From Laspinema palackyanum D2a (lineage in GTDB: Bacteria; Cyanobacteriota; Cyanobacteriia; Cyanobacteriales; Laspinemataceae): DNA of 53,718 bases. Of the stretch, positions 1-53,718 are shown one piece after another; position 1 is the stretch's first letter, and the number at the start of each line of letters is the position of its first letter. The DNA is taken from contig JAMXFF010000003.1 of assembly GCA_025370845.1 (NCBI GenBank), forward strand, positions 1-53,718, read 5' to 3'. Position numbers and translations under genes: made by a program. The notes beneath the pieces are model-generated. The model was not told the origin of the DNA. It was given only the letters and a program-made list of their open reading frames with translations, and made no database searches.

Positions 1-302
1 ACCCCACCCTAACCCGGACCTTGCCAAGGGGAGGGGACCGGAAGTGCAGTTAAGTGTGAAAAACCTACTCTTGTAAGATGGGGAGGATGGGGGGATGGGG
101 AGGATGGGGACTCAAGCATTCGCCCTTTTTCTCTCCTCTGAGGGGAGGGCCTCAGAGGAGAGGGAGAATCCTCCACTTGTTTTGAGGGCGGGAGGGGACT
201 GGAAGTAGATGCATCAAAAATTACCGGGAATAAGGCTTTCGGCTTCCCCCTTCCCGGGAAATGGGTTGGGGGCTTGTGTCTTGAGCGGTCTAGGGCGATC
301 GC
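1..302. repeat. Repeat-rich flank: G-rich minisatellite and hairpin
   Basis: This is a non-coding stretch downstream of the NB-ARC gene. Positions 80-109 hold four runs of four or more G separated by short A/T-containing loops, which fits a G-quadruplex consensus on the plus strand; the same GGGGAGGAT unit recurs near 10.03 kb and inverted near 5.67 and 10.32 kb. Positions 131-143 (CTCTCCTCTGAGG) and 150-162 are perfect 13-bp inverted arms around a 6-nt loop. A GGGGAGGGGACCGGAAG unit at about 29-45 recurs near 190 and at 34.6 kb. No gene is seen here. Confidence 0.7.
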
Positions 303-1916
303 TTATTTTTTCTCCGGTTGGAGGGATTTCAGGAGACTCTTGACATTTTCACGGCTATAGCCGACTTCTAGGAGCGGTTCTCCTTGCAAGAGAGTGTCAA
401 TTTGGGTTAAATAATCGACGATCCGACTTTCACTTCTAATCGTGCGTCGGAGGCGATCGCCTAGGGGCGTGATCATCTGAGAGAGTTGTTCCTGTTGAAC
501 CTGGGGCTTTGCCGACGATTGCACGAGAGCATGGCTGCGGAACAGCAAGAATTTTTCCGGCTTTTTGGTGTTAAAAACCTCGTGTAATTCATCAAAAATT
601 TGACTCATCAAAGCGGTGGTTACATATTCCAACAAAACCGGCGGCAGGGAAAATAAGGCCCGCTCAGGGTCTGCTATTTTTTCAAGCAGCGATCGCCGTC
701 CCAGAGAAGCCACCGCTTCTAATAATTCCTGCAACGGCATCGGCAATAACAGGGTCTGCCGCAGATGCTCCAGGGATAACGGTTGACGCTCGATCGCCAG
801 CCAATAGAGAATTTCTTTTTCTAAGGTGGACAAGCGCTCGCACTGTTGGCCGAGCAACTCACCGATTTCCCCAAACACTAACGTGCCATGTTTCAGAAAG
901 GCTGCAACTTGGCCCCCAAATAATTCTTGAATCGTCCGCGCTGCAATTTTTAGTTCTAAAGGATTCCCTCGATATAAATCACATAAATTGGCCCAGGCCG
1001 GTTCGGGAATCAATCCTTTATCTTTTAAAATTTGAGTAGATGCCTCTACATTTAACCCCGTCAATTGTAGAGAGCGAACGGGCAAATAATCCCCTTCTTG
1101 TAACGTGATTTCCTTGGGATTTTCCCAACTGGTCATCAGCACACAGCTCTTGTGGGGTTGGCAAGCGAGCCGTTTAAAAAAGTCTCCATACTCTTCATAA
1201 CCGGCGCGATACTGTCCCGAGAGTTCCCCCCCTTGTAACAGGTTTTCCACACCATCGAGGATTAATAAACAGCGATGACGGCGACAATATTCCAGGAATA
1301 GGGAAATTTTATCATGGAGTTCCGGAACGGAATTAGGCCCCTGATGAGGGTAGATCAATTTGAGTAGATTGTCTAGGAGGTCTCTCAGCGGTGGACCCTG
1401 GTGCAAATTTCGCCAAAACACCGTATCAAATTGATCTTGGAGTTGGTGAGCCAGTTTGACGGAGAGTGCAGTTTTGCCCATCCCTGCCATCCCCAAAATG
1501 GACACCACCCGGCACTCTTGCTCTAAAATCCACTCTTCCAAGGTAGCGAGTTCGAGTTTTCGCCCATAAAAAATCGAACTATCCGGTGCCTCTCCCCAAT
1601 CATAGATGGATTTAACACAACAGGCGGACCCATTCTGGAGTCCATGACTGTTCAAGGTTGTCCCGGTCTGATGGACCTGATACTCGCTGACCAGAATTTG
1701 TTGTAACTTGGCCATTTTACCGGGTCCAGCGCCCCCGATTTTAAATTTTTTGTACACTTCACCGAGTCGTTTGCGGACCGCTTCGGGTCGAATGCCCAGG
1801 TTAATGGCGATCGCGGCGATGGATTCACCATGCAGCGCATAAGATAAAACCTGAATTTCCGAGTCTGACACGCCCCGTTCGACTGTTACTACCTTTAAAA
1901 AGTCTTGAGGAATCAC
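303..1916 (-). CDS. HTH plus NB-ARC (STAND) ATPase
   Basis: This is a probable signal-transducing ATPase of the AP-ATPase/NB-ARC class, which usually switches between ADP- and ATP-bound oligomers. In residue numbers of the longest frame (GTG at 2084), a LuxR-like helix-turn-helix spans about 62-127 (AIAINLGIRPEAVRKRL), the Walker A loop GMAGMGKT is at 198-205, and a Walker B-like LLILDGVE is at 273-280. About 300 residues of helical winged-helix material follow, with no WD40 or TPR array, although relatives often carry one. I chose the GTG at 1916 because the conserved HTH starts just after it; the extra 56 residues from 2084 look non-conserved and neither start has a strong ribosome site. 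The ligand and target are unknown. It could be a regulator or a defence sensor. Confidence 0.75.
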   Translation of the reverse strand: MIPQDFLKVVTVERGVSDSEIQVLSYALHGESIAAIAINLGIRPEAVRKRLGEVYKKFKIGGAGPGKMAKLQQILVSEYQVHQTGTTLNSHGLQNGSACCVKSIYDWGEAPDSSIFYGRKLELATLEEWILEQECRVVSILGMAGMGKTALSVKLAHQLQDQFDTVFWRNLHQGPPLRDLLDNLLKLIYPHQGPNSVPELHDKISLFLEYCRRHRCLLILDGVENLLQGGELSGQYRAGYEEYGDFFKRLACQPHKSCVLMTSWENPKEITLQEGDYLPVRSLQLTGLNVEASTQILKDKGLIPEPAWANLCDLYRGNPLELKIAARTIQELFGGQVAAFLKHGTLVFGEIGELLGQQCERLSTLEKEILYWLAIERQPLSLEHLRQTLLLPMPLQELLEAVASLGRRSLLEKIADPERALFSLPPVLLEYVTTALMSQIFDELHEVFNTKKPEKFLLFRSHALVQSSAKPQVQQEQLSQMITPLGDRLRRTIRSESRIVDYLTQIDTLLQGEPLLEVGYSRENVKSLLKSLQPEKK

Positions 1917-2195
1917 AGCAGTTCTCTCACCCTTATGTAACGACGACTGTTGCCTTGGTCTTAGATGCAAATAAGTGAGCTTTTGTTCACTGCCAATTTT
2001 ATCTCGCTTCAGTGAGGAAACAATGAGGTTGTGGAGAATTTGCCTCACTAAAATGAGTTGAAGACCCAGGGCCTTCGACTGCACAGCCGTTCAGAGGGGG
2101 TAAAGTGGGGATTAATTCAGGGTGAAGTCCGGGTCTAGGGTTCCCCGGGGCAGGCAATTTGGGGTCCCCATCACCCAGCAGCGATCGCCACCGGA

Positions 2196-3281
2196 TCAGG
2201 CAAACCCTAAAACTACCTCTTCATAGAGATAAGAGCGTTCCATCTCCATTAATCTAGCGCTCCATTCCCCATCCACGTGCAACGAGTGGCCCATCAGCGC
2301 CCCTAAATCATAATTGCCCTGGAGTCGGCGTCCGATTAAAGCGCCACCGGGATTTAAGTATTGCGTCATCTTGGCGATCGCACCCCCTAACTCATCAGGG
2401 GCCATCCCATCCCCAAAATTTGACATAGAAATCAGGTCAAATCCCCCCGCTTGACCGAGTTCCACCACTTTTTCTAAAAACTGTCCGCCATGCAGTTTGA
2501 GGCGCTGGGTACCCAGGGCCAAAATCGTCCCTTGGGCAAAATCTTGTAAATAAACCGGGACCCCTTTTAACCCCTCAGCGTAAGAATTGGCAAACAGTTG
2601 GGTCATAAAATAATTTTCCTGGGGAGGCATCTTATTGAGGGCTACCCCCAACCTCTGAGCAAAATGCTCCCCAAATGAAAGTCCCTGCCACCCCTTCACC
2701 GGAATTTCCCCAAACACCTTCACCAGTTCCTCCGGGGTGAAAATAGACTCAACCCAATCTTGCCATCCGGGATGAGCTAGACTTTGGGCTGGATTTTGTA
2801 GCGGATCCAATCCTAAAGCCGAAAATTGGGCCGATAACTGAGTCGTCAGGGTCTCAAATCGGCCCACCTGATTGATTCCCTCAGCAATCAGTTCGAGTCG
2901 CGCATCCCAGAAGGATAACGTCGCTTCTGGAAGATAGGGCCGTAATTCTTTGTAGAGGTCCAGTCGTTCCCGTGTCGTGGTGGTGCGATCGCCCCCAATC
3001 AGCGCCATCTGGTCCAATAATGGTAAGTGCAACAATGCCTGACGGCGCAACTCCACTAAATGCAACTGCGCCGGATTACTATCCACCGCTTCAATTTGTC
3101 CCACCATTGGTGACGCCAACAAACTCAACGCCGTGCAACCCCCAGAGGCAACCACTAAAACTCGTAATAAATTTTCCTGGCATTCTCCCAACCTTTCCGC
3201 AACCGAAAGTTCAATGCGAGGATCTTCGGGAACCTGAGAAAAACTGATTTCAGAGGCAGTGGAATTTTCTAAGCGCTGCAT
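2196..3281 (-). CDS. DUF3419 family protein (BtaA-like)
   Basis: The protein is 361 residues long and belongs to the DUF3419 family, which includes BtaA, the S-adenosylmethionine:diacylglycerol 3-amino-3-carboxypropyl transferase of betaine-lipid synthesis. A Rossmann-type SAM-binding segment near residues 40-80 reads LLRVLVVASGGCTALSLLA followed by an acidic strand end (EAVDSNP). The C-terminal part (FDLISMSNFGDGM, then NPGGALIGRR) is typical of the family. Betaine lipids are not standard cyanobacterial lipids, so the substrate here is uncertain. The ATG at 3281 is the first in frame. It is transcribed away from citramalate synthase and is separated from it by a 362-bp gap holding a hairpin repeat, so it probably has its own promoter. 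Confidence 0.8.
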   Translation of the reverse strand: MQRLENSTASEISFSQVPEDPRIELSVAERLGECQENLLRVLVVASGGCTALSLLASPMVGQIEAVDSNPAQLHLVELRRQALLHLPLLDQMALIGGDRTTTTRERLDLYKELRPYLPEATLSFWDARLELIAEGINQVGRFETLTTQLSAQFSALGLDPLQNPAQSLAHPGWQDWVESIFTPEELVKVFGEIPVKGWQGLSFGEHFAQRLGVALNKMPPQENYFMTQLFANSYAEGLKGVPVYLQDFAQGTILALGTQRLKLHGGQFLEKVVELGQAGGFDLISMSNFGDGMAPDELGGAIAKMTQYLNPGGALIGRRLQGNYDLGALMGHSLHVDGEWSARLMEMERSYLYEEVVLGFA

Positions 3282-3643
3282 GAGGGCTAAAATCCTAGAC
3301 GTTCAAGAATCACTTTAATTATTATTCCAGTCCCAGGCAACTATCGGACCGTCTGTGACAGTTTGACAAGTGACTGACCCCGTGATTCTCCCCCTTAATT
3401 TATTCTCTATCCAGAGATAGATTCCAAATTTGCCAACCTTCAGCACGGGAAAAAATACCCTAAAAAAAAGGAGTCAAGACAAGAGAGCAACTCACCTAAA
3501 CGCGATAAGGCAACTCCAAAAAATAAAATCCCCTCAACGTTCGTAGTAACTCCTTCAGGAGTTATCTTAAAGAAACCCCTGAAGGGGGGACGTTGAACGT
3601 TTGGAGGATTGATGTTTTTCCATCCCCTTAGTTGAATATCCTT
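3282..3643. other. Intergenic gap with a variant GTAG-hairpin repeat
   Basis: No gene is seen in this 362-bp gap. Positions 3540-3563 hold TTCGTAGT followed by AACTCCT, a TC loop and AGGAGTT. This is the same layout as the repeat found many times elsewhere in the window, but with two base pairs of the stem swapped together. A second short hairpin (CCCC, TGAA, GGGG) follows near 3577-3588. Confidence 0.6.
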
Positions 3644-5275
3644 CTAAGAAAGCGCTACCACTTCCTTACCTTGGGTTTGCAGAATTAACCCATATTCTAA
3701 TCCTTCCACCACCGCTTGATAGGAGGCTTCAATAATATTGGTAGAAACCCCAACCGTCGTCCAGCGTTGATGACCATTGCTCGATTCCACTAAAACCCGC
3801 GTTTTGGCAGAAGTTCCGGCCCCGCCATCCAGAATTCTCACCTTATAATCCGTGAGTTGGAAGTCAGCTAAAGCCGGATAAAAATTAACCAATGCTTTCC
3901 GCAATGCGGCATCTAAGGCGGAAACTGGACCATTGCCTTCAGCCGCTTCTAAAATATTTTTGCCATTCACTCCGACCTTGACTGTTGCCAAAACATTGGT
4001 CATGCCTTCGAGTTGTTCGCAATGGACGTGAAAGCCTTTAATTTCAAAAAACGTCTGGCGATCGCCGACTGCTTCATGCATTAACAATTCAAAACTCGCT
4101 TCCGCCGCCTCAAATTGATAGCCCTGATTTTCCAACTCTTTCAACTTCTCCAAAATCTGCCGACATTTTGGATCTTGTTTGTTCAGGTCAATCCCAAAAG
4201 TCGCCGCCTTTGCCAGAATGTTACTCATCCCGGCTTGGTCCGAAACCACAATTCGGCGCTTATTGCCGATTAATTCCGGTTGTAGATGTTCATAAGTTAA
4301 GGGATTGCGCTGGACCGCAGAAACGTGAATTCCCCCCTTATGAGCAAAGGCTGAAAGTCCAACAAAAGCGGCATGATCATCCGGGGCGAGATTGGCTACT
4401 TCGCTGATATAGCGACTGGTTTCCGTGAGTTTCACCAAGTGACTCGGGTCAATGCAATCATAGCCCAATTTAAGCTGAAGATTGGGAATTAAAGAGCAAA
4501 GGTTGGCATTGCCACAGCGTTCGCCATAGCCATTAATTGTGCCTTGAACCATGCGAACTCCTTCCAGAACCGCAGTTAGAGCGTTGGCAACAGCAGTTTC
4601 TGCATCATTGTGGGTATGAATGCCAAAATTGATAGGGATATCGGTATTTTGGCGGAGGGTTTGAATCACGGTGCGGGTGATTTGGCTGATTTCATGGGGT
4701 AGGGTGCCGCCATTGGTGTCGCAGAAAACAATCCATTCCGCACCGGCTGCGATCGCTGTTTCTAGGGTTTTTAGCGCATAAGTGGGATTGTGTTTATAGC
4801 CATCAAACCAGTGTTCGGCATCATAAATCACCTGTCGTCCCTGACTCCGCAAAAACTCAATGGTATCGCGGATCATCTCCAGGTTTTCTTCTAGGGTCGT
4901 ATTGAGTCCTTCAATCACATGAAGATCCCAGGATTTGCCAAAAATCGTTACCCAGCGCGTCCCGGCAGAGAGAATCGGCTGTAACATGGGGTCCTCTGCC
5001 GCAGTTTTTCCCGGACGCCTGGTGGAACAAAAGGCGACTGCTTCAGCGTTTTGCAGGGGTTCTTCTTGAAGTCTCCAGAAAAATTGGACATCCTTGGGAT
5101 TGGCCCCAGGCCATCCGCCTTCGATAAAAGGAACCCCCAGGCGATCGAGGCGGTGAGCAATTCGCAATTTATCCTCGATAGACAGCGACATCCCCTCGCG
5201 CTGGGAGCCATCTCTTAAGGTGGTGTCGTAGATCCAAATCCGGTTGGTGCTATCTGCGTTCATAGGTTTTGTCAT
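3644..5275 (-). CDS. cimA: Citramalate synthase
   Basis: This 543-residue protein belongs to the alpha-isopropylmalate/homocitrate synthase superfamily. Citramalate synthase condenses pyruvate with acetyl-CoA to citramalate, the entry to threonine-independent isoleucine synthesis. The TIM-barrel signature DTTLRDGSQREGMS lies near residue 17, followed by FGIHTHNDAETAVANAL (metal-binding HTHND) and GTINGYGERCGNANL. The last 130 residues form the regulatory LeuA-type dimerisation domain. The short LeuA-like paralogue is excluded by GGWPGANPKD and the overall length typical of the CimA clade. The ATG at 5275 lies inside a tandem TTGTCATTGGTCA repeat, so the second ATG at 5263 (MNADS) is an equally good start. 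The protein is cytoplasmic. Confidence 0.9.
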   Translation of the reverse strand: MTKPMNADSTNRIWIYDTTLRDGSQREGMSLSIEDKLRIAHRLDRLGVPFIEGGWPGANPKDVQFFWRLQEEPLQNAEAVAFCSTRRPGKTAAEDPMLQPILSAGTRWVTIFGKSWDLHVIEGLNTTLEENLEMIRDTIEFLRSQGRQVIYDAEHWFDGYKHNPTYALKTLETAIAAGAEWIVFCDTNGGTLPHEISQITRTVIQTLRQNTDIPINFGIHTHNDAETAVANALTAVLEGVRMVQGTINGYGERCGNANLCSLIPNLQLKLGYDCIDPSHLVKLTETSRYISEVANLAPDDHAAFVGLSAFAHKGGIHVSAVQRNPLTYEHLQPELIGNKRRIVVSDQAGMSNILAKAATFGIDLNKQDPKCRQILEKLKELENQGYQFEAAEASFELLMHEAVGDRQTFFEIKGFHVHCEQLEGMTNVLATVKVGVNGKNILEAAEGNGPVSALDAALRKALVNFYPALADFQLTDYKVRILDGGAGTSAKTRVLVESSNGHQRWTTVGVSTNIIEASYQAVVEGLEYGLILQTQGKEVVALS

Positions 5276-5801
5276 TGGTCATTTGTCATTGGTCATTGGA
5301 CAGGGGAGATGGTGAGGCTGTTCGTAGTAACGACTTCAGTCGTTCTCCCTCTTAGTTCGTAGTAACGACTTCAGTCGTTCTCCCTCTTAGTTCGTAGTAA
5401 CGACTTCAGTCGTTCTCTTCATTTCGTAGTCACGACATCTTGCACCATTCTCAACACCGGCGGGGGATAAATCCCCCGCCTAATAGCTCAAGTCGTCTAA
5501 AGACGACTGCAAGTCTTATCCCGTGGTGTTTTCAGTCGGATTTATCCGACTTTAGCTGTTAGGCGGGGGATTTATCCCCCGCCGGGTGTCTGGAGGATCC
5601 GGACCGGGGTGCGTTACTTGGCGTCCGCCAAGTAACGCGGTAACGACTGAAGTCGTTACTACAAACAATCTCCCCCATCCTCCCCATCCTCCCCATCCTC
5701 CCCATCCTCCCCCATCCTCCCCATCTCCCCCATCCTCCCCATCTCCCCCATCTCCCCAAAAAGTGTAAAAATAGAGAGTGAAATGCTTTGAGTCAGTTGA
5801 G
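5276..5801. repeat. Composite inverted-repeat element
   Basis: This gap holds nested repeats and no gene. Three copies of TTCGTAGT plus hairpin AACGACTTCAGTCGTT start at 5321, 5356 and 5391 (35-bp period); a decayed copy begins at 5423. Two 22-nt hairpins with stem GGCGGGGGAT lie at 5459-5480 and 5562-5583, within 34-bp outer inverted arms (about 5455-5488 and 5555-5589). Inside them are 8-bp hairpins at 5491-5508 and 5534-5551. A perfect 13-bp hairpin (GCGTTACTTGGCG) is at 5611-5638, an inverted copy of the GTAG repeat follows near 5641-5665, and a C-rich minisatellite (CCCCATCCT units, G-quadruplex-capable on the minus strand) runs from 5670 to 5757. The ferredoxin start follows at once, so its promoter must lie in or near this element. 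Confidence 0.8.
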
Positions 5802-6140
5802 ATGCCAAAAGTAGAAGTGGCGGGAAAGACCTTACAGTGCGATCGCGGGGCTAATCTCCGGCAGGTTTTGTTAGACAATGGAATTGACCTGTACAATGGC
5901 AAGGCCAAATTGATTAATTGCCGGGGCCTGGGTAGTTGTGGAACTTGTGCGGTGGAGATTGAAGGGGAAGTCTCGGCTCCCAATTGGCGGGACCGAACTC
6001 GCCGATCGCTCCCTCCTCATTCTCCCGCAAAAAATCTCCGATTAGCTTGTCAAACTCAAGTTTTAGGTGATGTAAAGTTGACAAAATATGACGGGTTCTG
6101 GGGACAAGGGGAAAATCCGGTCTGGACAGCAGAAGGTTAA
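5802..6140 (+). CDS. [2Fe-2S] ferredoxin-like protein
   Basis: This is a 112-residue soluble protein with a beta-grasp ferredoxin fold. The cluster cysteines are visible as C40, C46, C49 and C83. The spacing C-x5-C-x2-C, then about 33 residues to the last Cys, differs from the C-x4-C-x2-C of the major photosynthetic ferredoxin PetF, so this is one of the alternative cyanobacterial ferredoxins. Its electron partner cannot be read from the sequence. The ATG at 5802 (MPKVEVAG) starts the conserved fold; an upstream in-frame GTG at 5778 adds eight poorly supported residues. It sits directly after a C-rich repeat element and is followed by a 209-bp gap before thiO-thiG. Confidence 0.85.
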   Translation: MPKVEVAGKTLQCDRGANLRQVLLDNGIDLYNGKAKLINCRGLGSCGTCAVEIEGEVSAPNWRDRTRRSLPPHSPAKNLRLACQTQVLGDVKLTKYDGFWGQGENPVWTAEG

Positions 6141-6349
6141 GGCTAGAACCGCATTGATTATTAAGAATTAATAATTTCAAGGCAGTTTTTTCTCAGATTG
6201 GCAAAGCATTCGTCTAAATTATATCCTGCTTTCTTCGGATTCATTAAACACCACGGCGTGCCATATCTAGTAAAAATTTAACCTAATCTTCGGGATTGCA
6301 ACTTGACAAAAACCCTATTTTTATAAAAAAAAATTACCCTAATTTTTTA

Positions 6350-8329
6350 ATGAAGACATCAAGCGACATCATTATTATTGGCGGTGGCATTATCGGTCTC
6401 TCCATTGCCATTGACCTGAAACTGCGCGGGGCATCGGTGACGGTTTGTACGCGATCGCTACAGGAGGGAGCCACCTATGCAGCAGCCGGAATGTTGGCCC
6501 CACAAGCGGAGGCGATTCCCCCGGGACCGATGCTGGATTTGTGCTTGCGATCGCGATCGCTCTATCCGGACTGGATTAGCAAAATAGAAGACCTCAGCGG
6601 CGTCTCAACCGGCTATTGGCCCGGGGGTATCCTCGCCCCGGTTTATGAACCCACCCCACCGGGGACACCCGCCCCTCTGGATTCAGGATTTCCCGCGACT
6701 TGGGTTGACAAATGTCACCTGGACCTGTATCAACCGGGTTTAGGTGAGGCGGTAGTTGGCGGGTGGTGGTATCCCGAAGATGGACAAGTGGATAATCGCG
6801 CCCTTGCCAATGCGTTATTAAAGGCAGCGCGAGAATTGGGAGTGGAGATTCGCGAGGGTGTCATCCTTGAGGGGATTATCCAGCGACAACAGCAGGCAGT
6901 CGCTTTGCGGACAAATCAGGGAGAATTACACGCCTCCCATTATGTCCTGGCAACTGGGGCCTGGAGTCATCAACTCCTGCCGATTCCGGTTCATCCTAAA
7001 AAAGGGCAGATGCTGTCGGTGCAAGTCCCACAGAATTCCCCGGTGCCCCCTCTAACTCGCGTCTTATTTGGACCTGAAACCTACATCGTTCCGCGACGGG
7101 ATGGCCGAATTATTATCGGTGCCACCAGTGAGGATGTGGGGTTTACTCCGGGTAACACTCCTGGGGGAATCCAACTCTTGTTAGAACGGGCGATGCGACT
7201 CTATCCAGTGCTGGCGGATTATCCGATTAGTGAATTTTGGTGGGGATATCGACCGGCGACCCCGGATGAATGGCCGGTTTTGGGTCCAAGTGCGATCGCC
7301 CATTTAACCTTAGCCACGGGGCACTATCGCAACGGTATTTTACTCGCACCGATTACCGCTGCCCTGATTGCTGATTGTATTCTCCGGGAGAATACTGATC
7401 CCCTACTGCCACACTTTAATAGTCAGCGATTTTTGACCTCATCTCCTCAACCAAACCCATCTACCATGACTAATTCTCTCACCTACGCCACTGCCAAACC
7501 CTCTGTCCCTTCTCCGGAATCTTTGTTACAGCAGTTAGATCAACCTGTAACCATTGCGGGGCGATCGTTCCAGTCGCGCTTAATGACTGGGACGGGCAGA
7601 TATCGGTCAATGGAGGAAATGCAGCACAGTATTATCGCCAGTGGTTGTGAAATCGTGACCGTGGCGGTGCGTCGGGTCCAAACCAATGCACCGGGACATC
7701 AGGGATTAGCCGAGGCGATCGACTGGAATAAAATCTGGATGTTGCCGAATACTGCGGGATGTCAAACTGCTGAGGAAGCGATTCGGGTAGCCCGATTGGG
7801 TCGAGAAATGGCTAAACTTTTGGGCCAAGAAGATAATAATTTTGTCAAATTAGAGGTGATCCCCGACCCGAAATATCTGTTACCGGACCCGATCGGGACC
7901 TTGCAAGCGGCGGAACAATTAGTCAAAGAAGGGTTTGCAGTGTTGCCTTATATTAATGCGGACCCGATGTTAGCCAAGCGCTTAGAAGAGGTGGGCTGTG
8001 CTACAGTGATGCCTTTGGGGTCACCGATTGGGTCGGGACAGGGAATTAGTACCGCTGCGAATATTGCGATTATTATTGAGAATGCTCAAGTGCCGGTGGT
8101 GGTGGATGCGGGGATTGGAGTGCCTTCCGAGGCAGCTTTGGCGATGGAGATGGGGGCGGATTTGGTCCTAATTAATAGCGCGATCGCCCTCGCCCAAAAT
8201 CCCGCAGCAATGGCAAGGGCTATGGCCCAAGGGGTAGAAGCCGGACGTCTGGCCTATCTCGCCGGTCGTATTCCCATTAAATCTGCCGCTAGTGCGAGTT
8301 CACCCCTCACGGGCACGATCGCCCCTTGA
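6350..8329 (+). CDS. thiO/thiG: Glycine oxidase ThiO - thiazole synthase ThiG fusion
   Basis: This 659-residue fusion makes the thiazole half of thiamine. The ThiO part (about 1-365) is an FAD-dependent glycine oxidase giving iminoglycine: it has the dinucleotide-binding GGGIIG at 11-16, [12 protein letters not shown], and the C-terminal [15 protein letters not shown] and [13 protein letters not shown]. The ThiG part (about 394-659) is a TIM barrel that joins iminoglycine, deoxyxylulose phosphate and ThiS-thiocarboxylate; the Schiff-base lysine is K500 in [10 protein letters not shown], with the phosphate-binding GIGVPSEA and INSAIA near the end. Fusion of the two is known in cyanobacteria and could channel unstable iminoglycine. 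An in-frame ATG at 7466 (residue 373) in the linker could mark an ancestral thiG start. The ATG at 6350 was chosen over an upstream TTG at 6296. No TPP riboswitch pattern was seen upstream. Confidence 0.93.
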
Positions 8330-8513
8330 TAGATAGAATTTCCCCCCCTCTATCTGTAGGGTTACTCAAGACATAGACATCGGGTTTCTGGACCTTGCTG
8401 GCAAAACCATCAGAAATGTTGTCAAGAAACCCGGTTGTCTTCCCGTTCCTGTACCCAGGTTTTTGGAGAGGAGTCGGGGAACTGGCGAAAAATGCCTCAA
8501 CCGAATGATTGCC
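8330..8513. other. Intergenic gap with GGGTTTCT/AGAAACCC hairpin repeat
   Basis: This short gap lies between convergent genes. CGGGTTTCT near 8380 and AGAAACCCGG near 8422-8433 are inverted arms of a repeat type common in cyanobacteria; related AGAAATCCGG and AGAAACCCGG arms occur near 24.47-24.53 kb. A GATAGATAG / CTATC imperfect stem directly after the thiG stop (about 8329-8360) might end that transcript, but it lacks a T tract. Confidence 0.4.
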
Positions 8514-8555
8514 CCAAAAAAAGCAAATCGCTAGAGGCTGTAGCCCATAGCGATT
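8514..8555 (-). terminator. Rho-independent terminator of the PEP-CTERM gene
   Basis: On the minus strand the arms AATCGCTA and TAGCGATT (8526-8555), with an inner GGC/GCC pairing, form a hairpin that is followed within three bases by a run of seven T. It lies 45 bp past the stop of the PEP-CTERM gene, the right place for its terminator. Confidence 0.7.
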
Positions 8556-8599
8556 GACCTATTAAAAGCTAGTTTACGATCACCCTAGCTGATCAATCC

Positions 8600-9256
8600 C
8601 TAGCAGGAGGTCGATTTGCGACGACGAGACAGAGAGAGTCCACCACCAACTACAGCCAAACCGAGGAGAGTAGCGGGTTCAGGAACTGGGGTGACGGGGG
8701 GAACTGTGGTGCCGCCACTGGCAACAAAGATAGAGGCGTGAGATAAATCCTGAGCGGTACGATCACCAGTCTTCTTATCGAGGTTGAACGATACACCTAT
8801 AGTGTCGAAGATTCCTTGCAAACCAGTGCTGGTGAAATCAATGTCTTTGAAGAGATAGGTACTATAATAGCCAGCCGTTTTGAGGCTCAGGACAAAGGTG
8901 CCGCTGCTGATAGCATTCAGCAAACTCCAATCGCCGCTATTTTCGTCTTGGTCGGCACTCAACCAGCTCCCGGCATCATCAGACTTTGCACCTAAAGACC
9001 AGGTTGTACCAGGAGCCACCAAATCTTTGAATGCAATATTGTCATTTAAGTCGCTGAGTAATGTACTCTTGCTTCCTGTGTCATTACCTTCAAAGGCTCC
9101 TTCACAAGCGGTAGCCGGAATATTCCCTAATAATACATCCGTAATACTACAGATTCCTGCGGTGCTTGCTGCAGCTGCCGGGGCAACGGCAATCATGGAA
9201 ACGAACCCTGTGGTGACTAAAGCAGAACCTAATACGGTAGAAAAATTAAGTTTCAT
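8600..9256 (-). CDS. PEP-CTERM sorting domain protein
   Basis: This is a 218-residue exported protein of unknown role. Residues 1-29 form a signal peptide ending in an Ala-rich site (VAPAAAAS). The C-terminus has the exosortase signal: VPEPATLLGL, a short hydrophobic helix, then SRRRKS. PEP-CTERM proteins are cut and sorted by exosortase and are often tied to exopolysaccharide or sheath. The middle (about 30-185) is Ser/Thr/Asp rich, like many secreted repeat-free proteins of this class, and two Cys (C36, C51) could pair. No exosortase gene is in the window. The start ATG is preceded on its strand by an AGGAGG-like site (GGACCACTAGGAGGGTTTGC). A 1.2-kb gap with repeats lies upstream. Confidence 0.85.
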   Translation of the reverse strand: MKLNFSTVLGSALVTTGFVSMIAVAPAAAASTAGICSITDVLLGNIPATACEGAFEGNDTGSKSTLLSDLNDNIAFKDLVAPGTTWSLGAKSDDAGSWLSADQDENSGDWSLLNAISSGTFVLSLKTAGYYSTYLFKDIDFTSTGLQGIFDTIGVSFNLDKKTGDRTAQDLSHASIFVASGGTTVPPVTPVPEPATLLGLAVVGGGLSLSRRRKSTSC

Positions 9257-10020
9257 CTGAGCAAACCCTCCTAGTGGTCCTTATGTATCTGAATCTGGCG
9301 TGCGATGGTAGGGAAGTTCGTTTGTTATTGCCTGTTCCCCTTATGCTTTTTAGATTAACAACCCCGTGAGAACTTGTCTATACTCACTAGCCTAACTTTA
9401 CTAAGGCTTTATAAAGACGATACCCGGTGTAAAGTTGCGTTGAAGCGCTCCCCAAATTGGTTTGGGTTCAGACTGCCGCCATTGTTTCAAGAAGACCCAC
9501 AATCAGAGCTGAGTCTCCATAGCCCAGGGTCGCTCTGGCATTCCTTCCTGATACTCAAAGGACTAAAGCATCCTTGAACTTTTGCTCTACAGGTATCCCA
9601 ATTACCGGAATCATACCCTATCCCTATGGGAATCACACCCTATCCGGGGTACCTAGCTTTTTTTAACGGCAACCGAGGCTGAAGATTTTCCATTCAGTGT
9701 TCTTCCCCTCTTCCTTGGCTAAAGGTCCCCGCTTTGTCCTGGGGTTCGGAATATTAAATAAGGCTACCTATAGCTTTTTTTAGATAACTTCGCCTGATGA
9801 TCCGACGGAAATCAAGAGCCTAGCCTTTATACATACTTGGGGTATTTTGTCAAGGGGGTGTGAGGAGATTCTCTACTCCGATATGAACTGCGAGGCAATT
9901 TCCAACCCTTGATGGGACACGAAGCCAATGATTAAGTAGAGAGGGTTCTTAAATTTGGCTTCGGGATTGGCAATACCTAACACTCTCTCTATCTATAACG
10001 ATAAGGACCGGGCAGTGTTC
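9257..10020. promoter_or_regulatory. Long upstream region of the PEP-CTERM gene
   Basis: There is no convincing gene in this stretch. Two 17-nt direct repeats, GGAATCATACCCTATCC at 9607-9623 and the same with one change at 9629-9645, are spaced 22 bp, two helical turns. That spacing is typical of a tandem activator or repressor site. They lie about 350 bp upstream of the PEP-CTERM start, so a role in its control is only a guess. AT-rich tracts near 9655-9790 could hold promoters. Confidence 0.35.
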
Positions 10021-10023
10021 CCA

Positions 10024-10370
10024 GAGGTCTGGGGGAGATGGGGAGGATGGGGAGGATGGGGAGGATGGGGAGGATGGGGTTCATGTTCGTAGTAACGACT
10101 TCAGTCGTTTCCTCTTGTTCGTAGTAACGACTTCAGTCGTTTCCTCTTGTTCGTAGTAACGACTTCAGTCGTTTCCGCGTTACATGGCTTAGGCCCTGTA
10201 ACGCTCTCTTGGAGGCTCTACCTCCAGTCCCCAAGCAGGTAGGTGGTAGACTCTTCCATTGCTCGTGTCATGGCGATCGCCATGACACGAGAGCAACGAC
10301 AGCAAGTCGTTACTACGAACAATCTCCCCCATCCTCCCCATCTCCCCCATCTCCCCCATCCTTCCTCCAA
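10024..10370. repeat. Composite inverted-repeat element, second locus
   Basis: The layout resembles the element at 5.3-5.8 kb. A G-rich minisatellite (10031-10079, GGGGAGGAT units) is followed by three GTAG-hairpin copies at 10086, 10118 and 10150 (32-bp period). A 28-nt imperfect hairpin GCGTTACA...TGTAACGC lies at 10177-10204, and a perfect 30-bp palindrome at 10262-10291 (half CTCGTGTCATGGCGA) has a HIP1 octamer at its centre. Next come one inverted copy of the GTAG repeat (10295-10319) and an inverted C-rich minisatellite (10322-10366). The two outer tracts are inverted relative to each other, as in a MITE-like or BIME-like unit. Confidence 0.75.
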
Positions 10371-10470
10371 GATGTGGTTGTCCATAAAATTGATGATGAT
10401 TCCGGGATCAATCTTTGCCGCCATCTGGTAGAGTAAAATTAGGTAGGTAGAAAGACTGAGGTTTTAACAA

Positions 10471-10650
10471 ATGCCCTATAGTGAAGATGAAGGCGGATTG
10501 CTCAATAATTTTGCAAAAGAGCCGAAAATGTACACCGCCACCCCTCCAACGACCACGGAAAAACGGAACTACGCGGTCCAGGCGGTTTTGGGCCTTTTAT
10601 TAGTCAGCGGTTTATTGGTCTTAACGGCCTTGATTTCTAACCTCAGCTAA
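10471..10650 (+). CDS. psb34: Photosystem II assembly protein Psb34
   Basis: This 59-residue protein is easily missed because it is so short. It starts MPYSEDEGGLLNNFAKEPKM, the conserved front of the cyanobacterial Psb34 family (Synechocystis Ssl1498), and ends in one membrane helix (about residues 34-55, AVQAVLGLLLVSGLLVLTAL). Psb34 binds CP47-containing photosystem II assembly intermediates at the thylakoid and is thought to take part in the change from HLIP-bound to mature forms. A TAAAAT box near 10434 is a candidate -10 element. It stands alone, with a repeat element on each side. Confidence 0.87.
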   Translation: MPYSEDEGGLLNNFAKEPKMYTATPPTTTEKRNYAVQAVLGLLLVSGLLVLTALISNLS

Positions 10651-10941
10651 TTAGAACAGCCTTTTTGAACCTCTTTTACGAACTGGGGGAGACGACTGAA
10701 GTCGTCACTACGAACAAAGCAAGAGATGACTGAAGTTGTTTCTGAATGTTTGTAGTAACGACTTCAGTCGTTTCTTCTGGCAATTTGTCCGGACGATCGC
10801 CCAGGTGTTATCCCTCCTGAACCTTTGAGGAACTCCTGGAAAGAGTATCTGTTCACGCCGACTTTGCCTCTGGAGTTAAGTGTTCAGTCTACCCTCGGCA
10901 GAGTTTGTATCCTTATGCCCTGCACTCGTGATCCTGATACG
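10651..10941. repeat. GTAG-hairpin repeats between psb34 and the TPR gene
   Basis: An inverted copy at 10691-10714 has the stem GACGACT/AGTCGTC, in which the outer A-T pair of other copies is changed to G-C on both sides. A forward copy follows at 10749-10772 (TTTGTAGT then AACGACTTCAGTCGTT). The rest of the gap shows no clear promoter; part of it (10825-10941) is open in frame with the next gene from a TTG. Confidence 0.65.
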
Positions 10942-13146
10942 ATGATCGTAACGGATATTCTTCCCCTAACAGTTTTGGACGTTAATCGGCAAACCTACAA
11001 GCAGCTTAAACTGGCGCTGAGTCTGAATTTACGCCGTCAAGTCTTTGTGGCGGTCTGTGATGACTTGCCTCTGCGAAACCGCTTGGCAAAAGGTTTAGCT
11101 GCGGATTTGAAAGCAGATTGTGAAAGCGGGGAAGTCCCGGAGAATGGCGGGGGGAAAACTCGCCAATCGGAATATCCTCGATTGGTCAGTTTGGAGTTAA
11201 ATCTTCAGGACCCCAATCCAGTCGCCCAAATTGAGGCATGGATCACTCGTCATCCTCTACCGGATCCGCGATCGCCTTTGCCAGTGTTTCAGGTCCTAGG
11301 ATTAGAAAAATTAACCAAGGCGACTCCTACGGTGCAATGGTCGTTTTTGGCGGATTTAGAGGCGAGTGAGGCCCGCTTGAGTGATCCAGGCGATCGCCTG
11401 TTTTCTTGTAGTATTTTACTCTGGGTCTCCCGTCCCTGGGGTCGAACCATTGCCCAATCTGCACCCCAATTTTGGCACTGTCGCACGGGACTCTTTGAGT
11501 TTGAAGGCGAACCCACCCCCGTCGCCCAGTCTCCAGAGTACAGTCAAACCACCATTGAAGCATCCCCCGTCATCCCCCGGTTACCCCAGGAAAATCCCCC
11601 ACCACGACCATTACTCCCATTAGAACAATCCCACCGAGAGACAGAAGGCGACTACCGCCCCCTAAAAACCCCCACCCCCCTACTCACCGCCCCATCCCCC
11701 GTATCCCCCTCATCTCCCCCATCCCCCCTATCCCCCCCATCTCCCCCCAAACCTCCAGCAAAGCTGGTGGAATTAGTCTGGGCCACAGTTAATGCACGAA
11801 TCAGCGCCGATGTCAAGGCAGAAGTAGTGCCTTCTGGGTCCAATGCTCTCCCCCTGCAACTGTTGGAACAGGTGGAACATCTGCACTGTAGCGGGACCTC
11901 TCGGGGGGAACTGGCCCATGCTTATGTAAAATTGGGGTCGTTTTATCGGGATGGGTTATCCAAGGGGAATGGTGGGAGTCAAAATGGGGCGACAGTCGCC
12001 CCGGAGTTGTTGCCGCAATATCTGACCCTGGCGATTCTGGCGTATGAAGAGGCGATCGCCTTGATGGAGAAGGATGCGCCGGAGTGGGGGGATTTGGCGA
12101 ATGACTTGGGAAATTGTCACTGGATGCGATCGCGCTATCAATCGCAACCGCAGGAGAAACTACCGGACTTATTCCAGGCCGTTGAACTCTATCACCAGGG
12201 GTTGCAACATCTGGATGTCCAGGCCCAACCCTCTGTCTGGGCGCGGATTCAAAATAATTTAGGGGCAGTCTATAGCGAATTGGCCCGGTATCAAGACCGT
12301 CAGGAAAATTTACAGCGTTCCATCCTGGCCTACCAACAAGCCTTAGACTATCGCAAGGGGGAACCCGGTGGGGATATGCGGCCTTATGCGGCGACTCAGA
12401 ATAATTTGGGAACCGCCTATTGGAACTTGGCCCAACATCGGGATGCGGTGCAGAATTTAAAACAAGCGGTTTCGGCCTATAGTGAAGCGTTGCGTCATCA
12501 CTCGCGATCGGAACAACCCCTAGAATATGGGATGATTCAAAATAATTTGGGGACAGCCTATTGGAATTTAGCGCAATATGAACAACCCAAAGATTATCTG
12601 ATGCTGGCGATCGCCGCCTATCAGATTGCTTTAATGTATCGGACAAAACAGACCGTTCCGGCGGCTCATGCTGCGAGTCAAAATAATTTAGGAACCGCCT
12701 ATTGGCATTTGGCCAATCACTCGCAATCGGAACCGGAACTGCGGGCGGAATTTTTACAAGAGGCGATCGCCGCCTACGATGCCGCCATTACCTTGGGAGA
12801 AACCCTCTGTCACCAGGCCGGGAGTCAGTCTTCTCCCTCAAAAATACTAGCCTTTGACTTGATTGCCGCTCATACCAACTTGGGATTGGCTCATTATCAA
12901 CTGGTGACCCAAACCAATGCCATCCCCGATGCCACCTGCCGCGCTCAACATCTCCATGCCGCCCTGGATCATTATATCCAAGGGGCGACTGCCACTCAAG
13001 ACCAACCGGAACGCCATCAAAATGCCTGGGCCTATATTGTCCAAATTGTCCGCACTATTTATGGGGAATTTGGCATTGAGGGCCAAACTCGGGCATTATC
13101 GCGAGTCCCCGGTTCCCTGTTAAGCGAACTCATGCGCCGCTTGTAA
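10942..13146 (+). CDS. TPR protein with degenerate STAND-like N-terminus
   Basis: From the ATG at 10942 the protein has 734 residues. The first ~190 (RRQVFVAVCDDLPLRNRLA, then ILLWVSRPWGRTIAQSAPQF, FWHCRTGLFEFEG) look like the core of STAND-type ATPases found in front of TPR arrays, but there is no Walker A GxxGxGKT where it should be, so nucleotide binding is doubtful. Next comes a Pro/Ser linker (SPSSPPSPLSPPSPP) encoded by the C-rich minisatellite. The C-terminal half has kinesin-light-chain-like TPRs with four near-identical openings (QNNLGTAYWNLAQ). A protein-interaction scaffold is the safest call. The start is uncertain: TTG 10825 and ATG 10915 are also in frame, but the conserved block seems to begin at MIVTDILPLTVLD. 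Confidence 0.75.
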   Translation: MIVTDILPLTVLDVNRQTYKQLKLALSLNLRRQVFVAVCDDLPLRNRLAKGLAADLKADCESGEVPENGGGKTRQSEYPRLVSLELNLQDPNPVAQIEAWITRHPLPDPRSPLPVFQVLGLEKLTKATPTVQWSFLADLEASEARLSDPGDRLFSCSILLWVSRPWGRTIAQSAPQFWHCRTGLFEFEGEPTPVAQSPEYSQTTIEASPVIPRLPQENPPPRPLLPLEQSHRETEGDYRPLKTPTPLLTAPSPVSPSSPPSPLSPPSPPKPPAKLVELVWATVNARISADVKAEVVPSGSNALPLQLLEQVEHLHCSGTSRGELAHAYVKLGSFYRDGLSKGNGGSQNGATVAPELLPQYLTLAILAYEEAIALMEKDAPEWGDLANDLGNCHWMRSRYQSQPQEKLPDLFQAVELYHQGLQHLDVQAQPSVWARIQNNLGAVYSELARYQDRQENLQRSILAYQQALDYRKGEPGGDMRPYAATQNNLGTAYWNLAQHRDAVQNLKQAVSAYSEALRHHSRSEQPLEYGMIQNNLGTAYWNLAQYEQPKDYLMLAIAAYQIALMYRTKQTVPAAHAASQNNLGTAYWHLANHSQSEPELRAEFLQEAIAAYDAAITLGETLCHQAGSQSSPSKILAFDLIAAHTNLGLAHYQLVTQTNAIPDATCRAQHLHAALDHYIQGATATQDQPERHQNAWAYIVQIVRTIYGEFGIEGQTRALSRVPGSLLSELMRRL
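11690..11750 (+). repeat. C-rich minisatellite inside a coding sequence
   Basis: CCCCCATC- and CCCCTATC-type units like those of the intergenic tracts at 5.67 and 10.32 kb occur here in frame and encode a Pro/Ser linker. The minus strand has more than four runs of four or more G. Confidence 0.65.
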
Positions 13147-13613
13147 CCCAGTTTGGCCTATCTCTCTTTGAAGGTTGACAATTGTTAATAGCTAACAGGT
13201 TTAACAGAGGGGAGAGACCGGAACCGAGGGGATACCTGCACAAGGAAAACCCCCAAGGTCATAATTCAAGAAGTGAACAATTAAAGCCAAGAATTGGCGA
13301 GATGACCCGGCGATTTTTTGAAAACAGAACAGGTATAAACTCAACTCGAAGGATGACCCAGAAGATTGCTATAATAATCACCAAAGAATAATGGGATTTT
13401 AATAAAGAAGAGGGGGTCAGAGCCAGCCAACGGGCAAACCCCCGCCAAAATCGGTCAAGCAATTGGGAAGCGAGCAAATTCTAAGGGCAGCGGAGGAGAA
13501 CGCTAAAAAAAACGGATCCGACTGCTAACGAAAGCAACCGCTAGATTCAGATGAGCGACCCAGGCAAACCGATTTGAAAAAACAGTAAACAAAAGCACTA
13601 GGAATTTTTGGGC
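13147..13613. other. Intergenic region upstream of the helicase
   Basis: No gene is supported here. A TATAAT box lies at 13370-13375 without a convincing -35 element. An AGGA motif at 13600-13603 sits about ten bases before the GTG at 13614 and probably serves as the helicase ribosome site. No inverted repeat was seen. Confidence 0.4.
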
Positions 13614-16316
13614 GTGAACAGTACCCCTATCTTGAAAAAATTTGAGTCAAACAACCTGTTTCCCTTTGCGTTAGATCGATTTCAGCATGAGGCGATCGGC
13701 GCCTTAGAAGCAGGCCGGTCCGTGGTGGTTTGTGCGCCCACGGGCTCCGGGAAAACCTTAATTGGAGAATACACCATCCACCGCGCCTTAAAACGGGGTG
13801 GACGAGTCTTTTACACCACCCCGCTCAAGGCCCTCTCCAACCAAAAACTGCGCGACTTTCGGCAACAGTTTGGGGAAGAAAACGTGGGGCTCCTCACCGG
13901 GGATATCTCCATCAACCGGGATGCAGCAGTCTTGGTGATGACCACGGAAATTTTTAGAAATATGCTCTATGGCACCTCTATTGGGGCCGTGGGGACTTCC
14001 TTGCATGGGGTCGAGGCAGTGGTTCTGGACGAATGCCACTACATGAACGATCGCCAACGGGGAACCGTCTGGGAAGAATCAATTATCTACTGTCCTCCGG
14101 AGATTCAGCTTGTGGCCCTCTCGGCCACCGTCGCCAATGCCGGACAGTTAACCGAGTGGATCTCCCAGGTACATGGACCCACCCAGTTAATTTACTCCGA
14201 CTATCGACCCGTTCCTCTGGAATATTACTTTTGCAGCGCCAAGGGATTATTTCCCCTGCTGAGTAAAGACCAGACCAAGATTAACCAGCGCCTGATTAAA
14301 ACCCCAGGCAAAGGTAGAGGGTCGAGTCGAGACGAACCGGGGTTAATTGAGTTATTGACCCATTTGCACGAAAAGGATATGCTTCCGGCGATTTACTTCA
14401 TCTTCAGTCGTCGGCGCTGTGATGATGCAGTAACCCAAGTGTCTGACCTGAGTCTGGTGACGCCGAAAGAAGCGGCCCAACTGCACAAACGAGTCCATGA
14501 ATTTTTAGACAAAAACCCAGAAGCGGAACGCACAGGACAACTGCAACCCCTGCTGCGGGGAATTGCGGCCCATCATGCCGGAATTCTGCCCGCTTGGAAA
14601 GGATTAGTCGAAGAACTCTTTCAGGCGGGTTTAATTAAAGTCGTGTTTGCTACAGAAACTCTGGCGGCGGGGATTAATATGCCTGCTAGAACCACAGTGA
14701 TTTCCAGTTTGTCCAAGCGCACCGATGATGGACATCGACTCTTAAAAGCCTCTGAATTCCTGCAAATGTCCGGTCGCGCCGGTCGTCGAGGGATGGATGA
14801 ACGGGGGTATGTGGTCACGGTGCAGACCCGGTTTGAAGGGGCAAAAGAAGCATCCTACTTAGCCACAGTGGGACCGGACCCCCTGGTGAGTCAGTTTACT
14901 CCCACTTACGGGATGGTCTTAAATCTGCTGCAAACCCACACCTTAGAAGAAACCAAAGAACTGGTGGAATCGAGTTTTGGGCAGTATTTGGCAACCCTGC
15001 ACCTGCAACCGAAACTCCAAGATATTTCCAAACAAACCCAGGAATTGGCAACCCTCAAAAAGCAGTTACAAGGGGTGGATGAGGACCTGTGCAAGGGATA
15101 TCAAAAACTACGAGAGCGGATGAAGGTGGAACGGCAACTGCTGAAAACCTTAGAGGAGCAAGCTTTAGAATCCACTCGGACGATCGCCGCTCAAGCGCTG
15201 CCAATGGCTGAACCGGGACAACTCCTGAGTCTCAAAGGCCGTCATATTGTCACCAAAGAGCCCATTTTGGCGGTTTTGGTGGCCAAAGCACCGGGACCGG
15301 GGAAATCGCCGATTTTGGTCTGTCTGAGTCAAAGCAATCGCTGGTATGTGGGGACCGGATTGGATGTGGTGGAATTGCATGAACCACTACCGAGGTGGAA
15401 TCAATTTGAATCCCCGATACCTCCGGGGGAATTGGTGTTGAAACCGGGACAATCGCGCAAGGGGAATGAAGATACAGCGGCGATCGCTCAGTTGATTCCC
15501 CTGGAAGTTCCCACCTTTTATGCGCCAGAAGTGGCGGAACAGGAACGGCGAATTGCGGCCCTCGATGGTCAACTCAAGGACCATCCTCTCAATCAATATG
15601 GACATCCGGGGACTCTGGTTAAACATTTCAAACGCTATAAGAAGCTAGAAAGCGACCTATCTAAGGTTAAAAACAAGCTGGATAGCCATCTGACGGCGCA
15701 CTGGGAAGAGTTTCTGGATTTGATTAATATTCTCCAACAGGTGGGATGTTTACGACAGTTGGAAACCCAAACCGATGGGGATGAAGATGCGATCGAAAAT
15801 CTGACCTTTGAGGTAACTTCATTGGGAGAAAGCGCAGCGGCGATTCGGGGAGATAACGAGTTATGGTTGGGATTGGCCCTGATGTCCGGCTGTTTAGAAT
15901 GGTTACAACCCCATCAGTTTGCCTGCGCTTGTGCCGCTTTGGTGACAGAGGTTTCCCGTCCGGATAACTGGACGAATTATAATCTGTCGCGAGAGGTGGA
16001 TGGGGCGTTATCGCAACTGCAAGGAGAACGACGGAAACTGTTTCAACTGCAACACCGGCATCGTGTGACCCTGCCGATTTGGTTAGAACGACAATTAATT
16101 GCGATCGTGGAAGAGTGGGCACTGGGAGTGGAATGGACCGAACTCTGTGCGAATACGAGTTTGGATGAGGGGGATATTGTGCGGATGTTGCGCCGGACTT
16201 TAGATTTCTTGTCTCAGATTCCTTATGTTCCTCATATTTCTGAGGAGTTAAAGGTGAATGCTTATCGGGCGATTCAGTTGATTAATCGCTTCCCGGTGAA
16301 TGAGACAGTGGATTAA
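13614..16316 (+). CDS. Ski2/Mtr4-like DExH RNA helicase
   Basis: This 900-residue superfamily 2 helicase probably unwinds RNA. Walker A is APTGSGKT (41-48), motif II is DECH (139-142), motif III is SAT (170-172), and motif VI is QMSGRAGRRGMDERG. A Ski2/DSHCT-type C-terminal domain, as in yeast Mtr4/Ski2, makes up the last ~200 residues (LSREVDGALSQLQGERRK, then the terminal helical bundle). A coiled-coil stretch lies near 485-530. In eukaryotes such enzymes feed the exosome; cyanobacterial members are conserved, but their partner is not known to me. The GTG at 13614 fits both the family start and the AGGA site better than the TTG at 13608. A terminator-like hairpin follows the stop. Confidence 0.9.
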   Translation: MNSTPILKKFESNNLFPFALDRFQHEAIGALEAGRSVVVCAPTGSGKTLIGEYTIHRALKRGGRVFYTTPLKALSNQKLRDFRQQFGEENVGLLTGDISINRDAAVLVMTTEIFRNMLYGTSIGAVGTSLHGVEAVVLDECHYMNDRQRGTVWEESIIYCPPEIQLVALSATVANAGQLTEWISQVHGPTQLIYSDYRPVPLEYYFCSAKGLFPLLSKDQTKINQRLIKTPGKGRGSSRDEPGLIELLTHLHEKDMLPAIYFIFSRRRCDDAVTQVSDLSLVTPKEAAQLHKRVHEFLDKNPEAERTGQLQPLLRGIAAHHAGILPAWKGLVEELFQAGLIKVVFATETLAAGINMPARTTVISSLSKRTDDGHRLLKASEFLQMSGRAGRRGMDERGYVVTVQTRFEGAKEASYLATVGPDPLVSQFTPTYGMVLNLLQTHTLEETKELVESSFGQYLATLHLQPKLQDISKQTQELATLKKQLQGVDEDLCKGYQKLRERMKVERQLLKTLEEQALESTRTIAAQALPMAEPGQLLSLKGRHIVTKEPILAVLVAKAPGPGKSPILVCLSQSNRWYVGTGLDVVELHEPLPRWNQFESPIPPGELVLKPGQSRKGNEDTAAIAQLIPLEVPTFYAPEVAEQERRIAALDGQLKDHPLNQYGHPGTLVKHFKRYKKLESDLSKVKNKLDSHLTAHWEEFLDLINILQQVGCLRQLETQTDGDEDAIENLTFEVTSLGESAAAIRGDNELWLGLALMSGCLEWLQPHQFACACAALVTEVSRPDNWTNYNLSREVDGALSQLQGERRKLFQLQHRHRVTLPIWLERQLIAIVEEWALGVEWTELCANTSLDEGDIVRMLRRTLDFLSQIPYVPHISEELKVNAYRAIQLINRFPVNETVD

Positions 16317-16370
16317 GCCATTGGTGGGGATTTGAAGGCTCCTCAAACGGTTCAGGTTTGGGGGTGCGAT

Positions 16371-16405
16371 CGCCCTCCCCAAAATATCGGGGAGGGTTAG
16401 TTTTA
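16371..16405 (+). terminator. Terminator after the helicase gene
   Basis: The arms CCCTCCCC (16373-16380) and GGGGAGGG (16389-16396) enclose an A/T loop and are followed by TTAGTTTTA. It lies 57 bp past the helicase stop. Confidence 0.55.
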
Positions 16406-16437
16406 TCCCAGATTCTGCATTAATAATGAGCAATAAA

Positions 16438-16530
16438 AACCCGCACCCTCAAGGGTGGGGCTATACAAACGAAGCCCGTGGTTCGACGGTGCTCACCAGA
16501 GCCCTGCGCGGGCTAAGAAACAAAAACAAC
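16438..16530. repeat. Structured repeat, possible IS200/IS605-type end
   Basis: Several small stems are stacked here: ACCCT/AGGGT around 16445-16456, GGTG/CACC near 16488-16497, and AGCCCG (16473-16478) pairing with CGGGCT (16509-16514). The pattern looks like the subterminal hairpins of IS200/IS605-type elements, but no transposase is present. The match is from memory of such ends and is weak. Confidence 0.3.
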
Positions 16531-16567
16531 TTTGTTGATTAGCCGTTTGTTCGAGAGGATTGAGAAG

Positions 16568-16804
16568 GTGAAAGAATATACATTTAAATTGGATGATTCA
16601 ATCAGCCAATTTGTTGAACAGTTCCAAGACTATGGGTTTCAAGATTCGAGGGCGCTTGTTATGACAGCGCTGCAAAGATTGCGATCGGCTTTAGAATCCG
16701 CTCAATTACAAGAATCAGCCGCCCTTTATGCGGAACTCTATGAAGAAGATCCAGATTTACAAGCCCTAGCTGAATCTGGGTTAGAAGAATGGCCGAAAGA
16801 ATAG
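16568..16804 (+). CDS. Antitoxin of a MazF-type pair
   Basis: This is a 78-residue protein from a GTG start (VKEYTFKLDDSISQFV). A ribbon-helix-helix-like front is followed by an acidic helical C-terminus (YEEDPDLQALAESGLEEWP), the usual plan of an antitoxin that binds its own operator and then its toxin. The GTG has a purine-rich GAGAGG site upstream; a TTG at 16532 would add 12 residues. The gene overlaps the toxin start by 16 bp, so the two are translationally coupled. The family is called from context and shape, not from a clear motif. Confidence 0.7.
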   Translation: MKEYTFKLDDSISQFVEQFQDYGFQDSRALVMTALQRLRSALESAQLQESAALYAELYEEDPDLQALAESGLEEWPKE

Positions 16805-17151
16805 AACTCTACCGGGGTATAATTATTGATGTTAATCTTAACCCCACTAAAGGTTCAGAAACGGGAAAAATTAGACCCTGTATTGTGGTCACGAATAACA
16901 TTTACAATGAACGAGTACCCGTTATTCAAGTTGTCCCGATTACGGCATGGAGCGACAAAAAAGCTAGGATTATAACCAATGTTGAGATTTTGCCCTCGTC
17001 AGGGAATGGATTGATTAAACAATCTATTGCAGATTGCTTGCAAACCCGCCCGATTGATTATCGCTCTCGCTTGGTTGCCCTTCGAGGTGAACTTAAATCC
17101 GAACTTTTGCTAAAAATTGATAATGCTCTGAGAACTGTGTTTGCTTTGTAG
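16789..17151 (+). CDS. PemK/MazF-family toxin (endoribonuclease)
   Basis: The protein has 120 residues. MazF toxins are sequence-specific mRNA interferases that halt translation. Family landmarks are RGIIIDVNLNPTKGSE near residues 9-24 (the usual G-D-V-x-L-x-P-x-x-G-S-E), KIRPCIVVTNN (R-P-x-x-V-x-x-N), VVPITAW, and the C-terminal ALRGELKSELLLKIDNAL helix. It overlaps the antitoxin gene by 16 bp. The pair is bracketed by a 15-bp direct repeat (TTTGAAGGCTCCTCA at 16331-16345 and 17298-17312), which may mark its insertion. All expected core motifs are present, so it is probably active. Confidence 0.85.
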   Translation: MAERIELYRGIIIDVNLNPTKGSETGKIRPCIVVTNNIYNERVPVIQVVPITAWSDKKARIITNVEILPSSGNGLIKQSIADCLQTRPIDYRSRLVALRGELKSELLLKIDNALRTVFAL

Positions 17152-17430
17152 AAATCACCGCTAGAGATGTAAGTATTTCGATATTTTCGTTCAAACTTGG
17201 GCCAGCTCGTGACTGCCTAATTGCCTAACCATAACTTATCCCGTTACCCTACCAACCCCCTGATTGCGATACATCGCTGATAGGCCACTGGCAGTGGTTT
17301 GAAGGCTCCTCAGAATTAGCGGAGTAGGAGCATTTTGCTCCCTCTAAGTAGTAGGGAGCAAGATGCTCCCACTCCTGTGTAAAAATTGTCCAATTTCTAC
17401 AAGCCGCGTTCCATAAAATACCCCTATTAA
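17152..17430. repeat. Tandem GTAG-hairpins (GGAGCA/TGCTCC type)
   Basis: GTAG at 17324-17327 is followed by the stem GAGCA, loop TTT and TGCTC (17328-17340). GTAG at 17351-17354 is followed by GGAGCA, loop AGA and TGCTCC (17355-17369). The whole block 17321-17375 is also a 23-bp inverted repeat with two mismatches. This is a second REP-like family, distinct from the AACGACT one. The rest of the gap shows nothing. Confidence 0.6.
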
Positions 17431-18840
17431 TTACCTCCTTCGCCGACTGCGGAAGCTACCTCCACGAGTACGAGCGGGGGTGCGAATGGAGTTTGAGTTT
17501 CGTGGCGGTTCGGGAACGTTCACCACACCGGAATTATTGGATCTTCTCGGGGGTACATAGTAATGAATTTCATTGCAGGGATTTCCCGAAGTGTCCCAGC
17601 ATTCTTGATAGTCTATCTGATCGCTTTCATCGAGATTAGATGCTGTCGTCGCTTGCAAATAGTCGAGGATTTTTTGAGCTAATTCTTGATTTGGGGTATC
17701 CCCTTGCTGAGAAAACAGTTGGGCGGCTTGCTGGAAGTCTGCCATCGCGGCGGAGGGGTTGTTTAGCGCATAGTGAGCGCCACCTCGTTCGAGATAGGCT
17801 TGAGCATAATTGGGCTGGTTTTGAATGGCGAGATTGTAGTCTTCTAGGGCTTTTTCCTCATTGCCGAGTTCATAATGAGATAACCCTCGGTTGTAGTAGG
17901 CTTCGGCAAAGTTAGAATTGAGTTGGATGGCTTTGTTGTAGTGTTGAATGGCTTGGAGATTATTTCCAAGTTCTGAGTAAGCGATTCCTTGTCCGATGTA
18001 AGCTTCTGGTTGGCTGGCATTCAAGGCGATCGCCTGCTGAAAATATTGAATGGCTCGCTGATAGTCTCGTTTACTAATTTCCGCAGCGCCTCGATTATTA
18101 AAGTCTACAGATTTTTGAGCAGTCGCCATGCGCTGCTTAATATTGCTCAGATTAGTCTGATAGCTGGATAATTTTTGTTTTGCGGTTGAACTGACAATGG
18201 TATCGGGAGAAATGCTCTCTAATTGCCCGATCGCTTCTTGCCATTTCTCCCGTGCTTTGGCCCAAACTTGCACCGGATGAGGAGGATTTTGGACGAGCAA
18301 TGCCGCTTCCATTGCCAGGGTTTCTGCTCGTTTGAGGCGTTCTATTGCGGTTAGGTCCAGTTGTACCGTAGTTTGGAGCGATCGCAATGGGGGTAAATTA
18401 GCCTGGGCTTGTTGATAGTTGAACCCCGGTAAATTAGGAGTTTTTTCTAGGATAGCCGTGGCAGTTTTCAGGGTTTTCCGGTGCTGTTTCAGGAGGTCAA
18501 TATCTACCCTTTTTTGCGCTGTTTCTATCTCAGTGCCAATGTTTGTTGAGGTAGTGAGCGCCCACTGCTGGATCTTGAATGCGGCGATCGCACTTCCCCC
18601 CACCGCTAATCCCAACAAGGCGATCGCGGCGATGAATGCTTTGGGTTTTCGGGAAGAACGCGAGGCGACTGGATTCGGTGACGCTTGTGGGCGATCGTCT
18701 GCCTCAGTTTGCGCCGATTCTGCTGCCGATGGCGGTGCGATCGCCTGAGGCAACTGCGCTAACTTTAAATCCATCTCCATCGCCTGACGCAATTGCTCTA
18801 ACTCTAACTCAATCTCAAAATCCTTACCCTGTTGACCCAT
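17431..18840 (-). CDS. Membrane-anchored TPR protein
   Basis: This 469-residue protein has a Gln/Glu-rich N-terminus, a linker and one membrane helix (about 68-88, AFIAAIALLGLAVGGSAIAA). Residues ~160-245 contain one copy of a W-x6-W-x2-A-I helical motif (VWAKAREKWQEAIGQLESIS), which is repeated five times in the lipoprotein at 50.5 kb. Four TPRs follow (about 247-385; AYYNRGLSHYELGNEEKALE is typical). The C-terminus has two Cys in ECWDTSGNPC and an Arg-rich tail (SFRSRRRR). The domain after the helix probably faces the periplasm or lumen; this is inferred from the positively charged residues before the helix. The role is unknown; scaffolding is likely. The ATG at 18840 has no close rival. 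Confidence 0.8.
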   Translation of the reverse strand: MGQQGKDFEIELELEQLRQAMEMDLKLAQLPQAIAPPSAAESAQTEADDRPQASPNPVASRSSRKPKAFIAAIALLGLAVGGSAIAAFKIQQWALTTSTNIGTEIETAQKRVDIDLLKQHRKTLKTATAILEKTPNLPGFNYQQAQANLPPLRSLQTTVQLDLTAIERLKRAETLAMEAALLVQNPPHPVQVWAKAREKWQEAIGQLESISPDTIVSSTAKQKLSSYQTNLSNIKQRMATAQKSVDFNNRGAAEISKRDYQRAIQYFQQAIALNASQPEAYIGQGIAYSELGNNLQAIQHYNKAIQLNSNFAEAYYNRGLSHYELGNEEKALEDYNLAIQNQPNYAQAYLERGGAHYALNNPSAAMADFQQAAQLFSQQGDTPNQELAQKILDYLQATTASNLDESDQIDYQECWDTSGNPCNEIHYYVPPRRSNNSGVVNVPEPPRNSNSIRTPARTRGGSFRSRRRR

Positions 18841-19193
18841 TTTTCCTACCGCCTGTTCGTTGGTCTATGGAACGCCTACCCGAATTTGGGATATCCTGAT
18901 TTTACTGTGGTTCGGACTGACAGAACGCATCCATTTTTGATACTTCATCCGGTTTTTCCAGGTTTATCACAACCGGATGGAGTATCAGTACCCCAGTCTC
19001 CGAACAGGATCGAGAAGCGGTCCGCCAACAGGCGATCGCCGCCAAGCGAGTCAATCTCTCTTTAGAAGAAGCGCGAGAATTAGCAAAACGGGCGCAGCGC
19101 TTCAAAAAGGACTGCTTGCCTTCCTACTACGGAAAGTTAAGGAGGAAAAAAATGCCTAAAATCAATTTATAGCTCATCTGGAGGTGAAAATCC
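18841..19193. promoter_or_regulatory. Divergent upstream region with inverted repeat
   Basis: This gap separates the TPR gene (minus) from the Uma2 gene (plus). Arms of 16 nt, GATACTTCATCCGGTT at 18939-18954 and AACCGGATGGAGTATC at 18971-18986, pair with a single mismatch around a 16-nt loop. In this divergent setting they could be an operator. No T tract follows, so a terminator is less likely. Its overlap with a remnant reading frame is described separately. Confidence 0.4.
18921..19172 (+). pseudogene. Open-frame remnant lacking a start codon
   Basis: The frame is open for 83 codons and encodes a charged helical stretch (SEQDREAVRQQAIAAKRVNL, then SLEEARELAKRAQRFKKD) with normal-looking composition and a HIP1 site. 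It contains no ATG, GTG or TTG before a TTG late in the frame and an ATG at 19152. Just before that ATG is a strong AAGGAGGAAAAAA site, but the resulting peptide is only MPKINL. This resembles the AGGAGGAAAACAATGCCTAAA start of the GIY-YIG gene downstream, so it may be the decayed end of a duplicated neighbour. It could also be chance. Confidence 0.3.
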
Positions 19194-19913
19194 ATGACCC
19201 TCTCCCTAGAAAAACCCACCCCCCCAAACTCCATCCTCCAACGCCACAACGCCACTTGGCAAGACTATATGGCTATCCGGGACAACCGGGATATAGACTG
19301 GCAAAAAATCTCATTTCATCAAGGATGGTTGTGGGTAGATATGGGCAAAGAAGGACCAAATCATGCTTCGTTAAGTGATTTAATGACCATGATTTTTGGA
19401 TTCTGGGTACTTCTGCACCCTGAGTTTGTCTTGCAATCTTATGGTCGCTGTGTGATTGAACGCCCGGATACCCACGCCTGTGCGCCAGATTTAGTGCTGT
19501 ACAAGGGTGATAATATTCCCAGATGGCAACCCGGAGAACCGCGCCGGATTGACTTGCGTCGGCACCGTTTGCCCGACTTGGTGGGGGAAATTGCCGATAC
19601 GTCCCTCACCCTTGACCTAGATGAACAAAAGCAACTCTACGCCAGCTTAGGGATTTCTGAGTATTGGGTGGTTGATGTGAAAGGACTGCGGATTTTTGCC
19701 TTTGGCTTGACTCCATTGGGGCATTATGAAGCGATCGCGCAGTCTGAGGTGTTGACTGGGGTGGCGATCGCCCTTTTAGAACAAACCCTAGAACGACTAA
19801 ATACCGAAACCAACACCGCTGCTGCGAGTTGGGTTTTCCAACAGTTACAAAACCCGCCACAACAACCGGACGGCATTGCTGAATCTGAACACCAGGAGGA
19901 AAACAATGCCTAA
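19194..19913 (+). CDS. Uma2 family PD-(D/E)XK nuclease-like protein
   Basis: This is a 239-residue protein of the Uma2 (DUF820) family, expanded in cyanobacteria and related in fold to restriction endonucleases. The active-site series is visible: D99 in CAPDLVLYK, E132 in LVGEIADTSL, and K146 in LDEQKQLYASLGI, followed by EYWVVDV. The in vivo role of the family is not settled. The start has a good GGAGGTGA site. The stop overlaps the next gene by 8 bp, and that gene in turn overlaps a DNA methyltransferase, so the three are probably one operon. The tail after residue 205 is a low-complexity Gln/Asn/Glu-rich extension. Confidence 0.85.
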   Translation: MTLSLEKPTPPNSILQRHNATWQDYMAIRDNRDIDWQKISFHQGWLWVDMGKEGPNHASLSDLMTMIFGFWVLLHPEFVLQSYGRCVIERPDTHACAPDLVLYKGDNIPRWQPGEPRRIDLRRHRLPDLVGEIADTSLTLDLDEQKQLYASLGISEYWVVDVKGLRIFAFGLTPLGHYEAIAQSEVLTGVAIALLEQTLERLNTETNTAAASWVFQQLQNPPQQPDGIAESEHQEENNA

Positions 19914-21138
19914 ATCCAAATCCAACAAATCTACCACTGAGGAAGATTTAGAACTGCTGGCTAAGTTGGGGATAGATATCGCCCCGGAACCTACTCGTCA
20001 ACATTCACCTAGACAAGAGCGGATTATTGCAGGTTTTGAGGAAATTGAGCGGTTTGTCGCAGAAAAAGGCCGACTGCCTCAACATGGAGAAAAGGGGGAT
20101 ATTTTCGATCGCCTTTATGCGGTGCGACTCGATCGCCTGCGAGAGTCGGCAGAATGTCGCGCCCTCCTAGAACCTTTGGACTCCCAAGGACTTTTAAATG
20201 CGGAAAATGATGCCAGTTGGGCTTTAGAAAAAGACCTAACAGAAGACGAAATTGATGCGGCACTGTTGGCTTCCCTTGGGGTTGATGCTGCTTGAGAAAA
20301 TGATGGGACTCAGTTAACTCATGTGCGTTCCCGTCGAGAAATCAAGGCATCGGAGGAAGTTGCCCAGCGGTTTCCCTGTGAGGATTTTGATGAATTTAAA
20401 CCCAATTTTGAGGAAGTTGCCCGTCAGTTAAAGACTGGGGAACGGCAAACGGTGAAATATTAGGATAATGCCACGATTAATCCCGAGGATTTATTTATTT
20501 TTGATGGGCAGAAAGTTTGGGTGGCCGAGATGGGAGAGATGTTTGTCAGTGACTATGGTCTTAGAAATTGCCGGATGCGGGTGATTTATGACAATGGCAC
20601 CGAGAGTAATCCCCTATTTCGCTCCTTTCAGCGCGCTTTAAATAAAGATAAAACGAGCCGTCGCATCACCAAGTTAGATTTAGGCCCTTTATTTTCCTTT
20701 CAGGCTGAACCCGAAGTTGCAGCAGAAGAGGAGTTAAGCACGGGTTATATTTATGTGTTGCGGAGCGAGTCTGAGCATCCTTTTATTGTTCAAAATCGGT
20801 CGATTATTCATAAAATTGGGGTGACGGGTGGGGATGTCAAAAAGCGGATTTCTAATGCCAAGCAGGACCCGACCTATCTGTTAGCGGATGTGGAAATTGT
20901 GGCAACTTTTAAATTGGCCAATATCAACCGGAAGAAACTGGAGGGAATTTTGCAAAAGTTTTTCGCCAGTGTGCGATTAGATTTGGAATTGCGCGATCGC
21001 TTTGATATGCCAGTCAAGCCTAGGGAGTGGTTTCTCGTGCCACTAGAGGCGATCGAGGCGGCGATCGACAAAATCCAGGACGGAACCCTTGAGCAATTCC
21101 GATATGATCGGGAAACAGCAAGTCTGATCAAAGTATGA
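19906..21138 (+). pseudogene. GIY-YIG family nuclease, interrupted by two in-frame stops
   Basis: One continuous frame runs from ATG 19906 (AGGAGG site upstream) to 21138, broken by TGA at 20293-20295 and TAG at 20461-20463; no frameshift is needed. Read through, the protein would be about 410 residues. The N-terminal part (RIIAGFEEIERFVAEKGRLP, FDRLYAVRLDRLRE) and the linker (LTHVRSRREIKASEE) are followed by a GIY-YIG/T5orf172-type domain (TGYIYVLRSESEHPF, IHKIGVTGGDVKKRISNA, VKPREWFLVP). The whole is alignable to intact relatives that sit next to MmeI-like methyltransferases. The pieces could still be made separately: 129 residues, and about 205 residues from GTG 20521 or ATG 20530. It ends in an ATGA overlap with the methyltransferase. 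Recent inactivation is the simplest reading. Confidence 0.8.
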
Positions 21139-23936
21139 ACCCCGTTGAAATCGAAGAAGCCGTTTCCCAACTCGCAGAAACACCTTTTGACCCGGAAGTG
21201 TTCCCCTTTGCCTTCCTGGAGGCGTTTGGGAGCAAGGCGACGACGATCAAGCGGATCAAAAGTGGGAGTTCCAATCCATCGGATTTACCCGGTGGGGTGC
21301 TTCAGCGTAATAATATTCATTTGAAAGTTTGCCCGGAAGGGGAAGTTAATGCCACTCTGACGGCATTGCGCGAGAGTCCCGCTACGACTCGCTACAAAGC
21401 TAAGTTTATCCTCGCGACGGATGGCAAAAGTTTTGAGGCGGAAAATTTGGCGGATGGGGAAACAGTCGCCTGCGATTACCGGAATTTTTCCGACCATTTT
21501 GGTTTTTTCCTGGCTTTGGCGGGGATTACCACGGTGCGGCAAATCCGCGAGAATGCCTTTGATATCAAGGCAACGGGTCGCCTGAATCGGCTGTATCTGG
21601 AGTTACAGAAGCAGAACCCAGACTGGGATCAGGCGGAACGTCAGGAACAGTTCAATCATTTTATGGCGCGGCTGATTTTCTGCTTCTTTGCAGAAGATAC
21701 AAATATTTTCCATAGTGAGGGATTGTTTACCCAGACGATCGCCCAGATGAGTGCCTCTGATGCTTCTAATACCCATGAGGTACTCTCCGAGGTGTTTCGG
21801 GCGATGAATACTCCTCTAAAGGACCGAAAAGCAGCGGGGATTTGCAGTTGGGCGAATGTATTTCCCGATGTGAATGGAGGGCTATTTTCCGGCAATGTGG
21901 CGGTGCCCCGTTTTAACAAAATTGCCCGCTCTTATTTGCTTGATATGGGGAATCTGGACTGGAAAAAGATTAATCCCGATATTTTCGGGTCGATGATTCA
22001 AGCAGTAGCGGATGAGGAGGAACGCAGCGCTTTGGGGATGCATTATACCAGTGTGCCGAATATTCTCAAAGTGCTGAATCCGTTGTTTTTGGATAATTTA
22101 CGGAGTCAGTTGGAGCAGGCGGGGGACAATCGCAGGAAGTTGTTGAATTTGCGGCAACGGATAGCGCGAATTCTGGTTTTTGACCCCGCTTGTGGGTCGG
22201 GGAATTTTCTAGTGATTGCTTATAAGGAAATGCGGAAAATTGAGGCAGAAATTAACCGACGTCGGGGAGAGTTAGAGCGCCGTTCTGAGATTCCTTTAAC
22301 CAATTTTCGGGGGATAGAAATTCGCCATTTTGCGGCAGAGGTGGCGCGGTTGGCGTTGATTATTGCTAAGTTTCAGTGTGAGGTGTTGTATCGGGGGCCA
22401 CAGTTGGCATTATTTGAGTTTCTGCCCCTGAAAAATGATAATTGGATTACCTGTGGGAATGCGTTGCGGTGGGATTGGTTGAGTTTGTTTCCACCCACGG
22501 GAAGGGGGGTGAAGATGCAGCGTGAGGATTTGGATTTGTCGGGGGAAACGCGAGAGCAGGCAGAAATTGATTTTGAAAATGAGGGGGGAGAAACTTATAT
22601 TTGTGGGAATCCACCTTATTTGGGTTCCAAGTGGCAATCGCAGGAACAGAAGGATGATTTAAAACAAATTTTTGAGAGTCGGACAAAACATTGGAAGTCG
22701 CTGGATTATGTGTCGGGTTGGTTTATGAAGGCGGCAGATTATGGAACTCAGACCCATTCAGCGGCGGCTTTTGTATCGACTAACTCGATTTGTCAAGGGC
22801 AACAAGTGCCGATTTTATGGCCGCTAATTTTTGAAACCGGACATCAGATTGCTTTCGCACATACTTCTTTTAAATGGGCGAATCTAGCCAGCCATAACGC
22901 TGGGGTGACGGTTTCTATTATTGGAATTGCGAGTGAGCCTCCGACTATGCGACGGTTATTTTCCATCACTGACGAAGAAACACTTGTTGAGCGCAGTGTT
23001 GGATACATCAATGCGTATCTCGTCCCCGCTTCAAATTGTATGGTTGAACAAATACGGAATCCACTGTCAGAAGTATCGCCTATGTTGTTTGGAAATATGC
23101 CAAGAGACGGGGGGAATTTCATTCTGAATGGTGATGAACGAGGGAATATATTGAAAACTTATTCTGCTCTTGAGCGCTTTATTCGTCCCTATTTGGGAGC
23201 CGAAGAAATGATCCAGGGTAAGCGCAGGTGGTGCATTTGGATTGAAAATTCCGATTCAGCCATTGCCAGTGAACATCCCTATTTGAAAGAAGTGCAAGAA
23301 AAGGTTAGGCAGTTTCGTTTAGCGAGCAAAGCAGGATCTACACGGGATTTTGCTTCGCGTCCTTATCGGTTCGTCCAAATCGCTGGCACTGCAAGAGATC
23401 ACTCCTTGGTCGTTGCAAAAGTATCATCGGAGAAAAGAGATTATATCCCGGTTGATTTATTGAACGGTAATGCGATCGCCAGTGATCTTCTATTCGCTCT
23501 CTACGATGCACCCCTCTGGAACATGGCGCTAATCGCCTCACGGCTGCACCTAGTCTGGATCGCCACCGTCTGCGGCAAGCTAAAAACCGATTTTCGCTAC
23601 TCCAACACTCTCGGCTGGAATACCTTCCCTGTCCCCACTTTAACGGAACAAAATAAAATCGATATGACCCGTTGCGCGGAAGAAATCCTATTAGCCCGAG
23701 AGCATTATTTCCCTGCTACAATTGCCGATATGTACGACCCAGAACGCATGGATAGGGAATTCCCCCGAGTCCGGGAAGCGCACGATCGCAATGATGAAAT
23801 TATCGAACGCATCTACATCGGTCGCCGCTTCAAAAATGACACCGAACGGCTAGAAAAACTGTTTGAGCTTTATACTAAAATGACCCGTCAACAAACCCCC
23901 TTGACAAAATCCACCCAACGGAAAACAAAATCATAA
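21135..23936 (+). CDS. MmeI/YeeA-like class I DNA methyltransferase
   Basis: This 933-residue protein resembles the methyltransferase and specificity parts of MmeI-type enzymes. An N-terminal helical region (to about 330) contains PGGVLQRNNIHLKV and FFAEDTNIF. SAM-binding motif I is DPACGSGNF at 350-358; catalytic motif IV is NPPY at 492-495, the N6-adenine type. A target-recognition region (about 610-830) and a C-terminal helical part follow. No PD-(D/E)XK nuclease motif is evident at the N-terminus, unlike true MmeI, so cutting would need a partner. The adjacent GIY-YIG and Uma2 genes are candidates. It starts within the stop of the GIY-YIG gene (ATGA), which suggests translational coupling. 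The reading frame is intact. Confidence 0.85.
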   Translation: MNPVEIEEAVSQLAETPFDPEVFPFAFLEAFGSKATTIKRIKSGSSNPSDLPGGVLQRNNIHLKVCPEGEVNATLTALRESPATTRYKAKFILATDGKSFEAENLADGETVACDYRNFSDHFGFFLALAGITTVRQIRENAFDIKATGRLNRLYLELQKQNPDWDQAERQEQFNHFMARLIFCFFAEDTNIFHSEGLFTQTIAQMSASDASNTHEVLSEVFRAMNTPLKDRKAAGICSWANVFPDVNGGLFSGNVAVPRFNKIARSYLLDMGNLDWKKINPDIFGSMIQAVADEEERSALGMHYTSVPNILKVLNPLFLDNLRSQLEQAGDNRRKLLNLRQRIARILVFDPACGSGNFLVIAYKEMRKIEAEINRRRGELERRSEIPLTNFRGIEIRHFAAEVARLALIIAKFQCEVLYRGPQLALFEFLPLKNDNWITCGNALRWDWLSLFPPTGRGVKMQREDLDLSGETREQAEIDFENEGGETYICGNPPYLGSKWQSQEQKDDLKQIFESRTKHWKSLDYVSGWFMKAADYGTQTHSAAAFVSTNSICQGQQVPILWPLIFETGHQIAFAHTSFKWANLASHNAGVTVSIIGIASEPPTMRRLFSITDEETLVERSVGYINAYLVPASNCMVEQIRNPLSEVSPMLFGNMPRDGGNFILNGDERGNILKTYSALERFIRPYLGAEEMIQGKRRWCIWIENSDSAIASEHPYLKEVQEKVRQFRLASKAGSTRDFASRPYRFVQIAGTARDHSLVVAKVSSEKRDYIPVDLLNGNAIASDLLFALYDAPLWNMALIASRLHLVWIATVCGKLKTDFRYSNTLGWNTFPVPTLTEQNKIDMTRCAEEILLAREHYFPATIADMYDPERMDREFPRVREAHDRNDEIIERIYIGRRFKNDTERLEKLFELYTKMTRQQTPLTKSTQRKTKS

Positions 23937-24683
23937 TTTCATTCCCGTTCGTTCTTTAGCCAAGGGGAGTTGATAAGAGAACTCCATCAAACGGATTCGG
24001 ATGATTTATGGGTGGAATACCCTAAATAGTAATCATATTCCCTAGACCCATCTTCTGGTGTTTCATAGGTTCCTACCCTCTCTTCTATAGCAGTCCTTGC
24101 GTGCGGTTGTGGAAGATGTCGGCGGCCCCTTTCTCGTTGGCGGCCCAGAACATCTTACAGGAGAAGACAACGGTCACAAATCAGTTAGGAATGCTATAGC
24201 AGGTCCCCAGCATTTTTATCCGTTGGTTCCGTTGGGTTTTCTTGAGAAATAATCGGGATTGGATCAGGGCTATTGGGCTCTAGGTTTAGGGGAGTCTCGG
24301 GATAAAAAACTGAACCCGGGACGGTTACTTGTTCTAACATCCTTGATTGTGATGTTTTTTTATGTTATTCTAACCCTTAAACTCGCTCATCTAGGCGATC
24401 GCTTCCTAAGCAGCGGTCAGCATCGGCTATGCTCAAAGGGCTGTTTGCCGTCTTGGGAAACTCCAGAAATCCGGTTCTTTCTCGGTCCGACGGTTCACTC
24501 TGAGATCTACAAGCAGAAACCCGGATTCTTGGCTTGGGGCAAAAAAGCGGTAAGCACTCGCTATGCCCAAAGGACTGTTCGCTTCCTAAAACGGAATACA
24601 GAAAGGATATCAAACCAGGAATCCATTCTTTCCCGATATCTATCGCATCAGGAGTCCATCTTACTCATTAGGATAAATTAGTC
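23937..24683. other. Intergenic region with decayed repeats
   Basis: No convincing gene is seen. An open frame at 24259-24681 has atypical composition and consists largely of repeat sequence. Two imperfect direct repeats contain CTATGCTCAAAGGGCTGTT (about 24428-24446) and CTATGCCCAAAGGACTGTT (about 24562-24580). Between them, AGAAATCCGG and AGAAACCCGG arms (about 24470-24530) belong to the repeat type also seen at 8.4 kb. AGATGTCGGCGGCC and GGCGGCCCAGAACATCT near 24.12-24.16 kb form an imperfect hairpin. Confidence 0.5.
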
Positions 24684-25091
24684 ATGCCCAAATCTAGCCC
24701 ACAACCCTCATTTAGTCTGCATAAATTAAGAGAACTTCAGTTAAAATTAGATAACGAAAAAGATTTAGGGAAGTTCTGGGGATTTTATATGGACCGATTT
24801 ATCGACCATCCGGAATTTCTGGACTTTGGCGCACCTGTTGATCATCCTTTTTTGAAACAAATCATCCCGCTCCTCACTCAGAAGCTGTTCAAGAAAGACC
24901 CCTACAACCTTTTGCTAATTCAAATTCCTGAATATAATTTTATTCATGGGAGTTTTTTGGTGGAAAACGAGATTGGGGGAATCATCTATTTCGAGAAAAA
25001 ACGTAAGGGAGTGGCCGCCATATCGGACCCCAATCAATCAGGAAATGTGCAGTATTCTCGCTTCACAGGATATCCCATAGATAGGAACTGA
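24684..25091 (+). CDS. Conserved hypothetical protein
   Basis: This is a 135-residue soluble protein that I do not recognise by family. It begins MPKSSPQPSFSLHKLRELQL, has a charged helical front (about 14-60, including FWGFYMDRFID), and then a beta-rich half (PYNLLLIQIPEYNFIHGSFL, IGGIIYFEKKRKGVAAI). There is no signal peptide or membrane helix. The codon use and HIP1-free but normal composition fit a real gene, and the ATG at 24684 is the first codon of the ordered region. It is followed by a perfect hairpin at 25106-25137 and then the GHL10 gene, both on the same strand. Confidence 0.6.
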   Translation: MPKSSPQPSFSLHKLRELQLKLDNEKDLGKFWGFYMDRFIDHPEFLDFGAPVDHPFLKQIIPLLTQKLFKKDPYNLLLIQIPEYNFIHGSFLVENEIGGIIYFEKKRKGVAAISDPNQSGNVQYSRFTGYPIDRN

Positions 25092-25105
25092 TCCCAATCA
25101 CTTCC

Positions 25106-25137
25106 GGTCCCCTCCCCTGTGTCTTGGGGAGGGGACC
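25106..25137. repeat. Perfect 12-bp hairpin of the GGGGAGGGGACC repeat family
   Basis: GGTCCCCTCCCC (25106-25117) and GGGGAGGGGACC (25126-25137) are perfect arms around an 8-nt loop. The same GGGGAGGGGACC core occurs near position 30 and four times in tandem at 34.6 kb. It may also act as a terminator for the preceding gene, but there is no T tract. Confidence 0.65.
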
Positions 25138-25271
25138 AAAGGAGTAGGGAATAGAAAGGCAAATCACTCTGAGGGATTTAGGGTGAGGGATGCACTCTAT
25201 CGGATTCGCGCCTAAAGTTGTTAGAATTGCTCCTTGACTGTCTTGACTCAGGAATAAGGAACAACAGTGTG

Positions 25272-28200
25272 ATGATCGATCGCCGTTATCATCTGAGAAA
25301 ATCTTTGAAAAAGGTGCAACTCTGGCTCGACCCCATCATCTACACCCACCGGGGCAAGGGGCCATCGATTCCCAACCGAGGGCAATGGGTTATGGGGACT
25401 GTGGTGGTGAGTTTAGGTCTACTGAGTACCCCAGTCCCCGGGGCGATCGCACAGCCGACTCCACCAGGAACGAACATTCCTGAAACCTCCCCAAGTCAAA
25501 CGGCACCCGAAATGACTCCGGGTCGAGTTCCCTCCCAACCCCTGACGGAAAACTCTGCGTTGCGCTTAGGAGTGGTCCGCAGTTCGGAAAATCAAGCCCA
25601 ATGGGAGGCGATCGATGCCCGCTTACGGGCGGCAGGACTGGTCTATGAGACTATTGAACTCGATCGCCTCTTGGATGATGCCCGCGAGGCCAATATTACA
25701 GTCCTGTTTATCCCCAATATTTCCACCTGGACTGTGGAACAGGCCCTAGCCCTGGAAAGTTTACTGAGTCAAGGGGTTCATGCGATCGTCTCAGGACCGT
25801 TAGGAGTGAACTCCGCAGCCGGAATTCGTCACGCTTTAACCGCCACCCTGGGAGGGACTTGGCAAGGGCAGTTGTCCCAACCCACCCTGATGGAACCCCT
25901 CTATTGCCGGACTGAAATGCTTTGTCCCTCCAATTGGATTCCCCCCGAGGTTAACCGCATCGCCATTCCTGGGGGAATTTTAGCGCCGAGTGGGTATAAC
26001 ACTGAAGTGATGACCACCTGGGGTCCGGCACCGGGGAATCCAGCGGTTCTGGTTAGCGATCGCACCACGTTCTTTGGTTGGGAGTGGGGCAACCATGCGG
26101 ATGTACAGTATGATAGCGCCTGGTTGCGGGCGGCCCTCCTGCGAAGTGAACTCCAACGGGGACCCCTAGTCAATCGCACAGTAGCGGGTCAGGAGAATCC
26201 CCCACCCCCGCCTGAATCCCAGGCCCCGTCATCTCCCGCCCAAAGCGAGGCAGAACAATTGCGGGAAGCGCAGATGCAACGGAGGCAACAGCCAGAAGCG
26301 GCCCCCGCCAGTAGTCCGGTTCCAGCACCCGCGCCAGTCCCCCAAGCACCAGCGCGTCCCTCTCCCTCGGATACTCTCCCCTCCTTTCCTGGGAGTGCGG
26401 TTCCCTCCCCATCTGGAACCACAGGAGTAGAAGCAGTTTCCCCCCCTGGACTGGATCCGGCGGAAGAAACGGCACCTCCGGGGCTGAGGGTGGAGCAAGG
26501 GCCATTGCCGATTCCCTCATTCCAGGCGATCGAGATGCGGCGAGAATTGGAAAATCTGTTAGGACGGGTGGAAACTGCTCTGATTACGGCTTCCGTCCAT
26601 GCTCAAGGTCCTGAGCAAGCTCGTTTTGAGACTGATGAGGAGAGGACGGATAAATTTTCCGTCGCTTCTGCATCCCTGGATTCGGTGGGGGAGAAGAAAG
26701 AGACGGAAACTGGGGAGGCGATCGCTCAGATAGAACAGGCGTTTGTTCCGACTCATGAGGCGATCGCCACGGCGCGATCGCTGCTGTTGGAATTCCCCCA
26801 ATTAGTTCAGGAACAGAACTATGCCGGTGCTAGGGCTAAATGGGTGGAAATTCGCGACCTCCTTTGGGAAAACTATCCCACCAACGGCGTACTCGCTCAA
26901 CCGGAAATCCGCGCGATCTGGTTAGATCGCGGTTCCATTGTGCGGGCGGGGTCAGAACAGGGTCTAGCCCGGATTTTTGACAATCTCGCCGCTACGGGGA
27001 TTAATACAGTATTTTTTGAAACCGTCAATGCCGGATATCCCATTTATCCCTCCCAGGTGGCACCGCAGCAGAATCCTTTAATTGCAAATTGGGACCCCCT
27101 CGCTGTAGCGGTCAAACTAGCTCACGAGCGCGGCATGGAGTTACACGCTTGGATTTGGACCTTTGCGGCAGGGAATCAGCGACACAATGTTTTACTCAAT
27201 TTAGACCCGAATTATCCCGGTCCTGTAATTGCGGCCAATCCTGATTGGGCGGGTTATACCAACCAGGGACAAATGATTCCCCCCGGACAAACGAAGCCTT
27301 TTCTGGACCCGGCAAATCCCGAGGTTCGCAGTTATTTGTTAAATCTCTTGGAGGAAATTGCGACTCGGTATGACGTGGATGGGGTGCAGTTAGATTATAT
27401 TCGCTATCCTTTTCAAGACCCGAGTGCGGAACGCACTTATGGATATGGCAAGGTAGCGCGCCAGGAGTTTCAGAATTTAACCGGCGTGGACCCGATGACG
27501 ATTAGTCCGAGCGATCGCGATTTGTGGCAGCAATGGACTGATTTTCGGGTGCGTCAAATTGATAGTTTTGTCTCCGATGCCTCTCAACTGCTGCGGACTC
27601 TGCGTTCTGACTTAATCTTGTCCGTGGCGGTGTTTCCCTTGAATCCTCACGATCGCCGCAACAAAATTCAACAAAATTGGGAAGAATGGGCCCGTCGCGG
27701 GGAGGTTGACTTAGTTGTACCCATGACTTATGCAATGGATACGAACCGCCTAGAACAGTTGGCGCAACCTTGGATTAATCAGGAAGATCTAGGTGCGGCT
27801 TTAATCTTACCGGCGATTCGGCTGTTGGATTTACCGGAGATTATTGCCTTAGACCAAATCCAGGCATTAAGGAATCAGTCCGTGGGAGGATATGCGCTGT
27901 TTGCGGCAGAAAATCTGAATCCGGTGTTGAATGGAATTTTTCAGCGGACTCAAGGACCTTCTGCTTTAGGCGATCGCACTCCCATTCCCTACCGCGAACC
28001 CTTTGCTGCTGCTGCTGCTCGATTTACCGGATTGCAACGGGAATGGCAATTTCTGCGGGATACTGAAGAATTGTCTATGAGAGAGGCTGACTTGAACAAG
28101 TTTGAGGAGAAAGGATTGCAATTAACTCAAGCCTTGGAAGAGTTGGCGAGTAATCCTTCCGGGCCAAATCTTGAGCAAGCCCGTTCGGTTTTGAGGGAAT

Positions 28201-28334
28201 TTCGCGGCCAGTTTTTGAGTTGGATGAATCTCTATTCCTTGCAAAAACCCTATCAGATTGAAACCTGGGAAAATCGTCTCCAAACCCTGGAGGATTTATT
28301 AAGTTACGGCGATCAGTTCCTGTTGCAACGATGA
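25272..28334 (+). CDS. Family 10-like glycosyl hydrolase (GHL10), exported
   Basis: From ATG 25272 the protein has 1020 residues. A basic N-terminus of about 38 residues precedes a signal-type hydrophobic stretch (VMGTVVVSLGLLSTPVPGAIAQ). Next is a Rossmann-like segment (LRLGVVRSSENQAQWEAIDA through the SGPLGVNS region), then a long Pro-rich linker (about 310-395). The GHL10 TIM barrel (about 545-880) shows RAIWLDRGSIVRAG, ATGINTVFFETVNAGY, AHERGMELHAWIWTFAAG, DVDGVQLDYIRYPF (putative acidic catalytic strand) and VVPMTYAMD. A helical tail of ~100 residues ends it. GHL10 proteins are thought to act on cell-envelope glycans; the substrate is unknown. GTG 25269 and TTG 25218 are alternative starts; AAGGA at 25256-25260 suits 25269/25272. 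Confidence 0.85.
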   Translation: MIDRRYHLRKSLKKVQLWLDPIIYTHRGKGPSIPNRGQWVMGTVVVSLGLLSTPVPGAIAQPTPPGTNIPETSPSQTAPEMTPGRVPSQPLTENSALRLGVVRSSENQAQWEAIDARLRAAGLVYETIELDRLLDDAREANITVLFIPNISTWTVEQALALESLLSQGVHAIVSGPLGVNSAAGIRHALTATLGGTWQGQLSQPTLMEPLYCRTEMLCPSNWIPPEVNRIAIPGGILAPSGYNTEVMTTWGPAPGNPAVLVSDRTTFFGWEWGNHADVQYDSAWLRAALLRSELQRGPLVNRTVAGQENPPPPPESQAPSSPAQSEAEQLREAQMQRRQQPEAAPASSPVPAPAPVPQAPARPSPSDTLPSFPGSAVPSPSGTTGVEAVSPPGLDPAEETAPPGLRVEQGPLPIPSFQAIEMRRELENLLGRVETALITASVHAQGPEQARFETDEERTDKFSVASASLDSVGEKKETETGEAIAQIEQAFVPTHEAIATARSLLLEFPQLVQEQNYAGARAKWVEIRDLLWENYPTNGVLAQPEIRAIWLDRGSIVRAGSEQGLARIFDNLAATGINTVFFETVNAGYPIYPSQVAPQQNPLIANWDPLAVAVKLAHERGMELHAWIWTFAAGNQRHNVLLNLDPNYPGPVIAANPDWAGYTNQGQMIPPGQTKPFLDPANPEVRSYLLNLLEEIATRYDVDGVQLDYIRYPFQDPSAERTYGYGKVARQEFQNLTGVDPMTISPSDRDLWQQWTDFRVRQIDSFVSDASQLLRTLRSDLILSVAVFPLNPHDRRNKIQQNWEEWARRGEVDLVVPMTYAMDTNRLEQLAQPWINQEDLGAALILPAIRLLDLPEIIALDQIQALRNQSVGGYALFAAENLNPVLNGIFQRTQGPSALGDRTPIPYREPFAAAAARFTGLQREWQFLRDTEELSMREADLNKFEEKGLQLTQALEELASNPSGPNLEQARSVLREFRGQFLSWMNLYSLQKPYQIETWENRLQTLEDLLSYGDQFLLQR

Positions 28335-28852
28335 CGGGGGATCACAGGGTTGTACCTCCCTGAATTCCTCGAAAAACCTCCACCCAACTCACTCAGGAAT
28401 AGGGTATCTCTATGAAATTACCCAAGTCATAGGATGCCCTGTTATTCCCAGTAACCGGGTTAAATGGGGGTATTTTTGAATAATTCTAATGATTTTTAAG
28501 GGGATTTCCTCTTGAATTCCAGGGATTTTAACCGAGGCCAATAAAAATCCCAAGTTCCCTAATTTCCTTCTGTAGGCTGAAGGGGTTGTCATCCTACAGG
28601 CAGAGGATTTTTTCTAGCCCGAACGATAGGGTAGGGAAAGACTAAATAAATGTCAGCAATCCTTGGTTCATTGCTCCGGGATGAGTTTTAAATGAACTTA
28701 ATCGGATTTTCTCTGAAAATTAGGGGTTAGCAGTAGCGGCAGAATTTTACCGAACAGGGTGGATTTTGCGGTGATGTTGACCTTCTGAAGTCAGGGGAAT
28801 TACCCGGGCGATCGCACCTAGGAATTGCCGGTAAAAAACTTGGGAGAATTTT
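28335..28852. other. Intergenic region upstream of the DUF2267 gene
   Basis: No gene is seen in this 518-bp gap. It has the AT-rich look of promoter DNA near 28620-28700, and a GGGAGAA ribosome site lies just before ATG 28853. No strong inverted repeat was found. Confidence 0.35.
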
Positions 28853-29629
28853 ATGACAATCGGACTTCGCGATGATGTAGCTTACATCGTTTTGAAAAAA
28901 ATTAAGGAAAGCAGCCAAAATCAGGCAGATGCTCAAGTCAACTTGAACTTGAGAGATTTTTCTGAGCAAGAAATCACCAAAAAAGAATTGCTCGACAACT
29001 TAGACTACTTGAATGAGAAAGCCTATATTAAGGCTCAGTTTAGTGGCAATTCAGAGGAGGGCAACTCCCCCGCTCCTATTATTTTGGAACAAGCCACGTT
29101 AACCGATAAAGGTCGCCAAACCCTACAAAAAATGGAGTCTCATTCTCCTGCGGATGGGTTTAGCCGTCCCCGGGCTCCCATTGCAACTGAGAATGTGGGA
29201 TTTCTGGAAAAGGTGATGCTAGAAGCGAACCTGAATGATATCTTTGATGCCCGGGATTTGACCGTGGTGGTGTATCGGGTCATGCGAGATGTGATGACAA
29301 CAGAAGCTGCCGATCGCATTGGCGCAGAACTCCATACTGAAGCCCAGCCTACTGCCGATAAAACCCTGAACATGGAAGTGGCAGATTTGTGGAAAGATAC
29401 GAATCCGTTTGTGGGATTTATCAGCCGCATCCGTCAGCCTTTAATTATTAAAGACGATCGCTTTTTATTCCGGATTGCTCAGGAAGGTTCGATGCCGGAA
29501 TTCACCGATGCAGAACGAGTGGTTAAAGCGGTATTTGCCGCCACTAAAGAGCAACTTTCCAGTGAACGAATTGCAGAAATTGCCCAATGGCTACCCGGTA
29601 AGGTGAAGCAACTCTGGAATCAAGCCTAA
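28853..29629 (+). CDS. DUF2267 domain protein
   Basis: This is a 258-residue soluble protein. The first ~95 residues look like a winged-helix unit (VAYIVLKKIKESSQ, KKELLDNLDYLNEKAYIKAQ, ATLTDKGRQTLQKM). The second part (about 115-258) is a DUF2267 domain (FLEKVMLEANLNDIFDARDL, VVYRVMRDVMTTEAADRIGA, IAEIAQWLPGKVKQLW), a helical family of unknown biochemical role. The combined layout occurs in cyanobacteria and may suggest a DNA-binding regulator, which is inference. A perfect 17-bp hairpin lies 30 bp after the stop. Confidence 0.8.
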   Translation: MTIGLRDDVAYIVLKKIKESSQNQADAQVNLNLRDFSEQEITKKELLDNLDYLNEKAYIKAQFSGNSEEGNSPAPIILEQATLTDKGRQTLQKMESHSPADGFSRPRAPIATENVGFLEKVMLEANLNDIFDARDLTVVVYRVMRDVMTTEAADRIGAELHTEAQPTADKTLNMEVADLWKDTNPFVGFISRIRQPLIIKDDRFLFRIAQEGSMPEFTDAERVVKAVFAATKEQLSSERIAEIAQWLPGKVKQLWNQA

Positions 29630-29659
29630 ATCTGAGGGTTATTAGGATAGGATAACCCC

Positions 29660-29708
29660 TTGAGGCGCAGTCTCCCCACCTCAACCGGCAAGGGAGACTG
29701 CGCCTCAA
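29660..29708. repeat. Perfect 17-bp stem hairpin after DUF2267
   Basis: The arm TTGAGGCGCAGTCTCCC (29660-29676) and its exact complement (29692-29708) enclose a 15-nt loop. There is no T tract, so it would be a processing or stability hairpin or a repeat element rather than a classical terminator. Confidence 0.7.
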
Positions 29709-30101
29709 ACCGTTGATGGGCAGCAGGTCAGTTGAGCTTGGCTGTCCTCTCCATGTCACTTGAGAGGGAAGGGACCTCTGTGCCCGGACTTGCCCCTCAA
29801 CCCTACATCTATCGGGTTGATATTAAATCATGGGCAAGTCCTGTTTGCCCCAATTTTATTGAAATCAGATGGCGAAGTTTTAAGAAACTTCACAAACCTG
29901 GGGAAACCCGGGGAAGGAAGGGGAGGCGAATGATCCACAGATAATGCCACAATCCCTTGATGGGAATGGTTTTCAGTGACTCCTATCACTCCCGCTGACC
30001 GATCGCGATCGCGACATTACACCAAAAACATCACACCCGTCAAGGGGAAAAACACATAAATTAGAAAAGTAATAACCTGTAATTTAACCGTGATTATACT
30101 T
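29709..30101. other. Intergenic region with nested stem
   Basis: No gene is seen in this 393-bp stretch. ACTTGCCC (29788-29795) pairs with GGGCAAGT (29832-29839), and inside them CAACCC pairs with GGGTTG, a small two-step stem on either strand. Candidate promoter DNA for the next gene is AT-rich (about 30040-30100). Confidence 0.35.
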
Positions 30102-30302
30102 ATGTCCGCCTCTCATCGGTCATCAGAATCTACCATAGGCGAACTGACGGAAAAAATTCTGAATTCTCGTCGAATTAGCCGTCAAGATCAATCCCAATTG
30201 ATGCGCCTCCTCTGCGGCAGTTATCTCGGAGAACGAGAACAAGACTTAGTTGATAAAATTTATCAGGGATTACATCGAGGATCAATTAAAGTGGTGGAGT
30301 GA
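30102..30302 (+). CDS. Small conserved cyanobacterial protein
   Basis: This is a 66-residue, mostly helical soluble protein (STIGELTEKILNSRRISRQD, then QLMRLLCGSYLGEREQDLVD and GLHRGSIKVV). I recognise the pattern TEKIL-SRRISR-DQ-LM as that of a small protein common in cyanobacteria but know of no assigned function. The ATG at 30102 (MSASHRSSEST) is preferred to a GTG at 30090. No partner gene is adjacent. Confidence 0.7.
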   Translation: MSASHRSSESTIGELTEKILNSRRISRQDQSQLMRLLCGSYLGEREQDLVDKIYQGLHRGSIKVVE

Positions 30303-30765
30303 ATAATCGGCCCCCAAACGAATATATTTAAACCGACGGTTGATGTTAGTTACCAGACGACCTGTTTACCCCTCATCAAGCCCGTTTCCATAATTGGGTT
30401 CCTGACTCGGGTCAGTTTCACTGTACTTTTATTAGACTTATTCCCAAACTCTATCAAGCCCCACGGTTTGTCACCGATTCTTGATGTTTGGCAACTCTTC
30501 ACGGAAACGATTCAGCATTTTGTCACCGTTTCTTGATATCGAGAAACCTTTCCCAGACCCTCTCAACTCTTCACCGGGTTCAGTGACAATACCAGGGGCA
30601 GGTTCTGCTAGCGAACCCAACGGGATCTGAAAATTTGGGGGTTGGTTTATTAAATAATCCTGCGTTTAATTTCAATTTGTTTCGTTTCCGATTCAAGCGT
30701 TGTTTCTGTCCCAAACTATCCTAAACTAGAAAAGATCCTCGTTTAATAACGTTTGAGGTTCGGTT
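30303..30765. promoter_or_regulatory. Intergenic region with direct repeats
   Basis: No gene is seen. TTTGTCACCGATTCTTGAT (30467-30485) is repeated with one change at 30519-30537, a 52-bp period. These could be paired binding sites for a regulator of the next gene, whose start is about 230 bp away. The sequence is otherwise unremarkable. Confidence 0.35.
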
Positions 30766-31353
30766 ATGGCATATTTGTGTAACCTGGGTAATGGCCAGCA
30801 GGTTTTTGTTGACAATCAGGACAATCAAACGATTGTGACCCTCAGTGGGACTGTTCCCGGGCAACAGCAACAATCAAGTAGCGGATTTTCCACGGGAAAA
30901 TGGACCGCCCTCCCGATTTTATATCGCAATGCCGGGGGTTTCATTTTGCGAATAGAAAGCGATCGCGGTCCGCATTATGTGCAGTTGCAAGGGTCCTCCA
31001 TGAGTGCGATCGGCACGACCCCGAATTTGGAGACTGCTGAAGTGATGCCGATGCAAACCGCAGAAAACCCCCCAACGGCGACAATGGAACCCATGAAACC
31101 AATGGAACCCATGAAACCAATGGAACCCATGAAACCTATGGAACCCATGAAACCTATGAAAATGGGGGATATGGAAATGCGAATGAATCCGATGGAAATG
31201 CGGATGGGAAATATGGGGATGAGTATGGGAAAATCCACCCCAAATATGGAAGAATCGACCCCATCCTACCGGCAAAATTTTTGTCCCCAATGCGGTGCGC
31301 CGGTGAAAGAAAATGACCGGTTTTGTGCGAATTGCGGTCAGCGGTTATCCTAG
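30766..31353 (+). CDS. Met-Pro-rich zinc-ribbon protein
   Basis: This 195-residue protein has three parts. An N-terminal beta-rich domain (1-85: MAYLCNLGNGQQVFVDNQDN, GFILRIESDRGPHYVQLQG) is followed by a middle segment (about 93-160) made of MEPMKP hexads and then M-x-M and MGN/MGM runs, encoded by an 18-bp tandem repeat. The C-terminal zinc ribbon has CPQCG and CANCG. Clustered Met is the hallmark of Cu(I)/Ag(I)-binding sequences, so a metal-related role is possible but unproven; the protein has no signal peptide. The ribosome site is GAGG, eight bases before the ATG. The transglutaminase gene starts 63 bp downstream, so co-transcription is possible. Confidence 0.75.
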   Translation: MAYLCNLGNGQQVFVDNQDNQTIVTLSGTVPGQQQQSSSGFSTGKWTALPILYRNAGGFILRIESDRGPHYVQLQGSSMSAIGTTPNLETAEVMPMQTAENPPTATMEPMKPMEPMKPMEPMKPMEPMKPMKMGDMEMRMNPMEMRMGNMGMSMGKSTPNMEESTPSYRQNFCPQCGAPVKENDRFCANCGQRLS

Positions 31354-31416
31354 GCGATCGCCCATTTAATTCCCCCCACCTCTTCTTTCCACTACACTCT
31401 CCCTGCGTCACCCTAA

Positions 31417-34400
31417 ATGTCTGTTAAAGTTGCCCTCAACCATCAAACAATCTACCGTTTTGATCGCCCTGCGGTTTTGGGTCCCCATGTCCTCCGCTTG
31501 CGTCCCTCTCCCCACTGCCGCACCCCCATTCAAAGTTATGCCTTAACCATTACACCGGAGAATCATTCCCTGTATTGGCGACAAGGGGTCTTCGGTGATT
31601 TTATGGCCCGCGTTAACTTCCCTGAAATGAGCAGTCACCTCCAAATTCAGGTGGATTTAATCGCTGAACTTCATCCCATCAATCCCTTTGATTTCTTGGT
31701 GGAACAGTACGCCAGTTCCTACCCCTTTACCTACGAGGAACAACTCGCCGCTGAACTGCAACCCTGTTTGCAAATTCAAGAATCGGGACCCTTGTTAACT
31801 GAATGGGTGAATCAACTGGAAAACTCCAACCCCTTCATCACCACATTTATTGGCAACCTCAGCCAAAAACTTCAACAGGATATCGCCTATACCGTCCGCT
31901 TTGAACCCGGAATTCAAACCTGTGAAGAAACCCTCTCAAAACGCCTCGGTTCCTGTCGCGATACCGCTTGGTTATTAGTCCAAATTCTCCGGCATTGTGG
32001 GTTAGCGGCGCGATTCGTTTCCGGCTATTTAATCCAACTCAAACCCGATGAAACCCCCTTAGAAGGTCCTCCGGGACCCGAGGCAGATAAAGCCGATTTA
32101 CACGCTTGGGCCGAAGTATATCTCCCGGGTGCCGGATGGATTGGACTCGACCCCACCTCGGGAATCCTCACCGCTGAGGGACATATTCCCCTCGCGGCAG
32201 CGGCTGACCCCAAAAATGCCGAACCTGTCACCGGCTCAATCGGTCCTTGTGAGAGCGAGTTAACCTATTCCGTCACCGTAACCCGGATGGAAGAACAACC
32301 GAGGGTGACCCAACCTTATACATCGAAACAATGGCAAGTCATCACCCAGTTAGGGGAGGCAGTCGAGGCGCAGTTACAAGCCGCTGATGTGCGATTAACA
32401 ATGGGGGGAGAACCGACCTTTGTTTCCCAGGACGATCGCGAGTCGGCTCAATGGCACACTGGGGCGCTAGGGGCAGAAAAACGCCAATTAGCCTGGGGGT
32501 TGCTCTGCCAATTACGCAAACGCTTCGCCCCCGGGGGACTATTGCATGAGGGGCAAGGCAAGTGGTATCCCGGGGAACCCTTACCCCGCTGGGCATTAGG
32601 CTGTTATTGGCGCAAGGATGGCATCCCGATTTGGCGCAGTCCCCTTCCGGAAACCGGGGATACAAATTATACCCCCAAAGATGCTCAAATTTTCATCACC
32701 GCAGTTGCCCAACGGCTAGGGGTGGATACAAACTGTATCATCGCCGCTTATGACAAAAATCCAGAAAAAGACCTCTGTGCTTATGTTCTGCCCTTAATTT
32801 GGACCAAAAGGGATGGGACAGAGGGCTGGGTAACAGGTCCTTGGCATCCCCCAGGCGATCGCCTCTCGTTAATTGCCGGAGATTCTCCCGCCGGGTTTCG
32901 CTTACCCCTGAGTGCGATGAATTGGGCAGCGGAGGAAGAACTGCAAACCGAAGCCGAAGTCAATCCCGAGGACAGTTTTCACCCGTTGGGGGATATCTTG
33001 GCCCGAGTTCGCAGTCGAGTAGGTGAGAAACCTCACGGGGTGGATACCGTTAACAGCGTTAAAGTCGCGGTATGTGTGGAAGTGCGAGAGGGGAACTTGT
33101 ACTGTTTTATGCCGCCGATTAGTGCAGCAGAAAACTACCTCGATGCGATCGCCTCCATCGAAGATGCTGCCACTGAAACCGGCTATGCCATCCACATTGA
33201 AGGATTTACCCCACCCCGCGATCGGCGTCTGCAAGGCTTTCAAATCACCCCAGATCCAGGCGTAATCGAGGTCAATCTGCATCCTGCCGCGAATTGGCAA
33301 GAACTCGTAGAAACCACAACCTGTCTCTACGAAGAAGCCCGACTCAGCAGATTAGATACAGAAAAATACACCAAAGATGGAATCCGCATCGGCACCGGAG
33401 GCGGTTCTCACATCACCCTAGGCGGACCGAGCCTAGAGGAGAGTCCTTTACTCCGGCGTCCCGACTTACTGCGGAGTTTAATCACTTACTGGCAGCACCA
33501 TCCCAGCTTATCTTACCTATTTTCCGGCTTATTTATCGGGGCCACCAGCCAATCCCCGCGAGTCGATGAAGGGCGGTTTGAAAATTTATATGAACTAGAA
33601 ATCGCCCTCGCACATTTAGTCCCCAAAACCGAGATTCCCCCCCACGTCATCGATCGCCTATTACGGAATCTCCTAATCGATGTCACCGGCAACACCCATC
33701 GCAGTGAGTTTTGCATCGATAAACTGTATCCGGTGGAAAATTGGAAAAATCAACTGGGATTGCTGGAACTACGCGGCTTTGAAATGCCCCCTCATCCGCA
33801 GATGGCGGTGGTTCTGGGATTACTGATTCGCGCCCTGGTTGCCCGCTTTTGGCAACAACCCTACACCGGAAATTTGGTGCGCTGGGGAACGATTTTACAC
33901 GATCGCTTCTTATTGCCGTATTACATCGCCCTGGATTTTCGCGATATCCTGCGGGAGTTAACCGATAGCGGTTATCCTTTGGAGTGGGAGTGGTTTGAGC
34001 CATTTTTAGAGTTCCGGTTTCCGCGATATGGGGCGATCGTCCGCGAGGGGGTACAATTGGAACTGCGACGGGCGATCGAACCCTGGTATGTGCTAGGAGA
34101 AGAAGCCACAACCACGGGTACAGCAAGGTATGTAGACTCATCAATGGAGCGCGTCCAAGTCCTGTTGAGGAATGCTACCCCAGGACGGCATAGTGTCACC
34201 TGTAACGGCTATCCCGTGCCCTTACAAGGGACGGATACAGCGGGAGAATGTGTAGCAGGAGTGCGATATCGTGCCCGCACCGTAGCAGCAGCATTACATC
34301 CGGCGATCGACCCTCATGTTCCTTTAGTCTTTGATATCGTGGATACTTGGCAAAGGCGAGCGATCGGAGGCTGTACTTACTACGCCGAACATCCAGGGGG

Positions 34401-34557
34401 TGTAGACTGGAACAGTTTCCCGCTCAACGCCCGGGAAGCTCATAGCCGACTGATTACGCGGTTTGTTCCCTTGGGACATACTCCGGGGGAGATTGAGTTG
34501 CGATCGGTTTTACCCAGTCGGGAATATCCTCTCACCTTGGATTTGCGGAGGGTATAG
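31417..34557 (+). CDS. Transglutaminase-like / DUF2126 protein
   Basis: The protein has 1046 residues. Residues 1-80 form a beta-sandwich front (HQTIYRFDRPAVLGPHVLRL) and 150-250 the papain-like core with a complete triad: C180 in LGSCRDTAWLL, H229 in DLHAWAEVYL and D245 in WIGLDPTSG. The remainder is DUF2126 (from MGGEPTFVSQDDRESAQWHT onward; also DGIRIGTGGGSHITLGGPSL and EYPLTLDLRRV). Such fused proteins are widespread in bacteria; the N-terminal core may be a protease or amidase, and DUF2126 may bind nucleotide or peptide. In some genomes these genes neighbour circularly permuted ATP-grasp and alpha-E proteins, but no such genes are here. Cytoplasmic location is likely, as there is no signal peptide. 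Confidence 0.88.
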   Translation: MSVKVALNHQTIYRFDRPAVLGPHVLRLRPSPHCRTPIQSYALTITPENHSLYWRQGVFGDFMARVNFPEMSSHLQIQVDLIAELHPINPFDFLVEQYASSYPFTYEEQLAAELQPCLQIQESGPLLTEWVNQLENSNPFITTFIGNLSQKLQQDIAYTVRFEPGIQTCEETLSKRLGSCRDTAWLLVQILRHCGLAARFVSGYLIQLKPDETPLEGPPGPEADKADLHAWAEVYLPGAGWIGLDPTSGILTAEGHIPLAAAADPKNAEPVTGSIGPCESELTYSVTVTRMEEQPRVTQPYTSKQWQVITQLGEAVEAQLQAADVRLTMGGEPTFVSQDDRESAQWHTGALGAEKRQLAWGLLCQLRKRFAPGGLLHEGQGKWYPGEPLPRWALGCYWRKDGIPIWRSPLPETGDTNYTPKDAQIFITAVAQRLGVDTNCIIAAYDKNPEKDLCAYVLPLIWTKRDGTEGWVTGPWHPPGDRLSLIAGDSPAGFRLPLSAMNWAAEEELQTEAEVNPEDSFHPLGDILARVRSRVGEKPHGVDTVNSVKVAVCVEVREGNLYCFMPPISAAENYLDAIASIEDAATETGYAIHIEGFTPPRDRRLQGFQITPDPGVIEVNLHPAANWQELVETTTCLYEEARLSRLDTEKYTKDGIRIGTGGGSHITLGGPSLEESPLLRRPDLLRSLITYWQHHPSLSYLFSGLFIGATSQSPRVDEGRFENLYELEIALAHLVPKTEIPPHVIDRLLRNLLIDVTGNTHRSEFCIDKLYPVENWKNQLGLLELRGFEMPPHPQMAVVLGLLIRALVARFWQQPYTGNLVRWGTILHDRFLLPYYIALDFRDILRELTDSGYPLEWEWFEPFLEFRFPRYGAIVREGVQLELRRAIEPWYVLGEEATTTGTARYVDSSMERVQVLLRNATPGRHSVTCNGYPVPLQGTDTAGECVAGVRYRARTVAAALHPAIDPHVPLVFDIVDTWQRRAIGGCTYYAEHPGGVDWNSFPLNAREAHSRLITRFVPLGHTPGEIELRSVLPSREYPLTLDLRRV

Positions 34558-34593
34558 GGAGGATTGGGGGTGAGGCGGGGAACCCCTCCCTAA

Positions 34594-34683
34594 CCCTCCC
34601 CTTGCTAAGGGGAGGGGACCGGAAAGAGTGGAGGGGACCGGAAAGAGGGGAGGGGACTGGAAAGAGGGGAGGGGACTGGAAAA
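34594..34683. repeat. Hairpin plus four 19-bp tandem repeats
   Basis: CCCTCCCCTT (34594-34603) pairs perfectly with AAGGGGAGGG (34607-34616) around a 3-nt loop. From 34611 there are four units of 19 bp of the form GGAGGGGACCGGAAAGAG plus one base, the last two with CT in place of CC. It is downstream of the transglutaminase stop and belongs to the same GGGGAGGGGACC family as 25106-25137. Confidence 0.75.
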
Positions 34684-34779
34684 CCTCCTCTCCTGTCATG
34701 GCTCCGCCGTGACAAGGCCCTGTTGCGGCTCTGCCGCCTAATACCTTTATCAAAAACCTCTCTCACTTCAGGATATATA

Positions 34780-34817
34780 TAAAAAAGACTGGGGAATAGC
34801 CTAATTTCCCCCAGTCT
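34780..34817 (-). terminator. Terminator of the LprI-domain gene
   Basis: AGACTGGGG (34786-34794) and CCCCAGTCT (34809-34817) are perfect 9-bp arms; on the minus strand the stem runs straight into a T tract (the A run at 34781-34786 of the plus strand). It lies about 40 bp past the stop of the LprI-domain gene. Confidence 0.8.
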
Positions 34818-34855
34818 AAAATCCTTAAAAACCTGTTACCAAAACCCCTCAAAGG

Positions 34856-35530
34856 TTACAATCCACTGTATCCTAAATGCTCTTCCAACTGAGCCGTCCG
34901 GACCTCAGTCAGCCGAATTTGACACATATTAAATCCGGCATTCCCGCCACCACTGCGCTCAAACTCACAGAGAGCATCGCGATATTTAATCCAATCCAAT
35001 TGTGCGGTCCTTAACTGTTCTTTGCGTTTCCCTGAGAGTTGTCGCATCACCTGCTGATAAACCTCATTGAGGCGGTTATCAACCGCTTGATAACTTTGTC
35101 CTTCCGCTGGTGGAATTTCGCCCCAACTATACTGATAAAGCTCAAAGGTTCTAATGTCCGTTAAATCCGCTAAACAGCCCGATCGCAGCATTGGTTGCAT
35201 CGTTCCGCCTTCGGCGAAACTGCTGTAAAAGGTGCATTCAGAATCCCGAAAGGTAACCCAAGCTCGTTGTGCCGTGACTAATTGTTGCCGCCTGGTATTG
35301 GACAGTTCCGGGATCACCGCTTGATAAATTTCATTAAGTTCGCGATCGCTCGCCTGCCACCGTTCCCCCGCACAAGCATTCATTTCAGATTGACTGCGCG
35401 GATTGTTGCAATTAAGTCGGGGTTGAGCAACTACATTCGGTTGATTCCACATGACGGCGATCGCAGTCATTCCCCCTAGTCCCAATCCTCCCAACCAGCG
35501 CCAAACTTGATCTCGATTGATCTCTTTCAT
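34856..35530 (-). CDS. Exported protein with two LprI/DUF1311 domains
   Basis: This is a 224-residue protein. The N-terminal hydrophobic stretch (WLGGLGLGGMTAIAVMW) then VVAQ looks like a signal peptide. Two LprI-type helical units follow: the first (about 41-125) has CNNPRSQSEMNACAGERW, AQRAWVTFRDSECTFYSS; the second (about 140-220) has AVDNRLNEVYQQVM, AQLDWIKYRDALCEFERSGG and a closing Cys, but lacks the paired-Cys opening. LprI-family proteins include periplasmic lysozyme inhibitors; here the true target is unknown. Most family members have one unit, so the tandem form is notable. A clear terminator follows. The start ATG is followed by basic residues, as expected. Confidence 0.83.
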   Translation of the reverse strand: MKEINRDQVWRWLGGLGLGGMTAIAVMWNQPNVVAQPRLNCNNPRSQSEMNACAGERWQASDRELNEIYQAVIPELSNTRRQQLVTAQRAWVTFRDSECTFYSSFAEGGTMQPMLRSGCLADLTDIRTFELYQYSWGEIPPAEGQSYQAVDNRLNEVYQQVMRQLSGKRKEQLRTAQLDWIKYRDALCEFERSGGGNAGFNMCQIRLTEVRTAQLEEHLGYSGL

Positions 35531-36212
35531 AGTGCTTTAACTCTCCTTTACGGACAATTACTGCACCCTGAGCGTTGTCCCAGAGTTTAACAGGCCCCCG
35601 TCTGGTATCCAGGCGACAGCAACCCTAAATTTGAATTTCACATCTATATTATAGCATTTTCTTCGGGATTGACAAGCACAAATTCTGCTTGAATTCCCTA
35701 CAGTTGCAGCGAGAAAACATCACCCAACTTTCAACAGAACTCTATCCTCTGAAAATCGCAACCACTCCCCCAAGGATTTGGCAAAAGCGATCGCCCCCAC
35801 CCCTGGGACTTCCGGTGTGATTTTCCCTGACCCTTCCTAAACATTTATCGAGGATCCTTTAAAAAGTTGTACTTTTGGCTAGGTACAGGGAGGGCGTGGT
35901 ATGGTATAATTGGCTCTTAACTACTTTAAATCCCCCGTATTTTGCACCATATCCCAGGACCCCAAGAGATAAAACCTTGTGAGGCCCTGCCTTGTTGTAC
36001 CTCAACAGGAGATACGTGATCGGGCAAGACACAGCAGTGTACTCAAGTCCCAAACCGAGGGGAGATTTGGCAGACCCTCATGGGATTTCGCGTTGGAGAA
36101 GCGTTGGCAGGGGTGAACCTATTGGGAGCAAACCCCTCGAAAAAATTAATTGAATTCAATCACAATTTTAGAGAATGCTTTGTTGTTTATTGAGCTAAAT
36201 TGAGTCAAAATT
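35531..36212. promoter_or_regulatory. Divergent upstream region with extended -10 box
   Basis: This 682-bp gap separates the LprI gene (minus) and the giant CHAT gene (plus). TGGTATAAT at 35902-35910 is a good extended -10 element for the plus strand, which would give a leader of about 300 nt for the giant gene. An open frame on the minus strand at 35859-36053 has no family look and was not called. No strong hairpin was found in the possible leader. Confidence 0.4.
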
Positions 36213-39200
36213 ATGAACAACCAACTCAGGGCGATCGCATCTCTACTCCTCCTCTCCTATCTAACTGGAACCGCAAACCACACCCATGCACAACCCATCA
36301 CCCCTGCTGCCGATGGCACCGGCACAATTGTCAATCCCGATGGACAACAATTTAATATTGAAGGGGGACAACGCTCCAAAGATGGTGCAAATTTATTCCA
36401 TAGTTTTGAACAGTTTGGACTCGATGCCGGACAGGTTGCCAACTTCCTCTCCAACCCCGATATTCAAAACATTTTAGGACGAATTACTGGGGGAGATGCC
36501 TCCATTATTAACGGATTAATTCAACTCACCGGCGGCAATTCTAACCTCTACCTCATGAACCCTGCCGGGATATTATTTGGACCCAATGCTCAGTTAAATG
36601 TCCCCGCTGACTTTTTCGCCACCACTGCCACGGGAATCGGATTCAGTGAAGGCAATTGGTTTAATGCCGTAGGCGATAATTCTTGGTCCAACCTAATCGG
36701 AACCCCCTCTCAATTTGCCTTTTCCACCCTCCAACCCGGTGCAATTATTAACCAAGGAAACTTAACCCTAGAACCGGGTAAAAACCTCACCCTATTAGGC
36801 GGAACCCTCCTCAACACCGGCACTTTATCTGCCCCGGGAGGCAATATAACCATTGCAGCAGTTCCCGGAGAGAGTCTCGTCCGGATTTCTCAAGAGAATC
36901 ACCTCTTAAGTTTAGACATCAGAACCGGCATATCCGGACTAGAACTTCCTACCCCTCAATCTTTACCCGAATTGCTAACAGGTTCGGGGGTAACTCATGC
37001 CAATCAAGTCACTGTTAACCCGGACGGAAGCGTACAGTTATCCAGTTCAGAAATTCCCATTCAAACCCAAACTGGAGATAATATTGCCGCAGGAACTATC
37101 ACCACCTCCCAAGGACAAATTGCCCTCTTAGGAAATCGAGTTGCTGTCATTGATGCCGATATCAACGCATCGGGAATCAATGGCGGAGGGACTATCCTCA
37201 TCGGCGGTGACTATCAAGGAAATGGCTCAATTCCGAATGCGGTACAAACTTTTATTAGTCCCAATACCACCATTCATGCCGATGCCATAGAACGCGGAAA
37301 TGGGGGACGAGTCATTATTTGGGCCGATGAAACCACCCAATTCTTTGGCAATATTAGCGCAAAAGGTGGCACAGAATTCGGAGATGGCGGATTTGTAGAA
37401 GTTTCAGGATTAGAGTTTTTAGAATACCAAGGTCAAGTTGATACCTTTGCCCCCAATGGAAACCTCGGCACTTTATTATTAGACCCTACCAATATAGAAA
37501 TAGTTGCCCCAGGGACAGGCGAAACAACTGATTTAACTGATGTCGATGAAGCTTTTGCCGACCCTGATATAGGTATTGGAGAGACGACTAGATTAGACGT
37601 AACCGCTATCAATGATGCAACCGCTAACGTCATCTTACAAGCTACTAATGACATTACTTTTAATGCGGCTATTGATAATCAGAATTTAGGAGTAGGGCTA
37701 ACTGCTGAAGCTGGAAGTGATATTCAAGTCAATGCCGATATTACCCTGAATCAAGGTGATATTAACTTAAGTGCAGGGGGTGGAATTGTCATTAACACTG
37801 CCAGAATTAATACTGGGGGAGGGGATTTCACCGCAACGGGGACGAGGAATGTTGCTACATTCCGTGAGGGAATTTATCTTAATGAGGGGGTTATAAATGC
37901 TGCCGGGGGAAATATTAACCTCACAGGCAAGGGATTTGATGATATTAACACTAGCAATAACTATGGTATCTTTCTTGACAATAACAGTAGGGTAGAGACC
38001 ATCGGCAACGGTATGATTACTTTAGAAGGCACCGGTGGTAACGGCATTGATGGAAACACCGGCATATTGATTGATACAAGTACAATAGTTTCAGGGAACG
38101 GAAATATCACCCTCACGGGCATTGGCGGCGGCACGGGACAAATCAACAGAGGCGTTAGTCTTCAGGGTGGTAGCATTGTAGAATCCACCGGAGGGAAGAT
38201 CGCCATCACAGGCAGAGGCGGCACTGGCACAAATGAGAACATCGGGATATTTGTTAGTGTAGAAACAAACGTATTAGGAAACGGAGATATCAACTTTACA
38301 GGCACTGGTGGCGACGGCACGGGAGAATTAAACCTAGGTGTTTCTCTTCAAAATGGCAGCATAGTGGAATCCACCGGAGGGGTGATCTCCATCACAGGTA
38401 TTGGCGGCACTGGCATAGATAGGAACTACGGGATATTAGTTGGTACAGAGACAGGGACTAGCACAATTATTAAGTCAGGGAACGGAGATATTACCCTCAC
38501 TGGTATCGGCGGCACAGGCGGACAACTCAACCGAGGCGTTAATCTTATAGATGGCAGCAGAGTGGAATCCACAGGAGGGGCGATCGCCATCGAAGGCAGA
38601 GGCGGCACTGGCAGCAATCTCAACACTGGGATAGTTGTTGATACCGGCACAACCGTATTAGGGAAAGGAGATATCACCCTCACCGGCACTGGTGGCGAAG
38701 GCACGGGACAATACAACCAAGGTGTTACCCTTGAAGGTGGCAGCAGGGTGGAATCCACAGAGGGGGCGATCGCCATCGAAGGCAGAGGCGGCACGGGCAC
38801 GTTTGGAAACCTCGGGATATTTGTTGATAGCACAACCCTATTCGGGAAGGGAGATATCACCCTCACTGGAAACGGTGGCAACGGCACGGAACAACAGAAC
38901 GCCGGTGTTGGCCTTAGTAATAGTATTGTATCTACAGGTGGGACAGTCACCATCGAAGGCAGAGGCGGCACTGGCACCAATGAGAGCATTGGGATAGGGG
39001 TTAATAACACAACCACCATATTCGGGAGCGGAAATATTATTCTCACTGGCAGTGGTGGCGACGGCACCGGACACAATAACCAAGGTGTTCGTCTTCTAGG
39101 GGGTAGCATGGTGCAATCCACAGGGGGGGCGATCGCGATTACAGGTAAGGGTGGTAATGGGACGGAGGGAAATCATGGTGTATTAATTGACAACACCATC

Positions 39201-42200
39201 TTAAATGCTGAAAATGACGATATTAATATCCGAGGTACTGGAAACGGTACAGAGCTATTAAATACAGGTATTTGGGTGCGTAATGAAAGCAAAGTATCCA
39301 CGAGTACCGGAAATATTAATTTAGAGGGAGAGTCTTTCAATGGGCTTGACAATAACGATGGGATAATGATAGAAGATATAGAAATTGTTTCGGTAGAGGG
39401 CGATATTAAATTACGGGGAACCACCAATGGTTTAGGAAGTTTAAATGATGGAGTTCATTTACGTCATACAGTAATGAGAACAAGTGGAGAGGGCATTATC
39501 CAAATAGAAGGATTTGTAAATTCAGGGTTAGAAAATAATGATGGAGTAGTAGCTAGTAATAATGTTGCAATAACTGGATCGGAAATTACAATTCGAGGAA
39601 TTAGTGCTGGAACAGGAGAAAGTAATCAAGGGGTTGCTCTCGAAAATGACATTGAGGTAACAACCGAGGGTTATTTATCAATTAGAGGAGAAGGAGGAGC
39701 GGGAACTAATAATAATCATGGCATTTTACTAGATAACAATGTTACTGTGCTATCTAAAACCGGAAGAATCTATCTGGAGGGAATAGCCAATGGTACCGAA
39801 TTGAATAATATTGGTATTAATTTTGAAGCCAACAGCACGGTGCAATCCAACGGGACTGAACCTATTATTTTTGAAGGTTTGAGTAGAAATGGGGAGCAAG
39901 GGATTGTATTGAATAATAGCTTTATCAACCCGATGGGAACTGGCAGTGGCGATGTCATTCTCCGCAGTAACGATATCCGCCTCATGGGGGAAACTCGCAT
40001 TTTTACAAATGGTATGCTCACTTTAGAACCGATCGCCCCCGGTCGTGATATTTCCATCAATAATACTACCGCCGAGTACGATATCACTACCGAAGAATTG
40101 CTGATGTTAGAAGTTCCCCGTGGCATTCTCACCCTGGGTTCGGAAACAATCGGCAATATTTATCTCGGTTCTTTAGATGAAACCATTGACCTTAGTGATG
40201 CTAATTATGACCTGAGTCTGAAAACGGGTCAAGGGATTTATGTCAATGGAGGCATTATTGCAAATACCCGGAATCTGACCCTAGAGGGAGGGGTTAATCT
40301 TGTCAATCCTGCGACATTTACCACTAATTCGGGGAATATTACCTTTACGCAGACTATTGATGGAAACTCTAATTTTACTTTAAATTCGGGCAGCGGCAAT
40401 ATCACTATCGAGGGGGCTGTAGGCAGTCAATCAGAGTTAGGTAACCTCACCATTTTGAATGCCAACAATGTCACAACTGAATCTATAACCGCCACAAGTT
40501 TGACTCAATTGGCGGGGACAGGAAGCACAATCTTTAACGGCGAAATTGTGACAACTGGCGCAAATGGGATTAATCTGACCACCAATCAGATGAGGTTTAA
40601 TGCTCCGATTACGACAACGGGAGGCGGTGGCGTAACCCTGGACAATGCAGAAGTTTTAGAAATTGCTGCACCTTTGAATTTAGAGGGTGCTTTCCAGCAA
40701 ACTAGCATGGGAAGCGTCATCCTCAACAGCGAAATTACAACCAACCATCATAATATCGAGTTTACTGCACCTGTCACCCTAACCGGAGCGGCGAGTTTAA
40801 ATGCTGGAACCGGGGGGTTAGTTTTTACTTCTCCTCTGGATGCGGGGAATCATCCCCTCACCTTAACTGCCGGACAAATTGAGTTTAATGGACCCGTTAC
40901 TGGAAGCAATACTCTGACGTTGCAACCGGCAACAACGACCCAGAATATGACTCTGGGGGATAATAATTTGGACGCAGAAAGCTTACATCTAACCCGCACG
41001 GAGTTGGAGTATATCCAAGATGGATTCACCTCCATTACCTTGGGACGTCCTGACTCATCGGGGACGATTTCTATTGTTAATCCTCTGACATTTCTGGACC
41101 CGGTGGCGATAGAAGCAGGTTCGGGGATACTGGTGGTGAATGGGACGCTTACGGGTTCAGATAATGCCTCTCTTGCTTTGAATGCGACTACCATTAAGCT
41201 AAATTCTGATAGGATCACGGCGCATAATGATATTGCTTTGACTGGAAATGTAATTCTGGGAACTGATATTAATCTCAACACGAATAGCGAAGGGGGTGAT
41301 ATTACCGTTGTTGGAAATATTGATAGCGATTCGGGCAATATGCCGCTCCGCAATTTAACCTTAAATGCCGGAACAGGTGCGATTAATCTCAGGGGAAATT
41401 TGGGGAACGGGACGCCGTTACAGAGTGTAACGGTGACGAGTGACAGGGGGACGGTTCAAGGAAATGTGACGACCGATGGAGGGGATATCACCTTTAATGG
41501 TGCGATCGCCCTCGCTGAAGCGCTACAACTCTCGACAGGAGAAGGTGGGGGAAATATCACCTTTGCTGGAACTGTTGACAGTGAGACGAACCAGGGGCAA
41601 AATTTGACCCTGAGTGCCGGAACTGGGGCGATTATGTTTAACGATGCCGTAGGCAGTCTGCAACCCTTGGGTAATTTGGATATATTGAATGCCGGAAATA
41701 TTACGGCATTGGATACAATATCAGCAGCAAGTTTCCGCGCCTTGAGTAGCGGAACGATTACGCTGCAAGGGAACTTAACCACCACTGCTGCACTGGGAGT
41801 CCAAATCCAGTCTGAAAATCTGCTGACTGTTGCTGATATGACAACTAACGGACAACCGCTAAACCTGGAAAGTCAAACTGCAAGGGTCACTACTGGTAAT
41901 TTAGATACATCTTCTGCCACCACGGGCGGAGCAATTACACTCACCAGTAAGAAAGGGGAAATTACTACCGGAAATCTCACCGCATCCGGGGTAACCCAGG
42001 GGGGAGATATTACTATCATTGCTGAAATTGCCATTACTGCTGGAGAGATTGACTCCAGTGCCACCCTCGGAGATGCCGGGAATGTATTCCTGGACCCGAT
42101 TGGGGATATCCAAGTTTCCTGGATTAACGCACAAGGGGGAACAAATGGTACAGGCGGTGACGTATTTATCCAAACCACCGGGGGATATTTCCGTGCTAGG

Positions 42201-44327
42201 GAATCCTTTGCCAGTGAGTATTCTCCCACCGGGTTTGCTAGTATTTCCACCGCTGGCGGGACGGGTGGTGGGAGTATCACTCTGAACCACGCCGGAGGGA
42301 ATGCTGGCGATCCGATTGCAGGATTTGAAATAGGGAATCCCGCGTTAAACGGCACTGAGGATGTGGTGATTACAGGGACATCGGTCCTCAATCTGGGGGA
42401 AGTCTTTCCAGATTCTTTTACTCGGGGAAATATTACGATTACAACTGATGATATTACACCGGAACCGACACCGGAACCGGCAACCACAGGGACACCGACA
42501 ACATCTCAGAATCCCATCCTCCCAGAGACACTTCCAGAGGAACCCGCCTCAACACCGCCACCCGTATCGGCACCGACACCCCCGGAAATTGTCCCCCAGG
42601 AACCCATTTCCCCACTGGAACCTGCAGGAACGCCGGAAATTCCCCAGGAACTGGCAGTCCATGACAATTTGCCACAACCGGAACCCGTCCAACCCCCGAG
42701 AATTACACCAGCACCAGCGATTACACCGGAACCGATTCTCACAGGTTCTCCCCCCCTCAGTCTGCCGCTGTTGTCGCCTCCTCCGGAACCCGAACCTGTA
42801 GTCAGTGCCACTCTACCTCCGGAAATTACCCCTGACCCGGAACCGAATGCTGTAGTCGGGGAACGTTTACCGATTTATACTATAGAAAATATAGAGAATA
42901 TAGAAAGCTCTTTCTCACGGGTACAAGTCTCCGGACGCTCTAATGACCGGACTGAGGTGGCGATCGCCCCGCTCAAGTTAGATACCCAGATTATGACCCT
43001 GGAAGAAGCGTTTTCTCGGGAGTATATGGCCTATTTTGACTATCCTGATGATACCCTTGAACTCTTATCGCTTGATGAGATCCAGGAAGTGCTTCTAGCA
43101 ACGGAGGAGATCACCGAAGTCAAAACAGCGGTGATTTATATCATGTTTGGGCGAAAGGATTTTAAGGAAAATTCAGCACTGCTTTGTCCCACCAGCGATC
43201 GCCTAGAAGATGATCGCGGCGATCGCACCTGGGAAAAAGAGTTAGGATCGCCTTGTGACCCTCATCCCGAAGATCCCGTCGAGTTATTCGTCGTGACGGG
43301 AGTTGAAGAACCCCTGCGCTTTCAAATCCCCGAAGCGCATCGCGAATTAGTGGAACAATTGGCCCTGGACTTACGAACCCAAGTCACGGATTTTAAGCTA
43401 CAGTTTACGGAGAATTATTTAGAAACAGCTCAAGCATTACATCACTTAGTCCTTGAACCCATTGAACCGGCATTAAAAGAACGCGGCATTCAAAATCTCG
43501 TGTTTATTCCTGATGCTGGATTGCGATCGATTCCCTTTGCGGCACTCCATAATGGGGAAAATTTTCTGATTGAAGATTACAGTATGGCCTTGGTTCCCAG
43601 TTTTAGTTTGACTCAACCTCGCTATACGAATTTAAAAAATGAGCGAGTCCTGGCAATGGGTTCGAGTAAGTTTGATAGTTTACCTCCCTTGCCTTCAGTT
43701 GCTGTGGAATTAAATACAATTATTTGCACCAATCAGGCGAACCGAAATAACTGTTGGCCCGGTGAGGTGTTTCTCAATGAATCCTTTACGTTTAACAACC
43801 TGACGCAGCGCGGAAATTCGGGAGATTTTCGGATGATTCATTTAGCGACTCATGCGGATTTTCAACCTGGAAATCCGGAAAATTCTTATATTCAATTGTG
43901 GGATAAACGGGTTGAGTTTCCACAGATGAAGGAGTTGCAATGGAGTGACCCACCCGTTGAATTATTAGTGTTAAGTTCCTGCCGGACTGCGGTAGGAGAT
44001 GAACAGGCAGAGTTAGGATTTGCCGGGTTAGCATTGCAATCCGGGGTGAAATCTGCGATCGCCTCGGTGTGGTATGTCAGTGATGAGGCAACATTAGGAT
44101 TAATGAGCGAATTGTACCAGCAGTTGCGATCGGCCCCCATTCGTGCGGAAGGATTGCGCCGCGCACAACTGCAACTCTTGCGGGGGGAAGTCCGGTTTGA
44201 GGGGGGACAATTGGTGGGTTCTGATGCGGCGATCGCCTTGCCGAAGGAATTAGAACACCTGAATGGAATGGACCTTTCCCATCCTTACTATTGGTCTGGA
44301 TTTATCACCATTGGTAGTCCGTGGTAA
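36213..44327 (+). CDS. Two-partner-secretion exoprotein with C-terminal CHAT protease
   Basis: The 2704-residue protein starts with a signal peptide (1-26) and a TPS/haemagglutination domain (about 27-150: DGTGTIVNPDGQQFNIEGGQ, NLYLMNPAGILFGPNAQ), which normally guides export by a TpsB pore. A beta-helix body follows: six 61-residue repeats (630-990, GNGDITLTG and VESTGGAIAIEGRGGTG), then decayed repeats and other beta-helix. Residues ~2080-2210 are a Pro-rich linker. The C-terminus (about 2290-2704) is a CHAT domain with the caspase-like dyad H2547 (IHLATHAD) and C2590 (LVLSSCRTAVGD). CHAT peptidases cut other proteins, often on a regulatory cue; here the enzyme would be outside the cell or on the surface. 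No TpsB gene is in the window. The fusion type exists in cyanobacteria, but its function is unknown to me. Confidence 0.9.
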   Translation: MNNQLRAIASLLLLSYLTGTANHTHAQPITPAADGTGTIVNPDGQQFNIEGGQRSKDGANLFHSFEQFGLDAGQVANFLSNPDIQNILGRITGGDASIINGLIQLTGGNSNLYLMNPAGILFGPNAQLNVPADFFATTATGIGFSEGNWFNAVGDNSWSNLIGTPSQFAFSTLQPGAIINQGNLTLEPGKNLTLLGGTLLNTGTLSAPGGNITIAAVPGESLVRISQENHLLSLDIRTGISGLELPTPQSLPELLTGSGVTHANQVTVNPDGSVQLSSSEIPIQTQTGDNIAAGTITTSQGQIALLGNRVAVIDADINASGINGGGTILIGGDYQGNGSIPNAVQTFISPNTTIHADAIERGNGGRVIIWADETTQFFGNISAKGGTEFGDGGFVEVSGLEFLEYQGQVDTFAPNGNLGTLLLDPTNIEIVAPGTGETTDLTDVDEAFADPDIGIGETTRLDVTAINDATANVILQATNDITFNAAIDNQNLGVGLTAEAGSDIQVNADITLNQGDINLSAGGGIVINTARINTGGGDFTATGTRNVATFREGIYLNEGVINAAGGNINLTGKGFDDINTSNNYGIFLDNNSRVETIGNGMITLEGTGGNGIDGNTGILIDTSTIVSGNGNITLTGIGGGTGQINRGVSLQGGSIVESTGGKIAITGRGGTGTNENIGIFVSVETNVLGNGDINFTGTGGDGTGELNLGVSLQNGSIVESTGGVISITGIGGTGIDRNYGILVGTETGTSTIIKSGNGDITLTGIGGTGGQLNRGVNLIDGSRVESTGGAIAIEGRGGTGSNLNTGIVVDTGTTVLGKGDITLTGTGGEGTGQYNQGVTLEGGSRVESTEGAIAIEGRGGTGTFGNLGIFVDSTTLFGKGDITLTGNGGNGTEQQNAGVGLSNSIVSTGGTVTIEGRGGTGTNESIGIGVNNTTTIFGSGNIILTGSGGDGTGHNNQGVRLLGGSMVQSTGGAIAITGKGGNGTEGNHGVLIDNTILNAENDDINIRGTGNGTELLNTGIWVRNESKVSTSTGNINLEGESFNGLDNNDGIMIEDIEIVSVEGDIKLRGTTNGLGSLNDGVHLRHTVMRTSGEGIIQIEGFVNSGLENNDGVVASNNVAITGSEITIRGISAGTGESNQGVALENDIEVTTEGYLSIRGEGGAGTNNNHGILLDNNVTVLSKTGRIYLEGIANGTELNNIGINFEANSTVQSNGTEPIIFEGLSRNGEQGIVLNNSFINPMGTGSGDVILRSNDIRLMGETRIFTNGMLTLEPIAPGRDISINNTTAEYDITTEELLMLEVPRGILTLGSETIGNIYLGSLDETIDLSDANYDLSLKTGQGIYVNGGIIANTRNLTLEGGVNLVNPATFTTNSGNITFTQTIDGNSNFTLNSGSGNITIEGAVGSQSELGNLTILNANNVTTESITATSLTQLAGTGSTIFNGEIVTTGANGINLTTNQMRFNAPITTTGGGGVTLDNAEVLEIAAPLNLEGAFQQTSMGSVILNSEITTNHHNIEFTAPVTLTGAASLNAGTGGLVFTSPLDAGNHPLTLTAGQIEFNGPVTGSNTLTLQPATTTQNMTLGDNNLDAESLHLTRTELEYIQDGFTSITLGRPDSSGTISIVNPLTFLDPVAIEAGSGILVVNGTLTGSDNASLALNATTIKLNSDRITAHNDIALTGNVILGTDINLNTNSEGGDITVVGNIDSDSGNMPLRNLTLNAGTGAINLRGNLGNGTPLQSVTVTSDRGTVQGNVTTDGGDITFNGAIALAEALQLSTGEGGGNITFAGTVDSETNQGQNLTLSAGTGAIMFNDAVGSLQPLGNLDILNAGNITALDTISAASFRALSSGTITLQGNLTTTAALGVQIQSENLLTVADMTTNGQPLNLESQTARVTTGNLDTSSATTGGAITLTSKKGEITTGNLTASGVTQGGDITIIAEIAITAGEIDSSATLGDAGNVFLDPIGDIQVSWINAQGGTNGTGGDVFIQTTGGYFRARESFASEYSPTGFASISTAGGTGGGSITLNHAGGNAGDPIAGFEIGNPALNGTEDVVITGTSVLNLGEVFPDSFTRGNITITTDDITPEPTPEPATTGTPTTSQNPILPETLPEEPASTPPPVSAPTPPEIVPQEPISPLEPAGTPEIPQELAVHDNLPQPEPVQPPRITPAPAITPEPILTGSPPLSLPLLSPPPEPEPVVSATLPPEITPDPEPNAVVGERLPIYTIENIENIESSFSRVQVSGRSNDRTEVAIAPLKLDTQIMTLEEAFSREYMAYFDYPDDTLELLSLDEIQEVLLATEEITEVKTAVIYIMFGRKDFKENSALLCPTSDRLEDDRGDRTWEKELGSPCDPHPEDPVELFVVTGVEEPLRFQIPEAHRELVEQLALDLRTQVTDFKLQFTENYLETAQALHHLVLEPIEPALKERGIQNLVFIPDAGLRSIPFAALHNGENFLIEDYSMALVPSFSLTQPRYTNLKNERVLAMGSSKFDSLPPLPSVAVELNTIICTNQANRNNCWPGEVFLNESFTFNNLTQRGNSGDFRMIHLATHADFQPGNPENSYIQLWDKRVEFPQMKELQWSDPPVELLVLSSCRTAVGDEQAELGFAGLALQSGVKSAIASVWYVSDEATLGLMSELYQQLRSAPIRAEGLRRAQLQLLRGEVRFEGGQLVGSDAAIALPKELEHLNGMDLSHPYYWSGFITIGSPW
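38101..39200 (+). repeat. Six ~183-bp coding tandem repeats
   Basis: The units start near 38101, 38284, 38476, 38659, 38842 and 39022 and encode about 61 residues each (two beta-helix coils). The stretch GGCAGAGGCGGCACTGGCA is identical in several copies at the DNA level, which suggests recent duplication or gene conversion, while copies after 39.2 kb are decayed. Confidence 0.75.
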
Positions 44328-44339
44328 TCGGGGAAAATG

Positions 44340-44371
44340 GCGATTTTTTTACAGAGAATCGCCCTTTTTTC
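44340..44371. terminator. Bidirectional terminator between convergent genes
   Basis: GGCGATT (44340-44346) pairs with AATCGCC (44358-44364), followed on the plus strand by CTTTTTT. On the minus strand the stem is also followed by T residues. It serves the CHAT gene and the facing 205-residue gene. Confidence 0.75.
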
Positions 44372-44382
44372 CAGTTAACCCC

Positions 44383-45000
44383 TTATTCCAATAAGACCAA
44401 AGACTGAAGAATTTGCTCGAATTCCCGAGGGGAAATACTGGTATTGCTGCCACACAAATAACCCTGTTCTTCCACTCGCGAAGCATAGTAAGGAGAACGA
44501 CCCGATCGCCCGGTGGCAGGGAAATTATATAATCCCGGTTGGGGAGTTCTTAATTGTTCTGAAATGGGGGTGTTTCTATCTCCGGGAATTTCCCCAAATC
44601 TAATCTCAACTTCTCCTAAAAGAGCAGTTTGAGTGGTATAATGAAATTCACTATCCGGTCCGCCTAGTCCTCCCCCAATGGCCTCAATCATTAAACAGGT
44701 ATTTTCGGGATTTCGATAAATAATCTGATAGGAGGTTCCTTCTCGACATTCGCCCCGTTGGGGAATATCCGAGGGACAGAGGTTAATTTTAATTTGAGAA
44801 AGGGTAAATCCATCGGGGATGTAGGTGGGAACCGCAACAGGAATATTAAGCGCCGCTAATGCCGCTTGGTATTCGGGAGAAAGAGCGATGGATTGGGACT
44901 GTAATGGGCGATCGGCGTGGAATAAACTGACGAGACTCACGAGGAAAATAAATCCTAGAGGTTGGCGATCGCGTCGGGGTTTAGTCACAGATTTTATCAT
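44383..45000 (-). CDS. Exported conserved hypothetical protein
   Basis: This is a 205-residue protein. A basic start (IKSVTKPRRDRQPLG) and a hydrophobic stretch (FIFLVSLVSLF) form an N-terminal signal or anchor. The body has four or more Cys (CPSDIPQRGEC, NTCLMIEAIGGGLGG, YLCGSN) and conserved-looking turns (PTYIPDGFTLSQIKINLCP, SYQIIYRNPENTCLMI). I do not know its function; it looks like a small periplasmic or lumenal domain. It converges on the giant CHAT gene and shares a bidirectional terminator with it. Confidence 0.7.
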   Translation of the reverse strand: MIKSVTKPRRDRQPLGFIFLVSLVSLFHADRPLQSQSIALSPEYQAALAALNIPVAVPTYIPDGFTLSQIKINLCPSDIPQRGECREGTSYQIIYRNPENTCLMIEAIGGGLGGPDSEFHYTTQTALLGEVEIRFGEIPGDRNTPISEQLRTPQPGLYNFPATGRSGRSPYYASRVEEQGYLCGSNTSISPREFEQILQSLVLLE

Positions 45001-45080
45001 GGATTTTGGGTAATTTTCAATAAAACCTGATTGAATTATAGCAGAATTTGGCTGGGGGTTTAGGGATGCGATCGCCTGGG

Positions 45081-45794
45081 TTAATTGCGATCGCCCACTA
45101 AAGCAGAAATGATGGTTTCAAAGAGTTCCGTGGGTTGCGTGGTACAACCATTTGCACCGAGACGCTTCGCTTCCCTTTGGTGTTCAGGGAGGATGGTGCG
45201 ATCGTAGAGGATATAGGGCATATAATAGCCCGATCGCCGCATTTCTTCCAGCAAGGTGTAACCGGCGCGATCGTCCGGGGGACGTTCGATATCTGAGATG
45301 ACTGCATGATAGGGACTCGCTTTTATCTTGGCGATCGCATCTTCGGTATTCCGAGAAAAACTGCATTGAACCCCTAAGACTTCTAAGGCTTTTTGCTCAT
45401 AAGTATTTTCTTCCAAACAATCATCCACCCATAGCACCTTTTTAGTCAGCAATTCCTCAGAAATTTTGGGGTCAGAAACGCGCTCGATCGCCTGAATAAT
45501 TTTTCGAGATTCCTGATTAGCATCGGCATTTTCACCGTTATTTGAGGACTCTTGACTAGATTTCTTTTGTCCCGAAGCTGCACCCAGCATGGCCGCTGAT
45601 TCCAGTTGTCGGGTAAGACTCGCCTCCACCCCCGATGGCCCTGCTTTTAAGGTAAATTGACTGATGGTATTGATGAGTTTCTTTAAAGAGTCTCCAAAGT
45701 AAACCACGAAAAATACCGCAAAAGCAGGCCAGATTACGGCCTCGATTAGGGAGATCATTCCATTAAAAAGTTCAGTAATTTTTTCAGAATTCAT
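45081..45794 (-). CDS. Membrane-anchored receiver-domain protein
   Basis: From ATG 45794 the protein has 237 residues. One membrane helix lies at about 13-34 (MISLIEAVIWPAFAVFFVVY), followed by a charged linker and a receiver domain from about 118. The acidic pocket D124/D125 (VLWVDDCLEEN) and the phospho-acceptor D168 (VISDIERP) are present, but the conserved lysine of the KP motif is replaced (CTTQPTEL). Signalling by phosphorylation may therefore be altered. No output domain follows. Tethering a lone receiver to the membrane is unusual. No histidine kinase gene is near. A TTG at 45812 would add six residues. Confidence 0.75.
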   Translation of the reverse strand: MNSEKITELFNGMISLIEAVIWPAFAVFFVVYFGDSLKKLINTISQFTLKAGPSGVEASLTRQLESAAMLGAASGQKKSSQESSNNGENADANQESRKIIQAIERVSDPKISEELLTKKVLWVDDCLEENTYEQKALEVLGVQCSFSRNTEDAIAKIKASPYHAVISDIERPPDDRAGYTLLEEMRRSGYYMPYILYDRTILPEHQREAKRLGANGCTTQPTELFETIISALVGDRN

Positions 45795-45897
45795 GATTGA
45801 TCCAAAACCCAATTAAATGTAAATGCCCATTTTTAGGCTTATTGTATTACCAAAAACCAGGGGATAATCTGGTTATATCCCCGATTAATCGTTCATC

Positions 45898-48800
45898 TTA
45901 CTCCATTCCCACGCCTTCGATTTCATCCTCAGTTAAACTGTACAATGCTTGCAGTTTTTCTAGCTTCTCCGAGTCTGGATTCCAGAATCCGCGTCCGTGC
46001 GCTTCTAGCATTCTACCGACAATATTGCGGAACGCTTCGGGATTAGCTTTTCGCAGTTTTTCGGCCATTTCTGGGTCGAAAGCGTAGGTTTCTGATGCGC
46101 CATCATACACCCAATTATCTTTAAAATCAACCGTCCCTCCCCATCCGATTAAGGCAGTCATCCGTTGGGAGATTTCATAAGCGCCACCCGACCCTTGGTT
46201 TGCCATTGATTCGGCCCATTTGGGATTTAGGAGTTTGGTGCGATATTCTAAGCGTAAGAGGTCTTCTAATTTACGCGGTGTGGTATCTTTGGAGAAACTT
46301 TCGATAAAGCTTGCGGTAACTTTTTTGCCGCTTTGGGTTTCGGCAGCGCGTTTTAATCCGCCAGTGTTGGCATAATATTCCTGAATGTCCGTGAGTCCAT
46401 ATTCCACAGAATCGATTTCTTGGACGATGCGATCGCTAGTTTTAAGTAACTGTTGCAACACCTCCGGACGCGCTTGACCTTTGTCTTTTCGTCCGTAACT
46501 AAAGGCGTTTCGACTTTGCCAGGTTTGGGCTAATTCATCCCCAGATTCCCAATTACTTTCAATAACTTGGTCATTGACTAAAGATCCAAAATCTCCGGCA
46601 GGATTAGAAAATAACCGGGCGGAAACATTCTCGATTCCCTGAGATTTTAAAGCTAAAGCGTGTTTACGGATAAAGTTTTGGTCTTCCGGTTCATCTGCTT
46701 CAGCAGCGCGTAAAAATAAATCATCCAGCAGTTCGATAATGTTGACGAAGCTATCGCGGAAAATGCCGGATAGATTGGCTAAAATATCGATACGCGGATG
46801 TCCTACTTGGTCTAAAGGTTGGAGTTCATAGCGGACAATCCGTCCAGTTCCTTCTTTGATGGGTTCTGCCCCGACTAATTCTAACAGAATTGCTAAAGAT
46901 TCACCCCGAGTTTTAATAATGTCTAATCCCCATAACATCACCGCGACGGTTTCGGGATATTTGCCGGTTTCTTGCTGATGTTGGGCGATGATTTTTTGGG
47001 CAATTTCTCGCCCTCGGCTATAGGCACCCGGGGAGGGCATTCGATAGGGGTCTAAGGCATGAATATTCCGTCCCGTGGGTAAAACTCCCGGTCCATCGCG
47101 CAATAAATCCCCACCGGGTGCAGGGGGAATATATTCCCCATTTAATCCGCGCAGGAGATTGGTCATTTCGTCGGAGGTTTGCCTTAATAATTGGCAAATT
47201 TGCACCGCTTCATCGGGATTTTGTATGAGTTGAGAGAGGGATTGTGGGCAGTTGCCAGTGGTGAGTTGCTCTATGATTTCCTCATCCAACTCTTGGTCAA
47301 AATAGGCATCAAGATAAGACTTTAATGCCTCTGTATTAGGAGTTTCTCCCAGGGTATGCAGTCCAGAGGAAAATAAGCGTTGTTCGACGACTTGTAAATA
47401 GTCATAAATCGTGATAAAATAGGAGTTCAATACTTCACTACTAAACATTCTTGCTGTTTCCGGGGTGAAGTCAATGCCTAATTTTTTGGCTTCAGCAAAG
47501 GGACAGTCCATTTCTAGGCCAATATCGACAATTTTTTTGGCGATCGCCTCTCGCAATGCCGAATTTTTACCCGTGTCTTCTCGATATTCCCCAATCAATT
47601 CCCGCAGTAAAACCATCTCCTTGTACAATCCCGCCCGACCATAAGGCGGCACATTATGAGAAATTAGAACCCCATATCCCCGCCGCTTGGCTAATATGGA
47701 TTCTGATGGATTATTGGCGGCATAAATATAGAGATTCGGTAGATTTCCCAACAGAATATCCGGCCAAGAATATCCCGTATTCCCCAGGGGAGACCCAGGC
47801 AACCATTCCACGGTGCCATGCATTCCAAAATGGACCAATGCCTGGGCCTTAAAATCATGTTGCAGCCATTTATAGAAGGCGGCATACTGAGGATGGGGGG
47901 TCATATCCCGTTCAAACATTAACCGCATGGGGTCCCCGGAAATGCCTAGAGGCGGTTGGACTCCAATCCAAATATTGCCCAACTGAATCCCCCCGATCGC
48001 ATAGTCATCGCCGTAGGTTTTGATGCCTGTTCCCGTCAGAGATTTCCACTGCTTCTCAATCCGCCGGGTGAGGAGATATCCTAACCATTTATCCAGGGTT
48101 TTGACATTGACTTTAGTCGGAATAGTGCCTTGCGATCGCATTAATTTGGTCTCCATTGGTGACTCATCGGCCACCTTAACTCGTCGGATTAACTCTTCCC
48201 CATCCTCCGGTAAATCCCCCACAGTATAACCGTTATCTTTGAGGGATTGGAGGAAGTTGAGGAGACTGCGGGGGACATTCAGCAAGGCAGCGGTTCCCGT
48301 TGCGCCATAACCCGGGGGAAATCCATATAAAATAATCGCAATTTTGCGGTCTGCTGGGGGGGTTTTTCGCAGTTCAATCCAGGATTTAATCCGTCCTGTC
48401 AACCGCTTGACTCGTTCAGGAATTAAATAAATCTCTTCCCCAACTAAACCACCAAGGGGAACAGTATCGATCGCCCCATCGAGTTCAGGCAAAGCATATA
48501 AAACGACACTTTGCAATCCCCCAATGCCTTGGCGAGTCCAGGAATGGATATCTTGAATTAATAACGGCGCTGCGATAAAATAAGGGAGATTTTTAGCCGC
48601 CAAAATACCTTTCGCTACTTCAATTTGCCGTCCCGCTTCCATTGAACCCGCCGGACCTCCCACTAAGGGAAATCCAATAGTAGAAACAATGGCATCCACT
48701 TCCACTGCTTCTGCTGATAAGGACCGAGTTGTGTTGTTTCCCTGCTGTCGTTGCTGGGTTTCATCAGCGGAAGTCATCCAATCTCGAACCGCAACATGAC

Positions 48801-49620
48801 CCTCAACTCCATTAATAAAAATCGGCAACGGAATTAATCCTGCTTCTTCAAAATAGCGAATTAATTTATGAATGTAAGGTTGCTGAGTAATGACGTGCTT
48901 GCGATAGAGGAGAATTCCCACAACGGGATAGTCTACGGATAGATTTTGACGGCGATACCAGTCTAAATATTGGCGGGGTGATTCAAAATATCCGGAATAG
49001 TTAGGATGGAGTAATCCCATATTAGGAGTCTCGACAGGAGGAGGAATTTCTCCCACGGTTAATCCTAGATATTTTTCCGCTAAAGTCCAACACATAGCGG
49101 CGACATTCTCTGCACCTCCAGCATTCCAATATCCATAAATAATCAGCCAATTGCGGAGGTCCTGAACTTTTTGGACGGGGACATATTTAAGCAGTTTCGG
49201 TCCAGTTTTAAGAAAACTAATATATCCGGCCAGTTTATCTTCTTCTCGGCCACTAGAGAACTTACTCAGAATGAATTGGACAGGTTTCGGCATTCCTTTG
49301 GGTTTGTCCCCGATCGCAAATTTTCCTAACTGAGTTAAACTCATCAGTTCCAACGCCGACTCGAAAACCAACCGAATGGGAATCTGCTGGACTTTTTCCC
49401 GCAACCCAATGACGCAATCATAGTCAAAAATTAAACTGGCAAAAAATACATCCGCTTCTTCAAGTGCCGTTGCGACCTCCTCGGGTTTGGCGGTGAGGTC
49501 TCTGTCACTAAAGACCCGAATATCCAACTCAGGACAGCGCGCAATTGCCACCTGTGCTGCCTGCCGGTACAAGTCAGCGTTAAAGGATTCAAATCCTGCA
49601 ATTAAAACAATTCGTTTCAT
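45898..49620 (-). CDS. bchH: Magnesium chelatase subunit H-type protein
   Basis: This 1240-residue protein belongs to the ChlH/BchH/CobN family. The N-terminal domain (about 1-155) is the DUF3479 type seen in ChlH/BchH (MKRIVLIAGFESFNADLYRQ). The large body shows VHFGMHGTVEWLPGSPLGNT, PNLYIYAANNPSESILAKRR, RNIHALDPYRMPSPGA and the C-terminal LIGWGGTVDFKDNWVYDGAS. In chlorophyll synthesis the H subunit holds protoporphyrin IX for Mg insertion by the I and D subunits. Cyanobacterial ChlH is about 1330 residues and starts differently, so this is probably a second, shorter paralogue; it could serve the same step, cobalt chelation or a regulatory job. The I and D subunits are not in the window. 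It is transcribed divergently from the Uma2 gene. Confidence 0.83.
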   Translation of the reverse strand: MKRIVLIAGFESFNADLYRQAAQVAIARCPELDIRVFSDRDLTAKPEEVATALEEADVFFASLIFDYDCVIGLREKVQQIPIRLVFESALELMSLTQLGKFAIGDKPKGMPKPVQFILSKFSSGREEDKLAGYISFLKTGPKLLKYVPVQKVQDLRNWLIIYGYWNAGGAENVAAMCWTLAEKYLGLTVGEIPPPVETPNMGLLHPNYSGYFESPRQYLDWYRRQNLSVDYPVVGILLYRKHVITQQPYIHKLIRYFEEAGLIPLPIFINGVEGHVAVRDWMTSADETQQRQQGNNTTRSLSAEAVEVDAIVSTIGFPLVGGPAGSMEAGRQIEVAKGILAAKNLPYFIAAPLLIQDIHSWTRQGIGGLQSVVLYALPELDGAIDTVPLGGLVGEEIYLIPERVKRLTGRIKSWIELRKTPPADRKIAIILYGFPPGYGATGTAALLNVPRSLLNFLQSLKDNGYTVGDLPEDGEELIRRVKVADESPMETKLMRSQGTIPTKVNVKTLDKWLGYLLTRRIEKQWKSLTGTGIKTYGDDYAIGGIQLGNIWIGVQPPLGISGDPMRLMFERDMTPHPQYAAFYKWLQHDFKAQALVHFGMHGTVEWLPGSPLGNTGYSWPDILLGNLPNLYIYAANNPSESILAKRRGYGVLISHNVPPYGRAGLYKEMVLLRELIGEYREDTGKNSALREAIAKKIVDIGLEMDCPFAEAKKLGIDFTPETARMFSSEVLNSYFITIYDYLQVVEQRLFSSGLHTLGETPNTEALKSYLDAYFDQELDEEIIEQLTTGNCPQSLSQLIQNPDEAVQICQLLRQTSDEMTNLLRGLNGEYIPPAPGGDLLRDGPGVLPTGRNIHALDPYRMPSPGAYSRGREIAQKIIAQHQQETGKYPETVAVMLWGLDIIKTRGESLAILLELVGAEPIKEGTGRIVRYELQPLDQVGHPRIDILANLSGIFRDSFVNIIELLDDLFLRAAEADEPEDQNFIRKHALALKSQGIENVSARLFSNPAGDFGSLVNDQVIESNWESGDELAQTWQSRNAFSYGRKDKGQARPEVLQQLLKTSDRIVQEIDSVEYGLTDIQEYYANTGGLKRAAETQSGKKVTASFIESFSKDTTPRKLEDLLRLEYRTKLLNPKWAESMANQGSGGAYEISQRMTALIGWGGTVDFKDNWVYDGASETYAFDPEMAEKLRKANPEAFRNIVGRMLEAHGRGFWNPDSEKLEKLQALYSLTEDEIEGVGME

Positions 49621-49687
49621 AAATTGAGTCGATTAATTTGACTGGTTTAATTGTAACGGAAGAATTAAAATTTGGGAAAGGCTATGG

Positions 49688-49693
49688 TAGAAT
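49688..49693 (+). promoter_or_regulatory. Candidate -10 box of the second Uma2 gene
   Basis: TGG precedes TAGAAT at 49688-49693, an extended -10 pattern 30 bp before the ATG. It lies in the 102-bp divergent gap with bchH. Confidence 0.35.
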
Positions 49694-49722
49694 AACAAGA
49701 GTCGTCACCCCCCTCACTCATA

Positions 49723-50307
49723 ATGACCCTAGCTACAGCCAAACGCTTTACCATAGAAGAGTATCACCGTCTCATCGAACTGGGTTTTTTCCCCGAAGGC
49801 GATCGCACTGAATTAATTCAAGGAGAAGCAATCCAGATGGTCTCGAAAGGAAAACCCCATGCCGTATGTTGTAGTCTTTTAATTCGGGAACTTTCTAAGT
49901 TACTGGAAGACCGTGCCACCATTCGCTGTCAGGACCCAATTACCCTGCCGAATCATAGCGAACCGGAACCTGATTTTACCCTGGTAAGAAACCGCGAGGA
50001 TAACTACCTGTCCCATCATCCGATGCCGGATGATATTTTGCTGGTGATTGAAATTGCCGATTCTTCCTTAGACTACGATCGCCTGGTGAAATTACCCTTG
50101 TATGCTGAAGCGGGAATTTCAGACTATTGGATTGTCAATTTGTTAGAAAAGCAACTAGAAATTTATACGACGCCTTACCAAAAATCAACGGGAACTTTTG
50201 ATTATCGACAAAAACAAGTCAAGTTACCGAATGAAACAACGCCTATCCCTGGAGTTGAAGGGGTAAGTTTGGATTTGACTCGGGTATTTCCCATAATCTT
50301 GCCTTAA
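49723..50307 (+). CDS. Uma2 family PD-(D/E)XK nuclease-like protein
   Basis: This 194-residue protein is of standard Uma2 length. The catalytic series is intact: D84 in EPDFTLV, E110 in LLVIEIADSSLDYD and K123 in LVKLPLYAEAGI, followed by DYWIVNL. The front (TIEEYHRLIELGFFPEGDRT, ELIQGEAIQM) is classic for the family. It stands alone, unlike the 19.2-kb copy, which is joined to a GIY-YIG and a methyltransferase gene. The function of the family in the cell is unknown. Confidence 0.87.
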   Translation: MTLATAKRFTIEEYHRLIELGFFPEGDRTELIQGEAIQMVSKGKPHAVCCSLLIRELSKLLEDRATIRCQDPITLPNHSEPEPDFTLVRNREDNYLSHHPMPDDILLVIEIADSSLDYDRLVKLPLYAEAGISDYWIVNLLEKQLEIYTTPYQKSTGTFDYRQKQVKLPNETTPIPGVEGVSLDLTRVFPIILP

Positions 50308-50531
50308 TCCTTGTCCCCATCTCGTGGGTTGGAGGGACAGGAAGGCTGTAATTTATGTCTGTAGATAGATGTAATCACCGCCCAGGTAAATTTATAACAC
50401 CTAGAGATGGAGGTAGATATAGGTCGAAAGGCATAAAAATTGCTAGGAGTAACCCGATCGCCTTGCGATCGCGCTAAAACCAGACTAAAGAGCATCAATT
50501 GCCTCTATCGAGATCCTTCTCCAATCAGGTT

Positions 50532-51884
50532 ATGCAACTGCGAAGTCTGTCCCCATTTAATGGCATATCCCCCGCCTGCTTGGGGGTAGCCCTTCCACCG
50601 ATTACGATCGCCCTGGTGTCTGTGATGCTTGCCGGATGTGATCACAGCATCCTGTTCACGGCAACTGCTGCACCTTCGGCAGAGTCGATTTCCCAGTCTG
50701 CTGAGAAGAATCCCGACCCGGTTTCGGAAGCAGTCACCCAGGCAACTGCAGCGGCTCATTTAACCCAAAGTGCGAGGACATGGGAAGAGTGGGATAGAGT
50801 GGCACAGCATTGGCAGGAGGCGATCGCCCGCTTGGAAACGGTATCAAGGGAACATTATCACGGGGATTTTGCCCAACAACGAATTCCCGTCTATCAAAAA
50901 AACCTCACTTATGCCCGCCAGCAATTTGACCGATTAGACCCCCTGAAACCGGCCCTCATCAAAGGAGGACGCGCCTCCCAACTCACCCGCCTTGCCGTTG
51001 ATAAACGCGACTGGACCGAAGGAGTACAAGCTTGGAATGACGCAGTGGCGCAGTTGCAGATCATTCCCCCCACCTATCCCGAGTATTCCCTTGTCCAACA
51101 AAAACGGATTGAGTATGAGAGAAATCTCACGTTTTCTCAACAACAACTCTTGCAATTTCACCCCTTTTATCAGGGAATGGCTAAAGCAGAGGAAGCCAAA
51201 CAACGGGCTGAAACCGCCTCAACGATGGAACAATGGGAGAGTGTTTCCCTATTGTGGAAACAGGCGATCGCCCTGTTAGTGAGTATTTCCCCCGATGATG
51301 ACAAGGCAATCTTAGCAGCCCCCAAAATCACAGAATATGAAAGTCATCTCACTGAGGTCCATCAGCAAATTGCCCAGATAGACCCGTATAATCGGGCAGT
51401 CGCCCAAGTAGAAAGCGCCAGAAATCTGGAAAAAACGGCGAATTCAATGGGGGAATGGGAAGCCGTGAGGGGGGAGTGGCAAAAGGCGATCGCTCATCTC
51501 AAAAGCGTCCCTCCCAGCCATGATAAAAGTGCCGTGGCGGAACAACTCTTAGCCGAATCCCAGGTCAATCTGGCTGACGCAGGACAACAAGTCCGGCAAA
51601 CCGACCCCTTTGAGCGCGCTGTTGCTACGGCAGCAACGGCCAGCCAACTCACAAAATCCGCCTTTTCCCTCTATGACTGGAATGCGATCGCCTCTCAATG
51701 GCAAGAGGCGATCGCACTCCTGCAATCCGTCCCTCCCACACATAGTAAACATCCCTTAGTCGCCCCAAAAATCACCGCCTATCAGACCGCTTTAAACCAT
51801 GCCATTCAGCAGTCCCAGCAAGGGTTGCAGCCTTTTACCCCAACCAAACCTCCGAAGAATTCTCTGGCGAAAACCCCCTTGTAA
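50532..51884 (+). CDS. Lipoprotein with five 74-residue W-x6-W repeats
   Basis: From ATG 50532 the protein has 450 residues. The signal peptide ends in a lipobox with C36 (VSVMLAGCDHS), so it is probably lipid-anchored. Residues ~70-430 are five helical repeats of about 74 residues, each with W-x6-W-x2-A-[IV]-x2-L and then a [IV]-[PS] turn (for example EQWESVSLLWKQAIALLVSI and GEWEAVRGEWQKAIAHLKSV) and a second helix ending in DP. One such motif also occurs in the membrane TPR protein at 17.4 kb. I know of no named family. The arrangement resembles a TPR-like scaffold. TTG 50499 is an alternative start but has no better ribosome site. Confidence 0.75.
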   Translation: MQLRSLSPFNGISPACLGVALPPITIALVSVMLAGCDHSILFTATAAPSAESISQSAEKNPDPVSEAVTQATAAAHLTQSARTWEEWDRVAQHWQEAIARLETVSREHYHGDFAQQRIPVYQKNLTYARQQFDRLDPLKPALIKGGRASQLTRLAVDKRDWTEGVQAWNDAVAQLQIIPPTYPEYSLVQQKRIEYERNLTFSQQQLLQFHPFYQGMAKAEEAKQRAETASTMEQWESVSLLWKQAIALLVSISPDDDKAILAAPKITEYESHLTEVHQQIAQIDPYNRAVAQVESARNLEKTANSMGEWEAVRGEWQKAIAHLKSVPPSHDKSAVAEQLLAESQVNLADAGQQVRQTDPFERAVATAATASQLTKSAFSLYDWNAIASQWQEAIALLQSVPPTHSKHPLVAPKITAYQTALNHAIQQSQQGLQPFTPTKPPKNSLAKTPL

Positions 51885-52066
51885 CAGTACCCAGAGGGGA
51901 AGCCCGGTTGTTTATCCCTGTCGTCAACTCCCGAGGATAACATCTTTTTATCAATCCGGAATTGAGCTTAAAGCTCGGCAACCCTCCAACAGCCACTACA
52001 ATAGATACAATAGAAGAGGGGCGACTGCCCTGGGTTCACCTCTACCATCAATTAAGGATATCCTTC

Positions 52067-53446
52067 ATGCTGACCACATCCCGCATTCCTGACGTGATTG
52101 AGGCTCAACGCCAATTCTTTGCCACAGGTAAAACCAAAGACCTCGATTTTCGCATCGAACAACTGGAACGGCTAAAACAAGCCGTTATTGATAGCAAAGA
52201 ACTCGTCATCGATGCCCTGAATAAAGACCTGAAAAAGTCAGAAGTTGAAGCCTATTTAACCGAAATTGGCGTCATTCGAGAAGTCAATTATGTCCTCAAA
52301 CATATTAAATCCTGGGCCAAACCTAAAACCGTCGCCCGTCCCATTGACCAATTCCCGAGTGTGGCGCGGATTTATCCCGATCCGTTAGGCGTGGTTTTGA
52401 TTATTAGCCCTTGGAATTACCCCTTTCAGCTCACTATTTCTCCCTTACTGGGAGCAATTGCTGCCGGGAACTGTGTCACCTTAAAACCTTCCGAAATTTC
52501 TCCCCATACTTCGCGCCTAGTCGCTGACTTAATCCGCAAAACCTTCGACCCGAGTTATATTGCCGTAGTGGAAGGCGGGGTAGAAGCTTCCCAAGATTTA
52601 TTATCTCAAAAATTTGACCATATCTTCTTTACCGGGGGGACTCAAATTGGCAAAATTGTCATGGAAGCGGCAGCCAAACATCTCACCCCCGTCACCCTAG
52701 AACTGGGCGGAAAAAGTCCTTGTATTGTCGAGGCAGATATTGACCTACCCACCGCTTGCAAGCGGATTGTTTGGGGCAAATTCATGAATGCCGGTCAAAC
52801 TTGTATCGCCCCGGATTATCTTTTGGTCAATCGTCGGATTAAACGTGATTTGTTAGCCGGAATTGAACGCACCATTACTGAATTTTATGGCAAAAACCCC
52901 GCCAATAATCCGGACTATGGGCGGATTATTAATCATAAACAATTCGATCGCCTACAGGGGTTACTCCAGGAGGGAGAAATTCTGGTTGGGGGTCAAACCG
53001 ATGCAGGCGATCGCTATATTGCGCCAACCGTCATCGATAGCATCTCCCTCACCTCCCCAATTATGCAAGAGGAAATCTTTGGGCCAATTCTGCCGGTTTT
53101 GGACTATGACAAACTAGACGAGGTGATCGCCCTCATCAACCAAAAACCCAAACCCCTCGCCCTCTATCTATTTTCCAACGATAAACAAAAGCAACAACAA
53201 GTCCTCAGAGAAACCTCTTCCGGTGGCGTTTGCCTCAACGATACCATCATGCATCTGGGGGTTTCTGAATTACCCTTTGGAGGCGTCGGGCAAAGTGGCA
53301 TGGGAGCTTATCATGGCAAAGCCAGTTTTGATACCTTTTCTCACCGGAAAAGTGTATTAGAAAAGTCCTTCCACTTTGATTTAGATTTCCGCTACCCCCC
53401 TTATAAAAATAAGTTGAACTTTATCAAACGTTTCATCGGAGGGTAG
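52067..53446 (+). CDS. Aldehyde dehydrogenase
   Basis: This 459-residue protein oxidises aldehydes to acids with NAD(P)+. The catalytic C246 is in NAGQTCIAPDYLLV and the general base E212 in TLELGGKSPCIV; cofactor binding is seen in SPWNYPFQLTISPLLG and FTGGTQIGKIV. The short length and the hydrophobic/basic tail (KNKLNFIKRFIGG) place it with the fatty-aldehyde or apocarotenal class of cyanobacteria rather than with betaine or succinic semialdehyde enzymes. The natural substrate cannot be read from the sequence. The ATG at 52067 has an AAGGA site nine bases upstream; the longer frame from 51962 adds an unlikely 35 residues. A repeat array follows 17 bp after the stop. Confidence 0.88.
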   Translation: MLTTSRIPDVIEAQRQFFATGKTKDLDFRIEQLERLKQAVIDSKELVIDALNKDLKKSEVEAYLTEIGVIREVNYVLKHIKSWAKPKTVARPIDQFPSVARIYPDPLGVVLIISPWNYPFQLTISPLLGAIAAGNCVTLKPSEISPHTSRLVADLIRKTFDPSYIAVVEGGVEASQDLLSQKFDHIFFTGGTQIGKIVMEAAAKHLTPVTLELGGKSPCIVEADIDLPTACKRIVWGKFMNAGQTCIAPDYLLVNRRIKRDLLAGIERTITEFYGKNPANNPDYGRIINHKQFDRLQGLLQEGEILVGGQTDAGDRYIAPTVIDSISLTSPIMQEEIFGPILPVLDYDKLDEVIALINQKPKPLALYLFSNDKQKQQQVLRETSSGGVCLNDTIMHLGVSELPFGGVGQSGMGAYHGKASFDTFSHRKSVLEKSFHFDLDFRYPPYKNKLNFIKRFIGG

Positions 53447-53463
53447 ACAAATCCCCTCCCCAT

Positions 53464-53718
53464 TTCAACGTCCCGACTTCAGTCGTTATCTTTTTTTATG
53501 TTCGTAGTAACGACTTCAGTCGTTATCTTTTTTTATGTTCGTAGTAACGATTTCAGTCGTTATCTTCTCTTATGTTCGTAGTAACGACTTCAGTCGTTAT
53601 CTTCTCTTATGTTCGTAGTAACGACTTCAGTCGTTATCTTTTCTTATGTTCGTAGTAACGACTTCAGTCGTTATCTTTTCTTATGTTCGTAGTAACGACT
53701 TCAGTCGTTATCTTTTCT
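53464..53718 (+). repeat. 37-bp-period array of GTAG-hairpins, cut by window end
   Basis: Units start at 53501, 53538, 53575, 53612, 53649 and 53686, with a decayed first unit at 53464. Each has TTCGTAGT, then AACGACT, loop TC and AGTCGTT, then an ATCTTTT/CTTATG tail that is also conserved. The third-from-edge variants differ by single bases only. The array runs beyond the end of the window. Confidence 0.9.

Follow-up and report, generated by a model that had tools for sequence, protein, structure and literature searches.

GTAG-type REPs in a cyanobacterial genome: a probable RAYT partner, unusual arrays and a second repeat head

It has been recognized for some years that GTAG-headed REP elements and the TnpA-REP (RAYT) proteins associated with them are not confined to the enterobacteria. 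In the classification of Quentin et al. (2018, PMC6006769), TnpA-REP subclass 2.8 is made up of Cyanobacteria, with eight proteins in Table 1, and related sequences in other phyla are already noted there from nr. Among the repeats themselves, REP dimers inside long palindromes are described from Anabaena variabilis (PMC3733652). In E. coli, genomes with a RAYT are reported to hold more REPINs (PMC8049555), and the structural literature gives CT as the cut site of TnpA-REP and 4er8 as the structure of the E. coli protein (PMC8266576). A preliminary description of the DNA studied here had proposed that its GTAG-headed hairpins form a REP-like family and had treated the step from enterobacteria to this genome as inference; with cyanobacterial GTAG REPs and subclass 2.8 both in print (PMC3733652, PMC6006769), that step has published precedent. 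The window analysed here, a stretch of 53,718 nucleotides, makes up contig C63 in a cyanobacterial genome of 7.41 Mb, which we label G000. We consider it very probable (about 0.92) that its repeats belong to the GTAG-type REPs and that a domesticated IS200/IS605-like RAYT, encoded at C44:210716-211309, uses them as its hairpin substrate in single-stranded form.

The repeat unit and its copies in the window

The repeat unit has three parts: GTTYGTAGT, a stem of 6 bp carrying a TTCA loop, and a tail resembling TCTT. In the window TTCGTAGT occurs 16 times against 0.93 expected, a number that none of 100 shuffles reaches, and AACGACTTCAGTCGTT with up to three mismatches gives 31 matches on the two strands against 0.37 expected. 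The whole genome holds about 1,120 copies of the unit; exact 24-mers number 632, and the reversed pattern gives 0. A search of the window against Rfam returned no match, and neither did a literature search by the exact repeat sequence. The unit was described in a sample of 61 stretches, 1.25 Mb in all (the window and L114-L173). A census of every perfect 6-bp stem with a loop of 3-5 on both strands of this sample yielded 3,526 hairpins, and GTAG is the strongest tetranucleotide at a one-base offset before them, standing ahead of 220, which is 31.5 times expectation. The copies are extragenic, since 8 of 217 fall inside open reading frames of at least 120 aa, which together make up 76% of the sample. 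When the lowest-coordinate copy of each of 69 clusters was profiled, the conserved span ran from the GTTY preceding GTAGT through a T/C-rich CTT behind the hairpin, with GTT at -4 to -2 at 0.96-0.97 and C at -1 at 0.71, and no position beyond the span exceeded 0.31 bits. The head is therefore more conserved than its flanks, as the preliminary description had expected of a REP, with the reservation that GTAGT itself was required by the search. In a second profile, each run was instead represented by its actual 5' and 3' ends; CT starts 0-2 nt behind the hairpin at 63 of 119 run ends, where 18.7 are expected.

The suggestion of compensatory stem changes had come from two copies, and both are as it stated. 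The copy at 3540-3563 reads TTCGTAGT-AACTCCT-TC-AGGAGTT and differs from AACGACT/AGTCGTT in two stem pairs, on both sides, while the copy at 10691-10714 (minus strand, GACGACTTCAGTCGTC) has the outer A-T swapped to G-C. In place of R-scape, covariation was assessed by permuting the 3' arms and by sliding the partners. Within the genome, rows picked by the GTAGT head and the loop only numbered 234, of which 200 are paired throughout; removing 16 that had fewer than three pairs, and keeping one row per distinct stem per cluster, left 96. Their stem changes comprise 76 compensated double, 4 uncompensated and 15 one-sided changes, and shuffling the 3' arms of the same rows gives a mean of 15 compensated and a maximum of 30. 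Across species, 412 of 515 cells are paired in 103 distinct stems, against a shuffle mean of 206 and a maximum of 243. Sliding the partners brings pairing to 0.20-0.30 across species from a true value of 0.83, which includes a C-G pair fixed by the search, and to 0.20-0.33 in the genome itself from 0.59 (38 stems, chance rows included). The hairpins thus belong to a REP-like family whose stems covary both within the genome and across phyla, and the covariation check proposed for them was passed at both levels. The same cannot be said of the hairpins at 17324-17369, which had been linked to the GTAG family; one copy does follow GTAG, yet GTAG precedes just 3 of 16 such hairpins in the sample, and we do not count them as members.

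The copies in the window form arrays and composites that differ between the genomes of the genus. At site B (5320-5666), a plus-strand head-to-tail array (5320-5446) with three intact copies (heads at 5320, 5355 and 5390; period 35) and a decayed one at 5423 is closed by an inverted REP at 5642-5666 (minus strand; body 5642-5657, head GTTTGTAGT on that strand). This composite is also found in G005 and G006; G003 has an array at a contig end, G007 a decayed REP-like remnant only, and in G001, G002 and G004 the aligned region showed none. At site C (10085-10320), a plus-strand head-to-tail array of three copies with a period of 32 (10085-10173) is closed by an inverted REP with a variant loop (10295-10320, minus strand); the composite is inverted in G005 and represented by REP-like remnants only in G002 and G007. 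Further along, a minus-strand REP at 10691-10715 has G-C as its outer pair (GACGAC/GTCGTC), a plus-strand REP at 10748-10772 combines the head GTTTGTAGT with an AACGAC stem, and a degenerate copy (10725-10740) lies between them. The 10691 site was located in five congeners: G002, G005 and G006 retain its copy intact, whereas that of G007 is decayed and that of G004 reduced. Finally, a plus-strand array of six head-to-tail copies with a period of 37 occupies 53500-53709, preceded by the 5'-most copy of the end array at 53463-53487 (plus strand), which carries the second head TTTCAACGTC; the contig ends inside the array at 53718. The ends of C4, C5, C6, C10 and C27 also lie in or beside REP arrays, so that array lengths and copy numbers are probably underestimated. 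No perfectly clean empty site was found in the window, where sites B and C lie amid other repeats that differ between species, a point against the RAYT explanation.

Several other repeats were noted in the window. Tandem tracts of nine bases, GGGGAGGAT / ATCCTCCCC, occur at 77-110, 5673-5758, 10032-10079, 10322-10361 and 11669-11749, and several of them adjoin REP composites and vary between congeners. Palindromic cargo common to congeners (e.g. GGCGGGGGATAAATCCCCCGCC) lies between facing REP arrays at 5457-5585 and 10175-10294. A large open reading frame (36213-44327, 2,704 aa) contains internal repeats of about 190 and 384 bases at 38091-39200.

The RAYT gene and REP numbers across genomes

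A Y1-transposase gene of the RAYT type, for which the preliminary description had recommended a search, is present in the genome. The Pfam Y1_Tnp model hits two places, a broken IS200-like TnpA gene (C94:154440-154782) and a 198-aa open reading frame (C44:210716-211309), the latter the sole full-length copy. This protein scores 96.9 bits against the NCBIfam model NF047646, 'REP-associated tyrosine transposase' (cut-off 80). A PDB sequence search with it gives a single match, the TnpA-REP 4er8 (E=9.5e-9), which is also the top fold match of its predicted model (mean pLDDT 81; TM 0.54/0.64). Five forward REPs, the outermost with an AACG head, lie on one side of the gene and five inverted REPs on the other, so that the same repeats face each other across it. 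The protein has NHYH at N84-H87, W125 followed by Y, and YIHYNP at Y145-P150. In 24 aligned sequences, query included, NHYH and YIHYNP are invariant and W is followed by Y, F or H. Judged by these motifs and by its length against Table 1 of the published classification (PMC6006769), the protein carries the marks of subclass 2.8, to which we would assign it. G000 and G003 have the gene between one and the same pair of neighbours, with which the flanking genes in G006 are consistent. G001 retains both neighbours and two REP remnants without the gene, which looks like gene loss. Two further RAYT kinds were seen in the genus: a fragment with a stop (G000:C62:5241-5327, L227) beside GTAG-GGTGGGC-aat-GCCCACC hairpins, and a RAYT-like gene at L225 (G003:C446) and L214 (G005:C328) near GTAG(G)GGCGATTC-ga-GAATCGCC hairpins.

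Relatives of the protein are accompanied by similar hairpins elsewhere. Among the best 80 of 343 relatives in the genome collection, surveyed initially with both head and apex demanded, 67 have a GTAGT-hairpin with a CTTYAG apex within 1 kb; REPs lie on both sides in 47 and are absent in 13, and the reversed-sequence control gives 0. REPs at these 80 loci reach 1.92 per kb close to the gene, and at distances over 1.5 kb their density falls to 0.067 per kb; a simple motif search finds NHYH in 75 of the loci and YIHYNP in 76. When the loci were re-tested with one feature demanded and the other left free, the apex proved to be CTTYAG in 173 of 194 under a fixed head, and the head GTAGT in 173 of 196 under a fixed apex. 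That the two co-occur whichever is demanded, while the stem letters vary widely, suggests, in a form open to testing, which features the enzyme recognizes. The records that supplied these relatives are titled Chloroflexi, Planctomycetes and others, and MAGs are numerous among them.

Across the order, REP number tracks the RAYT, with exceptions. At E 1e-20 or better, 37 of 243 genomes have a RAYT and 206 do not; the median REP count is 58 with the gene and 4 without, and more than 500 REPs are found in 7 of the 37 against 1 of the 206. Within genera holding both kinds, compared by mean, the RAYT side has the higher count in 13 of 14 (sign test p=0.0009). The exceptions run both ways: the REP count exceeds 50 in 19 of the 206 RAYT-less genomes and is 18 or lower in 11 of the 37 RAYT-bearing ones. 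In the genus, three genomes with an assembled RAYT hold 1,119, 1,290 and 797 REPs, and four RAYT-less genomes hold 78-209. In G005, with 1,083 REPs, no RAYT was found, but two contigs end exactly at either side of the RAYT locus, so the state of the gene there cannot be told. Intact REP bodies make up 155 of 219 in the G000 sample and 25 of 47 in RAYT-less G004 (p=0.025), a comparison to which we give no weight as a sign of decay after RAYT loss because the choice of stretches in G004 had in part been guided by REP hits. The eight genomes of the genus nevertheless amount to a natural experiment, with three carrying the RAYT, four lacking it and one broken at the locus. This contrast makes it possible to ask how a RAYT affects its repeats when the host is photosynthetic, a test that would reach outside the few gamma-proteobacterial systems studied so far.

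Arrays, the element around 3540 and the second head

Another feature of these repeats is their arrangement. The 144 pairs of neighbours no more than 400 nt apart comprise 111 in head-to-tail order, 23 with GTAG outside (HH) and 10 with GTAG inside (TT), and tandem runs of two or more hold 146 of 225 copies. For neighbours within 60 nt, the head-to-tail share is 93 of 114 here; in two further genomes rich in REPs it is lower, 25 of 49 in the sample of G210 and 7 of 20 in that of G014. Consecutive runs within 2 kb of each other (59 pairs) have GTAG outside in 36 cases, GTAG inside in 14 and the same direction in 9. Head and stem are intact in 0.80 of single tandem REPs, 0.79 of paired ones and 0.78 of isolated ones. 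With neighbour pairs mostly head-to-tail (111 of 144), the inverted doublet of a REPIN is not the main form. Nor do these resemble CRISPR arrays in their spacers, which from a hairpin end to the next GTAG are mostly 10-16 nt and partly identical rather than long and unique. The long head-to-tail arrays would most likely lengthen as a REP is duplicated locally together with its spacer, either through replication slippage or through strand transfer into the CT behind a neighbouring REP. Identical spacers in 24% of pairs within one array, against 0.8% between arrays, fit plain tandem repeats made by slippage with no part for the RAYT in their growth, and for REPIN arrays the literature holds that host replication amplifies them locally (PMC8049555). 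The recurrence of the same spacers in unlinked arrays and the fact that REP-rich genomes are mostly RAYT-bearing speak against this, neither decisively. The arrays could be purely host-made duplications, a reading to which we give somewhat less than an even chance.

The copy at 3540 is no stray array member. It belongs to an inverted REP pair, of which it forms one arm, and the pair lies within a MITE-like element of about 120 bp (3506-3630) that is flanked by TA and has imperfect outer inverted arms. The plus-strand REP (3539-3568; stem AACTCC/GGAGTT) comprises the head GTTCGTAGT at 3539-3547, the hairpin at 3548-3563 and the tail ATCTT at 3564-3568. Its minus-strand partner (3574-3598) has a CCCC stem, with the body at 3574-3589 and the second head GTTCAACGT at 3590-3598. 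Such inverted pairing is typical of the CCCC/TCC-stem subfamily to which 3540 belongs, and 18 similar elements, this one included, were aligned from the 1.25-Mb sample. In G006 the orthologous partner carries GTTCGTAGT, so that the element has GTAG heads on both arms and the head switch at 3598 is seen in place between G000 and G006. G005 is without the element almost exactly, save one extra base, and other congeners diverge more widely at this position. Many of the 18 elements share their outer arms and end in TA or TTA at the joints, and TA duplication is linked to transposases of the IS630/Tc1 type. It is nearly an even question whether the element is a MITE of such a TA-targeting transposase that carried its REPs along, with the 3540 copy not placed by the RAYT; the almost empty site in G005 agrees with that. 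Against it, the 3.3-kb locus of the sole PF13358 gene in the genome contains neither of the outer-end words AGGGNATT and GGAGTTNCC, and REP dimers in long palindromes have been described from cyanobacteria in an account whose relevant passages name no mover (PMC3733652).

The second head itself is recurrent. In 199 cores of CGACTTYAGTCG, the GTAG head is present in 174 and AACG occupies the same place in 16, other heads being scattered; the block GTAGTAA is replaced by AACGTC(C/A) on the same hairpins. AACG heads occur in all eight genomes of the genus examined (reversed control 0). The four genomes rich in REPs have 88, 94, 75 and 40 of them, the four poor in REPs 15, 15, 12 and 10, and 400 kb taken from G210 and G014 showed none. 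These heads sit on several stem types and form arrays of their own. By eye, they occur first, last, alone and in the middle, and we therefore dropped any positional rule within arrays. In the aligned elements of the 3540 type, AACG on the CCCC arm with GTAG on the TCC arm is found in 6 of 18, and the opposite layout in 0 of 18. If the two 7-nt heads GTAGTAA and AACGTC(C/A) were interchangeable and AACG were a second guide for the same RAYT, they would act like the differing left-end and right-end guides of IS200/IS605 elements, and some REP pairs would be true two-ended transposons. We regard this as unlikely: relative to GTAG copies, AACG heads are no commoner in REP-rich genomes (about 4-9%, against 7-18% in REP-poor ones), and the AACG head breaks two outer stem pairs.

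Origin of the repeats and comparison with known systems

The anatomy of the unit, the covariation of its stems, a RAYT with signature residues and REP flanks, and the tracking of REP number with the gene argue together for a GTAG-REP/RAYT system. The repeats combine a GTAG at the hairpin foot, high copy number, extragenic location and compensatory stems with a REP-flanked RAYT. By analogy with other TnpA-REPs, the RAYT would bind the single strand in its folded form, contacting the GTTYGTAGT head and the CTTYAG apex, GTAG would serve as guide, and the protein would cut at the CT beside the hairpin and paste the piece elsewhere. Stem letters that are free yet paired fit recognition of shape, apex and head, not of the stem letters.

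Two other origins have to be weighed against this. Because ordinary IS200/IS605 insertion sequences share the HUH/Y1 fold family and the genome holds the broken IS200-like TnpA, the repeats might be the ends or MITEs of such an element, moved by its own TnpA. This is most improbable. The REPs flank the RAYT-type gene, of the two Y1_Tnp loci the one whose flanks were examined, and that gene passes the REP-transposase equivalog model. It is a single full-length copy in G000, not a multi-copy mobile transposase, with the same neighbours in G000 and G003 and consistent ones in G006, and G001 keeps both neighbours and REP remnants where the gene is gone. We also consider it very unlikely, if a little less so, that the hairpins are host elements, such as terminators or RNA-stability structures, selected by the host without transposition. 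Their extragenic position (8 of 217 in open reading frames) would suit such elements, and gaps between convergent genes are somewhat favoured (18 of 62 clusters against 101 of 598 gaps). Five end-array sites satisfy a loose terminator rule where 0.4 are expected, and REP hairpins account for 4 of the 9 terminator-like sites in 3000-11000, a region in which shuffles also give about 9 (8.8). These matches raise the odds of host elements a little. However, a terminator side effect of mobile REPs, which the copies fitting the rule make possible, would leave the same signs. A GTAG head has no terminator role, copy number goes with the presence of a RAYT, RAYT genes of many phyla have such hairpins clustered around them, and the window has no Rfam match, all of which favour REPs served by a RAYT.

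Compared with the subclass 2.8 REPtrons (PMC6006769), the gene described here has about the same length (their proteins are given as ~199 aa), the same NHYH, W[YH] and YIHYNP motifs and a proline-rich N-terminus, and likewise occurs as one copy flanked by long canonical GTAG REPs; relatives reach Chloroflexi, Planctomycetes and other groups by record title, beyond the entries of Table 1. By description, the repeats resemble families GTAG-12, -15 and -16 of Di Nocera et al. (2013, PMC3733652) in the GTAG tag, the 6-9 bp stem, the TY loop, the compensatory subfamilies and, as in A. variabilis, REP dimers nested in palindromes. Head-to-tail arrays, rare according to that survey, hold the majority of sampled copies here. 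As with the REPINs of Pseudomonas fluorescens SBW25 (Bertels and Rainey 2011, PMC3116915), the repeats are RAYT-linked and form tandem clusters that include flanking sequence; there, however, the inverted pair is described as the unit and single REPs as decaying, whereas here tandem singles are as intact as paired copies. The E. coli TnpA-REP (4er8) and those of S. maltophilia and Marinomonas (PMC8266576) share the HUH fold, GTAG beside the hairpin and CT at the presumed cut site. REPs of E. coli need a bulge according to the same source, and the stems here are perfect, as in its group-3 systems. In summary, one cyanobacterium holds a domesticated transposase and more than 1,000 copies of a mobile repeat, with the same hairpins on both sides of the gene. 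Its AACG heads and head-to-tail arrays are concrete puzzles for testing enzyme recognition, and among known systems it is a cyanobacterial GTAG-REP/RAYT system of an already known kind, by its motifs that of subclass 2.8, set apart by its unusual arrays and its second head.
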